Assembly (NCBI RefSeq): GCF_000421605.1
Contig: NZ_ATXI01000015.1
Coordinates: 1 to 41,396, forward strand
DNA: 41,396 bases
Origin: Thermodesulfobacterium thermophilum DSM 1276
GTDB taxonomy: Bacteria; Desulfobacterota; Thermodesulfobacteria; Thermodesulfobacteriales; Thermodesulfobacteriaceae
Direction: 5' to 3'
In this document: piece after piece, positions 1-41,396 of the stretch
Numbering within the stretch: position 1 is the first letter of the stretch
Layout: every line of letters starts with the position of its first letter
Program-made: the position numbers and the translations under genes
Notes under the pieces: generated by a model
What the model saw: the letters and a program-made list of their open reading frames with translations, nothing else
Databases searched by the model: none
Told to the model about the DNA's origin: nothing

Positions 1-23
1 TTTTAGGATAGGAGGAAGGGAAG

Positions 24-1223
24 ATGGCCAAGCAAAAGTTTGAGAGGAAGAAGCCGCATTTAAACGTGGGGACGATTGGGCACATAGACCATGGTAAGAC
101 CACATTAACCAGTGCGATGACGAGGGTATTGTCTACGAAGGGTTATGCGCAGTGGATTCCATTTGACAACATAGACAAGGCACCTGAGGAGAAGGCAAGG
201 GGGATAACGATTCAGCTTGCCCATGTTGAGTATGAGAGTGACAGGAGGCACTATGCACATATAGACTGTCCTGGGCATGCTGACTACATAAAGAACATGA
301 TAACTGGTGCGGCGCAGATGGATGGATCTATATTGGTGGTTGCGGCAACAGATGGTCCTATGCCACAGACGAGGGAGCATGTGTTGCTTGCGAGGCAGGT
401 TAACGTACCTGCGATAGTGGTGTTTATGAACAAGGTGGACATGGTAGATGATCCAGAGTTATTGGATTTGGTGGAGTTAGAGGTTAGGGAGTTGCTTAGC
501 AAGTATGGATTTCCAGGGGATGATGTGCCGGTGATTAGGGGTAGTGCGTTGAAGGCTCTTGAGTGTGGATGTGGTAAGGAGGAATGTGAGTGGTGTGGTA
601 GGATATGGGAGTTGATCAAGGCGATGGATGATTATATACCTGAGCCTGTTAGGGATATAGACAAGCCGTTTTTGATGCCAGTTGAGGACGTATTTAGCAT
701 ATCTGGAAGGGGAACGGTGGTAACAGGGAAGGTAGAGAGGGGAGTGCTTAAGCCTGGGGAGGAGATTGAGATAGTAGGGCTTAGGCCTACGGTGAAGACG
801 GTGGCAACGAGTTTGGAGATGTTTAGGAAGATATTGGACGAGGCATTACCTGGTGACAACGTAGGGGTGTTGTTGAGGGGTATAGGGAAGGATGAGGTAG
901 AGAGGGGACAGGTGTTGGCAAAGCCTGGTAGTATTAAGCCTTATACAAAGTTTAAGGCAGAGGTGTATGTGTTGAAGAAGGAGGAGGGAGGAAGGCATAC
1001 ACCGTTTTTTAACGGGTACAGGCCACAGTTTTATTTTAGGACAACGGATGTGACAGGAGTGGTTAAGTTACCAGATGGGGTTGAGATGGTGATGCCAGGT
1101 GACAATGTGGAGTTAGAGGTTGAGTTGATCAAGCCTGTTGCGTTGGAAGAGGGTTTGAGGTTTGCGATTAGAGAAGGTGGAAGGACAGTTGGTGCTGGCG
1201 TAGTAACTAAAATAATAGAATAA
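24..1223 (+). CDS. tuf: Elongation factor Tu (EF-Tu)
   Basis: GTPase that delivers aminoacyl-tRNA to the ribosomal A site. The 399-residue length is normal. P-loop GHIDHGKT is at residues 19-26, DCPG at 81-84 and NKVD at 136-139. The ATG follows a strong AGGAGG site at about 10-16. Two things are odd. Residues 181-191 hold C181, C183, C188 and C191 (pattern CxCx4CxxC) in a G-domain loop that is usually Cys-free. Switch I reads GITIQLAH where GITINTxH is usual, although the Mg-coordinating Thr62 is kept. Codon use is strongly G-ending (GAG, AAG, AGG, TTG), unlike the following genes, and relaxes only in the last 25 or so codons. It is the first gene seen in the ribosomal operon; the upstream part (likely fusA, rpsG) is outside the window. 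Confidence 0.98.
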
Positions 1224-1243
1224 GGGAGTGTGAGGTTTAGAAG

Positions 1244-1555
1244 ATGATACCCACACAGAAGATAAGAATAAAATTAAAAAGTTTTGATTACAGAGTTTTG
1301 GATAAGTCTGTGGCTAACATAGTATCTACAGCCAAGGAGACAGGGGCTAAAGTGGTAGGTCCTATACCGTTACCTACTAAAATAAGTAGATGGACTGTGT
1401 TGAGGTCTCCACACATCGATAAAAATTCTCGAGAACAGTTTGAGATGAGAATACATAAAAGGCTTATCGAGATTTTAGAGCCCACACAGCAAACCATCGA
1501 TGCGTTGATGCAGTTGGAGTTACCTGCTGGTGTGGAAGTTGAAATAAAGGTGTAA
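1244..1555 (+). CDS. rpsJ: 30S ribosomal protein S10 (NusE)
   Basis: Small-subunit head protein that also acts as NusE in transcription antitermination. The 103 residues are full length. The typical S10 core is seen: [14 protein letters not shown] at the start, then [14 protein letters not shown] and the [17 protein letters not shown] stretch. It starts 20 bases after tuf and opens the classical S10 cluster. From this gene on, codon use shifts to the AT-rich pattern of the rest of the operon. Confidence 0.98.
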
Positions 1556-1569
1556 GGGGAGTGTTAGCC

Positions 1570-2205
1570 ATGAAGGTTGAAGGCTTGATAGGCAAAAAAT
1601 TAGGAATGACAAGAGTTTTTGATGCCGACGGTAATGTGGTGCCTGTGACGGTAATTCAGGTGGGGCCTTGCGCAGTAGTTCAGGTTAAAACAGAAGAGAA
1701 GGATGGTTATAACGCAGTCCAGTTAGGGTTTGACCCTAAAAAATTAACTAAGTTTACCTTGCCTATGATAGGACATTTTTTGAAAGCTGGTTTAGATACA
1801 GGTTTTTATCTTTTGAAGGAATTTAAAGTTGAAAATCCCCAAGAGTTTATGCCTGGGCAGGTTTTAACCTTGTCTGATTTGGGTTTGGAGAAGGGTATAA
1901 AGGTAGATTTGGTTGGGATTACTAAGGGAAGAGGTTTTACCGGAACGATAAAGAGATGGAATTTTCAACGTCAACCCATGAGTCATGGTGCCAAAAAGGT
2001 TCATCGTAAAAGAGGTTCAAGTGGTGCTAACACTTTCCCAGGAAGGGTAATTAAAGGGACAAAGATGGCAGGTCATTATGGAGTTGAAAGAGTTACGATA
2101 AAAAACCTTACCGTAGTTGATATAGACCCTGAAAAAAACCTCCTTTTAGTAAAGGGTGGTGTTCCTGGATGGAACAATGGATATGTAATGGTTTATTTTA
2201 AATAA
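1570..2205 (+). CDS. rplC: 50S ribosomal protein L3
   Basis: Large-subunit protein that binds 23S rRNA early in assembly and reaches the peptidyl transferase centre. KLGMTRVF near the N-terminus and the W-N-F-Q-R-Q loop followed by SHGAKKVHRKRGSSG are typical; the Gln in this loop is methylated by PrmB in some bacteria. An in-frame GTG at 1561 exists. The ATG at 1570 is chosen because the AAGGGGAG site at 1554-1561 sits about 8 bases before it and family members begin MKxxLIGKKLGMT. Length from this start is 211 residues. Confidence 0.96.
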   Translation: MKVEGLIGKKLGMTRVFDADGNVVPVTVIQVGPCAVVQVKTEEKDGYNAVQLGFDPKKLTKFTLPMIGHFLKAGLDTGFYLLKEFKVENPQEFMPGQVLTLSDLGLEKGIKVDLVGITKGRGFTGTIKRWNFQRQPMSHGAKKVHRKRGSSGANTFPGRVIKGTKMAGHYGVERVTIKNLTVVDIDPEKNLLLVKGGVPGWNNGYVMVYFK

Positions 2206-2219
2206 AGGGGAGTTAAGAG

Positions 2220-2852
2220 ATGGAGGCTATAAAAGCTAAAGTAATCGACGCCAGTGCTAAGATAATAGGAGAGATGGATCTGCCTCTTGATATTTATGGT
2301 GTCTATCCTAAGGAAGGTATTTTGCATGAGATAGTTAGATGGCAAATGGCGAGATGGAGGGCTGGCACAGCTTGTACCAAGACAAGGGGAGAGGTAAGAG
2401 GAGGAGGAAGGAAACCTTGGCCTCAAAAACATACCGGAAGGGCACGTCAAGGTTCTATCAGAGCTCCTCAATGGGTTGGTGGTGGTGTAGTCCATGGTCC
2501 TAAGCCAAGAAGTTATGAATTTAAATTAAATAAAAAGGTTAGAAGATTAGGGTTAAAAATGGCTCTTTCTTCAAGGGCTTTGACAAATAAAATCTTTGTA
2601 GCAGAAGGTTTCCCTGTGGCTGAACAACCCAAAACCAAGCTTCTTAAGTCTTATTTAGAGACGTTAGGGATCAATGAGGCGCTTATCATAGTTCCTGAAA
2701 GAAATTTAACTTTAGAAAAAAGTGCTTCTAATCTTCCTAAAGTTAAGGTATTGGCTGTTGAAGGATTAAACGTTTATGATATCTTAAATCACGAAAACTT
2801 AATAGTTTCTAAGGAAGCCTTAGAAAAAATAGAGGAACGTTTAAGGAGATAG
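2220..2852 (+). CDS. rplD: 50S ribosomal protein L4
   Basis: Large-subunit protein whose long loop lines the peptide exit tunnel. The basic loop KPWPQKHTGRARQGSIRAPQ (about residues 62-81) is the tunnel loop. Length is 210 residues, normal. The ATG follows GGGGAG at 2207-2212. In E. coli L4 represses its own S10 operon, but the operon leader is not in this window, so that cannot be judged here. Confidence 0.97.
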   Translation: MEAIKAKVIDASAKIIGEMDLPLDIYGVYPKEGILHEIVRWQMARWRAGTACTKTRGEVRGGGRKPWPQKHTGRARQGSIRAPQWVGGGVVHGPKPRSYEFKLNKKVRRLGLKMALSSRALTNKIFVAEGFPVAEQPKTKLLKSYLETLGINEALIIVPERNLTLEKSASNLPKVKVLAVEGLNVYDILNHENLIVSKEALEKIEERLRR

Positions 2853-2855
2853 AAG

Positions 2856-3146
2856 ATGAAAGACCCAAGAAAGGTTATCTTAGCTCCTATCATTAACGAA
2901 AAGTCTATGCTTTTAAAGGAAAAAAATAATCAGGTTTCTTTTTGGGTAGACCCAGCGGCTAATAAGATAGAAATCAAGCAGGCAGTAGAAAAACTGTTTG
3001 ATGTAAAGGTAGTAGACGTGCAAACGATAAGGGTAAAAGGAAAACCTAAGGGTGGATACAGAAATCCTGGAAAAACATCGTTAAGAAAAAAGGCCATAGT
3101 CAGGCTTCAGCCTGGGCAGACGATAGAATTTTTTGAAACCATATAA
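2856..3146 (+). CDS. rplW: 50S ribosomal protein L23
   Basis: Protein at the polypeptide exit site, the docking point for trigger factor and SRP. The 96 residues include PIINEKSMLLKEKNNQVSFWVD and a basic hairpin loop around RVKGKPKGGYR. It starts 3 bases after the rplD stop, so translation is likely coupled. Confidence 0.97.
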   Translation: MKDPRKVILAPIINEKSMLLKEKNNQVSFWVDPAANKIEIKQAVEKLFDVKVVDVQTIRVKGKPKGGYRNPGKTSLRKKAIVRLQPGQTIEFFETI

Positions 3147-3159
3147 GAGGTGATAAGAG

Positions 3160-3981
3160 ATGCCTATAAAGAAGTGTAAGCCTACCTCTCCTGGTAGAAG
3201 GTTTCAAACCTATTTGGTTAACCCAGAACTTACCAAAAAAGAGCCAGAAAAATCTTTAGTTGAGCCTTTAAAGAAGTCAGGTGGGAGAAACAATTATGGA
3301 AGGGTTACCATAAGGTTTAGAGGAGGAGGGCATAAAAGGCTTTATCGTATCATAGATTTTAAAAGGGATAAGGATAATGTACCAGCTAAGGTGGTTGCTT
3401 TAGAGTATGATCCTAATAGGTCTGCTAATATAGCTTTGTTGCAGTATGCAGACGGAGAAAAGAGATATATCATAGCACCTGTGGGTCTTAAAGTAGGTGA
3501 TGTGGTGATGTCTGGAGATAGTGTAGAGATTAAGGTAGGGAATGCTTTATTTCTTAAAAACATTCCTGTAGGTACTATGGTGCATAATGTAGAACTTAGG
3601 CCTAAAAAAGGCGGGCAATTAGCTAGAAGTGCTGGATCTTTTGCTCAAGTTCTTGGAAAAGAAGGTGATTATGTGATTTTAAGGTTGCCCTCTGGTGAGA
3701 TAAGAAAAGTCCATGGGAATTGCAAGGCTACCATCGGTCAAGTAGGGAATCTTGAATGGGAAAACGTGATGCTTGGTAAGGCAGGAAGGTTGAGATGGCT
3801 TGGTAGAAAGCCTCATGTACGTGGTATAGCCATGAATCCTGTAGATCATCCTCTTGGTGGTGGAGAAGGAAGGTCTCATGGTGGAAGACATCCTTGTTCT
3901 CCTTGGGGATGGTTATGTAAAGGTCGTAAGACCCGTAAGAAAAAGGCATCTGATAAGTTTATACTTAGAAGAAAGGGTTAA
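3160..3981 (+). CDS. rplB: 50S ribosomal protein L2
   Basis: One of the most conserved large-subunit proteins, needed for subunit joining and peptidyl transferase activity. Length is 273 residues, standard. [22 protein letters not shown] lies near the N-terminus (about residues 42-62). The C-terminal [18 protein letters not shown] loop carries the conserved His next to the catalytic centre. ATG at 3160 follows GAGGTGATAAGAG. Confidence 0.98.
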
Positions 3982-4003
3982 TTAGTTAGGAGGTGCTTTA
4001 AAA

Positions 4004-4294
4004 ATGCCAAGGTCTAAGAAAAAAGGTCCTTTTGTGGACGACCATTTATTAAAAAAGGTTTTGGCAGCAAGAGAAACAGGAGATAAAAAACCTATAAAGA
4101 CTTGGAGTAGAAGGTCTACTATCGTTCCTGAAATGGTAGGGTTGACCTTTGCGGTTCATAATGGACATAAGTTTATACCGGTTTATGTAACGGAAAACAT
4201 GGTTGGACATAAGTTGGGTGAGTTTGCTCCTACCAGAACCTATAAAGGACATCCTGCAGATAAGGGAAAAGTAAAAGGAGTAAAGAAGAAATAA
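4004..4294 (+). CDS. rpsS: 30S ribosomal protein S19
   Basis: Head protein of the small subunit that pairs with S13 near the A site. The 96 residues begin with [19 protein letters not shown] and contain [23 protein letters not shown] and the conserved [15 protein letters not shown] end. AGGAGG lies at 3989-3994, 9 bases before the start. Confidence 0.98.
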
Positions 4295-4308
4295 AAAGGA
4301 GATAGGAT

Positions 4309-4665
4309 ATGAAGGCTCGAGCTACTGCGAAATATGTTTTGATTTCTCCTTATAAGGCAAGGTTGGTAGTAGATTTAATAAGAGGAAAAAAGATAGATGA
4401 GGCTCTAAACATTTTAGCCTTTACCCCCAAAAAAGCAGCAAGAATTGTTAAGAAAGTTTTGGAGAGTGCTATAGCTAATGCAGAAAACAACTACGGTATG
4501 GATGTGGATAAACTTTATGTGGCAGAGGCCTACGTAAATGAAGGTCCTCGTCTTAAAAGGATTTGGCCAAGGGCATGGGGGAGGGCAAGTAGGATCTTAA
4601 GAAGGATGAGCCATATTACGGTGGTGGTAGAAGAAAAAGAAGAAAAAAGTAAAAAGAGGAGGTAA
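4309..4665 (+). CDS. rplV: 50S ribosomal protein L22
   Basis: Large-subunit protein with a beta-hairpin that reaches into the exit tunnel. Length is 118 residues. [21 protein letters not shown] opens the fold and [19 protein letters not shown] is the hairpin tip where macrolide-resistance changes occur in other bacteria. The C-terminal Glu/Lys-rich tail ([11 protein letters not shown]) is short and probably disordered. Confidence 0.97.
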
Positions 4666-4668
4666 GCC

Positions 4669-5331
4669 TTGGGGCAGAAAGTTAATCCTATTGGGTTGAG
4701 AATCGGTATTACCAGAACTTGGGATTCTCGTTGGGTTGCTAAACCTTCAGAATTTCCTAAATACGTATATGAGGATTATTTGATAAGAAAATTTTTGAAA
4801 GAGAAATACTTTCATGCTGGGATATCTAAGATTGATATAGAGAGGGCAGCTAACAAGGTTAGGGTGATTATCTATTCGGCTCGTCCAGGAATAGTGATAG
4901 GTAAGAAAGGCGCTGAGATAGAAAAGATAAAAAATGAGTTAGGTAAGTTGATCAAGGAAAGAGAGTTTGAAGTTTTGGTGAACGAGGTTAGGAGACCAGA
5001 GCTTGAGGCCCAGTTAGTAGCAGAAAACATAGCTACCCAAATAGAAAGAAGGGTTTCTTTTAGAAGGGCGATGAAAAGAGCTGTTTCTTTGGTGATGCGT
5101 TTTGGGGCTCAAGGGGTTAAGGTTCAGTGTTCTGGAAGACTTGGAGGTGCTGAAATAGCGAGGAGTGAATGGTATAGGGTTGGAAGAGTTCCTCTTTCTA
5201 CTTTAAGGGCTGACATAGACTACGGTTTTGCTACCGCAGTAACTAAATATGGAAGTATAGGGGTAAAGGTTTGGATTTTTAAAGGAGAAGTTTTACCTGA
5301 AAAAGAAGGGCAGGAAAGGTTAGTTATCTAA
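4669..5331 (+). CDS. rpsC: 30S ribosomal protein S3
   Basis: Small-subunit protein at the mRNA entry channel with helicase function. It has an N-terminal KH domain with [18 protein letters not shown] (about residues 64-81) and a C-terminal S3 domain ending near [11 protein letters not shown]. The start is TTG at 4669: it encodes the expected [13 protein letters not shown] opening and sits just after AGAGGAGG at the end of rplV. Length is 220 residues. Confidence 0.97.
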
Positions 5332-5354
5332 AAAAAATATAGGGGTGAGAAGAC

Positions 5355-5771
5355 ATGTTGCTCCAACCTAAAAAAACTAAATACAGGAAGCAACAAAAAG
5401 GAAGGGTTAGAGGAAAAGCCACCAGTGGGCATACGGTTGAGTTTGGAGAATATGGGTTAAAGGTTCTTGAAGGTGGTTGGTTGACTGCAAGACAGATAGA
5501 GGCAGGCCGTGTAGCTATAGTCAGGGTAGCAAAAAAGGGAGCTAAGGTTTGGATCAGGGTTTTTCCAGACAAACCGATTACCAAAAAACCTGCAGAAACC
5601 CGTATGGGAAAGGGTAAAGGAGCTGTGGAAGAGTGGGTAGCTGTAGTTAAGCCAGGTAAGGTTATCTATGAGATTGCAGGTGTTCCCGAAGAGGTGGCTA
5701 AAGAAGCTTTAAGAATGGCTGCCAGTAAGATGCCTTTTAAATGTAAAATAGTTAGTAGGGAGGAATTTTAA
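5355..5771 (+). CDS. rplP: 50S ribosomal protein L16
   Basis: Large-subunit protein near the A-site tRNA elbow. The 138 residues open with [17 protein letters not shown] and contain the conserved [20 protein letters not shown] segment. GGGGTGAG precedes the ATG. Its stop codon shares one base with the rpmC start (TAATG at 5769-5773), so the two are translationally coupled. Confidence 0.97.
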
Positions 5772-5968
5772 TGAAGGCCCGTGATTTGAGGGAGTTGTCC
5801 ATCCCTGAGTTAAAAGAAAAGTTGGCAAGTTTAAGAGAAGAGCTTTTTAATCTCAGGTTTCAGAAAACTATTTACAAACTTGAAAACCCTATGAGAATTA
5901 GGCAGGTTAAAAGAGATATTGCTAAAGTTTTGACAGTTATAAGAGAAAAAGAACTTAACATACGATAG
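5771..5968 (+). CDS. rpmC: 50S ribosomal protein L29
   Basis: Small helical protein near the exit tunnel, next to L23. The 65 residues show the L29 pattern: [25 protein letters not shown], then a second helix with [21 protein letters not shown]. It starts on the last base of rplP. Confidence 0.96.
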
Positions 5969-5981
5969 GGTGAGGATGGAT

Positions 5982-6266
5982 ATGAGTGGAAAAAAAAGTT
6001 TTATAGGGACAGTAGTTAGTGATAAGATGGATAAGACTGTAGTGGTGATGGTAGAAACTTTGGTAAAACATCCTCTTTACGGAAAATACATCAAAAGAAG
6101 AAAAAAATATATGGCTCACGATGAAAATAACGAATGTAAGATAGGTGATAAGGTTTTGATCGAAGAGACAAGGCCCCTTTCTCGTAGAAAAAGATGGAGG
6201 GTAAGAGAGATCATAGAGAAGGCCAAAGTGTTAGAGGTTAAAGAGGATTTAGAAGGGGGTGAATAA
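5982..6266 (+). CDS. rpsQ: 30S ribosomal protein S17
   Basis: OB-fold small-subunit protein that binds 16S rRNA early. It shows [14 protein letters not shown], then [19 protein letters not shown] and the [13 protein letters not shown] end. In-frame GTG (5970) and ATG (5976) lie upstream. ATG 5982 is chosen because the GGTGAGG site at 5969-5975 is then 6 bases away, a workable spacing; the other two starts overlap or abut that site. Length from here is 94 residues. Confidence 0.95.
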
Positions 6267-6268
6267 GA

Positions 6269-6637
6269 ATGATTCAGCAGCAGACTTATTTAAACGTAGC
6301 TGATAATTCTGGGGCTAAAAAGATAATGTGTATAAGGGTTTTAGGTGGTTCTCACAGGAAGTATGGAAGTGTAGGGGATATAATAGTTGCTTCAGTAAAA
6401 GAAGCTATTCCTAATTCAAAAGTAAAAGAGGGAGATGTAGTTAAAGCTGTGATTGTTAGAACAAAAAAAGAAGTTGCAAGACCAGACGGAACTCACATAA
6501 GGTTTGACGAAAACGCAGCTGTTTTAATCAATCAGTATAAAGAGCCGATAGGGACTCGTATTTTTGGACCTGTAGCCAGAGAACTTAGGGCTAAAGGTTT
6601 TATGAAAATCATTTCTTTAGCCCCTGAAGTTATATAA
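6269..6637 (+). CDS. rplN: 50S ribosomal protein L14
   Basis: Large-subunit interface protein that helps form a bridge to the 30S and binds L19. Length is 122 residues, standard. [18 protein letters not shown] and [24 protein letters not shown] are near-universal L14 signatures. It follows rpsQ by 2 bases with GGGGGTGA just upstream. Confidence 0.98.
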
Positions 6638-6650
6638 AAGGAGTTTGACC

Positions 6651-7019
6651 ATGATAAAGCGCGGGATAAATAAAAAAGCACCTAAACCTCATGAAGTTAA
6701 ATTACATGTAAGAAAAAACGATATGGTAGTTGTTATAGCAGGTAAGGATAAAGGAAAGATAGGGAAAGTTTTAAAGGTATTCCCGAGGAAAGGAAGGGCT
6801 GTGGTTGAAGGGGTGAATTTAGTTAAGAGACATATGAAGCCTACTCCTTACAGCAGTGGGGGCATAGTTGAAAAACCAGCACCTGTACATATTTCTAACT
6901 TGATGGTTTATTGTCCTAAATGTAAAAAGGGTGTAAAGATAGGTCGAAAGTTTTTAGAGGATGGAACCAAGGTTAGGTTTTGTAAAAAATGTGGAGAAAT
7001 CATCGAGGTGAAGGAGTAA
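6651..7019 (+). CDS. rplX: 50S ribosomal protein L24 with C-terminal zinc ribbon
   Basis: Assembly-initiator protein with a KOW motif ([20 protein letters not shown], about residues 23-42). The C-terminal extension carries C88, C91, C111 and C114, an intact zinc-ribbon pattern kept in only some bacterial L24 proteins. A TTG at 6645 is in frame, but ATG 6651 has AAAGGAG at 6637-6643 at a good distance and starts the protein at MIKRGINKK. Length is 122 residues. Confidence 0.95.
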
Positions 7020-7022
7020 GAC

Positions 7023-7562
7023 ATGAGCTGGTTAAAAGATTATTACAAAAATGAAGTGATTGCAAGATTAAGAGAGAGATTTGGTTATAAAAACATACAT
7101 CAGGTACCTAAATTAGAGAAAATAAGTGTTAATATGGGGTTAAACGAGGCGGTGGCAAACCCTAAGATTATAGACCAGGCTATGGTAGAGTTAGCTCAAC
7201 TTACTGGGCAAAAGCCCAAGGTATGTAAGGCGAGGAAATCGATAGCAGGGTTTAAGTTAAGAAAAGGTATGCCTATCGGGGTGATGGTAACCCTGAGAGG
7301 CGATAGAATGTACGATTTTCTCACCAGAGTTATAAACATTGCTTTGCCCAGGACCAAGGATTTCAAAGGTCTTTCTAAGTCTGGTTTTGATGGAAGAGGT
7401 AATTATACTTTTGGTATAAACGACCATACGATTTTCCCTGAGATTGACAGCAGTAAAGTAGACAAGATTAAAGGTTTAAGCATAACCATCGTTACCACAG
7501 CCAAAACTGATGAAGAGGCTTATGCTTTACTAAAAGAGTTAGGAATGCCATTTAGGGGGTAA
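7023..7562 (+). CDS. rplE: 50S ribosomal protein L5
   Basis: Central-protuberance protein that binds 5S rRNA and contacts P-site tRNA. Length is 179 residues, standard. [15 protein letters not shown] near the N-terminus, [19 protein letters not shown] in the middle and [16 protein letters not shown] late are typical. It lies 3 bases after rplX. Confidence 0.98.
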
Positions 7563-7568
7563 TTTTAT

Positions 7569-7754
7569 ATGCCAAGAAAAGCTCAAAGAGAAAAAGCAAA
7601 GAGGAAGCTCAAGTTTCAAGTTCGTCACAGAAATAGATGTTCTGTTTGTGGACGTGCCAGGGCGTATATAAGAAGGTTTGGGCTTTGCAGGATGTGTTTT
7701 AGAAAGTTGGCTTCAGAGGCTAAAATCCCTGGGGTTAGGAAAGCTAGCTGGTAA
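7569..7754 (+). CDS. rpsN: 30S ribosomal protein S14, zinc-binding type Z
   Basis: Small-subunit head protein. At 61 residues it is the short type Z form with four cysteines, C24, C27, C40 and C43 (CSVCGR ... CRMC), that bind zinc. The end IPGVRKASW is the standard S14 terminus. The longer Cys-less form of many proteobacteria is not what is encoded here. Confidence 0.97.
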
Positions 7755-7768
7755 GGAGGAAAAGAGGT

Positions 7769-8164
7769 ATGATGACAGACCCTATAGCAGATATGCTAAC
7801 CAGGATAAAAAATGCTCTTCAGAGCAGGCAAAAAACGGTAGTTGTCCCGTCTTCTAAAATCAAGCTTGCAATCTTGAAAATATTGAAAGAAGAGGGATAT
7901 ATAGAGGATTTTATCTATCATGATGAAAAACCTCAGGGCAAGATAGAGATCGTCTTAAAGTATGATGAGTTGAAGAGACCGGTTATTTCTGGTATAAAGA
8001 GGGTAAGCAAACCAGGAAGAAGAATATATAGAGGATATAAAGATTTACCCAGAGTTTTGGACGGGCTTGGGATTGCTATAGTTTCAACCTCTCAAGGTAT
8101 CATGACAGATCATCAGGCAAGACGCCTTAAGGTAGGCGGTGAAGTTATTTGTGAAATTTGGTAA
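7769..8164 (+). CDS. rpsH: 30S ribosomal protein S8
   Basis: Primary 16S-binding protein of the small subunit; in E. coli also the spc operon repressor. The 131 residues begin [16 protein letters not shown] and contain [22 protein letters not shown], the conserved C-terminal rRNA-binding region. Two ATGs (7769 and 7772) are possible. The first is used by convention; AAGGAGG at 7753-7759 fits either. Confidence 0.97.
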
Positions 8165-8178
8165 AGGGGTGACTGGTT

Positions 8179-8757
8179 ATGGGAGAAGTTTCTCGTGTAG
8201 GAAGAAAACCAATAAAAATTCCCAATGGAGTAAAGTTTTATTTAAAAGAAGACGGTTTTATGGTAGCTGAAGGACCTAAAGGGAGGCTTGAAAAAAAGCT
8301 TCCTCCATTGGTTAAGGTAGTGGTAGAAGGAGACACGATTATAGTGCAGCAAGATGAGGTAAGAAAAAAATTAAAAAACAAGGCCAAAGCTTTTCAAGGT
8401 TTAACCAGGGCTTTGATAAACAACATGGTAACAGGGGTTACTCAAGGTTTTCAAAGAGCTTTAGATATCGTAGGTTTAGGATATAAAGCTGAGGTAAAGG
8501 GAGACGAGATAGTTTTTAGTTTGGGATATTCTCATCCGATAAATTTTAAACTTCCCAAAGGTATTACAGCTAAGGCAGAAAGAGGTACAGGAGAAGTACA
8601 GGTTAGGTTAACTTTAGAAGGCATAGATAAAGAGTTGTTAGGTCAAGTAGCTGCAAACATTAGAAAGTTAAGACCACCTGAGCCATATAAAGGAAAAGGT
8701 ATCAGGTATGCTGATGAGGTTATTTACAGAAAGGCTGGTAAATCTGGTAAAAAGTAA
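8179..8757 (+). CDS. rplF: 50S ribosomal protein L6
   Basis: Large-subunit protein near the GTPase-associated centre with two repeated alpha/beta domains. VGRKPIKIPNGVKF opens it and LRPPEPYKGKGIRYADE closes the second domain, as in the family. Length is 192 residues, slightly long because of a short N-terminal lead and a Lys-rich tail. Confidence 0.97.
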   Translation: MGEVSRVGRKPIKIPNGVKFYLKEDGFMVAEGPKGRLEKKLPPLVKVVVEGDTIIVQQDEVRKKLKNKAKAFQGLTRALINNMVTGVTQGFQRALDIVGLGYKAEVKGDEIVFSLGYSHPINFKLPKGITAKAERGTGEVQVRLTLEGIDKELLGQVAANIRKLRPPEPYKGKGIRYADEVIYRKAGKSGKK

Positions 8758-8779
8758 AACCTTTAGGGAGAGGTAATCC

Positions 8780-9169
8780 ATGGCAGAGTTGAGAAAAAGA
8801 GAAAAAAAGGTTGAGGCAAGGTTAAAAAGAAAAAAAAGGGTAAGAAAAAAAGTCTTTGGTACTCCTGAAAGACCGAGACTTAGTGTATATAAAAGTTTAA
8901 ATCATATTTATGCCCAAATCATAGATGATGTTACAGGACATACTTTGGTAGCAGCTTCTTCTCTTTCTCCAGAGATAAGGGAAAAAATCGCTGAGTTTAG
9001 ATCTAAGGGTGGAAAGATAGAAGTAGCTAAAGCGGTAGGAGAGCTTATAGCCAAAAAGGCTTTAGAAAAAGGGATTACCAAGGTGGTTTTTGACAGAGGT
9101 GGTTTTAAATACCACGGAAGAATTAAAGCCCTTGCTGATGCAGCCAGAGCTGCAGGTTTACAATTCTAA
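8780..9169 (+). CDS. rplR: 50S ribosomal protein L18
   Basis: 5S rRNA-binding protein of the central protuberance. The very basic N-terminus ([20 protein letters not shown]) is followed by [20 protein letters not shown] and ends with [20 protein letters not shown], all typical. Length is 129 residues. Confidence 0.97.
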
Positions 9170-9183
9170 AAGGAGGGAAGGCT

Positions 9184-9687
9184 TTGGTTAGAGGCACTGA
9201 AGAATTTGTAGAAAAAATAATACAAATAAGTCGAGTTACTAAGGTAACCAAAGGTGGTAAAAGACTTAGGTTTTCCGCTTTGGTGATAGTTGGAGACGGA
9301 AAAGGTAGGGTAGGCTATGGGTTAGGAAAGGCTCCTGAGGTGCCTGATGCTATAAGGAAAGCCATAGAAAAAGCCAAGAAAAGTTTGATTCAAGTGCCTA
9401 TCATAGGAGGAACTATACCCCATTCTATCACAACCAAGTTTGGGGCAAGTACCATTCTTTTAAAACCTGCTAAACCAGGTACAGGAGTTATCGCAGGTGG
9501 TACGGTGCGTGCTATCATGGATGCAGTAGGCATTACAGATGTGGTTACTAAATGTATAGGAAGTAGTAATCCTCATAATTTGGTTAAGGCTACTTTTAGG
9601 GCACTTTCACAGCTTCAAGGTTTAGATTATGTGGCTAAGAAAAGAGGAAAAACCTTTGAAGACCTAAAGAGGGAGATGAGGGTATGA
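9184..9687 (+). CDS. rpsE: 30S ribosomal protein S5
   Basis: Small-subunit protein at the mRNA entry, involved in decoding fidelity. The N-terminal dsRBD-like fold has [20 protein letters not shown], and [17 protein letters not shown] lies in the C-terminal domain. The start is TTG at 9184 with AAAGGAGGGAAGG at 9169-9181 upstream; no ATG fits before the conserved region. Length is 167 residues. Its end overlaps rpmD by 4 bases (ATGA). Confidence 0.97.
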
Positions 9688-9869
9688 AAAAGCTTAAGAT
9701 AACTTTAGTTAGAAGTAGGTATGGGAGGACACCTAATCAAAGAGAAAACTTGAAAGGATTAGGTTTAAAAAAGATAGGTCAGACTGTTTTGAGAGAAGAT
9801 ACTCCCATGATAAGGGGTATGATAAAAAAAGTAAGCCATTTAGTTAAGGTGGAGGAAGTCGATGAATAA
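9684..9869 (+). CDS. rpmD: 50S ribosomal protein L30
   Basis: Small large-subunit protein of 61 residues: [25 protein letters not shown], then a second half with [20 protein letters not shown]. It is translationally coupled at both ends: a 4-base overlap with rpsE and an 8-base overlap with rplO. Confidence 0.97.
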
Positions 9870-10323
9870 GGTTATAGACTTAGAAGAGTTAAAACCCTTT
9901 GCTGGTTCAAAACATAGAGAAAAAAGGGTGGGAAGAGGTCATGGTTCTGGTCATGGTAAGACCTCTTGTAAGGGACATAAAGGGCAGAAAGCTCGTAGAG
10001 GTTTAGACATTCATCCTTGGTTTGAAGGTGGTCAGACTTCTTTAATCAGAAGGGTTCCTAAGAGAGGTTTTAATAACGTATTCAAAAAAGAGTATGTAGT
10101 GGTAAACGTAAAAGATCTAGCAGAAAGGTTTGAGCCTAATGCAGTAGTAGATTTAGAGAGTTTACGATTAAAAGGATTGGTAAAAGGAAAAAATAAGTTG
10201 GTTAAACTTTTGGGTGAGGGAGAGATAGATAAGGCTTTGACAGTTAAAGTGCATGCGATTTCTAAAACCGCTAAAGAAAAGATTGAGAAGGCAGGCGGCA
10301 AGGTAGAGATAGTTAAGGCATAG
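9862..10323 (+). CDS. rplO: 50S ribosomal protein L15
   Basis: Late-assembly large-subunit protein. The glycine/arginine-rich N-terminal extension ([20 protein letters not shown]) threads into the rRNA, and the C-terminal globular domain ends [14 protein letters not shown], a strong L15 signature. Length is 153 residues. It ends the spc ribosomal genes just before secY. Confidence 0.97.
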
Positions 10324-10342
10324 TTTTTGGAGATAAGCGGTA

Positions 10343-11653
10343 GTGAACGGAAGAGAAAATCTTTTAAGTTTAGCTAATATTCCTGAGTTAAAAAGAAGAC
10401 TTTTCTATCTTTTTTTAGGTTTAGCTATTTATAGATTTTCTATCCATATACCTACTCCAGGTATCGACGGAGAGGCATTTTTAAGTCTTTTTCAACAGGC
10501 AGGTGGGACTATCTTTGGTTTTATGGATATTTTTTCTGGAGGTGCTTTAAGAAGGTTTTCTATTTGTGCTCTTGGTGTGATGCCTTATATCAGTGCTTCG
10601 ATCATCTTGCAACTTATGACTGTGGTTTATCCTACGATAAAAGAACTTTATAAAGAAGGCCCAGAAGGAAAAAGAAAGATAGCTTATTATACCAGGTATT
10701 TAACAGTTCTTATATGTTTGATACAAGGATTTGGTATAGCTATAGGTTTGGAACGAATGACAGCTCCTAACGGTGTTCCTATAGTTTCTGACCCAGGATG
10801 GACTTTTAGGATAGTTACCACTGTTAGTTTGACGGCTGGAACGATGTTTTTGGTATGGTTAGGTGAACAGATGACGGAGCATGGGATCGGGAATGGAATT
10901 TCTATGATAATATTTTCAGGTATTGTAGCCGGTATCTTCCCAGCTATCTCAAGGACGATAAAGTTCGTCCAAACAGGTGAGTTTTCAGTATTTTATCTTC
11001 TTTTAATTTTAGTGTTGTTAATAGGAATTTTGGCTTTTACTTGTTTTATGGAGATGTCTCAGAGAAGGATCCCTATCCATTATGCACGAAGACAGGTAGG
11101 AAGACAGGTAGTAGGTGGTCAAACAAGCTATTTACCTTTAAAAATAAACACCGCAGGGGTTATTCCTCCTATTTTTGCTTCAGCGATTTTAATGTTTCCT
11201 GCTACATTAGCCAGTTTTGTTCCTATTTCTGCGTTTAAACAGGCAAGTGACTTTTTAAGGCCTGGTGCTATCCTTTATGAGGCTATTTTTGCTGCATTGA
11301 TTATCTTTTTTTGCTATTTTTATACTGCAGTGGTTTTTAATCCTAAAGAGGTGGCTGACAATCTTAAGAAATGGGGTGGTTTTATCCCAGGGATAAGGCC
11401 AGGTAAGGCTACTGAGGAATTTTTAGACAAGGTGCTTAACAGGATTACGTTTATAGGTGCTCTTTATGTAGCTTTTATTTGTGTTATTCCCAGTTTTTTT
11501 ATTACCAAACTAAACCTGCCTTTTTATTTTGGAGGCACCTCCTTGCTGATCGTGGTAGGAGTAGCTTTAGATATTATGGGACAGATAGAGGCTCATCTTA
11601 TTTCCAGGCAGTATGAGAGTTTTATCAAACAAAGCAAACTAAAAATTAAATAA
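10343..11653 (+). CDS. secY: Protein translocase channel subunit SecY
   Basis: Central pore of the inner-membrane SecYEG translocon, expected to have ten membrane segments. Hydrophobic stretches alternate with loops across all 436 residues. The plug and second-helix region is [20 protein letters not shown] (about residues 65-84), and the loop [20 protein letters not shown] before the last segments is the family signature that contacts SecA and the ribosome. The start is GTG at 10343. As in many bacteria it sits between rplO and adk. Confidence 0.97.
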
Positions 11654-11664
11654 GGGGGTGGGGT

Positions 11665-12312
11665 ATGAACATAGTTTTCTTAGGACCACCAGGAGCGGGG
11701 AAGGGAACTCAGGCTAAGATTTTGGTAGAAAAGTATGGTATTCCTCAGATCTCTACAGGAGACATGTTGAGAGAACATGTAGCTAAAGGTACAGAGTTAG
11801 GGTTAAAAGCTAAGGAATATATGGAAAAAGGACAGCTTGTTCCTGATGAGGTTATCCTTGGGATGGTTAAAGAACGTCTTAGTCAACCTGACGCTCAAAA
11901 AGGATTTATTTTAGATGGATTTCCAAGAACAGTTGCTCAAGCTGAAGCCTTAGATAAAATGTTAGAAGAAATGGGGAGAAAGCTTGAAGTAGCTTTAGCT
12001 TTGATAGTACCTGATGAAGAGCTTGTCCTTAGGCTTACCGGCAGAAGAACTTGTAAAAATTGTGGAATGATGTATCATATAAAATTTAAACCTCCCAAAG
12101 TAGAAGGTAAATGTGACGCTTGTGGAGGAGAGCTTTATCAAAGAGCAGACGATAACGAAGAGACTGTAAGAAATAGGTTAAAGGTTTACCATGAATCTAC
12201 AGCTCCCCTTATTGAGTATTATAAAGGTAAGGGTATTTTAGCTGAGATTGATGGAAGCAAGAGTATAGAAGAGATAACTCAACAAATTATAAATATTTTA
12301 GAAAAGAAATAA
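11665..12312 (+). CDS. adk: Adenylate kinase, zinc-lid long form
   Basis: Converts ATP and AMP to two ADP in the cytoplasm. P-loop GPPGAGKGT is at residues 7-15 and the AMP-site ISTGDMLRE follows. The LID domain has four cysteines (CKNC at about 130-133 and CDAC at about 150-153) that hold a structural zinc, common in thermophiles and Gram-positives. 215 residues is the long form. GGGGGTGGGG precedes the ATG. Confidence 0.98.
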
Positions 12313-12314
12313 AA

Positions 12315-13088
12315 TTGTATAATTCTTATCTTAAAAAAAGAGCGATACTTAAGACCCAGGCAGAGATAGAGATTTTACGTAAGGCTAATGCTATAGTAAT
12401 GGAGGTTCTTCTTAGGCTAAAAGAGGAAGTAAAGCCTGGGGTTAGTGCCTGGGAGTTTGAAGAGTTAGCTTTAAGCCTTTGTGAAAAGAAGGGAGTAAAA
12501 CCGGCTTTTAAAGGGTATAGGGGATATCCCTATGCCCTTTGTGTATCTATAAACGAAGAAATAGTGCATGGTATGCCTAAGAAAGAAAAGGTTTTAAAAG
12601 AAGGAGATTTGGTGAGCTTTGATTTTGGTGTGGTCTATGAAGGTTATGTAGGGGATGCTGCTTTGACTGTTGGTGTGGGAAGGGTTTCGGAAAAAGCAGA
12701 AAGGTTGATGAAGGTTACAGAAGAGGCCCTTTATAAGGGTATTGAAAAAGCTCATTTTGGTAATAAAATAGGGGACATCTCTTTTGCTATTCAATCCCAT
12801 GTGGAAAGGCATGGGTTTAACGTTATAAAAGAATTTGTTGGCCATGGAGTAGGAAGAAGTTTGCATGAGCCTCCAGAGGTGCCTAATTGGGGTAGACCAG
12901 GAAGGGGGCCAAAGATTGAGGTAGGGATGGTTTTAGCTATAGAGCCTATGGTTTCTGCAGGAGATCCGAGAGTAGAGATTTTGTTGGATGGTTGGACTGC
13001 TGTAACTAAAGATAGAAGTTTGGCAGCCCATTTTGAACATTCAATAGCTATAACTCCTAAGGGACCAGAAATTTTATCAAAGGTGTAG
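12315..13088 (+). CDS. map: Methionine aminopeptidase, type I
   Basis: Removes the initiator Met from new proteins. All five metal ligands are in place: D103, D114, H177, E210 and E241, with the expected spacings and the [12 protein letters not shown] motif. The start taken is TTG at 12315, only 2 bases after adk. No strong ribosome binding site precedes it, so translation is probably coupled to adk. Length is 257 residues. Confidence 0.96.
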
Positions 13089-13090
13089 TT

Positions 13091-13330
13091 ATGGCAAAAG
13101 ATGACGTAATCCTTTTAGAAGGAAAGGTGATAGAACCTCTTCCTAATGCAATGTTTAGGGTTGAGTTAGAGACAGGTAATAAAATTTTGGCTCATATTTC
13201 TGGGAAGATGAGGATGCATTACATTAGAATTTTGCCTGGAGATACAGTAGTGGTAGAGTTGTCTCCTTATGATTTGACAAGGGGTAGGATAGTTTATAGA
13301 GGCAGTTTAAAAGATTATAAAGGGGGTTAG
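13091..13330 (+). CDS. infA: Translation initiation factor IF-1
   Basis: OB-fold factor that binds the A site of the 30S subunit during initiation. [20 protein letters not shown], then [18 protein letters not shown] and the RGRIVYR end are typical. At 79 residues it is slightly longer than the usual 72 because of a short tail. It follows map by 2 bases. Confidence 0.98.
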
Positions 13331-13335
13331 TGTTT

Positions 13336-13449
13336 ATGAAGGTTAGTCCTTCGGTTAAAAAAAGGTGTAGAAAGTGTAAGATCATAAAGAGAAAAGGTGT
13401 GGTAAGGGTAATTTGTGAGATACCTAAGCATAAACAAAGGCAAGGTTAG
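13336..13449 (+). CDS. rpmJ: 50S ribosomal protein L36, zinc-binding form
   Basis: Small ORF of 37 codons between infA and rpsM, read directly from the sequence: [14 protein letters not shown] at the start and PKHKQRQG at the end. C11, C14, C27 and H32 make the zinc knuckle of the Cys-containing L36 form. The ATG at 13336 follows GGGGG at 13322-13326. Position and length are exactly those expected for this operon. Confidence 0.97.
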
Positions 13450-13460
13450 GAGGAAAAATT

Positions 13461-13832
13461 ATGCCTAAGATCGCTGGAGTTGACATTCCAGAAAACAAAC
13501 CTGTAGAGGTTGCACTTACTTATATTTATGGTGTAGGAAGAACTTTGGCTCAAAAAGCTTGTACCAAAGCCGGGATAGACTGGTTTAGAAAGGTAAGGGA
13601 TCTTTCTGAAGAAGAGATTAACCGTTTGAGGCAGATTATTGAAAAGGAGTATGTGGTAGAAGGAGATCTGAGAAAAGAGGTCAGACAGAACATTCAGAGG
13701 CTTATGGCCATAGGTTGTTATAGAGGTTTGAGGCATAAGATGGGGCTTCCTGTAAGGGGACAAAAGACAAGGTCCAATGCCAGGACAAGAAAAGGTCCCA
13801 GACCAGGTTCCTTAAGAAGGAAGAAGAAATAA
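13461..13832 (+). CDS. rpsM: 30S ribosomal protein S13
   Basis: Small-subunit head protein that contacts P-site tRNA and the L5 bridge. [21 protein letters not shown] opens it, and the basic C-terminal tail [18 protein letters not shown] reaches the tRNA. Length is 123 residues. AGGAGG at 13448-13453 gives a clear start. It begins the alpha-operon part. Confidence 0.98.
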
Positions 13833-13845
13833 GGAGGGATAGAAG

Positions 13846-14226
13846 GTGGCTAAACCTAAAAAGAAAAAAATTAAAAAGTCTGTGGCAGAAGGTATAATCC
13901 ATATTCATTCTACTTTCAACAATACTATCATTACAATAACAGACAAACAAGGAAATGTTCTTTCTTGGGCCAGTGGTGGAACCGAAGGTTTTAAGGGAAC
14001 AAGAAAGGGGACACCTTTTGCTGCTCAATTGGCTATGCAGTCAGCCTTAAAAAAGGCTCAATCATATGGTTTGAAAGAGGTTTGGGTATATGTAAAGGGT
14101 CCTGGTCCAGGGAGAGAGGCTGCTTTAAGGGCTCTGCAAGGATCTGGGCTTAAAGTAACTCTTATAAAAGACGTTACTCCCATACCTCATGATGGGTGTC
14201 GTCCACCTAAGAGAAGAAGGGTCTAA
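13846..14226 (+). CDS. rpsK: 30S ribosomal protein S11
   Basis: Platform protein close to the Shine-Dalgarno interaction site. [15 protein letters not shown], then [21 protein letters not shown] and the ending [18 protein letters not shown] are diagnostic. The start is GTG at 13846 after AAGGAGGGAT. Length is 126 residues. Confidence 0.98.
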
Positions 14227-14261
14227 GGATATAAAAAAGAAAGTTAAGGAGGTTAGGTAAG

Positions 14262-14894
14262 GTGGCTAGATATACTGAGGCAAGATGCAGACTTTGTAGA
14301 AGAGAAGGGATGAAGCTTTTTTTAAAAGGAGATAGATGTTATACAGATAAATGTGCTTTTGAAAGAAGGAGTTATCCTCCTGGGCAACATGGACCTCAGC
14401 AGGTGAGGCTAAAACTTTCAGACTATGGAATCCGTTTAAGGGAAAAACAAAAAGTAAAGAGAATTTATGGTATTTCTGAGAAACAGATGAGGATGTATTA
14501 TGAAAGGGCAACTAAAATGCCTGGTCAGGCAGGTCATAATCTTCTTCAGTTGTTAGAAAGAAGGTTGGATAATGTAATCTATCGCTTAGGTTTTGCATCT
14601 TCAAGAAATCAGGCAAGACAATATGTAAATCACGGATTTTTTAAGGTGAACGGAAGAAATGTAGATATTCCCTCTTATCTGGTAAAGCCGGGAGACGTGA
14701 TCGAGCTTAAAGAGAAGTATAGAAACAATCCTCAGGTTTTAGAAAGTTTAGAGACAGTTATCAGAAGAGGGGTCCCTTCTTGGCTTGAGTTGGATGCCGA
14801 AGGTTTTAAAGGTGTTGTTAAAGGGTTACCTACTCGAGATGAAATTACCATGCCTATTCAGGAAAGCTACATAATTGAGTTTTATGCTAGGTAA
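14262..14894 (+). CDS. rpsD: 30S ribosomal protein S4, zinc-binding form
   Basis: Primary 16S rRNA-binding protein and, in E. coli, alpha-operon repressor. The N-terminal arm has C9, C12, C26 and C31, the zinc form. The S4 RNA-binding domain follows at about residues 98-160 with [23 protein letters not shown] start at 14262 with AAGGAGG at 14245-14251. Length is 210 residues. Confidence 0.98.
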
Positions 14895-14949
14895 ACTTCA
14901 GCTTTATAAGGTGGTAAGACTATAAAAATTAAAAGAGGTAAAAGTACCG

Positions 14950-15915
14950 ATGAAGAAGGAAATAGAGCTTATTAAGCCTGAAGAGATTCGAGTTCATAAG
15001 GATAGTCAGTTTCCTTATTATGGGAAGTTTGTTATAGAGCCTTTAGAAAGAGGATATGGAATTACCCTGGGGAACGCCTTAAGAAGGGTTCTACTTTCCT
15101 CTATACCTGGTTATTCTGTCACTGAGGTAAGGATAGAAGGTGCTTCTCACGAGTTTACCAGTTTGCCTGGAGTGGTTGAGGATGTAACGGAGATCATCTT
15201 AAACTTAAAGGGGGTAAGGTTTAAACTCGAAGGAGATGGTCCTTTTTATTTTAAGCTTGAAAAAATAGGAGAAGGCGAGGTAAAGGCAGGAGATATTCAG
15301 GTTGAAGATAAGGGGGTTATATTAAATCCTGAGGTTCACATAGCTACTTTAACCAAAGATGGTAAGTTGTTGATGGAGATTAAGGTAGAAAAAGGGAGAG
15401 GTTACGCTCCAGCAGAATATAACAAAAATAATGAAATAGGGGTTATTCTGGTTGATGGTTTGTTTTCCCCTATTACCAAGGTAAATTTCACGGTTACTCA
15501 GGCTCGTGTAGGGAAAAGTAGTGATTACGACAGTTTGGTGTTAGAGATATATACAGACGGGACGATAGACCCTAAAGAAGCTTTGGTTAAGGCTGCTAAG
15601 ATTTTAGTAGAACAGTTTATGGTATTTTTAGGTGAAGAAAAAATAGGGTTAGAGACAACCCCTTCAGATGTTAGTACTACCCAGAATGTTTTAAATCTTC
15701 CTATAGAAGAGCTTGATCTTTCTGGCAGGGCATATAATTGTTTGAAGGCTGCTAACATAAACTATGTAGGCCAGTTGGTCCAAAAGACCGAATCTGAACT
15801 TTTAAAGCTTAGAAGTTTTGGTAAGAAATCTTTAGACGAAATAGTAGAAAAACTTAACAGGTTTAACCTAAAGCTTGGCATGACAGACCTTAAGTGGAAA
15901 CCTCCAAAAGATTAG
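14950..15915 (+). CDS. rpoA: DNA-directed RNA polymerase alpha subunit
   Basis: Dimerises to nucleate RNA polymerase and contacts UP elements and activators. The N-terminal domain shows ERGYGITLGNALRRVLLSSIPG (about residues 33-54). The C-terminal domain shows IEELDLSGRAYNCLKAANI and LRSFGKKSLDEI, the helix-hairpin-helix that binds the minor groove. Length is 321 residues, normal. It is preceded by a 55-base gap with AGAGGT near 14934. Confidence 0.98.
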   Translation: MKKEIELIKPEEIRVHKDSQFPYYGKFVIEPLERGYGITLGNALRRVLLSSIPGYSVTEVRIEGASHEFTSLPGVVEDVTEIILNLKGVRFKLEGDGPFYFKLEKIGEGEVKAGDIQVEDKGVILNPEVHIATLTKDGKLLMEIKVEKGRGYAPAEYNKNNEIGVILVDGLFSPITKVNFTVTQARVGKSSDYDSLVLEIYTDGTIDPKEALVKAAKILVEQFMVFLGEEKIGLETTPSDVSTTQNVLNLPIEELDLSGRAYNCLKAANINYVGQLVQKTESELLKLRSFGKKSLDEIVEKLNRFNLKLGMTDLKWKPPKD

Positions 15916-15934
15916 AAAGTAAGGAGAGGAGAAG

Positions 15935-16462
15935 ATGAGGCATAGGAAAGTTAGTAGAAGATTGGGTAGAGATACAGAACATCATTGGGCGATTATGAGA
16001 AATCAGGTGAGAGATCTTTTAAAACATGGTAAGGTTGTTACTACCATAGCTAAAGCTAAGGAGTTAAGAAGGGTTGCAGAGAGGATGATAACCTTGGCAA
16101 AAAAAGGTGACCTTGTCGCCAGAAGAAGGGCGTTAAGTTTTATCAATGACAAAGAAGTGGTAAGAAAGCTTTTTAAAGACTTAAGAGAGAAGTTTTTAGA
16201 CAGGTCAGGTGGATATACCCGAATTATTAAGATTGGCCCAAGACAAGGCGATGCTTCTATGATGGTGTTGGTGGAGTTGGTAGAAGAAAAGGTTTCTGCT
16301 AAATCTGGTAAAAAGAAAGGAGAAAGGCTTAAAAAGGTGTTGGAATTTATAGAAAAGAAGAAAAAACAGTATGGGGTAAAACCTCAAGAAGAAAAATCAA
16401 CTGTCGAAAAGACAGCTCAAGAAGATAGCTCGGTTGAGGGGGCTCAAGAAATTCAAGTTTAA
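15935..16462 (+). CDS. rplQ: 50S ribosomal protein L17 with long charged tail
   Basis: Large-subunit protein near the exit tunnel. The L17 core (MRHRKVSRRLGRDTEHHWAI to about residue 115) is standard. Residues about 118-175 form an added low-complexity Lys/Glu-rich tail (KKKGERLKKVLEFIEKKKKQ, then an acidic end) that most L17 proteins lack. It is the last gene of the operon and a terminator follows 17 bases later. Confidence 0.97.
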   Translation: MRHRKVSRRLGRDTEHHWAIMRNQVRDLLKHGKVVTTIAKAKELRRVAERMITLAKKGDLVARRRALSFINDKEVVRKLFKDLREKFLDRSGGYTRIIKIGPRQGDASMMVLVELVEEKVSAKSGKKKGERLKKVLEFIEKKKKQYGVKPQEEKSTVEKTAQEDSSVEGAQEIQV

Positions 16463-16479
16463 CCATAGATCTTTCTTTT

Positions 16480-16504
16480 CCCCCCTTCGGGGGGGGGTCT
16501 TTTT
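16480..16504 (+). terminator. Rho-independent terminator after rplQ
   Basis: Six C at 16480-16485, tetraloop TTCG at 16486-16489, and a run of G at 16490-16497 that can pair with the C run, then TCTTTTT. A C(UUCG)G loop is exceptionally stable, useful at high temperature. It ends the ribosomal operon. The next gene's ATG begins on the base after the T run, so transcription of that gene either reads through or starts inside rplQ. Confidence 0.9.
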
Positions 16505-17959
16505 ATGAATGTTTTAACCTTAGGTCAAGAAAAGATTACCGAATTTATAACCCTTCTTGCCTTTCCTGAAAAAGAAAAGGAACGTCTTCTTTCTTTTTTA
16601 AGAAAATTTTCTCACAGAGACGATTTTTTTATAGTAGGTGGCGCGGTAAGGGATTTCTTTTTAGGTAAAAGGATTTTAGACCTTGATTTATGTGTAAAAG
16701 AAGACGTAGAGGCTTTAGCTCTTTTTGCTAAAGAGTATCTTGGATATCATTTGGTTTCCCTTGCTCCAGAGTTAGGTATCTACAGAGTTGCTAAAGGAGA
16801 AAATAGCTTAGATTTAACCCTTTTTAGAGGAAAAACTTTAGAGGAGGACCTTAGGGCCAGAGACTTTACTTTTAATGCGATGGCCATTCCTGTAAGCTCT
16901 CTTTTTTCTGAAAGTTTAAAGGTAGTAGACCCTTTTGATGGATGTTCACATCTTATCGCAGGTAAGATAAAGACCATAGGGGAAGCGAACGTAATCGAAG
17001 ATCCTCTAAGAATTCTTAGGGGTTATCGATTTTTTGCTCAAGGAATAGGGGAAATAGAAGAAGAGACAAGGAGAATTTTTAAACTTCACAGAAAGAAGCT
17101 TTTATCTTGCGCAAAAGAGAGAATTTTACAAGAGCTTAGTTATATCCTTCTTTCAGATAAATGTTATGAAACTTTTAAGCTGATGGATGAAGATGGAGTC
17201 CTGGGAGAGCTTTTTCCGTTTTTTGAGAAAACAAAAGGGGTGGCACAACCAAGTTTTCATCATTTAGACGTTTGGGGCCATCTTTTAGAAAGTCTTAAAT
17301 GGGCTGAAAAGATATTAAAAAATCCTGAGGATTACTTAGATTTAGAAAAAACAGAGGATTTTCATAAAGAGGAAGTGGTAATACCTGTGAAATTGGCAAG
17401 CCTTTTTCATGATTTGGGTAAGGCTTTTACGTTTGGAAGAAATGAAGAAAGGATAACTTTTTATGGTCATGAAAAGGTTTCAGCAGAACTCTTTAAAGAG
17501 AGTTTTGAAAATTATCGGTTAAAAAAAGATTTACTTCATAAGACCTATGTGTTGATAAAAAACCATATGAGGCCTTTTCATCTGTTAAATGAAAAGGAAA
17601 AAGGTACTCTAACTATAAGGGCCAAAAGACATCTTTTAACCGATGTGCCATATTGGCTTGAACTTTTTGTGGTGGCTATGGCTGATTCTTATGCTAGTCA
17701 AGGACCAGATAAAGAACCAGATTACGAAGAGAGGCTTAAGGCTTTCTTCTTTGAGCTTAAAGAACTTAAAGCTGAGATGGAAAGCATGTCTCAAAAGAGA
17801 AGATTTATTACCGGCCAAGATTTGATAAGTTTAGGATTAAAACCAGGACCTATGTTTAAAGAGATCTTGCAAGAGATAGAGTTGCTTTTTTTAGAAAAAA
17901 AGATACATAACAAGGAGGAAGCCTTAGACTTAATCAAGTCAAGGTATCTAAACTTGTAA
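16505..17959 (+). CDS. tRNA nucleotidyltransferase / poly(A) polymerase family protein with HD domain
   Basis: Class II nucleotidyltransferase that adds nucleotides to RNA 3' ends, most likely the CCA end of tRNA. The N-terminal catalytic part has GGAVRD at residues 45-50 and the two metal Asp residues in DLDL (59-62), followed by RARDFTFNAMA. PLRILRGYRF belongs to the RNA-binding part. A C-terminal HD domain (SLFHDLGKAFTF, about residue 300) follows, as in many CCA-adding enzymes with phosphohydrolase activity. Some bacteria split CC- and A-adding activities between paralogues, so a full CCA enzyme, a partial one or a poly(A) polymerase cannot be told apart here. ATG 16505 abuts the terminator; no in-frame alternative before GGAVRD stands out. 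Confidence 0.85.
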   Translation: MNVLTLGQEKITEFITLLAFPEKEKERLLSFLRKFSHRDDFFIVGGAVRDFFLGKRILDLDLCVKEDVEALALFAKEYLGYHLVSLAPELGIYRVAKGENSLDLTLFRGKTLEEDLRARDFTFNAMAIPVSSLFSESLKVVDPFDGCSHLIAGKIKTIGEANVIEDPLRILRGYRFFAQGIGEIEEETRRIFKLHRKKLLSCAKERILQELSYILLSDKCYETFKLMDEDGVLGELFPFFEKTKGVAQPSFHHLDVWGHLLESLKWAEKILKNPEDYLDLEKTEDFHKEEVVIPVKLASLFHDLGKAFTFGRNEERITFYGHEKVSAELFKESFENYRLKKDLLHKTYVLIKNHMRPFHLLNEKEKGTLTIRAKRHLLTDVPYWLELFVVAMADSYASQGPDKEPDYEERLKAFFFELKELKAEMESMSQKRRFITGQDLISLGLKPGPMFKEILQEIELLFLEKKIHNKEEALDLIKSRYLNL

Positions 17960-18014
17960 AAATGAAAAATTAAGTTAAGGTAAAAGTAAAAAATCCTTAG
18001 AAAGGGGTAAAAAG

Positions 18015-19301
18015 ATGAGGGTAGAAGTAGAGAATTTAAGCGAAGTGGAAAAAATTTTAAAGGTAGAGGTGCCAGAAGAGGTTGTTCAGTCAGCCATAAA
18101 AGAGGTTACCAATGAACTAAAGAAAAAGGCTAAGGTTAAGGGATTTAGAGAGGGTAAGGTCCCTGAGTATTTAGTAAAAAAGCTATTTAAAGAAGAGATA
18201 GAGGGTAGAGCAATAGATAAGTTGATTGAAAAAACTCTTTATGAAGCTATTAAAGAAGCTAAACTAGAGCCTCTCTTAAGGCCAAAAGTGGAAGAGTTAG
18301 GAGAACTTAAGGAAGGAGAAAAGTTTAATTATTCTGTGTTGGTGGAAATAAGGCCTGAGTTTGAGTTGAAAAAAGAAGATTATCTTGGGTTAGAGGTAGA
18401 AAAAGAAAAAGATGAAGTAAAGGAGGAAGAGGTAGAAAGATTGGTAGATGAGTTGAGGTATTCCTTTGGACAACTTAAAAAGATAGAAGATGAAGAACCT
18501 ATTGCTGAAAGGTATGTAGCTGTTATAAGCTTTGAAGCCTATGATGAGAATGGGCTTATTCCAGGGCATCAGGCAGAAGCACTGTTTGTAGACGTAGGAA
18601 CTGGAGAGTTTAACAGAGAAGTAGAAGAAGCTTTGGTAGGAAAAAAGTTAGGAGATAGGTTTAGTATAGAAGTAGAGTATCCTGCAGAGGGGTTGAACCC
18701 ACTTCTTGCTGGAAAAAAAGTAAAATATGAGATAGAGGTAAAAGAGATTTATAAAAGAGAGTTGCAGGAACTGACCGATGAGTTTATAAAAAATCTTAAC
18801 ATAGGTTTTGAAACTGTTGAGGCCTTAAAGGAGTCAGTCAGAAAAAGATTGTTAGAGGAAAAAAAGAGAAAAAACGAAAATGCGGTGAAAGAAAGGGTGT
18901 TAGAAAAGATTCTTGAAAAAGTGGATATAAAAGTTCCTGCAAGGTATGTAGAATTAAAACTTTATCAGTTGATAGAGCAAATAAAAGAAGGCTTAGAAAG
19001 AGATGGTTTCAGTTTTGAGGCATTAAATATTTCCATGGAAAAATTAAAAGAGAAGTTACAACCCATAGCAGAGAGACAGGCTAAGGAAGAGCTAATCCTT
19101 GAAAAGATTTCAGAGATAGAAAACATAGAAATACCTCAGGAAGAAATAGACAAAACAGTGGAAGCTATTTCCCAAGGGTTGAAACTTTCCGTAGAAGAGG
19201 CCAGAAATATCGTCTTTTTTAACATTTTGCCTAAAAAATTAGCAGAAAAAACCTTAAACTTTTTGATAGAGAATGCTAAAGTGATTGAGAAGGAGAGTTA
19301 A
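18015..19301 (+). CDS. tig: Trigger factor (ribosome-bound chaperone)
   Basis: Ribosome-associated folding chaperone with prolyl isomerase activity. The N-terminal ribosome-binding domain carries the signature [19 protein letters not shown] (about residues 38-57; canonical GFRxGKxP). A degenerate FKBP-like domain follows at about 150-245 and an alpha-helical C-terminal chaperone domain to 428. Length is normal. AAAGGGGT at 18000-18007 gives the start. It leads a tig-clpP-clpX-lon cluster, a common bacterial arrangement that pairs folding with proteolysis. Confidence 0.96.
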
Positions 19302-19303
19302 GT

Positions 19304-19894
19304 ATGAGTTATTATATCCCCATAGTGGTGGAACAGACAGGGAGAGGGGAAAGAGCTTATGATATTTATTCTCGTTTACTTAAAGAGAGAATTATTTTTT
19401 TAGGTACAGCCATAGACGAACAGGTAGCTAACTTAGTTATAGCTCAACTTCTTTTTTTAGAGGCAGAGGACCCTGATAAAGACATCATGCTTTACATAAA
19501 CTCTCCAGGTGGGCTGGTTACCGCAGGGCTCGCAATTTATGATACTATGCAGTACATAAAGCCGGATGTTTGTACTATCTGTGTAGGTCAAGCTGCAAGC
19601 ATGGCAGCTGTGCTTTTGGCAGCAGGAGCTAAAGGTAAACGTTATGCCCTTCCACATTCAAGAATTATGCTTCATCAACCTATCGGGGCTTTTCAAGGAC
19701 AGGCAACTGATGTAGAAATACAGGCCAAAGAGATCCTTAGATTAAGGGAAATGCTTAACGAAATTTTAACCCAGCATACCAACCAACCTAAGGACAAAAT
19801 TAAGCAAGATACAGAAAGAGATTTTTATATGTCTCCGCAAGAAGCTCTTGAATATGGAGTAATAGACAATATTTTAAATAAAAGGACGGGGTAG
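19304..19894 (+). CDS. clpP: ATP-dependent Clp protease proteolytic subunit
   Basis: Serine protease that forms a 14-subunit chamber fed by ClpX. The catalytic triad is S99 (GQAASMAA), H124 (MLHQP) and D173 (TERDFYMSP), all at the standard spacing. Length is 196 residues. It starts 3 bases after tig with AGGAGAG upstream. The N-terminus [20 protein letters not shown] is typical, with a short propeptide at most. Confidence 0.98.
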
Positions 19895-19902
19895 GTATAG
19901 TT

Positions 19903-21156
19903 ATGGGGTCAAAAGACCAGGAACTAAGGTGTTCTTTTTGTGGGAAACCACAGTCTGAAGTGCGCAAGTTGATTGCAGGGTCTTCAGCTTATATTTGTAA
20001 TGAATGTGTAGAGCTGTGTAATGAAATTTTAGAAGAGGAATACGAGCGGATAAACCTTAAAGAAGACAGCGCACTTCCCAAGCCATCTGAAATTAAGGCT
20101 TATTTAGACCAGTATGTAGTAGGACAAGAGAGGGCGAAGAAAATCCTTTCTGTGGCTGTCTACAACCATTATAAAAGAATAGAATATGAGAAAAACTTTA
20201 AACATAAATTCAAAGACGTAGAAATCCAGAAAACCAACATTTTTTTGATAGGGCCTACTGGTTCTGGTAAAACCCTTATGGCTCAAACATTGGCTAAGTT
20301 TTTGAGGGTACCTTTTACGATAGCCGATGCTACTCCTTTGACCGAAGCGGGTTATGTAGGAGAGGATGTGGAAAATATTCTACTTTATCTTTTACAAGCA
20401 GCTAACTATGACCTTGAGTTGGCTCAAAGAGGGATTGTTTACATAGACGAGATAGACAAGATCGCTAAGAAAAGCGAGGGCCCATCTATTACCAGGGATG
20501 TTTCAGGAGAAGGGGTACAACAAGCTTTACTCAAGATTTTAGAAGGTACTTTGGCTAACATTCCCCCTAAGGGTGGTAGAAAGCATCCTCAACAAGAATA
20601 CATCAGAATGGACACCACCAACATTCTTTTTATCTGTGGTGGGGCTTTTGTAGGTTTAGAAGACATCATTAAAAAAAGGATAGGTAAAGGTTCTATCGGT
20701 TTTGGGGCAGAGGTAAAAAGTGTTAAAGATTTAACTTTAGGAGAGATACTTTCTCAAGTCCAACCAGAAGACCTTATCAAGTTTGGTTTTATCCCTGAGT
20801 TTGTAGGTAGGATACCGGTAATTGCTACTTTGGATGAGCTTTCTGTGGATGATTTGGTTAAAATCTTAGTAGAGCCTAAAAATTCAATTATTAAACAATA
20901 TCAAAAACTTTTTGAGATAGAAGGGGTTGAACTTAAGTTTACCGAGGGAGCCTTGAGGTTGGTAGCAGAAGAGGCATATAAAAGGAAAACTGGGGCCAGA
21001 GGGCTTAGGGCTATCATAGAAGAGGTGATGATAGACGTAATGTATGAACTCCCCTCCTTAGGAGATGTAAAAGAATGTGTGGTTACCGAAGAGGTGGTCT
21101 TGAAAAAGGAAAGACCCATCTTAATTTTTAATAGAAAAAAGATAAAGGAGGGGTAA
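19903..21156 (+). CDS. clpX: ATP-dependent Clp protease ATP-binding subunit ClpX
   Basis: AAA+ unfoldase that feeds substrates to ClpP. The N-terminal zinc-binding domain has CSFC and CNECVELC (about residues 10-40). Walker A GPTGSGKT is at 117-124. The pore loop GYVGED follows, then Walker [11 protein letters not shown], and the ClpP-docking loop region IGFGAEV lies further on. Length is 417 residues, normal. The gene lies 8 bases after clpP. Confidence 0.98.
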
Positions 21157-21164
21157 TTAATCTT

Positions 21165-23585
21165 ATGGAAACTCAATTAAAAACTTTACCTTTGCTCCCA
21201 TTAAGGGAGATAGTAGTTTTCCCTAATACAGTAGTACCTTTATTTATTGGGAGAGCTAAAAGTATAATTGCCATAGAAAAAGCTTATGCAGGTGATAAAT
21301 TTATCTTTCTTTCTGCTCAGAAAGACGCTAAAATAGACAATCCTACAGAAGAGGAAATCTATAAGGTAGGAACCATCTGCCGTATTTTGCAGCTTCTTAA
21401 ACTTCCCGATGGTACTTTAAAGATCCTGGTAGAAGGTCTTAACAGAGGAAGGATTGTAAGGTTTCTTGACAATACAGACTTTTTTATGGTTGAGGTTGAA
21501 CTTAAAACCGAGGTTTTAGAGAACGATGTAGAAACTTTAGCTCTTTTTAAACTCTGTAAAGAGTCGTTAGAGGAGTATTCTTCTTATAACAAAAAGCTCA
21601 ATTTAGATGCAGTTTCTAATCTTTTGGAAATTGAGGATATAGCAGAGTTTAGCGACCGTTTAGCCGCTATTTTAAACCTTAAATTAGAACAAAAACAAAA
21701 ACTTCTTGAGACGATAAGCGTTAAAAAACGTTTGGAGATCTTACTTAACTATCTTAGAGGTGAAATAGAGGTTATAAAAACTGAGGCTCGTATCAGAGAA
21801 AGGGTCAAAAAGCAGATGGAAAAGACCCAGAGAGACTATTATCTCCAGGAACAGATGAAAGCCATCCAGAAAGAGCTGGGTGAGCGTGAAGATGGAAGAA
21901 AAGACCTGGCAGATTTAGAGAAGAGAATTAAAAAGAAAAAGCTTCCTAAAGAAGTAGCAGATATAGTAAAGAAAGAGTTTAACAAACTTTCGATGATGTC
22001 TCCTATGTCTGCAGAGGCTACGGTAGTCAGAAACTATATAGACTGGTTGTTAAGCCTTCCTTGGTATGAAAAAACTAAGGACAACATAGACTTAGAAAAG
22101 GTAGAAATTTTACTTAACAAAAATCACTATGGATTAGAAAAACCTAAACAGAGGATTATAGAGCATCTTGCAGTGCAAAAGCTTACTAAATCTATCAAAG
22201 GACCTATTCTTTGTTTTGTAGGACCTCCTGGAGTGGGAAAGACTTCTTTAGCTAAATCTATAGCTGAGGCGATAGGAAGAAGGTTTGTAAGGTTATCCTT
22301 GGGTGGCGTGAGGGATGAAGCAGAGATCAGAGGACATAGAAGAACTTATGTAGGAGCTTTACCTGGCAAGATTATTCAGGGCATGAGAAAGGCAGGTACC
22401 ATCAATCCCCTCTTCTGTTTAGATGAGGTAGATAAGATAGGTATGGACTTTAGAGGTGATCCAGCGGCTGCTTTGTTAGAAGTTTTAGACCCAGAACAAA
22501 ATTTTGCCTTCCAGGACCATTATTTAGAAGTAGCCTATGACCTTTCCAAGGTACTTTTTATCACTACAGCTAACTCTCTTCATACTATTCCTGCACCTCT
22601 TCTTGACAGAATGGAAATTATAGAACTTCCCGGTTATACTGAAGAAGAAAAGTTAGAAATAGCGAAGAACTATCTTCTTCCAAGACAGCTTTCTGCTCAC
22701 GGATTAAAACCTGAGATGGTACCTATTACTGAAAAAGCTTTGCTTGAGATAATTAGAAGGTATACCAGAGAAGCTGGGGTAAGAAATTTAGAAAGAGAAA
22801 TCGCTAACCTTTGTAGAAAAATAGCCAGAGATGTGGCTAAAAATCCTGAGGAGTTTAAACCGATAAAGATAGGGGTTTCTAAGTTAGAAAAGTTTTTAGG
22901 TGTACCTAAATACAGGTATGGGATCGCTGAAGAGAAACCTCAAGTAGGAATTGCTACAGGTCTTGCCTGGACTGAAACTGGAGGAGCTTTGCTTCAGATA
23001 GAAGCGGTTATCATGCCAGGTAAGGGGAACCTTCAGATAACCGGAAAACTTGGTGAGGTCATGCAAGAGTCAGTACAAGCAGCCATGAGTTATGTAAGGT
23101 CAAGGGCTCTTCAGCTTGGACTACCTTTAGATTTTTATAGAAAGATAGACATTCATGTCCATGTACCTGAAGGAGCTATCCCAAAAGATGGGCCAAGTGC
23201 AGGTATTACCATCGCAACCGCAATAGTTTCAGCCCTTTTAAAAATACCGGTGAAAAATACCGTAGCGATGACCGGTGAGATTACTTTAAGGGGTAGGGTC
23301 CTTCCTATAGGAGGACTCAAGGAAAAATTGCTTGCAGCCATAAGAGGTGGGATTAAGACAGTACTTATTCCTAAAGAAAACGAAAAGGATTTAAAGGAAA
23401 TAAATCCCAAGATACTGAAAGATTTAGAGGTTATCTTGGTGGACAATGTGGATGAAGTTTTAAAGCTTGCGTTAGACCTTCAAGATAGTTCGAAACTATT
23501 CAAAGAAGCTCCAACCTTAGATGTATGGGAATTGGTAGACTTGCAGCAAAAACTTGCAGAAAAAACCATAGCTTTAGAACATTAA
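21165..23585 (+). CDS. lon: ATP-dependent protease Lon
   Basis: Homo-oligomeric AAA+ serine protease of misfolded proteins. The N-terminal LON substrate domain begins [20 protein letters not shown]. Walker A GPPGVGKT is at residues 353-360 and Walker B is CLDEVDKIG. The protease domain has the Ser-Lys dyad S678 (PKDGPSAGI) and K721 ([10 protein letters not shown]) at the canonical 43-residue spacing. Length is 806 residues. It follows clpX by 8 bases and is the last gene before a terminator. Confidence 0.98.
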
Positions 23586-23616
23586 GTATAAGAATAGGTC
23601 TACTTATTTATTAGGG

Positions 23617-23653
23617 TTTCTACCGGGGTTAATTCCTCGGTAGAAATCTTTTT
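23617..23653 (+). terminator. Rho-independent terminator after lon
   Basis: Arms TTTCTACCGGGG (23617-23628) and CCTCGGTAGAAA (23635-23646) pair over 12 bp with one G-U wobble around a 6-base loop, followed by TCTTTTT. It closes the tig-clpPX-lon cluster and marks the border to the CRISPR region. Confidence 0.9.
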
Positions 23654-23705
23654 ATCTACAGAAGTTATCATCTTTAGATTTGGGATTCTAATTTTTTATA
23701 ATTAG

Positions 23706-23761
23706 AAAATCCATCGAAAATTAACATTTAATAAAAAAATTCATCGAAAATCAGCATTTAA
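23706..23761 (+). repeat. Two 26-bp direct repeats at 30-bp period
   Basis: Copies at 23706-23731 and 23736-23761 share the frame AAAAT-N-CATCGAAAAT and CATTTA and differ at 3 of 26 positions. A weaker third GAAAAT, within the palindrome GAAAATTTTC, lies at 23777-23786, so the core recurs at 30- and 31-base steps, about three helical turns. This fits repeated protein binding sites on one face of the DNA. It does not resemble the CRISPR repeat of this locus. Confidence 0.6.
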
Positions 23762-23797
23762 ATTCATTCTGTTTCTGAAAATTTTCGCTTCTATACC

Positions 23798-23824
23798 TTG
23801 ACTAAAGAAAAAAAAACATATAAA
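23798..23824 (+). promoter_or_regulatory. Possible sigma-70-type promoter for cas6 onward
   Basis: TTGACT at 23798-23803 resembles a -35 box and TATAAA at 23819-23824 a -10 box, with a short 15-base spacer. In such an AT-rich stretch -10-like hexamers arise by chance, so only the TTGACT gives real weight. A transcript from here would carry a leader of about 80 bases before the cas6 ATG at 23913. Confidence 0.3.
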
Positions 23825-23837
23825 AATTATTTTTATA
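23819..23837. repeat. Perfect 19-bp palindrome over the putative -10 box
   Basis: TATAAAAAT, a central T, then ATTTTTATA: nine perfectly paired positions on each side. It covers the proposed -10 hexamer, which is where a repressor site would act. AT-only palindromes are easy to form by chance in this context. Confidence 0.4.
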
Positions 23838-23857
23838 AAACATACAAATAATTTTTT

Positions 23858-23885
23858 GTTAATATTAGCTATTATCGATATTAAC
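23858..23885. repeat. Inverted repeat GTTAATAT-N12-ATATTAAC
   Basis: Perfect 8-bp arms at 23858-23865 and 23878-23885 with a 12-base spacer, ending 27 bases before the cas6 start codon. The geometry fits a dimeric regulator binding site or a weak 5' UTR hairpin. No T run follows it, so it is not a terminator. Confidence 0.45.
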
Positions 23886-23912
23886 TTTAGTTTAGAGAAA
23901 AAAGGGACTACT

Positions 23913-24704
23913 ATGAGGCTTCAATTTAGATTTAAAGTTAACAAACTTCCTATACTTTATCGACACAGATTTATGGCTTTGATAAAAGAAGCTATATCCA
24001 ATCAAGATATTCGTTATAAGAAGTTGCTTTATCCAGATAAAAAAGCTGTTTTTTCTAAAGTAGTAAAACCCTTTACTTTTGCGGTGGTTTTTCCAAAAAA
24101 TAAAAAAATAAAAAAAGAAAAAATACAGATAGATGAATCAACCTTTATTGAAGATTCGGTCTTTTATTTTCCAGCAGACTCCTATATATCTTTTTTTATG
24201 AGTTCTTTTGATTTAGAGTTTATGATTAATCTTTATAACGGTCTACTTGAGCTTAGTAGTTTTGATTTTGGAGGAGGTATTATTCTTCATCATCAAAGAA
24301 CACATCTCATTAAAGAAAAGAAAATTAACTCTAATGAAGTAATATTTAAAACCCTATCACCTATTCTGATTGAAAGTAAAGATGGTACTCCCTTACTTCC
24401 AATTGATGGACAACTGGATGATTTTAATCTGCATTTTAATGAAATTCATAAAAGAATTTTTAAAGATATAAGAGGCAAGGAACCTATGGAGGAGTTTTAT
24501 CTTGAACCAATATTAATAAAAAAAACAGTTGTCAAACACACATTAAAAGGATTTAGAGAGCAGACAGGAAAACCTTACATGATGCTTACGTGTTTTGATG
24601 GTTGTTTCAAATTAAAAGGAAATCCAGAGGATTTGCAGTTGCTATATCAAGCAGGAGCAGGCTTAAGGACAGGTCAGGGCTTTGGCATGGTGGAAGTTGT
24701 ATAG
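23913..24704 (+). CDS. cas6: CRISPR pre-crRNA endoribonuclease Cas6
   Basis: Metal-independent RNase that cuts the repeat in the long CRISPR transcript to make crRNAs. The C-terminal glycine-rich loop GAGLRTGQGFGMVEVV is the Cas6 hallmark, and the N-terminal RLQFRFKVNKLPILYRH is a RAMP-type first strand followed by the usual helix. ATG 23913 is chosen over an in-frame ATG 57 bases upstream because AAAAAAGGG lies just before it and the upstream residues do not look like Cas6. Length is 263 residues. It is the first gene of the cas block and the only Cas6 seen, so it probably serves both effector modules. Confidence 0.85.
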   Translation: MRLQFRFKVNKLPILYRHRFMALIKEAISNQDIRYKKLLYPDKKAVFSKVVKPFTFAVVFPKNKKIKKEKIQIDESTFIEDSVFYFPADSYISFFMSSFDLEFMINLYNGLLELSSFDFGGGIILHHQRTHLIKEKKINSNEVIFKTLSPILIESKDGTPLLPIDGQLDDFNLHFNEIHKRIFKDIRGKEPMEEFYLEPILIKKTVVKHTLKGFREQTGKPYMMLTCFDGCFKLKGNPEDLQLLYQAGAGLRTGQGFGMVEVV

Positions 24705-24974
24705 ATGGATAAAAAAGAAAAAAATCTTAATAAACTAAAGCCTCTCTTCTGGGAGCATGAATGGAATTCTGTAAAGAAAAACTTAAACTCTCCTTTTGTA
24801 ATAGCAAGAGTTCTTGAAATGGGAAATCCCGAGCAGTTTAAAATTTTAGTTTCAGTAGTAGGTGATGACAAGATTATAAAATTTTTACAAGAAAGTGGTG
24901 ACAGATTACTTTCCAGAAAGTCATTGAATTTTTGGAGAATTTACTATGAGAAAAAGGCTAAAAAAAGAGCATAG
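24705..24974 (+). CDS. DUF6922-type small protein, probable antitoxin of an AbiEii-like pair
   Basis: 89 residues. LKPLFWEHEW near the start, FVIARVLEMGNPEQFKILV in the middle and the RLLSRKSLNFWRIYY end match the pattern I associate with DUF6922 proteins, which usually sit directly before AbiEii/AbiGii-type nucleotidyltransferase toxins. That is also the arrangement here, although the toxin gene is truncated. It starts on the base after the cas6 stop codon and overlaps the next gene by 29 bases. The biochemical role is unknown; a tie to CRISPR function is not shown. Confidence 0.65.
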   Translation: MDKKEKNLNKLKPLFWEHEWNSVKKNLNSPFVIARVLEMGNPEQFKILVSVVGDDKIIKFLQESGDRLLSRKSLNFWRIYYEKKAKKRA

Positions 24975-25335
24975 AAATTCTGTCCTTTCCCTCTTTTATT
25001 ATTCCTATGAGTTATTAAAGGAAAGACAGAAACTTGATATGATTGAACTTGCAAGTCTTGAGGATATCCTTGCAATGAAAACATCTGCTATCCTTCAGAG
25101 AGGAAGCAAGAAAGATTTTGTTGATGTATATTTTATTTTAAAAGAACTAAAAATAAACTGTGAACAGTTAATAAGAATTTTTCAGCAGAAATACGGAAAC
25201 TTTAATCCTTTAATAATAAAAAAGGTTCTTACATATTTTGAAGACGCTGATAAAGAGGGAGAGTTGAAAATGATAAAAAAGATATCCTGGGATAAAATAA
25301 AGAAGTATTTTATAAAGGAGTTTGTAGAGGTATAG
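24946..25335 (+). pseudogene. Truncated AbiEii/AbiGii-type nucleotidyltransferase toxin, C-terminal part only
   Basis: 129 residues with ELASLEDILAMKTSAILQRG then SKKDFVDVYFILKEL, the helical C-terminal half of AbiEii-family toxins, and VLTYFEDAD plus KKISWDKIKKYF at the end. The N-terminal catalytic half expected in this family (a GG(T/S) motif followed by an HR-S-D-DF-type metal-binding motif) is missing. The first 11 residues, MRKRLKKEHRN, lie within or just after the overlap with the antitoxin gene and look like a deletion joint. Without the active site, toxin activity is not expected. The frame is open to its stop, so a short protein could still be made and might bind its partner. Confidence 0.65.
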
Positions 25336-25338
25336 GAT

Positions 25339-26463
25339 ATGTCAATAGGAAGTAGAATGAACTGGTGGCTGGATTTAGGAATGGTTTATTGTTATGAATT
25401 GAACCAAAGTGGCAATTTATCTGATCCTGAAATCCCAACTCGGTTGTTTAAAGTAGCATCTAATATAGTTGATAGGATAGGTGAAAAGAGAAATCCATAT
25501 CTTTCAATTATAAATACGACTCTTTTAAACAATTATATTGCAAATCCCAAAAATAAATCCAAAAGGCAAAGCGAAGAGGATATTAAAAGTCTCTTTAGTA
25601 CAAAACCAGAACCTGCAGAGATTAATTGTAGTTTTTGTGGTCAAATGACAACAAAAAATAAAGACAGTATTGCCGGGCGTAAATGGATTGTCTCAGGTGG
25701 CTGGGAGGGTTCACCTCTTTATGCTGGCGGAGGTTATATTGCACCAAGAATATGTTTAAATTGTAGAAGGTTATCTTTATTGGCTGCATTTAAGGCATAT
25801 GAATTATTTGTAAAAGAAAAATTGCCATTCATCATCTATAATCCTGATATTCAGTTATATAAGAAGCTTCTGGATAATTTACTTCTCAGAAAAGATTTAA
25901 ATCTGAATTTTGAAAGATCTTCATCAATTTTTCTTTCTCTTGGAAGTTTGCTGGTTTATCCTAATTTTGACAGGCGAGGAAATATAGAGAGTTTTGATTT
26001 ACGGCCTCTCTTGCCTAAGGCTTCTTTAATGTTAATGAATCTGTCAGGTTTATTGAGAACAAAAGGTAAAGAACAATATATTTTAGAGATTGTTGAAAAG
26101 TATCGGGATAAAGCAGGAGCAAAATTAGTATCAGATTTTCTTATGAAGCAGTCTAAATTATCTTCAGATGAGGTTGTTATAGCATTTTATGCCTTTGTTA
26201 AAGCTTATAAAGGAGGTATTGGTATGACAAAAGAGTTTTTTGATCTCGGCAAAAAACTTGGAAATGAATTAGGTGATAAGGCTTATTCTTCAGCATTAAA
26301 ACTATATAAATCTCTCAAGGATCCTACACAACTTCAAAAGCAAGTAATAGGAATATATATTTATCTAAAACAGCCGATCCCACCTGAACTTACAAAAATA
26401 ACTGAGAACGATGAATATGCACTTGCATTTATTATGGGTATAATGAACACAATTAAAGGATAA
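25339..26463 (+). CDS. cas8b: Type I-B Cascade large subunit Cas8b1/Cst1 (CXXC-CXXC family)
   Basis: Large subunit of the DNA-targeting complex, expected to recognise the PAM. Two zinc-binding pairs are seen: C97/C100 (CSFC) and C139/C142 (CLNC), separated by a Gly-rich stretch, the layout of the Cst1 (CXXC_CXXC) group of the Tneap-type I-B systems. The N-terminal NWWLDLGMVYCYELN fits the group. Length is 374 residues, short for a Cas8. It lies 3 bases after the toxin fragment and 12 before cas7. Assignment relies on both motif and gene order. Confidence 0.8.
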   Translation: MSIGSRMNWWLDLGMVYCYELNQSGNLSDPEIPTRLFKVASNIVDRIGEKRNPYLSIINTTLLNNYIANPKNKSKRQSEEDIKSLFSTKPEPAEINCSFCGQMTTKNKDSIAGRKWIVSGGWEGSPLYAGGGYIAPRICLNCRRLSLLAAFKAYELFVKEKLPFIIYNPDIQLYKKLLDNLLLRKDLNLNFERSSSIFLSLGSLLVYPNFDRRGNIESFDLRPLLPKASLMLMNLSGLLRTKGKEQYILEIVEKYRDKAGAKLVSDFLMKQSKLSSDEVVIAFYAFVKAYKGGIGMTKEFFDLGKKLGNELGDKAYSSALKLYKSLKDPTQLQKQVIGIYIYLKQPIPPELTKITENDEYALAFIMGIMNTIKG

Positions 26464-26475
26464 GGAGGCTTAAAC

Positions 26476-27474
26476 ATGAAAGGAGTAACATTAACAATGG
26501 TTGTTAAATTTACAGGAACTCCTTCAATGGGAGAAGGGCTTGGTGGTAATATTAATCCTATGAAAGTATTGACAACAGATATAGGCGACTTTCCCTATCT
26601 CTCACCCAATGCAATATTAAAACAGCCCTTGATGGAGTATTTTGTAAAAGAAAAGAAATGGCAGTTTGAATTTCGTAAAAATATAAATATAGCTCCTAAG
26701 AAAAAAGCCACGGATAAACCTCCGCTTCAAATAACAAGCTTTGCAGATGAAGATCCATTTGCTGATATATTTGGATATTTATTTACAAGAAAAAAAACTG
26801 GAGGAGGTAAAAAAGAAAAGAGTGAAGAAGAAAGTGTTGGATCGGAAGAAGCACCAGAGGAAACACGAAAAAGGAAATCTCCTCTTGGCGTCTCTTATGC
26901 TATAGGCTTGATGGGCTTTAAAAATTGTCTTGATTATAGAACCAATCTCGGACTGGTCGAATTGTCAGGCTCAAAAGGAGAAGGACAGATGATTTTCCAG
27001 AGAGAAATAGACATGAACTATTTTGTTTATACGCTTAATCTTGATTTACAGCGTATTGGTAAAGAGGAAAATAAAGACAAGAATAACGAGGTTAACACAG
27101 ATGAGAAGTTAAATAGGGTTAAGGCAATTTTAGAAGCGATACCCTATATTGCTATCCATAGAAATGGCGCTTTAGTGGGTACTCTAAGACCTCATCTTGT
27201 TGTGGGTGGTGTTTTTGAAAAGAAGTTTCCATATTTTATTGACTCAATTGTATGGGATAAAAATAAGAATGCGGTCAAAGCTAAGGCTATTAATGACATT
27301 ATTGATGAATATGAACTTAAATCAGACGATAATAATTTATTAGTCTTTGGTATCCATGAGGGCTTTCCATTGGATGGGCAAGTGAATATTAAAACTATGT
27401 TACCCAAGAAGGCAATAGATAAAGTTGTAGATTTTATAGAGAAAAATAAGGAAAAAATATGGAAAACAACATAA
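26476..27474 (+). CDS. cas7: Type I-B Cascade backbone Cas7 (Cst2/DevR family)
   Basis: RAMP-fold subunit that polymerises along the crRNA spacer. The N-terminal LTMVVKFTGTPSMGEGLGGN is followed by the DevR/Cst2-type segment KSPLGVSYAIGLMGFKN, and LVGTLRPHLVVGGVFEKKFPYF lies in the C-terminal half. Length is 332 residues. Between about residues 112 and 136 it has a highly charged Gly/Lys/Glu insert (GGGKKEKSEEESVGSEEAPE) that looks disordered. AAGGAGG precedes the ATG. Its last 16 bases overlap cas5. Confidence 0.85.
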   Translation: MKGVTLTMVVKFTGTPSMGEGLGGNINPMKVLTTDIGDFPYLSPNAILKQPLMEYFVKEKKWQFEFRKNINIAPKKKATDKPPLQITSFADEDPFADIFGYLFTRKKTGGGKKEKSEEESVGSEEAPEETRKRKSPLGVSYAIGLMGFKNCLDYRTNLGLVELSGSKGEGQMIFQREIDMNYFVYTLNLDLQRIGKEENKDKNNEVNTDEKLNRVKAILEAIPYIAIHRNGALVGTLRPHLVVGGVFEKKFPYFIDSIVWDKNKNAVKAKAINDIIDEYELKSDDNNLLVFGIHEGFPLDGQVNIKTMLPKKAIDKVVDFIEKNKEKIWKTT

Positions 27475-28205
27475 AAATCATCAAAATAAATATCTGGGGA
27501 CAGACAGCGCATTTTAGGATATATGGCAACCAGAATTTTTGCGATTCTTATCCTTTACCGCCACCTTCAACAGTGCTTGGAATATTAAGGGAAGCTCTCG
27601 GTGAAAGACCACCAGAGCCTTTAACCCTTGCAATCAAGGGATGGTTTAAAGGAGTATTCTTTGACTACCAGACCTTTCTACATGGTGCAATTGAGCTGGA
27701 TAGTAAAAAGGGCTGGTGGGTGAGGAGAAAAATTAATCGGTATTCGGACGCAAAAAAAGGCGATGATGTACAGCTAAACCCTTTATATGTTAAGATTTTA
27801 TTCAAACCACAATATACTATATATCTTTTTACACCTGAGCACCATAATTATTACCTATCAAAACTCAAGGATCCTCAAGGCTTTATTTCTCTCGGTAGAA
27901 GTGAAGATATAGCAATGTTTAAAACTGTCTCTGTTAGTGCTGAAAAGAAAAAGGCTGAAAAAAAGGATAAGATAAAAATTGAAAATTCCTATCTACCAAG
28001 AGAGTTATATGGCTCGACACCTTTGTTTTTACCAGTTTCTCATTTGAAAGATAGGAACCTGAAGATGGAAAAGATTTATTATATTCAGCAATCTGTGTCT
28101 TATTATGAAGGCGAATATTGGAAAACTTCTGATGGCGATTGTTTTTTATGGCTATTAGAATACAAAGATACGATAAACGGGAATTTGCCAATATTATTGG
28201 GGTAG
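27459..28205 (+). CDS. cas5: Type I-B Cascade subunit Cas5
   Basis: RAMP protein that caps the 5' handle of crRNA in the Cascade. IKINIWGQTAHFRIYGNQNF is followed by SYPLPPPSTVLGILREALGE, the classic Cas5 N-terminal pattern with the PP-S-xxG-(I/L)-R element. Length is 248 residues, typical. The start overlaps the cas7 end, which suggests coupled translation and keeps subunit levels linked. Confidence 0.9.
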   Translation: MENNIKIIKINIWGQTAHFRIYGNQNFCDSYPLPPPSTVLGILREALGERPPEPLTLAIKGWFKGVFFDYQTFLHGAIELDSKKGWWVRRKINRYSDAKKGDDVQLNPLYVKILFKPQYTIYLFTPEHHNYYLSKLKDPQGFISLGRSEDIAMFKTVSVSAEKKKAEKKDKIKIENSYLPRELYGSTPLFLPVSHLKDRNLKMEKIYYIQQSVSYYEGEYWKTSDGDCFLWLLEYKDTINGNLPILLG

Positions 28206-28209
28206 AAAA

Positions 28210-30438
28210 ATGCAAAGAATTTTAGCTAAAAGCAATCCTGAAAAAGAGTTGTACGAACATACACTTGAAGTGATTCAGTGTGCTGAAAGAGAGATTTACA
28301 ATTTACGATTACTTGGATTGAATATTGACAATACTATGGAAAAGGCTATTAAGATTTGTTGTTTTGCACATGATTTGGGTAAGGTTTCAAGAGCCTTTCA
28401 GGACTCCTTATCGGGAAGTAGAAAATATATCCCTCATAATCTCTTATCGGTAGCTTTTCTTAAAACCATCTTTGACCAAATAAGCGATATTCCGGATCAA
28501 TTAAAAAATAAGATAATCTATGCAGTAGGTTTTCACCACAAAAATTTTTTAGAGCTTAGTGATTTCATTAATGATTCAAAAAGAGCAGGGACCGACGGGC
28601 TTGAAGATGAACTCATTGATATAGAGACAAATAGGCTCCATCTGCTTAAGCCTATGCAGGAATTATTCAAAGAATATTTCAATGCTGATATTAAATTTAG
28701 CATAGATTACAGTATTATCGATAAACTAAAAGACATAATTTTTGATTTAAATCCATTTGATAAAGAAATTGTACACCTTAAAGGGATTTTACATAGGGCA
28801 GATCATATAGCATCTGCTGGAATAAATGAAGAATCAAAGATATATCTAAACTCTGAAGCATACAAGACTCTTAAACTTAAAATTACTCCTAAAAAATTTC
28901 AGGAAGAAATTGTTAATAAAGGAGAATCTCTTCTTCTTATTGCTCCTACTGGAAGTGGCAAGACCGAGGCTGCTTTATGTTGGGCAGGAAACAGAAAAGG
29001 AAAGATTATTTTTACCCTGCCTACAAGAGCCTCTGTTAATGCCGCATTTAGGAAGTTACAAAAATATTATGGTGATGATGTCGGCATACTTCATGGTGAA
29101 GCGGGCAGATTTATTTATTCAACTTTAAGGAGGGAATATGATGAAACAGAAGCATTAGAGGAAAGCATTTATGAAGTAAATCTCTGTAAAAATTTATTAA
29201 AGCCAATTGTAGTAACAACAATTGATCAGATTTTTTCATTTGCACTTAGAGTGCATCAGTATGAAAAGGTTCTTATGGGACTTTACGGTGCAAATATTGT
29301 TTTAGACGAAATAGATTCATATTCTCCATATACTATTGAAATATTGAAACAGAGCCTTAAAATAGCACGTCAATTTGACATAAACTTTTTAATTATGTCT
29401 GCGACAATCCCGGATATTCTGAAAGAGGAACTTAAAAAAGAAGGAATTGTGTCGGAAGAATATATCCCAGAATGGGAAGAGATAGAACTAAAAAATGAAT
29501 CTAATCATGAAATACAAATTATTAATGATGATATTATTAATTGCTACAAAACCATAAAAGATCTTTCTAATGGTGAACGAGAAAGTATCCTTATTGTTTG
29601 TAATACCATTAAAAAGGCGGTTTACGTTTATGAAAAGTTAAAAGATCTGTCACCCAAACTTTATCATTCATTGTTTACTTTTGATGACAGGGAAATTAAA
29701 GAAGCAGAAATAGCTCAAGCTGACCATAACGGCAGAAGTACAGGTATATGGATTACAACTCAAGTAGTAGAGGTTTCTCTTGATTTAGATTTTGATGTAT
29801 TGATAACAGAAGCTGCACCTGTGAATGCTTTAATACAAAGAATGGGTAGATGTTATCGTAAGCGTAAAGGTGTAGGGAAAGTCTTTATCTATTCAAAATC
29901 TATAAATGATAACAGTAACAGAGAATTTTATCCGTATGGAGAGCTTGCAATTAAAGAGAGTTTAAAGGCATTTGAAGGGAACAATGGTGTTTTAACTTGG
30001 CAAGAAAAGTTGAAGATTTTAAACAATTACTTTAAGAAATATTGGCAAAGTAAAAAAATTATTGATGAGAAGACGAGAGCAAAGAATATTGTTGGAGCTT
30101 TTCTAAGTTCTGACCTCACAATGCTTGAAACAGTTAGTAACAACGAGGTAAGCAGATTTTTAAGGGATTCTGGCGTTTTATTCAATGTAATTCCTGTATC
30201 AAAATTAGAAGACTCAGAAATAGAGAAGCTTAATGGGAACTATAAATGGAGAGACAGGGATGAAAAGTTGACCTTTTTGTATCAGATAAGAGGTAAAATA
30301 ATTTCTGTTCCAATATATAGTTTACTAAAATTCAGGTCGTTTTTTGAGGAGACAAGATACGGTATGTTTCTGGCTCATTTAGACTACAATAGCGAGACAG
30401 GACTTAATCTTAAAACTTTACCTTCAAATTTTGGATAA
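28210..30438 (+). CDS. cas3: CRISPR helicase-nuclease Cas3 with N-terminal HD domain
   Basis: Effector that unwinds and degrades target DNA after Cascade binding. The N-terminal HD nuclease has H54-D55 (FAHDLGKVSRAF) with further His/Asp in GFHHKNF and LHRADHIASAG. Walker A APTGSGKT is at 245-252, motif II reads DEID (366-369), motif III MSATIP, and motif VI QRMGRCYRKR. Length is 742 residues. Motif II ends in Asp where Cas3 proteins usually have DEVH/DExH, but all other motifs are intact, so activity is expected. It lies 4 bases after cas5 and 3 before the ERCC4 gene. Confidence 0.93.
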   Translation: MQRILAKSNPEKELYEHTLEVIQCAEREIYNLRLLGLNIDNTMEKAIKICCFAHDLGKVSRAFQDSLSGSRKYIPHNLLSVAFLKTIFDQISDIPDQLKNKIIYAVGFHHKNFLELSDFINDSKRAGTDGLEDELIDIETNRLHLLKPMQELFKEYFNADIKFSIDYSIIDKLKDIIFDLNPFDKEIVHLKGILHRADHIASAGINEESKIYLNSEAYKTLKLKITPKKFQEEIVNKGESLLLIAPTGSGKTEAALCWAGNRKGKIIFTLPTRASVNAAFRKLQKYYGDDVGILHGEAGRFIYSTLRREYDETEALEESIYEVNLCKNLLKPIVVTTIDQIFSFALRVHQYEKVLMGLYGANIVLDEIDSYSPYTIEILKQSLKIARQFDINFLIMSATIPDILKEELKKEGIVSEEYIPEWEEIELKNESNHEIQIINDDIINCYKTIKDLSNGERESILIVCNTIKKAVYVYEKLKDLSPKLYHSLFTFDDREIKEAEIAQADHNGRSTGIWITTQVVEVSLDLDFDVLITEAAPVNALIQRMGRCYRKRKGVGKVFIYSKSINDNSNREFYPYGELAIKESLKAFEGNNGVLTWQEKLKILNNYFKKYWQSKKIIDEKTRAKNIVGAFLSSDLTMLETVSNNEVSRFLRDSGVLFNVIPVSKLEDSEIEKLNGNYKWRDRDEKLTFLYQIRGKIISVPIYSLLKFRSFFEETRYGMFLAHLDYNSETGLNLKTLPSNFG

Positions 30439-30441
30439 CTA

Positions 30442-31521
30442 ATGTCTACCTTCTTCATCCTTGAATCAGTTAACAATCTAAAATTTCCATATCGCCTGAC
30501 TATCAGGCAGGGTGAAAAGGTGCTTCTTGCTCTAAGGGTTCAGGATAGATGGCCAGGGCAAAAGGGGAATATCTTTTGTATAAGAGAGGACAACAAAGAG
30601 CTTGACCCACCTGTTGAGGAAATTGAAAGAGTCCCTGTTGTCTCATTAAAGCGTTATGGAAAAAGATTAGCTATTGTTCTTGATAGACCTATAAATAAAC
30701 GTTGCGATTTTCTTTTTTTAAAAAAGAAGTATAAAACCAAAGAAGGTGAATACGAACAGATATTCTGGAGGACTCAAAGGGCTCTTACTGAAAGGAGACC
30801 AAGGGTTAAGCTCAGTACTTACCACAAAGGCAAACTAAATTTGATAGTGGATGCAAATGAAAGATATCCCTGGAAATTTCCTGATTCTGAAATAAAGAAA
30901 GACAAACTACCTGTAGGTGATTATGCATTGATTAACGAAACAGGCATAGTTGCAGTGGTAGAGAGAAAGACTTTTGACAATCTTCTTGCTGAATTGGGCA
31001 GAATGTCTGCTTTTCATCAGCAACTTGGAGAGCTTGAAGCATACAGGTATGCAGCAGTAGTAATAGAGGCAAATTACTCTGATTTCCTTAATCCTAAAAA
31101 GATTAAATTTTATACTCCAGCTTTTGCCGCCAAGGCTATTGCTGAGCTTTATGCGATGCATCCAAATCTCGCCATAGTATTTGCAGGTAATCGTAAACTT
31201 GCAAATGAATGGGCTTATAGATTTTTTTGTGCTATAAATGCTCATGAAAATGATACCCCACATGCAAAAGTCTCTGAAGTGATTGAAGAATACAGAGCCT
31301 CTCAGGAAACCAGGGGAGGGTTATATTTCGAATTAAGAAAGAGCATCATTGAAGGATTTCAAGAAGAGTTTACACTTTCAGAAATAAAAGAAAAATTTCC
31401 ACATGCATCTGTTTCAACCATAAGAAAACTGCTTAATGATTTAAATAAAGAGGGTGTTATTACAAAGTACACCAAAGGCAGGAAAAGCTATTGGAAAAAA
31501 ATAAATAAAGCTGATGAATGA
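30442..31521 (+). CDS. ERCC4 (XPF/MUS81-type) nuclease with N-terminal unknown domain and C-terminal winged helix
   Basis: 359-residue protein not among the core Cas families. Residues about 134-265 form an ERCC4 nuclease domain: VDANER at 136-141, GD at 159-160 and ERK at 174-176. The acidic residue that should follow in ERKxxxD is N180 here, with D179 one place earlier. Residues 1-130 are an unrecognised, mostly beta-strand-like domain. Residues about 305-355 look like a winged helix (FTLSEIKEKF ... SVSTIRKLLNDLNKEGVI). ERCC4 enzymes of the XPF/MUS81 type cut branched DNA such as flaps. No helicase or HhH domain is fused. The gene sits 3 bases after cas3 and overlaps cas4 by 8 bases, so it is co-translated with the operon. 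A role in spacer acquisition or target DNA processing is inference. Confidence 0.85.
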   Translation: MSTFFILESVNNLKFPYRLTIRQGEKVLLALRVQDRWPGQKGNIFCIREDNKELDPPVEEIERVPVVSLKRYGKRLAIVLDRPINKRCDFLFLKKKYKTKEGEYEQIFWRTQRALTERRPRVKLSTYHKGKLNLIVDANERYPWKFPDSEIKKDKLPVGDYALINETGIVAVVERKTFDNLLAELGRMSAFHQQLGELEAYRYAAVVIEANYSDFLNPKKIKFYTPAFAAKAIAELYAMHPNLAIVFAGNRKLANEWAYRFFCAINAHENDTPHAKVSEVIEEYRASQETRGGLYFELRKSIIEGFQEEFTLSEIKEKFPHASVSTIRKLLNDLNKEGVITKYTKGRKSYWKKINKADE

Positions 31522-32038
31522 ATTAAAAGAAGATAGCTTTGACTTTCAAACACTTAAAACCAATGGTATCAAAGTAAACTATCTCTATGTTTGCGAGCGC
31601 AAGCTCTGGCTTTTTGACAGGGGAATCCAGATGGAGTCAAAATCTGACAGAGTTCTTATGGGGAAACTTCTTGGAGAGTATTCATACCCAAGAGATGAAA
31701 AAAAGGAAATACTTATTGACAACCTGATAAACATAGACATCGTTGGAGACAGTAACATAAGAGAAGTTAAATACAGCAACCGTCTTGCCCATGCTGATAG
31801 AATTCAGATACTTTATTATCTATACTATTTAAAACAACTCGGCATCGAAAAGCGAGGTATTATTAACTATCCTAAAATGAGGAAAAAGGAAGAAGTTGTT
31901 CTCACAACGGAAGCAGAATTAGAAGTTGAACAGGCTTTAATCAAAGTTCATGAAATAACTAAAAAAGATAAACCGCCAGCACTTCAGAAAAAACCATATT
32001 GCCCTAAATGTGCATATTATGAATTTTGCTGGGGGTAA
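31514..32038 (+). CDS. cas4: CRISPR adaptation exonuclease Cas4
   Basis: RecB-like Fe-S exonuclease that trims prespacers and helps choose the PAM end. Four cysteines for the cluster are present: C27 (YVCERKLWL), C163, C166 and C172 (CPKCAYYEFC). The RecB motif residues are D in NIDIVGD, E and K in REVKYS and Q/Y in QILYYLYYL. Length is 174 residues. It overlaps the ERCC4 gene by 8 bases. Its usual neighbours cas1 and cas2 are displaced 7.6 kb downstream by the cmr module. Confidence 0.92.
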   Translation: MNELKEDSFDFQTLKTNGIKVNYLYVCERKLWLFDRGIQMESKSDRVLMGKLLGEYSYPRDEKKEILIDNLINIDIVGDSNIREVKYSNRLAHADRIQILYYLYYLKQLGIEKRGIINYPKMRKKEEVVLTTEAELEVEQALIKVHEITKKDKPPALQKKPYCPKCAYYEFCWG

Positions 32039-32059
32039 AACCTATGTAGGAGGCTTTTT

Positions 32060-33265
32060 ATGAAGACTGTAACTTTAAAAATCAAAACCATTACTCCAAC
32101 ATTCATGGGTGGTGGTGACGGAAAGTTTGACGAGATAAGGACATCTGAGATTAAAGGTATGTTGAGATGGTGGTTCAGAGCACTGGCTGGTAGTTTTGTA
32201 GGAAATGACTATAAAGAATTAAAAAAATACGAAGGGAGATTTTTTGGTATAGCCGATGCTAAAAAAAGCAGTCAAAAAAGTAAATTTAAATTACTAATAA
32301 CTAACAGTAAGCTGAATTTTATAAATAGAAATACATCTGGCATTCCCCTAAATGGATATACCTATCTTGGCATTGGCAATGTCATTTTCAAATGGCAAAA
32401 AGAAAGTAGAAATTTTATTCCAAATCCGAATAAATCAGGCATACAGGGCAATGTATTAATAGATGCTGGTTCTACTTTTGATTTAGAGTTTTTCTTTTAT
32501 CCAGGCACCACCAAAGAAGAAATAAATCTCATCACAGGCTCTTTCTATCTTGCAACAGCACTTGGAGGATTTGGCTTGAGGGCAAGAAAGTGTTTTGGTA
32601 GCTGGCAGATTATAAAGAATGAAGGCTTGGATTTAGTATTTAATCCAACGGACTATACTAAAGAGGGTATAGAAAAGAATATAGGACACTTAAAAGGTAT
32701 TCTTAATAAAGAATTTAGCAATCCAACTCCTGCCACTGAATATCCTGCTATTGATGATTCACAATTTATTTTTGAAGTGATACAAACCAATGAAACAGAC
32801 TATAAAGCTCTCTTAGATAATTTTGGGAAACATTATCGTGGCTTCAGGGTTTGTGCAGAAAAGCCTAAACCCGGAGTTCCAGGAACAGGGATTCATACAA
32901 CGGATTTTGATTATTTAATCAATGCAAATAAGCCAAAAAACTGTGATGGGCTTCAAAATTTTAGAAATTACAAAGTAAGGAATGCCCTCTTTGGACTTAA
33001 TATCGTATATCCCAATAAGAAAATTCTTAGGCTTGAAAGACCTAAAGACAACAATGAAAAAGAAATTTTAAGGCGAGCTTCTCCGATATGGTTCAGTGTA
33101 AAGGAGATTTATAATAAATTAAATCTTCATATTGTGCTTTTTAAATCTCGATTTGCTCCTGAAAATAGCAAAGTAAAATTTGATAATAGAGAGGCTCAGG
33201 TTGAGGAATATACATTTCTTGAACAAAGATTTATACCCTACATTAAAAAAAGTTTAGGAGGGTAA
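32060..33265 (+). CDS. cmr1: Type III-B complex subunit Cmr1
   Basis: RAMP subunit at the 3' end of the crRNA in the Cmr complex, contacting target RNA. IKTITPTFMGGGDGK near the start, SEIKGMLRWWFRALAG (about residues 31-46) and ATALGGFGLRARKCFGSW (about 167-184) are the Cmr1 signatures. Length is 401 residues. AGGAGG at 32047-32052 gives a clear start 21 bases after cas4, the largest gap inside the cas block, which fits a cassette junction. Confidence 0.92.
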   Translation: MKTVTLKIKTITPTFMGGGDGKFDEIRTSEIKGMLRWWFRALAGSFVGNDYKELKKYEGRFFGIADAKKSSQKSKFKLLITNSKLNFINRNTSGIPLNGYTYLGIGNVIFKWQKESRNFIPNPNKSGIQGNVLIDAGSTFDLEFFFYPGTTKEEINLITGSFYLATALGGFGLRARKCFGSWQIIKNEGLDLVFNPTDYTKEGIEKNIGHLKGILNKEFSNPTPATEYPAIDDSQFIFEVIQTNETDYKALLDNFGKHYRGFRVCAEKPKPGVPGTGIHTTDFDYLINANKPKNCDGLQNFRNYKVRNALFGLNIVYPNKKILRLERPKDNNEKEILRRASPIWFSVKEIYNKLNLHIVLFKSRFAPENSKVKFDNREAQVEEYTFLEQRFIPYIKKSLGG

Positions 33266-33266
33266 A

Positions 33267-35096
33267 ATGTCTGATTATCTTTGTCTTATAACTATTCCTT
33301 CAATTGGAAAGCTTATTAAATATTCAAGGAGGACAGAGGACCTCTGGGCTGGTAGCATGATTGTGGCAAGTCTTATAAAGAGCTTTATATCAGAGATAAA
33401 AAATAAATATGCTGGAAGAATAGAACTAATATTTCCATCATCTGTTAGTAAAGACCAAAACTCTGATTTTGCTGATATTTCAAATAAAGTTCTTTTTAAA
33501 GTTCTCAAATCAAATGAAAAAGAAATAAAGGCTATAGCAGGAGAGATAGAAGCAATTACTTATAAAGGGCTTAGTGACTTAGTTGATAGTATTTTTCGTA
33601 AATGTGGGATTAATATCGATGATTATAAAGTTCTCGCTTATCATCAGGCAAAAAGTACAATCAAACTATTCTGGGCTGCCCTTCCAGTTGAAGGAGATTA
33701 TAAAGCTACAAGGCAGCATCTTGATGCATTTACTGGATATTTAAAGGATGCATATATAAAAAATGATGAAGTGTTTCAAAGTTATAAGTTGATTAAGCGA
33801 CAGAAACCTGAAAGTTCGTTTGATAATTATCAGAACACAGAAGACTATGAAAAATATTGCAGAGGAGCATATACCTGTACAGTTTGTAAAGAAAATACCA
33901 TTATAGGGGCAACTGAGAAAGATTACAAAGGAAGCGATTTCTGGAGGCAATACTGGAAAAACCACAAAGCAAAATTTAAAGAAGGTGAAAGACTCTGTGG
34001 CTTCTGTCTTATTAAAAGATTCTTAGCAGAATATTTAAAAAAACAGTCCTTTCCTTCTACAAGCGAGATGGCCGCTACAGTGTTTAAGAAACAGGTGATT
34101 GATAATTCAGAGGCACTTGAGGAATTAACTCGTATTTTTGAGCAAGTAATTAATAAATTACCCCGAGGCAATTCTGTGAAGAAGTTGGGAGAGGAATTCA
34201 AAAAGAAATCTAATCAAAAAAATATAGAACTTCTCAAAATTGATGGTGAGTGGTTTATGATTGACACGTGGAAAAATCCAAATACTTATGCTGTATATGG
34301 TATAAATGACGATGAGGCAAAAAGAGTATGTTCACAACTGGAGGATTTTTATAAATCTCATAAAAAACCATCTGAGATGTACGCCATCTTCAAACTTGAT
34401 GGGGACAACATGGGAGCAAAGATTTCAGCTCTTGACAAAAAAGGACATAAAAAATTGAGCGAATTACAATATAGTTTTGTAGAGAAAGCAAAAGAATTTA
34501 TCTACGAATACTATGGTGCTCCAGTTTACATTGGAGGGGATGATATTTTTGCATTTTTGCCTGTTGAGTATGTTCTTGAGTGTGCAAAGTCAATCAGGAG
34601 TGAATATGAAGTCCACATGAAGGAAATTGCAAGCCAGTTATCGGGCTCACATAGTTTTACTATGTCAGGAGCTATATTAGTTGCCCATCATCTCCTACCT
34701 TTACAGTATTTAATCAAAGAACTTTATGAAATTGAAAAAGAAGCAAAATCCCAGAAAGGCAAAGACTCAATTGGCATAAAATTTATCAAACACTCCCTTT
34801 CATCAGATGAGGTAATATTGAAATGGGATAAACTTAGCGAGTTTGAAAGATTAAGGGATATACCAAAATCGTTTATCTATCAATTAAGTAGTGTATCAAA
34901 TGTTTTTGAAGATAAGGATGGTTTAAATGAATTTCATGCACGACAGGCTTTCATAAGGAGCCTATTAAAAAGAAAAGTGAAATCGGACAGAATAGAGGGA
35001 ATTATAGATCAGCTTATTGAGGTTGACAAATTATTAAATTTTAATCGTTTAAGTTCGTTGTTAAGTATACTTCATGTAATCAAAGGAGGAGATTAA
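33267..35096 (+). CDS. cas10: Type III-B Cas10/Cmr2, HD-less, with intact GGDD cyclase motif
   Basis: Large subunit of the Cmr complex. The first palm-like domain begins right at the N-terminus (YLCLITIPSIGKLIKYSRRT then EDLWAGSMI). A zinc site is formed by C204/C207 and C244/C247. The second palm has D378 and D380 (LDGDNMG) and GGDD at 423-426 (VYIGGDDIFAF), the cyclic oligoadenylate synthase centre. At 609 residues it lacks the N-terminal HD nuclease domain found in many Cas10 proteins, so no DNase function is expected. It starts one base after the cmr1 stop codon. The signalling output would suit the Csx1-type gene that follows. Confidence 0.92.
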   Translation: MSDYLCLITIPSIGKLIKYSRRTEDLWAGSMIVASLIKSFISEIKNKYAGRIELIFPSSVSKDQNSDFADISNKVLFKVLKSNEKEIKAIAGEIEAITYKGLSDLVDSIFRKCGINIDDYKVLAYHQAKSTIKLFWAALPVEGDYKATRQHLDAFTGYLKDAYIKNDEVFQSYKLIKRQKPESSFDNYQNTEDYEKYCRGAYTCTVCKENTIIGATEKDYKGSDFWRQYWKNHKAKFKEGERLCGFCLIKRFLAEYLKKQSFPSTSEMAATVFKKQVIDNSEALEELTRIFEQVINKLPRGNSVKKLGEEFKKKSNQKNIELLKIDGEWFMIDTWKNPNTYAVYGINDDEAKRVCSQLEDFYKSHKKPSEMYAIFKLDGDNMGAKISALDKKGHKKLSELQYSFVEKAKEFIYEYYGAPVYIGGDDIFAFLPVEYVLECAKSIRSEYEVHMKEIASQLSGSHSFTMSGAILVAHHLLPLQYLIKELYEIEKEAKSQKGKDSIGIKFIKHSLSSDEVILKWDKLSEFERLRDIPKSFIYQLSSVSNVFEDKDGLNEFHARQAFIRSLLKRKVKSDRIEGIIDQLIEVDKLLNFNRLSSLLSILHVIKGGD

Positions 35097-35098
35097 AG

Positions 35099-36487
35099 AT
35101 GGAAAAATCAATTTTTCTTTATCCTCTTGGGGATCTGAGTAAATATAGAGAAATTACATATATTTATAATTCGGAGGAAAATAAATCTAAACTTCCAATT
35201 CTGTGGCTTTGTGAGAAACTAGAAAATGTTGAAAAAATAGTATTTGTTATTACAAAAAAATTGCAGAAAGATTACTATCTACTCTTTGAAAATCTTTGCG
35301 AATTTTTGCTCAATAAAAGAATTGACGAGGTGTTTGAAAAAGATATAATTAAGCGTTTTAAACGAAAAGAGAATTATGAAGAACATAAAAGTCTTTTTTG
35401 TGAGACTTTAAAATCAAAAACTAACTTCACATATGATTTTTTAGTTATTGATGAAGATAACCTTGTATCTTTTGTAGCTAATTTAAAGACATTTATGGAA
35501 AAACATATTGACAATATTTTTCATATAGACATTACTCATGGATACCGGTTTATACCTATGTTTTTAACAATAGTGGTATCACTTCTTAAAAATGCAGGTT
35601 TACCTATCAAGCTTGGAGAGATATTATATGCCTTCGGTGAAACTTCAGCAAAAAACAGAGTTATAAGTCTTAAGGAATATATGGGTGTTATGGATTGGTC
35701 ACACGGTATTTTCACATTTAAAAACAGTGCAAATATTAGACCTATTGCAGAGTTTTTACAGGGCTTAATGAATGATATTTCCGAAACACTGAATACTCTT
35801 CAATCTTCCCTTGATATGAATCTTTCTCCTAAAATAAAGGAAACCTTAAAAGAATTAAAAATAAAAATTAATGATTGTAAATTTGAGAATGATGTATATT
35901 CACTAGTTTTAGAAGAAATAAGAAAAATGCTTGGTGAATTTAAGAGCAATGGTTCTCAATCTGAATTTGAGTTTTCCCTTGCAAAGTGGCATTTAGAGAA
36001 TAAGAGATACCTTCATGGATACGTCGCATTGATTGAGTCTTTAGTAACTAAACTCTGTGAGGCATATAAACTTAATTCGTCTAAAAGAGAAGACAGGGAA
36101 ATAGCTAAAGCAATTCTCATACCAATAAAAGAAAATCACCAAAATGAAGAATACAAACAATTTATTGATAAGTACATTAAAGGCAATGCTGCTTTGTATG
36201 ATATTCAGAAACCATTAAGTATATTATTCAATGAATTAAGCAATATAAGAAATTGCTTTGCTCACATAAAAGATTTATCTGAAGATGAGGCAAATAAAAT
36301 CTATAAAAATTCAATTAAATTAGCCGAACATTTGACTCCTTCAACTTTAAGTAAGAAGATTAAATGGGAGAAGTTTGAAGCAATATTTGAAGATATAGAA
36401 AGATTGCCGAACCTTTTAGTAGTAGAAAAGCTTAGAGAACTGTCAAATATTTATAAAAACCTAAGCAAGGAGCAAGGCAATGTATAA
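35099..36487 (+). CDS. csx1: Csx1-type CARF-HEPN ribonuclease (TM1812-like)
   Basis: Predicted second-messenger-activated RNase of type III immunity. The N-terminal CARF domain contains DITHGYRFIP (D144, H147, R150), the ligand-site motif of the TM1812/Csx1/Csx2 group. A helical linker follows at about residues 210-300. The C-terminal HEPN domain has R384-N-C-F-A-H389, the RxxxxH catalytic motif. Length is 462 residues. It starts 2 bases after cas10 and overlaps cmr3 by 8 bases, so it lies inside the cmr operon between two structural genes. Activation by cyclic oligoadenylate is known for the family and inferred here; the ring size cannot be told. Confidence 0.88.
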   Translation: MEKSIFLYPLGDLSKYREITYIYNSEENKSKLPILWLCEKLENVEKIVFVITKKLQKDYYLLFENLCEFLLNKRIDEVFEKDIIKRFKRKENYEEHKSLFCETLKSKTNFTYDFLVIDEDNLVSFVANLKTFMEKHIDNIFHIDITHGYRFIPMFLTIVVSLLKNAGLPIKLGEILYAFGETSAKNRVISLKEYMGVMDWSHGIFTFKNSANIRPIAEFLQGLMNDISETLNTLQSSLDMNLSPKIKETLKELKIKINDCKFENDVYSLVLEEIRKMLGEFKSNGSQSEFEFSLAKWHLENKRYLHGYVALIESLVTKLCEAYKLNSSKREDREIAKAILIPIKENHQNEEYKQFIDKYIKGNAALYDIQKPLSILFNELSNIRNCFAHIKDLSEDEANKIYKNSIKLAEHLTPSTLSKKIKWEKFEAIFEDIERLPNLLVVEKLRELSNIYKNLSKEQGNV

Positions 36488-37505
36488 CTATCTTATAAAA
36501 CCAATTGATTTATTCATATTAGGCAATCCTTCCCCCTTTAACAGTGCTGAACAGACCTACAGAGCCTCAGAAAAAATTATAAATCCTATACCTTTTTTCG
36601 GAGCACTTAGAAAAAAGTTTAAGGATGCACAGATTAATTTTATATCCTTGATTAGTAAAAATAAATTTCTTTTTCCCTTACCATTTGATATTGTGAAGAC
36701 TGATACCGATTATAAACAGGGAATATTAAAGAGAACTGCTTCATCTAAGTTTGTATCTGACTCAGAGGATGAATATTGGGTCAGTTTTGGAGAAGAAAAA
36801 ATTCATAGAGAATTTGATAGATATATTGATTCTTACTTTATGGACAAATATTTGCTCAGTGAATTTGAAGTGGAGAATATTAAAACCTCGGAGCCAATCA
36901 AAACAGAAAAAAGAATCGGCATAAAGATAGATAGACAAAAGAGGACTACAGAAGAAGGATTTTTATACTTTGAAGAGTATCTCAGATTTAAAGAGGATTC
37001 TGCTTTTTATATCAAAACTAACTTTAAAGCTTCAGAAAAGACAATCAAACTTGGTGGTGAATCAAGGATGGCTATTTTAGAAGAAATAGAAATAGCTATT
37101 GAAGATGAATTTGTAAATATTGATCGCATTCAAGAACATATTATCAATAATGGTCTTTTTAAGCTAATACTTCTTACACCTACTAACGGTCCATGTGAAA
37201 TATCTGGAGCAAGGATGATTGCTAAGGTAGTAGAAAGACCCTATGTTTACTCAGGCTGGTTAAGAAAGGATAAGGACGCCTTTCCATCAAGGCTATTCAA
37301 CCTCATAAAACCGGGTGCTGTTTTTTATTACAGAATTGAAAACAGTAATAGAGAAGAGTTTGTAAAATCCCTTTTTAATAGATTCTGGCTAAAGCCTGCA
37401 TTTTTTAAACCTGATTTTCCATACTTTGAAAGCTTAGATGGGATAAATCCACTATGTTTAGGATTAACAATAATAGGCACAGTTAAGGAGGTTAGCTATG
37501 AGTAA
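36480..37505 (+). CDS. cmr3: Type III-B complex subunit Cmr3
   Basis: Cas5-like RAMP subunit that binds the crRNA 5' handle and pairs with Cas10. IKPIDLFILGNPSPFNSAEQ then INPIPFFGALRKKF is typical for the Cmr3 N-terminus, and the C-terminal half shows GARMIAKVVERPYVYSGW followed by FNLIKPGAVFYYRIE. Length is 341 residues. It overlaps csx1 and cmr4 by 8 bases each. Confidence 0.9.
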   Translation: MYNYLIKPIDLFILGNPSPFNSAEQTYRASEKIINPIPFFGALRKKFKDAQINFISLISKNKFLFPLPFDIVKTDTDYKQGILKRTASSKFVSDSEDEYWVSFGEEKIHREFDRYIDSYFMDKYLLSEFEVENIKTSEPIKTEKRIGIKIDRQKRTTEEGFLYFEEYLRFKEDSAFYIKTNFKASEKTIKLGGESRMAILEEIEIAIEDEFVNIDRIQEHIINNGLFKLILLTPTNGPCEISGARMIAKVVERPYVYSGWLRKDKDAFPSRLFNLIKPGAVFYYRIENSNREEFVKSLFNRFWLKPAFFKPDFPYFESLDGINPLCLGLTIIGTVKEVSYE

Positions 37506-38325
37506 TTTAGCTGTATTTTACCATTTTTACACATCTCTACACTTTGGTAGCGGCACAACATTAAGTTACATTGATCTTCCAGTAGAAAGGGAATCTCATA
37601 CGAACTATCCTGTAATGCCGTCAACGGGAATTAAAGGTGTATTCAGGGCATGTTATCAGCAAACATACGGAGAAGAAAAAGCTGAAAGCATTTTTGGTAA
37701 AGGAGATGAAGAAGGAAAACTCACATTCGTTGACGGACGAATACTATTCTTCCCTGTAAAATCTGCAAGAGGAGTTTTTGTATGGATTACCTGTCCTATG
37801 GTTTTGCAAAGATTTGAAAGGGATATGAAAATTATAAAATCTGATTTTAAAATTAATTTTCTGGCAAGCCTTAATTTTGATAATGATGAGGTGGCTTATG
37901 TTTCAAGTGATAGAATTACAGTCAATGATTTTTTAATTCTTGAAGAACTGAGTTTAAAAAAAAAGAATAACATTGATTTTAATTGGATTGACCAGCTTAA
38001 GATTGGTATAGATAAATCAAGAATAGCGGTTATTTCTGATAATATGTTTTCATATTTTGTCAAGAATGCAACTGAGATAAATGCAAGAATTAGAATTGAC
38101 CAAGAGAAAGGAACCGTTGAAGAAGGGGCACTATGGTATGAAGAACTCGTGCCAGCGGAATCTGTATTTTATAGCCTTGTAATTGAAAGGAGTAAGGATA
38201 GTTGTAAGGATTTACAGCAATTCATTAAGACTTACAATAATCAGATTTTCCAGTTTGGTGGAAATGAAACCCTTGGCCGTGGTTTTGCAAAAGTAATTCT
38301 ATATGGAGGGGAGAAAAATGGCTAA
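37498..38325 (+). CDS. cmr4: Type III-B backbone and target-RNA nuclease subunit Cmr4
   Basis: Cas7-like subunit that repeats along the crRNA and cuts target RNA at 6-nt steps. LHFGSGTTLSYIDLPVERES contains the Asp (YID, residue 27) that matches the catalytic Asp of characterised Cmr4. MPSTGIKGVFRACYQQTYGE and the C-terminal GGNETLGRGFAKV are further signatures. Length is 275 residues. RNA cleavage is therefore expected to be intact. Confidence 0.92.
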   Translation: MSNLAVFYHFYTSLHFGSGTTLSYIDLPVERESHTNYPVMPSTGIKGVFRACYQQTYGEEKAESIFGKGDEEGKLTFVDGRILFFPVKSARGVFVWITCPMVLQRFERDMKIIKSDFKINFLASLNFDNDEVAYVSSDRITVNDFLILEELSLKKKNNIDFNWIDQLKIGIDKSRIAVISDNMFSYFVKNATEINARIRIDQEKGTVEEGALWYEELVPAESVFYSLVIERSKDSCKDLQQFIKTYNNQIFQFGGNETLGRGFAKVILYGGEKNG

Positions 38326-38752
38326 GACTCTTGAACAAAAAAGGGCAGAATATGCATATAAGATTGTTGAAAGAGTAAAAGATCAAAGCTATGCATCAGA
38401 TTTTTCATCGCTCGTATCAAAGATGCATTCATATATACTAACAAACGGTCTTGGAAACACCCTGGCTTTTCTATTTTCAAAGGGCAAAGAGCACCATCTT
38501 CTTATCGCTGGCATAATGGCTGACTGGATACTGAGAAAGTGCAAAATTGTTTCTACTAACGGTTTTGATAGGTTTAATGATCACTGGATTTTTAATAGTG
38601 ATAAAGTCAAAAGCAAATTAGGTGATATTTTGAATGGCCTTGTTCTGGAACTAGATGTATATCATTACTCTGTGGTTACAAATGAACTACTTTCTCTTTT
38701 CATCTGGCTCAAGCGGTTTTCAGATGGAATTATTGAAAAAGGAGGTAAGTAA
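38318..38752 (+). CDS. cmr5: Type III-B small subunit Cmr5
   Basis: All-helical small subunit that lines the target-RNA channel. AKTLEQKRAEYAYKIVERVK at the start and the two later helices (NTLAFLFSKGKEHHLLIAGI; ELLSLFIWLKRFSDGIIE) match the family. ATG 38318 is chosen over in-frame ATG 38303 because GGAGGGGAG at 38305-38313 lies just before it. Length is 144 residues. It overlaps cmr4 by 8 bases and its stop touches the cmr6 start. Confidence 0.9.
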   Translation: MAKTLEQKRAEYAYKIVERVKDQSYASDFSSLVSKMHSYILTNGLGNTLAFLFSKGKEHHLLIAGIMADWILRKCKIVSTNGFDRFNDHWIFNSDKVKSKLGDILNGLVLELDVYHYSVVTNELLSLFIWLKRFSDGIIEKGGK

Positions 38753-39649
38753 ATGTATTTAGTTCCTAATAATTCAAAGATCTCTAATAATTTTCTACCT
38801 GATAATCCGCTTTTACTAATGAATAAGTTTATAAAAATAATTAATGTGAATGACAATAGTAAACTGGAAATTTTAAAAATTGATAAAGCAAAAACAGAGA
38901 TTTTTAGAAGCTTGAAAAGTGATATTATTTTGAGAAATATGAAAAAGCTTTTTTCTGAAATAAATAAAAAAATGAAGATTATTGCTAAATCTTATTCCTT
39001 ATTCACCTCTTCTCGACTTATTGTGGGTCTTGGCTCAACCTCAGTGCTTGAGACATCAATAAAACTTCACCACATCTATGGAGTGCCATACATACCTTCA
39101 ACTGCTATTAAAGGACTCTTGAGGGCATACAAACTCTGGAAGCTTGCTGACTGGGATATGGAGCTTTTCAGCGCATTTGAGTATGCAATTAAATTAGTTT
39201 ATGAGAAATGTAAAGAGCCAGAAAAGGAGTTTTGCGAAAGACTAAACAATATCCAGAAAAAAGAATTAAAGCCTGAGGCAAATATTTTGTTGGACAAGAC
39301 AGAGATGATTTTTAAAAAGAAGAACGAATTATTTGAAATTTTACAAATCTTCGGCAGTCAGGTAAATAGAGGAAGCCTAATAGTTTTTGATGCCTATCCT
39401 GAGCAGTTGAATGGTTTTGAAATTGACATAATGAACCCCCACTACCCTGACTACTACCAGGATAATCAACCGCCTGCAGATTGGCAGAATCCAAATCCTG
39501 TAAAGTTTCTTGTTTTACCTGCGGGAACCAGATTTAATTTTTACTTTTTAAATCCCTATGAGCAGCTTGAAAGTGATCTGAAAAATGCTTTACAACTACT
39601 TGGAATAGGTGCAAAAACAGCTCTTGGGTATGGAGTTTTTCAATCATGA
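38753..39649 (+). CDS. cmr6: Type III-B complex subunit Cmr6
   Basis: RAMP subunit near the 3' end of the crRNA next to Cmr1. LIVGLGSTSVLETSIKLHHI, then GVPYIPSTAIKGLLRAYKLW (about residues 112-131), FGSQVNRGSLIVFDAYPE, and the C-terminal LLGIGAKTALGYGVF are Cmr6 hallmarks. The first 75 residues are less typical. Length is 298 residues. Its last 4 bases overlap the cas1 start (ATGA). Confidence 0.9.
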   Translation: MYLVPNNSKISNNFLPDNPLLLMNKFIKIINVNDNSKLEILKIDKAKTEIFRSLKSDIILRNMKKLFSEINKKMKIIAKSYSLFTSSRLIVGLGSTSVLETSIKLHHIYGVPYIPSTAIKGLLRAYKLWKLADWDMELFSAFEYAIKLVYEKCKEPEKEFCERLNNIQKKELKPEANILLDKTEMIFKKKNELFEILQIFGSQVNRGSLIVFDAYPEQLNGFEIDIMNPHYPDYYQDNQPPADWQNPNPVKFLVLPAGTRFNFYFLNPYEQLESDLKNALQLLGIGAKTALGYGVFQS

Positions 39650-40623
39650 GAAACTATTATATTTTCTCAAATGGAAGGCTGAGACGGAAGGATAACACCA
39701 TTTACATAGAAAACGAGCAGGGTGACAAAAAAGCCATACCCATTGAAGATGTAGATACCATCCATGTTTTTGGAGAAGTTGATCTAAACACGAAACTTCT
39801 TAATTTTCTCTGCCAGCACGGAAAGACTGTACATTTTTACAACTACTATGGATTTTACTCTGGAAGCCTTATGCCAAGAGACAGAAACGTATCAGGGCAT
39901 CTTTTAGTAAAACAGGTTGAACATTATCTTGACCAAGAACGCAGATTTTATCTTGCTTTTTCCTTTGTAGAGGGTGCAATCTTTCACATGTTAAGAAATC
40001 TAAGAGAATATAAAAATACTGAAGGATTTCAGGAAAAAATCAAAAAAGAGTTAACCAATGCCGTTGAGGCAAAAAACATCAGTGAGCTTATGGGATGTGA
40101 GGGTAGGGCAAGAGATGTTTATTATGAGGCATTCAATACTATCTTAAAATCAGATTTTTCAATGGAAAAAAGAGAGAAAAGACCTCCTACAAATCCCGTT
40201 AATGCTTTAATTTCCTTTGCAAACAGCATGATTTACACAACAGTGTTGAATGAGATATATCATACCCAGCTGAACCCTACAATAAGCTATCTTCATGAGC
40301 CAGGGCACAGGCGATACTCTCTAAGTCTTGATATTGCAGAGATATTTAAACCTCTCATAGCAGACCCAATTATATTTAAATTGATAAACAACAACATGCT
40401 CAGGCTTGATGACTTTGAGGAAGATGTAAATTATTGCTATCTGAATGACAGTGGTAGAAAAAAGTTTATCAAAGAGTTTGACCAGAAGCTTACCACAACG
40501 ATAAAGCACAGAAAAATGAAAAGAAAGGTTTCTTATAGGAGTTTGATTAGGATTGAGTGTTACAAGTTGATTAAACATTTGATAGGAGATGAAGTATATA
40601 AACCTTTTAAGGCTTGGTGGTGA
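39646..40623 (+). CDS. cas1: CRISPR integrase Cas1
   Basis: Metal-dependent integrase that inserts new spacers with Cas2. Catalytic residues are visible: E152 (GCEGRARDVYYEAF), H217 (SYLHEPGH) and D229 (LSLDIAEIFKPLIADP). The type I-B style is shown by the N-terminal YYIFSNGRLRRKDNTIYI and IPIEDVDTIHVFGEVDLN. Length is 325 residues. It is coupled to cmr6 by ATGA and followed 3 bases later by cas2. No reverse transcriptase or Cas6 fusion is present. Confidence 0.96.
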   Translation: MRNYYIFSNGRLRRKDNTIYIENEQGDKKAIPIEDVDTIHVFGEVDLNTKLLNFLCQHGKTVHFYNYYGFYSGSLMPRDRNVSGHLLVKQVEHYLDQERRFYLAFSFVEGAIFHMLRNLREYKNTEGFQEKIKKELTNAVEAKNISELMGCEGRARDVYYEAFNTILKSDFSMEKREKRPPTNPVNALISFANSMIYTTVLNEIYHTQLNPTISYLHEPGHRRYSLSLDIAEIFKPLIADPIIFKLINNNMLRLDDFEEDVNYCYLNDSGRKKFIKEFDQKLTTTIKHRKMKRKVSYRSLIRIECYKLIKHLIGDEVYKPFKAWW

Positions 40624-40626
40624 TAT

Positions 40627-40893
40627 ATGCCGTATTTGATTGTTACCTATGATATAGGAGAAGAAAGGCTAAATAAAGTGAGAAAAATTCTTAAAAAATA
40701 CTTTATGTGGGTTCAGAATTCGGTTTTTGAGGGAGAGATTAGTGAGGGAAAGTTATTAAAGTGCAAGTTAGAGCTGGAAAAGGTAATCGATAAAGAAAAT
40801 GATTCTATATATTTTTACAGTCTTGAGAACAGGTTGAACTACAGAAAAACAGTCCTCGGAATTGAAAAGGATATGACAGGGAATATTTTATGA
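40627..40893 (+). CDS. cas2: CRISPR adaptation protein Cas2
   Basis: Ferredoxin-fold dimer that holds the prespacer between two Cas1 dimers. MPYLIVTYDIGEERLNKVRK carries the conserved Asp (D9) on strand one, and WVQNSVFEGEISEGKL is the second family signature. Length is 88 residues. It is the last cas gene; the leader and array follow on the same strand. Confidence 0.95.
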   Translation: MPYLIVTYDIGEERLNKVRKILKKYFMWVQNSVFEGEISEGKLLKCKLELEKVIDKENDSIYFYSLENRLNYRKTVLGIEKDMTGNIL

Positions 40894-41100
40894 TTTTGCA
40901 TCGAACCTGGTTTTCTGCCAAAATTTGAATAAACTTAATGAATGCTACATAATGAAGATATTTTTTATTAGCTTTTTTAAAATCGATTGAAGGTTTGATG
41001 CAGATAAAATCAAATCTAGGTTGTAGATAAAATTATAGATTGTTTTAAAATTTTTATGTATAAAGCTTTTGCATGTAATTTTATGTTCTTTGACAATTGG
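40894..41100 (+). promoter_or_regulatory. CRISPR leader
   Basis: 207 AT-rich bases without a gene between cas2 and the first repeat, the expected place of the promoter for the array and the Cas1-Cas2 integration signals. TATAAA at 41059-41064 may be a -10 box, but no good -35 lies at the right distance. Short arms AATCTA (41013-41018) and TAGATT (41036-41041) form an inverted repeat. TTGACA at 41090-41095 is right at the leader end. The array orientation, with cas2 and leader upstream, is supported by position only. Confidence 0.7.
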
Positions 41101-41396
41101 GTTTCATCTGAACCATGTGGGATATAAAGTTAAAAAGAAAGTATCTTCAAGTGTTGACCTACTTGGTTTCATCTGAACCATGTGGGATATAAAGCTCTTC
41201 TTCATTTTTAGCAAAATATTGATAAAGCAAGTTTCATCTGAACCATGTGGGATATAAAGTCTGCTGATGCGGTAATAACATTACTAATCGCCTTTCAGTT
41301 TCATCTGAACCATGTGGGATATAAAGAATCATGCAAGGCCACAAAAGCATTTAATCTTGTTGTGTTTCATCTGAACCATGTGGGATATAAAGACTT
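41101..41396 (+). CRISPR. CRISPR array, five repeats visible, continues past the window
   Basis: Five identical 29-base repeats start GTTTCATCTG and end GGGATATAAAG, at 41101-41129, 41166-41194, 41231-41259, 41298-41326 and 41364-41392. Four complete spacers of 36, 36, 38 and 37 bases lie between them and a fifth begins at 41393. There is no decay in any repeat, consistent with the leader-proximal, recently extended end. The last 8 bases, ATATAAAG, would form the crRNA 5' handle if Cas6 cuts at the usual place; this differs from the common ATTGAAAC/G form. Confidence 0.98.

Follow-up and report, generated by a model that had tools for sequence, protein, structure and literature searches.

We analyzed a 41,396-nt stretch of DNA from Thermodesulfobacterium thermophilum DSM 1276 (hereafter the window), in which one operon combines type I-B genes (cas6, a likely cas8, cas7/Cst2, cas5t and an HD-containing cas3) with a III-B cmr cassette, a cas4-cas1-cas2 set and a CRISPR array. 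The gene under study encodes an ERCC4-domain nuclease. Its setting is as follows, with the domains of the product given beneath the gene:

25339..28205, + strand: effector genes cas8 (likely; assigned from position only, with no confident family match), cas7/Cst2 and cas5t, sharing 25-36% identity with their counterparts in sister loci
28210..30438, + strand: cas3 (HD nuclease and helicase), upstream neighbour of the ERCC4 gene and part of the swapped effector module
30442..31521, + strand: ERCC4-domain nuclease gene, ATG start, 359 aa (open reading frame and translation, Pfam PF02732, AF2 model, fold searches)
30442..30795, + strand: N-terminal domain, residues ~1-118, predicted LigD 3'-phosphoesterase (PE) fold without any conserved histidine
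30832..31251, + strand: ERCC4 nuclease domain, residues 131-270 (Pfam, fold, invariant E140, GDY159-161 and ERK174-176)
31315..31509, + strand: C-terminal winged helix, residues 292-356 (VIA Z 9.0 to 3lmm, many wHTH matches)
31514..32038, + strand: cas4
32040..39641, + strand: III-B cmr cassette (cmr1, cas10, csx1, cmr3-6), exactly between cas4 and cas1
39646..40893, + strand: cas1 and cas2, the adaptation module (tblastn match to cas1/cas2 of related loci)
41100..41392, + strand: start of the CRISPR array, repeat GTTTCATCTGAACCATGTGGGATATAAAG, spacers 36-38 nt

The ERCC4 gene lies where the sequence-only reading had placed it, 3 nt after the end of cas3 (30438) and overlapping the start of cas4 (31514) by 8 nt, and it is probably transcribed together with the operon. 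It gave the single ERCC4 match in the genome (1.79 Mb).

The nuclease domain recognized at the outset was borne out by a Pfam match above cut-off, an intact motif and a matching fold. The ERCC4 family (PF02732) gave 36.5 bits over residues 149-261, against a cut-off of 24. Among 37 homologues, E140, G159-D160-Y161 and E174-R175-K176 are invariant, D137 is present in 36, and position 179 of the GDXnERKX3D motif is occupied by D in 22 of them and by E in 13. The AlphaFold model of the whole protein (mean pLDDT 81.7) has three domains, two of which the sequence-only reading did not note. Over residues 131-269 the model can be superposed on 1j24, the Hef nuclease, with a Z of 15.6 at 1.9 Å, and the ERCC4 domain model also matches A. 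pernix XPF (2bhn; Z 15.3). The C-terminal domain has a profile match to the wHTH of 8uqu (E 1e-4) and probably binds duplex DNA. Because residues 292-356 form a winged helix, the tandem helix-hairpin-helix of XPF/MUS81 is absent, and Pfam found no HhH family in the protein. Thus, the proposed kinship to XPF/MUS81 holds for the superfamily fold and motif, whereas the tandem helix-hairpin-helix of the family proper is missing. The protein shares the ERCC4 fold and the GD...ERK motif with the archaeal XPF and Hef nuclease domains, but differs from those enzymes in having neither the tandem helix-hairpin-helix nor a helicase, and in carrying a PE-like domain ahead of the nuclease and a winged helix behind it. 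NCBIfam and PADLOC contain no specific model for it; NCBIfam gave only weak matches, to Hef and archaeal Xpf. The T. hveragerdense copy (L011, 9986-11050) stops early after KGRKSY, with loss of the last winged-helix strand. Four homologues from Cysteiniphilum, a Francisella-like genome and relatives (L042, L043, L046 and L047) have about 110 additional aa in the N-terminal half.

When residues 2-116 were modelled alone, the VIA search returned four listed LigD PE entries, archaeal and Pseudomonas, at Z 11.0, 9.9, 9.0 and 8.7, and the best unrelated fold after them scored Z 3.1. Foldseek with the isolated domain did not place LigD PE among the best matches listed. Genuine LigD PE sequences carry HxxxxxHYDxR; no conserved histidine was present in the domain across 36 homologues, and profile comparison with true LigD PE sequences revealed no sequence similarity. 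Kinship to LigD PE is thus suggested by predicted structure: the domain has the fold of 3p43, 3p4h and 3n9b in common, but differs from those proteins in lacking the catalytic histidines (H...HxD), in showing no profile similarity and in being fused to ERCC4. We infer a PE-like fold that lost, or never had, phosphoesterase chemistry, and that may grip a DNA end or junction.

Comparison of the window with T. hveragerdense (L011) by blastn showed 93% identity over 21868-24985 (lon to DUF6922), a 118-base match at 25235-25352 (89%) and then no homology across cas8-7-5-3. Identity resumed with base 7 of the ERCC4 gene and extended through ERCC4 and cas4 (30448-32039, 94.7%), was absent across the cmr cassette, and returned from 39642 through cas1, cas2 and the array (91.7%). 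The cassette fills precisely the interval from cas4 to cas1 and is missing in T. hveragerdense, indicating insertion or loss of the block as a whole. This pair is a natural experiment in which cas8-7-5-3 were exchanged while the side comprising ERCC4, cas4, cas1, cas2 and the repeat was retained. Across six loci, identities were 71-97% for ERCC4, 71-91% for cas4, 70-94% for cas1 and 75-99% for cas2, as against 25-37% for cas8, cas7 and cas5 and 35-63% for cas3. ERCC4 has stayed together with cas4-cas1-cas2 and the repeat through at least three I-B effector sets; since these genes are conserved while the effectors differ, ERCC4 belongs to the adaptation side in these exchanges.

Among about 55 loci, seven copies including that of the window form a CRISPR group. 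Besides the window, ERCC4 was found beside cas4 in T. hveragerdense, in three Nitrospirota genomes and in one contig binned as Vermiphilus (L004), for which misbinning is possible. The order ERCC4-cas4-cas1-cas2 is present in L093 (the same as L002), L004, L005, L011, L088 and the window, where the cmr cassette follows cas4. In all of these ERCC4 lies downstream of cas3, except in L004, whose contig begins with unassigned short ORFs. In the seventh locus, L003, a 112-aa cas3 remnant is followed by ERCC4 and then by a MNT-HepT pair. Of the six loci having both genes, five show ERCC4 adjoining or overlapping cas4, as in coupled genes, which counts against reading it as mobile cargo.

A Cas1 match at E < 1e-60 was present in 22 of 230 Thermodesulfovibrionia genomes. 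We fetched nine sister loci with Cas1 65-88% identical, none of which carries ERCC4. In L094, L096 and L097 the cas3|cas4 slot is occupied by an AAA_14-DUF4143 ATPase, of a family matching PADLOC candidate-defence models (PDC-S01), in L098 and L099 by a UPF0149/SEC-C gene, and in L095 and L100-L102 it is empty. Slot content, whose variability the sequence-only reading did not bring out, tracks neither effector type nor the Cas4+Cas1 tree, in which the ERCC4-bearing loci are scattered (4 changes). With ERCC4 present in 6 of the 15 loci of this Cas1 group and its homologues mostly outside cas loci, the initial statement that it is not a core Cas protein stands; the protein falls outside the known Cas families. 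The same slot families recur beside free-standing ERCC4 genes, UPF0149 in L019 and L008 and AAA_14-DUF4143 in L010, and are mildly enriched there (11/207 near versus 6/346 far, p 0.02, with seeds drawn only from ERCC4-less CRISPR loci). Toxin-antitoxin genes likewise occur beside free-standing ERCC4 copies, in L006, L008, L009, L017 and L039. These findings place an interchangeable accessory slot at the very junction at which the effector modules of CRISPR loci recombine with the adaptation modules.

Short peptide patterns, scanned against 84,980 species genomes, picked out 50 loci; the nuclease with this architecture occurs in many bacterial phyla. Among the genomes sampled, strong matches (E < 1e-30) came from 7 of 395 Thermodesulfobacteriota and from 6 of 396 Nitrospirota. 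More distant relatives are carried on 23 plasmid records from mycobacteria, rhodococci and other actinomycetes. The mycobacterial and Rhodococcus proteins, annotated as 'ERCC4 domain-containing protein', are about 31% identical to the query along as much as 80% of its length, a stretch that takes in the nuclease and most of the N-terminal domain, and differ from the window protein in being on plasmids and, in two examples, away from cas genes. These two (L144 and L145; Rhodococcus and Mycobacterium) have HigBA/HipA genes, or a recombinase and ParA, in their vicinity. No relative was found in phages and viral contigs scanned by exact short peptides, a scan that distant ones could escape.

About 11 of the roughly 55 loci lie near cas genes, and seven of these are in or beside the cas3|cas4 slot. 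The other four have cas genes within about five genes: cas1-cas2 downstream in L013, cas6 in L015 and L016, and a Cas3g piece in L008. Such proximity is more than we would expect for a random gene and is a second point against mobile cargo. For about 80% of the sampled homologues a cas gene was not detected nearby, a figure that is an estimate because the scan reached three genes out and skipped the longest proteins. The suggestion that the gene is a dedicated CRISPR component, which the sequence-only reading itself would have seen refuted by homologues lying mainly outside cas loci, is thus largely contradicted.

The ratio dN/dS was about 0.07-0.13 between distant loci (pairs with estimable dS) and 0.27 for the close window-L011 pair, indicating that the ERCC4 protein is under purifying selection. 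The seven copies lodged in CRISPR loci cluster together in the best tree, with weak support (72/31); their shared slot and grouping hint at more than repeated random insertion. Only 7 of 359 residues are specific to these copies. Outside the closest pair, ERCC4 identity showed no correlation with Cas4/Cas1 identity, suggesting that ERCC4 was also exchanged on its own. Among loci with a readable array, repeats are near-identical and spacers are about 36 nt long with or without ERCC4 (36.6 versus 36.3 nt, p 0.09, no clear difference, the loci not being independent); apparently, the enzyme is not needed for ordinary spacers.

We consider it most probable, the balance leaning modestly this way, that the ERCC4 protein is a structure-specific nuclease with a free-standing role in maintenance or defence, and that its gene moves horizontally and, in one group of I-B loci, occupies a variable accessory slot where the effector and adaptation modules meet. 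Mobility is suggested by comparison of loci: the patchy spread among genomes, the plasmid relatives, the varying slot content and the scatter in the Cas4+Cas1 tree. The intact motif and fold, the mild enrichment of slot families beside free-standing copies, the retention of ERCC4 through the effector swap and the low dN/dS also speak for this reading. ERCC4 enzymes cut flaps, forks and similar branched structures, and the most likely chemistry of the core would be cleavage near the branch point of a flap, fork or recombination intermediate, while the PE-like domain would hold the DNA end or junction and the winged helix would sit on duplex DNA. The enzyme would act on its own in maintenance or defence, and if it supplied Cas4-Cas1-Cas2 at all, this would be a secondary activity; its gene is optional, interchangeable with other cargo genes, and travels with the adaptation side in effector swaps. 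A stricter form of the cargo idea is that the gene is a pure hitchhiker which at present does nothing for the cell except maintain itself, as do many toxin-antitoxin genes of such islands. The abundance of toxin-antitoxin genes around it, the unrelated genes in the same slot of sister loci and the stop codon that removes the last residues in T. hveragerdense are consistent with this, but purifying selection and the invariant catalytic residues argue against it, and we regard it as unlikely.

The two roles suggested by the sequence-only reading fared differently, the adaptation-side position fitting the production of prespacers better than the resolution of R-loops. As an optional accessory of adaptation, the nuclease would cut branched or flapped DNA, such as Cas3 debris or stalled invader forks, into 3'-tailed fragments for trimming and integration by Cas4-Cas1-Cas2. 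The persistence of ERCC4 with cas4-cas1-cas2 and the repeat through effector swaps, its overlap with cas4 and the end binding that the modelled PE-like domain suggests all point in this direction, and there is a precedent in E. coli, where the host nucleases RecJ and RecBCD produce prespacers (PMC9699676). Against it are the nine sister loci without ERCC4, whose readable arrays have a near-identical repeat and ~36-nt spacers, the uncorrelated ERCC4 and Cas4/Cas1 identities, and the very few residues specific to CRISPR-lodged copies. We hold such a role to be possible, well short of probable. Its fuller version is put forward more tentatively still: in I-B systems, a nuclease specific for branches, gripping DNA ends by its pseudo-phosphoesterase domain, would convert branched DNA of an invader to prespacers for use by Cas4-Cas1-Cas2. 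The ERCC4 protein, a predicted DNA nuclease, resembles Cas4 in that its gene belongs to the adaptation side; it differs from Cas4 and from E. coli RecJ/RecBCD in fold and expected substrate, and its gene is optional. An accessory of interference, resolving the R-loops, flaps or forks that Cascade-Cas3 leaves behind, would suit the position 3 nt downstream of cas3 and the structures that ERCC4 enzymes cut. However, ERCC4 stays while Cascade and Cas3 change, which disfavours the R-loop role, and the same effector types are found with other slot genes or an empty slot; we judge this explanation to be the least likely of all.

The claim that this is an undescribed CRISPR component survives in part: it is not dedicated to CRISPR, and three CRISPR papers (the 2025 classification, the 2023 large-scale clustering and the Cas4 phylogenomics study) make no reference to ERCC4 in their main text. 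The literature search did not find the combination of PE-like, ERCC4 and winged-helix domains, an architecture that is apparently undescribed. If the enzyme has no role in adaptation, the slot is a clear example of CRISPR operons gathering and exchanging cargo. A role in adaptation would instead show a route from branched DNA to spacers, with an XPF-like enzyme in acquisition, which is not described in the papers searched.

Further variation was observed in these operons. Between cas6 and cas8 there is another variable slot (24705-25335 in the window), where the window has a DUF6922 gene and a truncated AbiEii-like gene; in relatives it contains VapBC (L097) or ORF6N-like genes (L096). L102 has two tandem I-B effector sets, one with split cas8 and cas3, ahead of a single cas4-cas1-cas2 set. 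In L100, two extra genes are found between cas4 and cas1 (6057-7860), one of which resembles a WYL-type regulator.

Follow-up and report, generated by a model that had tools for sequence, protein, structure and literature searches.

The window raises two questions. A type III-B Cas10 that lacks the HD nuclease domain is encoded next to a CARF-domain protein, and the same run of genes contains a complete Cas3. The original prediction was that the III-B arm cleaves RNA and signals without cutting DNA, and that the destruction of DNA is left to Cas3, so that tasks are split within one operon. We consider these two parts separately, given that the evidence that bears on them is different and that they did not fare equally well.

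Gene content of the window

The window, that is, the whole stretch of 41,396 nucleotides that was analysed, is an entire contig (C15) of Thermodesulfobacterium thermophilum DSM 1276, the genome of which comprises 1.79 Mb in 46 contigs. From position 23856 to the contig end, the genes form a run on one strand, and, judging from their spacing and orientation, the stretch from cas6 to the CRISPR array is probably transcribed as a single unit. An AbiEii-like fragment lies between cas6 and the putative cas8, and a gene with an ERCC4 domain lies between cas3 and cas4; the other features of the run, in their order, are as follows.

23856..24704, + strand: cas6; the TTG start codon is uncertain
25339..26463, + strand: putative cas8 (type I large subunit), 374 aa, named by position
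26476..27474, + strand: cas7 (Cst2/DevR, type I-B), by profile
27459..28205, + strand: cas5b, TIGR01895 score 81.8, below the cut-off of 96.7
28210..30438, + strand: cas3, HD nuclease and helicase, 742 aa, with HDLGK at 54, GSGKTE at 248, DEID at 366 and QRMGR at 543
31514..32038, + strand: cas4, by profile
32060..33265, + strand: cmr1 (RAMP), profile above cut-off
33267..35096, + strand: cas10/cmr2, 609 aa, HD-less, with palm1 from residue 2, two CxxC pairs and palm2
35099..36487, + strand: Csx1-like CARF-HEPN protein, 462 aa, with DITHG at 144-148 and RNCFAH at 384-389
36480..37505, + strand: cmr3, best profile TIGR01888 Cmr3, 62.5 bits, below the cut-off of 100.4
37498..38325, + strand: cmr4, backbone, profile above cut-off; target RNA is predicted to be cleaved through Asp26
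38303..38752, + strand: cmr5, profile above cut-off
38753..39649, + strand: cmr6, profile above cut-off
39646..40623, + strand: cas1 (Cas1b), by profile
40627..40893, + strand: cas2, by profile
41101..41392, + strand: CRISPR array, five repeats of 29 nt, truncated by the contig end

The gene set is that of a type III-B (Cmr) system, with Cmr2, Cmr1, Cmr4, Cmr5 and Cmr6 above their cut-offs and Cmr3 below its own, together with a probable type I-B set in which Cas7, Cas3, Cas5, Cas6 and Cas1b are present, Cas5b scores below its cut-off and the 374-residue putative Cas8 matches no Cas8 profile. Five further copies of the array repeat were found at the end of another contig (C14), and an Rfam search of the window found nothing. 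None of the other loci in the survey described below was shown to have the exact gene order of the window, and a literature search found no papers on Thermodesulfobacterium with CRISPR and Cas10.

A Cas10 without an HD domain beside a CARF-HEPN protein

As had been noted, Cas10 is 609 residues long, starts with the first palm domain and keeps its GGDD motif. The protein scores over the cut-off for the NCBIfam model TIGR02577 Cmr2 (150.5 bits) and over the Pfam cut-offs for Cmr2_N, the first matched domain (residues 6-61), and Cas10-Cmr2_palm2 (372-502). Its motifs DGDNMG (378-383) and GGDD (423-426) are intact, there are CxxC pairs at 204 and 244, and in an alignment of 39 Cas10s the residues D378, G379, D380, G383, G423, G424 and D426 are invariant, and D425 nearly so. 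This is the anatomy of an HD-less III-B Cas10, about 600 residues with a GGDD cyclase palm and no N-terminal HD. Structure prediction, which had been suggested as a check of the N-terminus, agrees: in the AlphaFold model (mean pLDDT 86.8), residue 1 pairs with residue 217 of Pyrococcus furiosus Cmr2 (3w2w; Z 32.3, rmsd 3.0, 520 aligned), and the model aligns with the Cas10 of DtCmr (9arw) from residue 2 of the latter onward.

A hidden or separately encoded HD domain of Cas10 was considered and rejected. The open frame, of 612 codons in all, starts at 33258, three codons ahead of the ATG, and, because the stop codon of cmr1 lies at 33265 and only these three codons are open upstream, there is no space for an in-frame HD domain ahead of the palm. 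In addition, a profile built from 58 HD regions of HD-bearing Cas10s had no match in the window Cas10 and, across the 134 loci of our survey, nothing at E<0.01 in frames of at least 80 aa outside the Cas10 frames.

The gene next to cas10 was correctly described as having a CARF motif (DITHG at 144) and an R384-x4-H389 motif, the latter being the HEPN motif RNCFAH. Its product scores 28.2 with Csx1_CARF (cut-off 24.7), lies above the cut-off of the DxTHG motif model and below those of TIGR02221 and TIGR01897, and has Csx1/Csm6 CARF+HEPN as its best PADLOC match. R384, N385 and H389 are invariant among 25 aligned relatives, which are 15-24% identical. A phmmer search against the PDB gave nothing up to E 1, and no such protein was found in plasmids. 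The model (mean pLDDT 83.8) has CARF-HEPN proteins as its fold neighbours, cA6-bound Csm6 among them, and its best Foldseek match is the Marinitoga Csx1-Crn2 with cA4 (PDB 8y7g, E 6.5e-13), which shares the CARF-HEPN fold at 14% identity and differs in being fused to a ring nuclease.

The gene content, the absence of the HD domain, the intact motifs and the folds are thus established here. From these features, from the models and from analogy with characterised systems, we consider it very probable that the window encodes a III-B arm without a Cas10 DNase, in which RNA would be cut by Cmr4 and a cyclic oligoadenylate, most likely cA4, would act on Csx1. The genes at 32060-39649 would provide a Cmr complex with an HD-less Cas10, with a Csx1-type effector encoded in the middle of the module. 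The crRNA held in this complex would pair with a viral transcript; Cmr4, to judge from its motif and relatives, would use Asp26 to cleave this target, and the messenger would be a product of the GGDD palm of Cas10. Binding of the messenger to the CARF domain of Csx1 would then switch on the HEPN RNase (R384/N385/H389), which would degrade RNA without sequence choice, while Cas10 itself would probably cleave no DNA. The adjoining type I-B genes, with their intact Cas3, would form a separate DNA-targeting arm, which probably has Cas6 and the array in common with the III-B arm and may draw on the same crRNAs. The proposal of RNA cutting and signalling without DNA cutting is therefore supported by anatomy and published precedent, except for a detail of numbering: the predicted catalytic residue of Cmr4 had been given as Asp27, and the sole Asp among the first 40 residues is D26.

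The best reading of the window is an arm that cuts RNA and signals but has no Cas10 DNase, a type that is already in print. Among 1113 type III loci, a recognisable HD domain was reported in 437 and a cyclase domain in 1028 (PMC11229360), and it has been proposed that those III-B Cas10s which lack HD, measure some 600 aa and keep their cyclase residues act solely by signalling (PMC8682760). TtCmr of Thermus thermophilus is described as having neither HD domain nor DNase activity, and its cyclic oligoadenylate activates TTHB144 (PMC8376896). The likeness extends to the HD-less Cas10 of a III-B complex and to a CARF-HEPN effector; target RNA cleavage and cyclic oligoadenylate production upon target binding, reported for TtCmr, are predicted for the window (PMC8376896). 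The window differs in the position of its effector gene, which is flanked by cas10 and cmr3, and in the type I-B module that stands ahead of its cmr genes, and Cas10 identity to T. thermophilus is only 21.7-22.8% over about 70% of the protein among the plasmid rows listed. VmeCmr of Vibrio metoecus, for which signalling to NucC has been shown, is likewise a III-B system that works through signalling and has an HD-less Cas10 of about 600 aa, although its messenger is cA3, its effector is the DNase NucC and it is described without adaptation genes (PMC8682760). A further counterpart is the DtCmr Cas10 mentioned above, an HD-less III-B protein of 612 residues that is the best phmmer match of the window Cas10 (VIA Z 27.0, rmsd 3.4, 528 aligned, 24% identity in the structural alignment).

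The messenger could in principle be another conjugate, such as SAM-AMP, rather than a cyclic oligoadenylate. A III-B system that makes SAM-AMP has been published (PMC11229360), but the effector gene adjoining cas10 in the window encodes a CARF-HEPN protein, and the same report treats Csx1 as a family of cA4-activated CARF-HEPN proteins (PMC11229360). A structure search for SAM-AMP found nothing and nothing here points to this molecule, so we set it aside as the main reading and regard it as scarcely probable.

The window Cas10 has no close relatives among the best 80 of at least 430 confirmed genome-contig loci or in 21 plasmid records, which are all below 60%; its best segments in those 80 loci are 22-31% identical. 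In the Cas10 tree, it is a weakly placed long branch (1.95, against a median of 0.37) that appears basal to the main HD-less group, with an SH-aLRT of only 82. Such a branch might point to a decaying or inactive lineage, but the open frame, the intact palm and zinc-site cysteines, the high-confidence model, the complete cmr set and the intact adjoining effector all speak for a functional protein, and we find decay very hard to credit. Both CxxC pairs are kept in the window Cas10, as they are in 13 of the 65 HD-less and 33 of the 51 HD-bearing Cas10s of the survey, and for this reason it is possible that the window lineage lost its HD domain separately from the main HD-less group. With the window, the known HD-less Cas10s of type III-B gain a member that is divergent and probably thermophilic. 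The strong divergence of this Cas10 and the distance of the relatives of Csx1 count, for their part, against the best reading.

Cas3 linkage and the absence of the HD domain

The second part of the prediction, in which Cas10 lost its HD domain as the Cas3 of the same operon destroys DNA, has some points in its favour: both genes are in one run, and the HD and helicase motifs of Cas3 are in place. A literature search for HD loss together with I-B, III-B and Cas3 found nothing. We turn to a survey of 134 loci, composed of the best 80 of at least 430 confirmed genome-contig loci, 52 loci from the phylum of the window, the window itself and a second locus of the same genome (on contig C22). Thirteen loci were dropped, 3 as duplicates (L171, identical to L075, among them) and 10 with an incomplete Cas10. 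The 121 kept loci comprise 65 HD-less, 51 HD-bearing (two of which, L152 and L159, have no letters HD ahead of the palm) and 5 unclear ones (three of which, L069, L091 and L127, have a Cas10 open at the contig end), and, since the genome-contig loci were chosen by their similarity to a query without HD, the HD-less share is not a frequency.

If Cas3 had taken over from the HD domain, HD-less Cas10s should be preferentially linked to it. Counted only where it lies no more than 10 kb away on the stretch of DNA retrieved for each locus, many of these stretches being short, Cas3 was found at 6/65 HD-less and 7/51 HD-bearing loci (Fisher p=0.56), and at 7/68 versus 7/51 when L069, L091 and L127 are taken as HD-less. 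Restricting the count to loci with cmr4 gave 6/59 versus 6/43 (p=0.76). Where 7 kb were available on both sides, Cas3 was slightly commoner in the HD-less class, as predicted, but the difference amounts to 5/27 versus 3/21 (p=1).

The tree leads to a similar view. Over its 116 rows, Cas3 linkage changes 12 times and HD status only 5 times, which counts against the prediction. The best single case for the prediction is L050 from Desulfonauticus, which is HD-less, linked to Cas3 and nested among HD-bearing relatives. The few tree pairs that differ in HD status also favour the prediction, by 0.4 versus 0.0 of 10 (1.4 versus 0.0 of 11 before correction), but with Cas3 differing in 10 independent pairs and HD status in just 0.4 of these on average, the numbers are too small for a test.

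Published work on Marinomonas mediterranea is also relevant here. Its III-B system resembles that of the window in having an HD-less Cas10 with GGDD, a Cmr4 with D26 and a type I system in the same cell, and differs in having separate operons, a type I-F system and an RT-Cas1 (PMC5576922). Plasmid interference by this system depends on transcription and on GGDD, persists in the Cmr4 mutant D26A and, as reported, is independent of the type I-F operon, with its cas1 and cas2-3 (PMC5576922). An HD-less III-B system can thus interfere with no need of type I genes (PMC5576922), so that the absence of HD does not imply that only Cas3 deals with invaders that carry DNA. Finally, the second operon of the window's own genome unites Cas3', Cas3'' and an HD-bearing Cas10.

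Taking the survey, the tree and the Marinomonas precedent together, we reject Cas3 linkage as the explanation of HD loss, and a split of tasks within one operon appears improbable. Whether HD is absent goes with the lineage of Cas10, and the presence of Cas3 does not explain it; given the few events in the survey, a weak effect of Cas3 on HD may nevertheless exist. In view of the lack of linkage, the C22 operon and Marinomonas, nothing supports the idea that Cas3 alone is in charge of destroying DNA, nor, as HD-less Cas10s show no preferential Cas3 linkage, that of a task division in one operon. Small as the survey is, it advises caution: a Cas3 gene beside an HD-less Cas10 is not in itself a sign of divided labour.

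The second III-B locus of the genome

Whole-genome searches were made for Csx1_CARF, the Cas3 HD domain and Cmr2. The single match to Csx1_CARF is the window gene, and contig C33 encodes a third Cas3 (784 aa), which has both HD and helicase. The operon on contig C22, I-A-like/III-B, encodes a Cas3' helicase, a separate Cas3'' HD protein, Cmr1, Cas10 and Cmr3 to Cmr6, as well as a Cas8a with a Cas11-like end. Its Cas10 is 922 aa long; HD is found at residue 13, and GGDD at 685. Also present are a CARF-RelE protein, identified by PADLOC, and an APE2256-family CARF protein that gives a genuine match to the NCBI ring-nuclease model, although its 65.9 bits are far below the cut-off of 600.

It is conceivable, although we think it rather unlikely, that labour is divided between the two III-B complexes, which would share one pool of cA4, with effectors and clearance acting in trans. 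In such an arrangement, the window Cas10 would signal and the HD-bearing Cas10 of C22 would both cut DNA and signal, while the window Csx1, the CARF-RelE protein and the ring-nuclease-like CARF protein would act on signals from either locus. On statistical grounds, type III loci have been proposed to signal to one another (PMC11229360), and a genome in which HD-less and HD-bearing III-B loci each have their own CARF effectors would offer a usable case for this published question.

Genes of the cas operon in the window

Two adjacent genes follow cas6 in the type I-B part of the operon, and a third gene of interest lies further along it:

window 24946-25335: AbiEii-like gene, 129 aa, between cas6 and the putative cas8
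window 25339-26463: putative Cas8, 374 aa
window 30442-31521: gene within the cas operon that encodes an ERCC4 domain and possibly, at its end, a winged helix

In the 129-aa gene, the AbiEii nucleotidyltransferase profile is matched only in its C-terminal part (132-220 of 238). The 374-aa protein contains CxxC pairs, and neither PADLOC nor Pfam matches it to Cas8; we regard it as a putative divergent large subunit.

The ERCC4-domain gene looks like a passenger of the cas operon. In addition to the window's own copy, a search of 247 genomes of the phylum returned four full-length relatives with 48-62% identity, none of which is flanked by cas genes according to the profiles used here, although two of the four sit on short contigs. 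No relatives were found in phages.

Other CRISPR loci and breaks in the assembly

Two other contigs of the genome, C22 (locus L006) and C33 (locus L198), carry the following:

L006:1340-17255, minus strand: type I-A-like plus III-B operon, the second in the genome
L198:1442-3793: Cas3, the third in the genome, 784 aa, HD plus helicase

The operon on C22 encodes Cas3', a separate Cas3'', an HD-bearing Cas10 (922 aa), a CARF-RelE protein and an APE2256-type CARF protein, and the Cas3 gene on C33 neighbours cas5-like and cas6-like genes.

Breaks in the assembly fall at CRISPR loci: the ends of C22 and C33 have 723 identical bases in common, including the start of a cas6 gene, and the CRISPR repeat is found at the ends of both the window's contig and C14, with five copies in each. 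When the spacers of these two arrays were compared (four versus four), none was common to both.

MntA-like and HepT-like genes in III-B operons

L006:12653-14369: cmr1-MntA-like fusion and HepT-like gene, in the C22 locus

The MntA-like and HepT-like proteins constitute a toxin-antitoxin pair housed within the III-B operon. Here, the frame of Cmr1 runs on into the MntA-like nucleotidyltransferase domain, and the HepT-like gene comes next. In a Desulfonauticus locus (L050), a HepT-like gene occupies the matching position, in the order cmr1, HepT-like, cas10.
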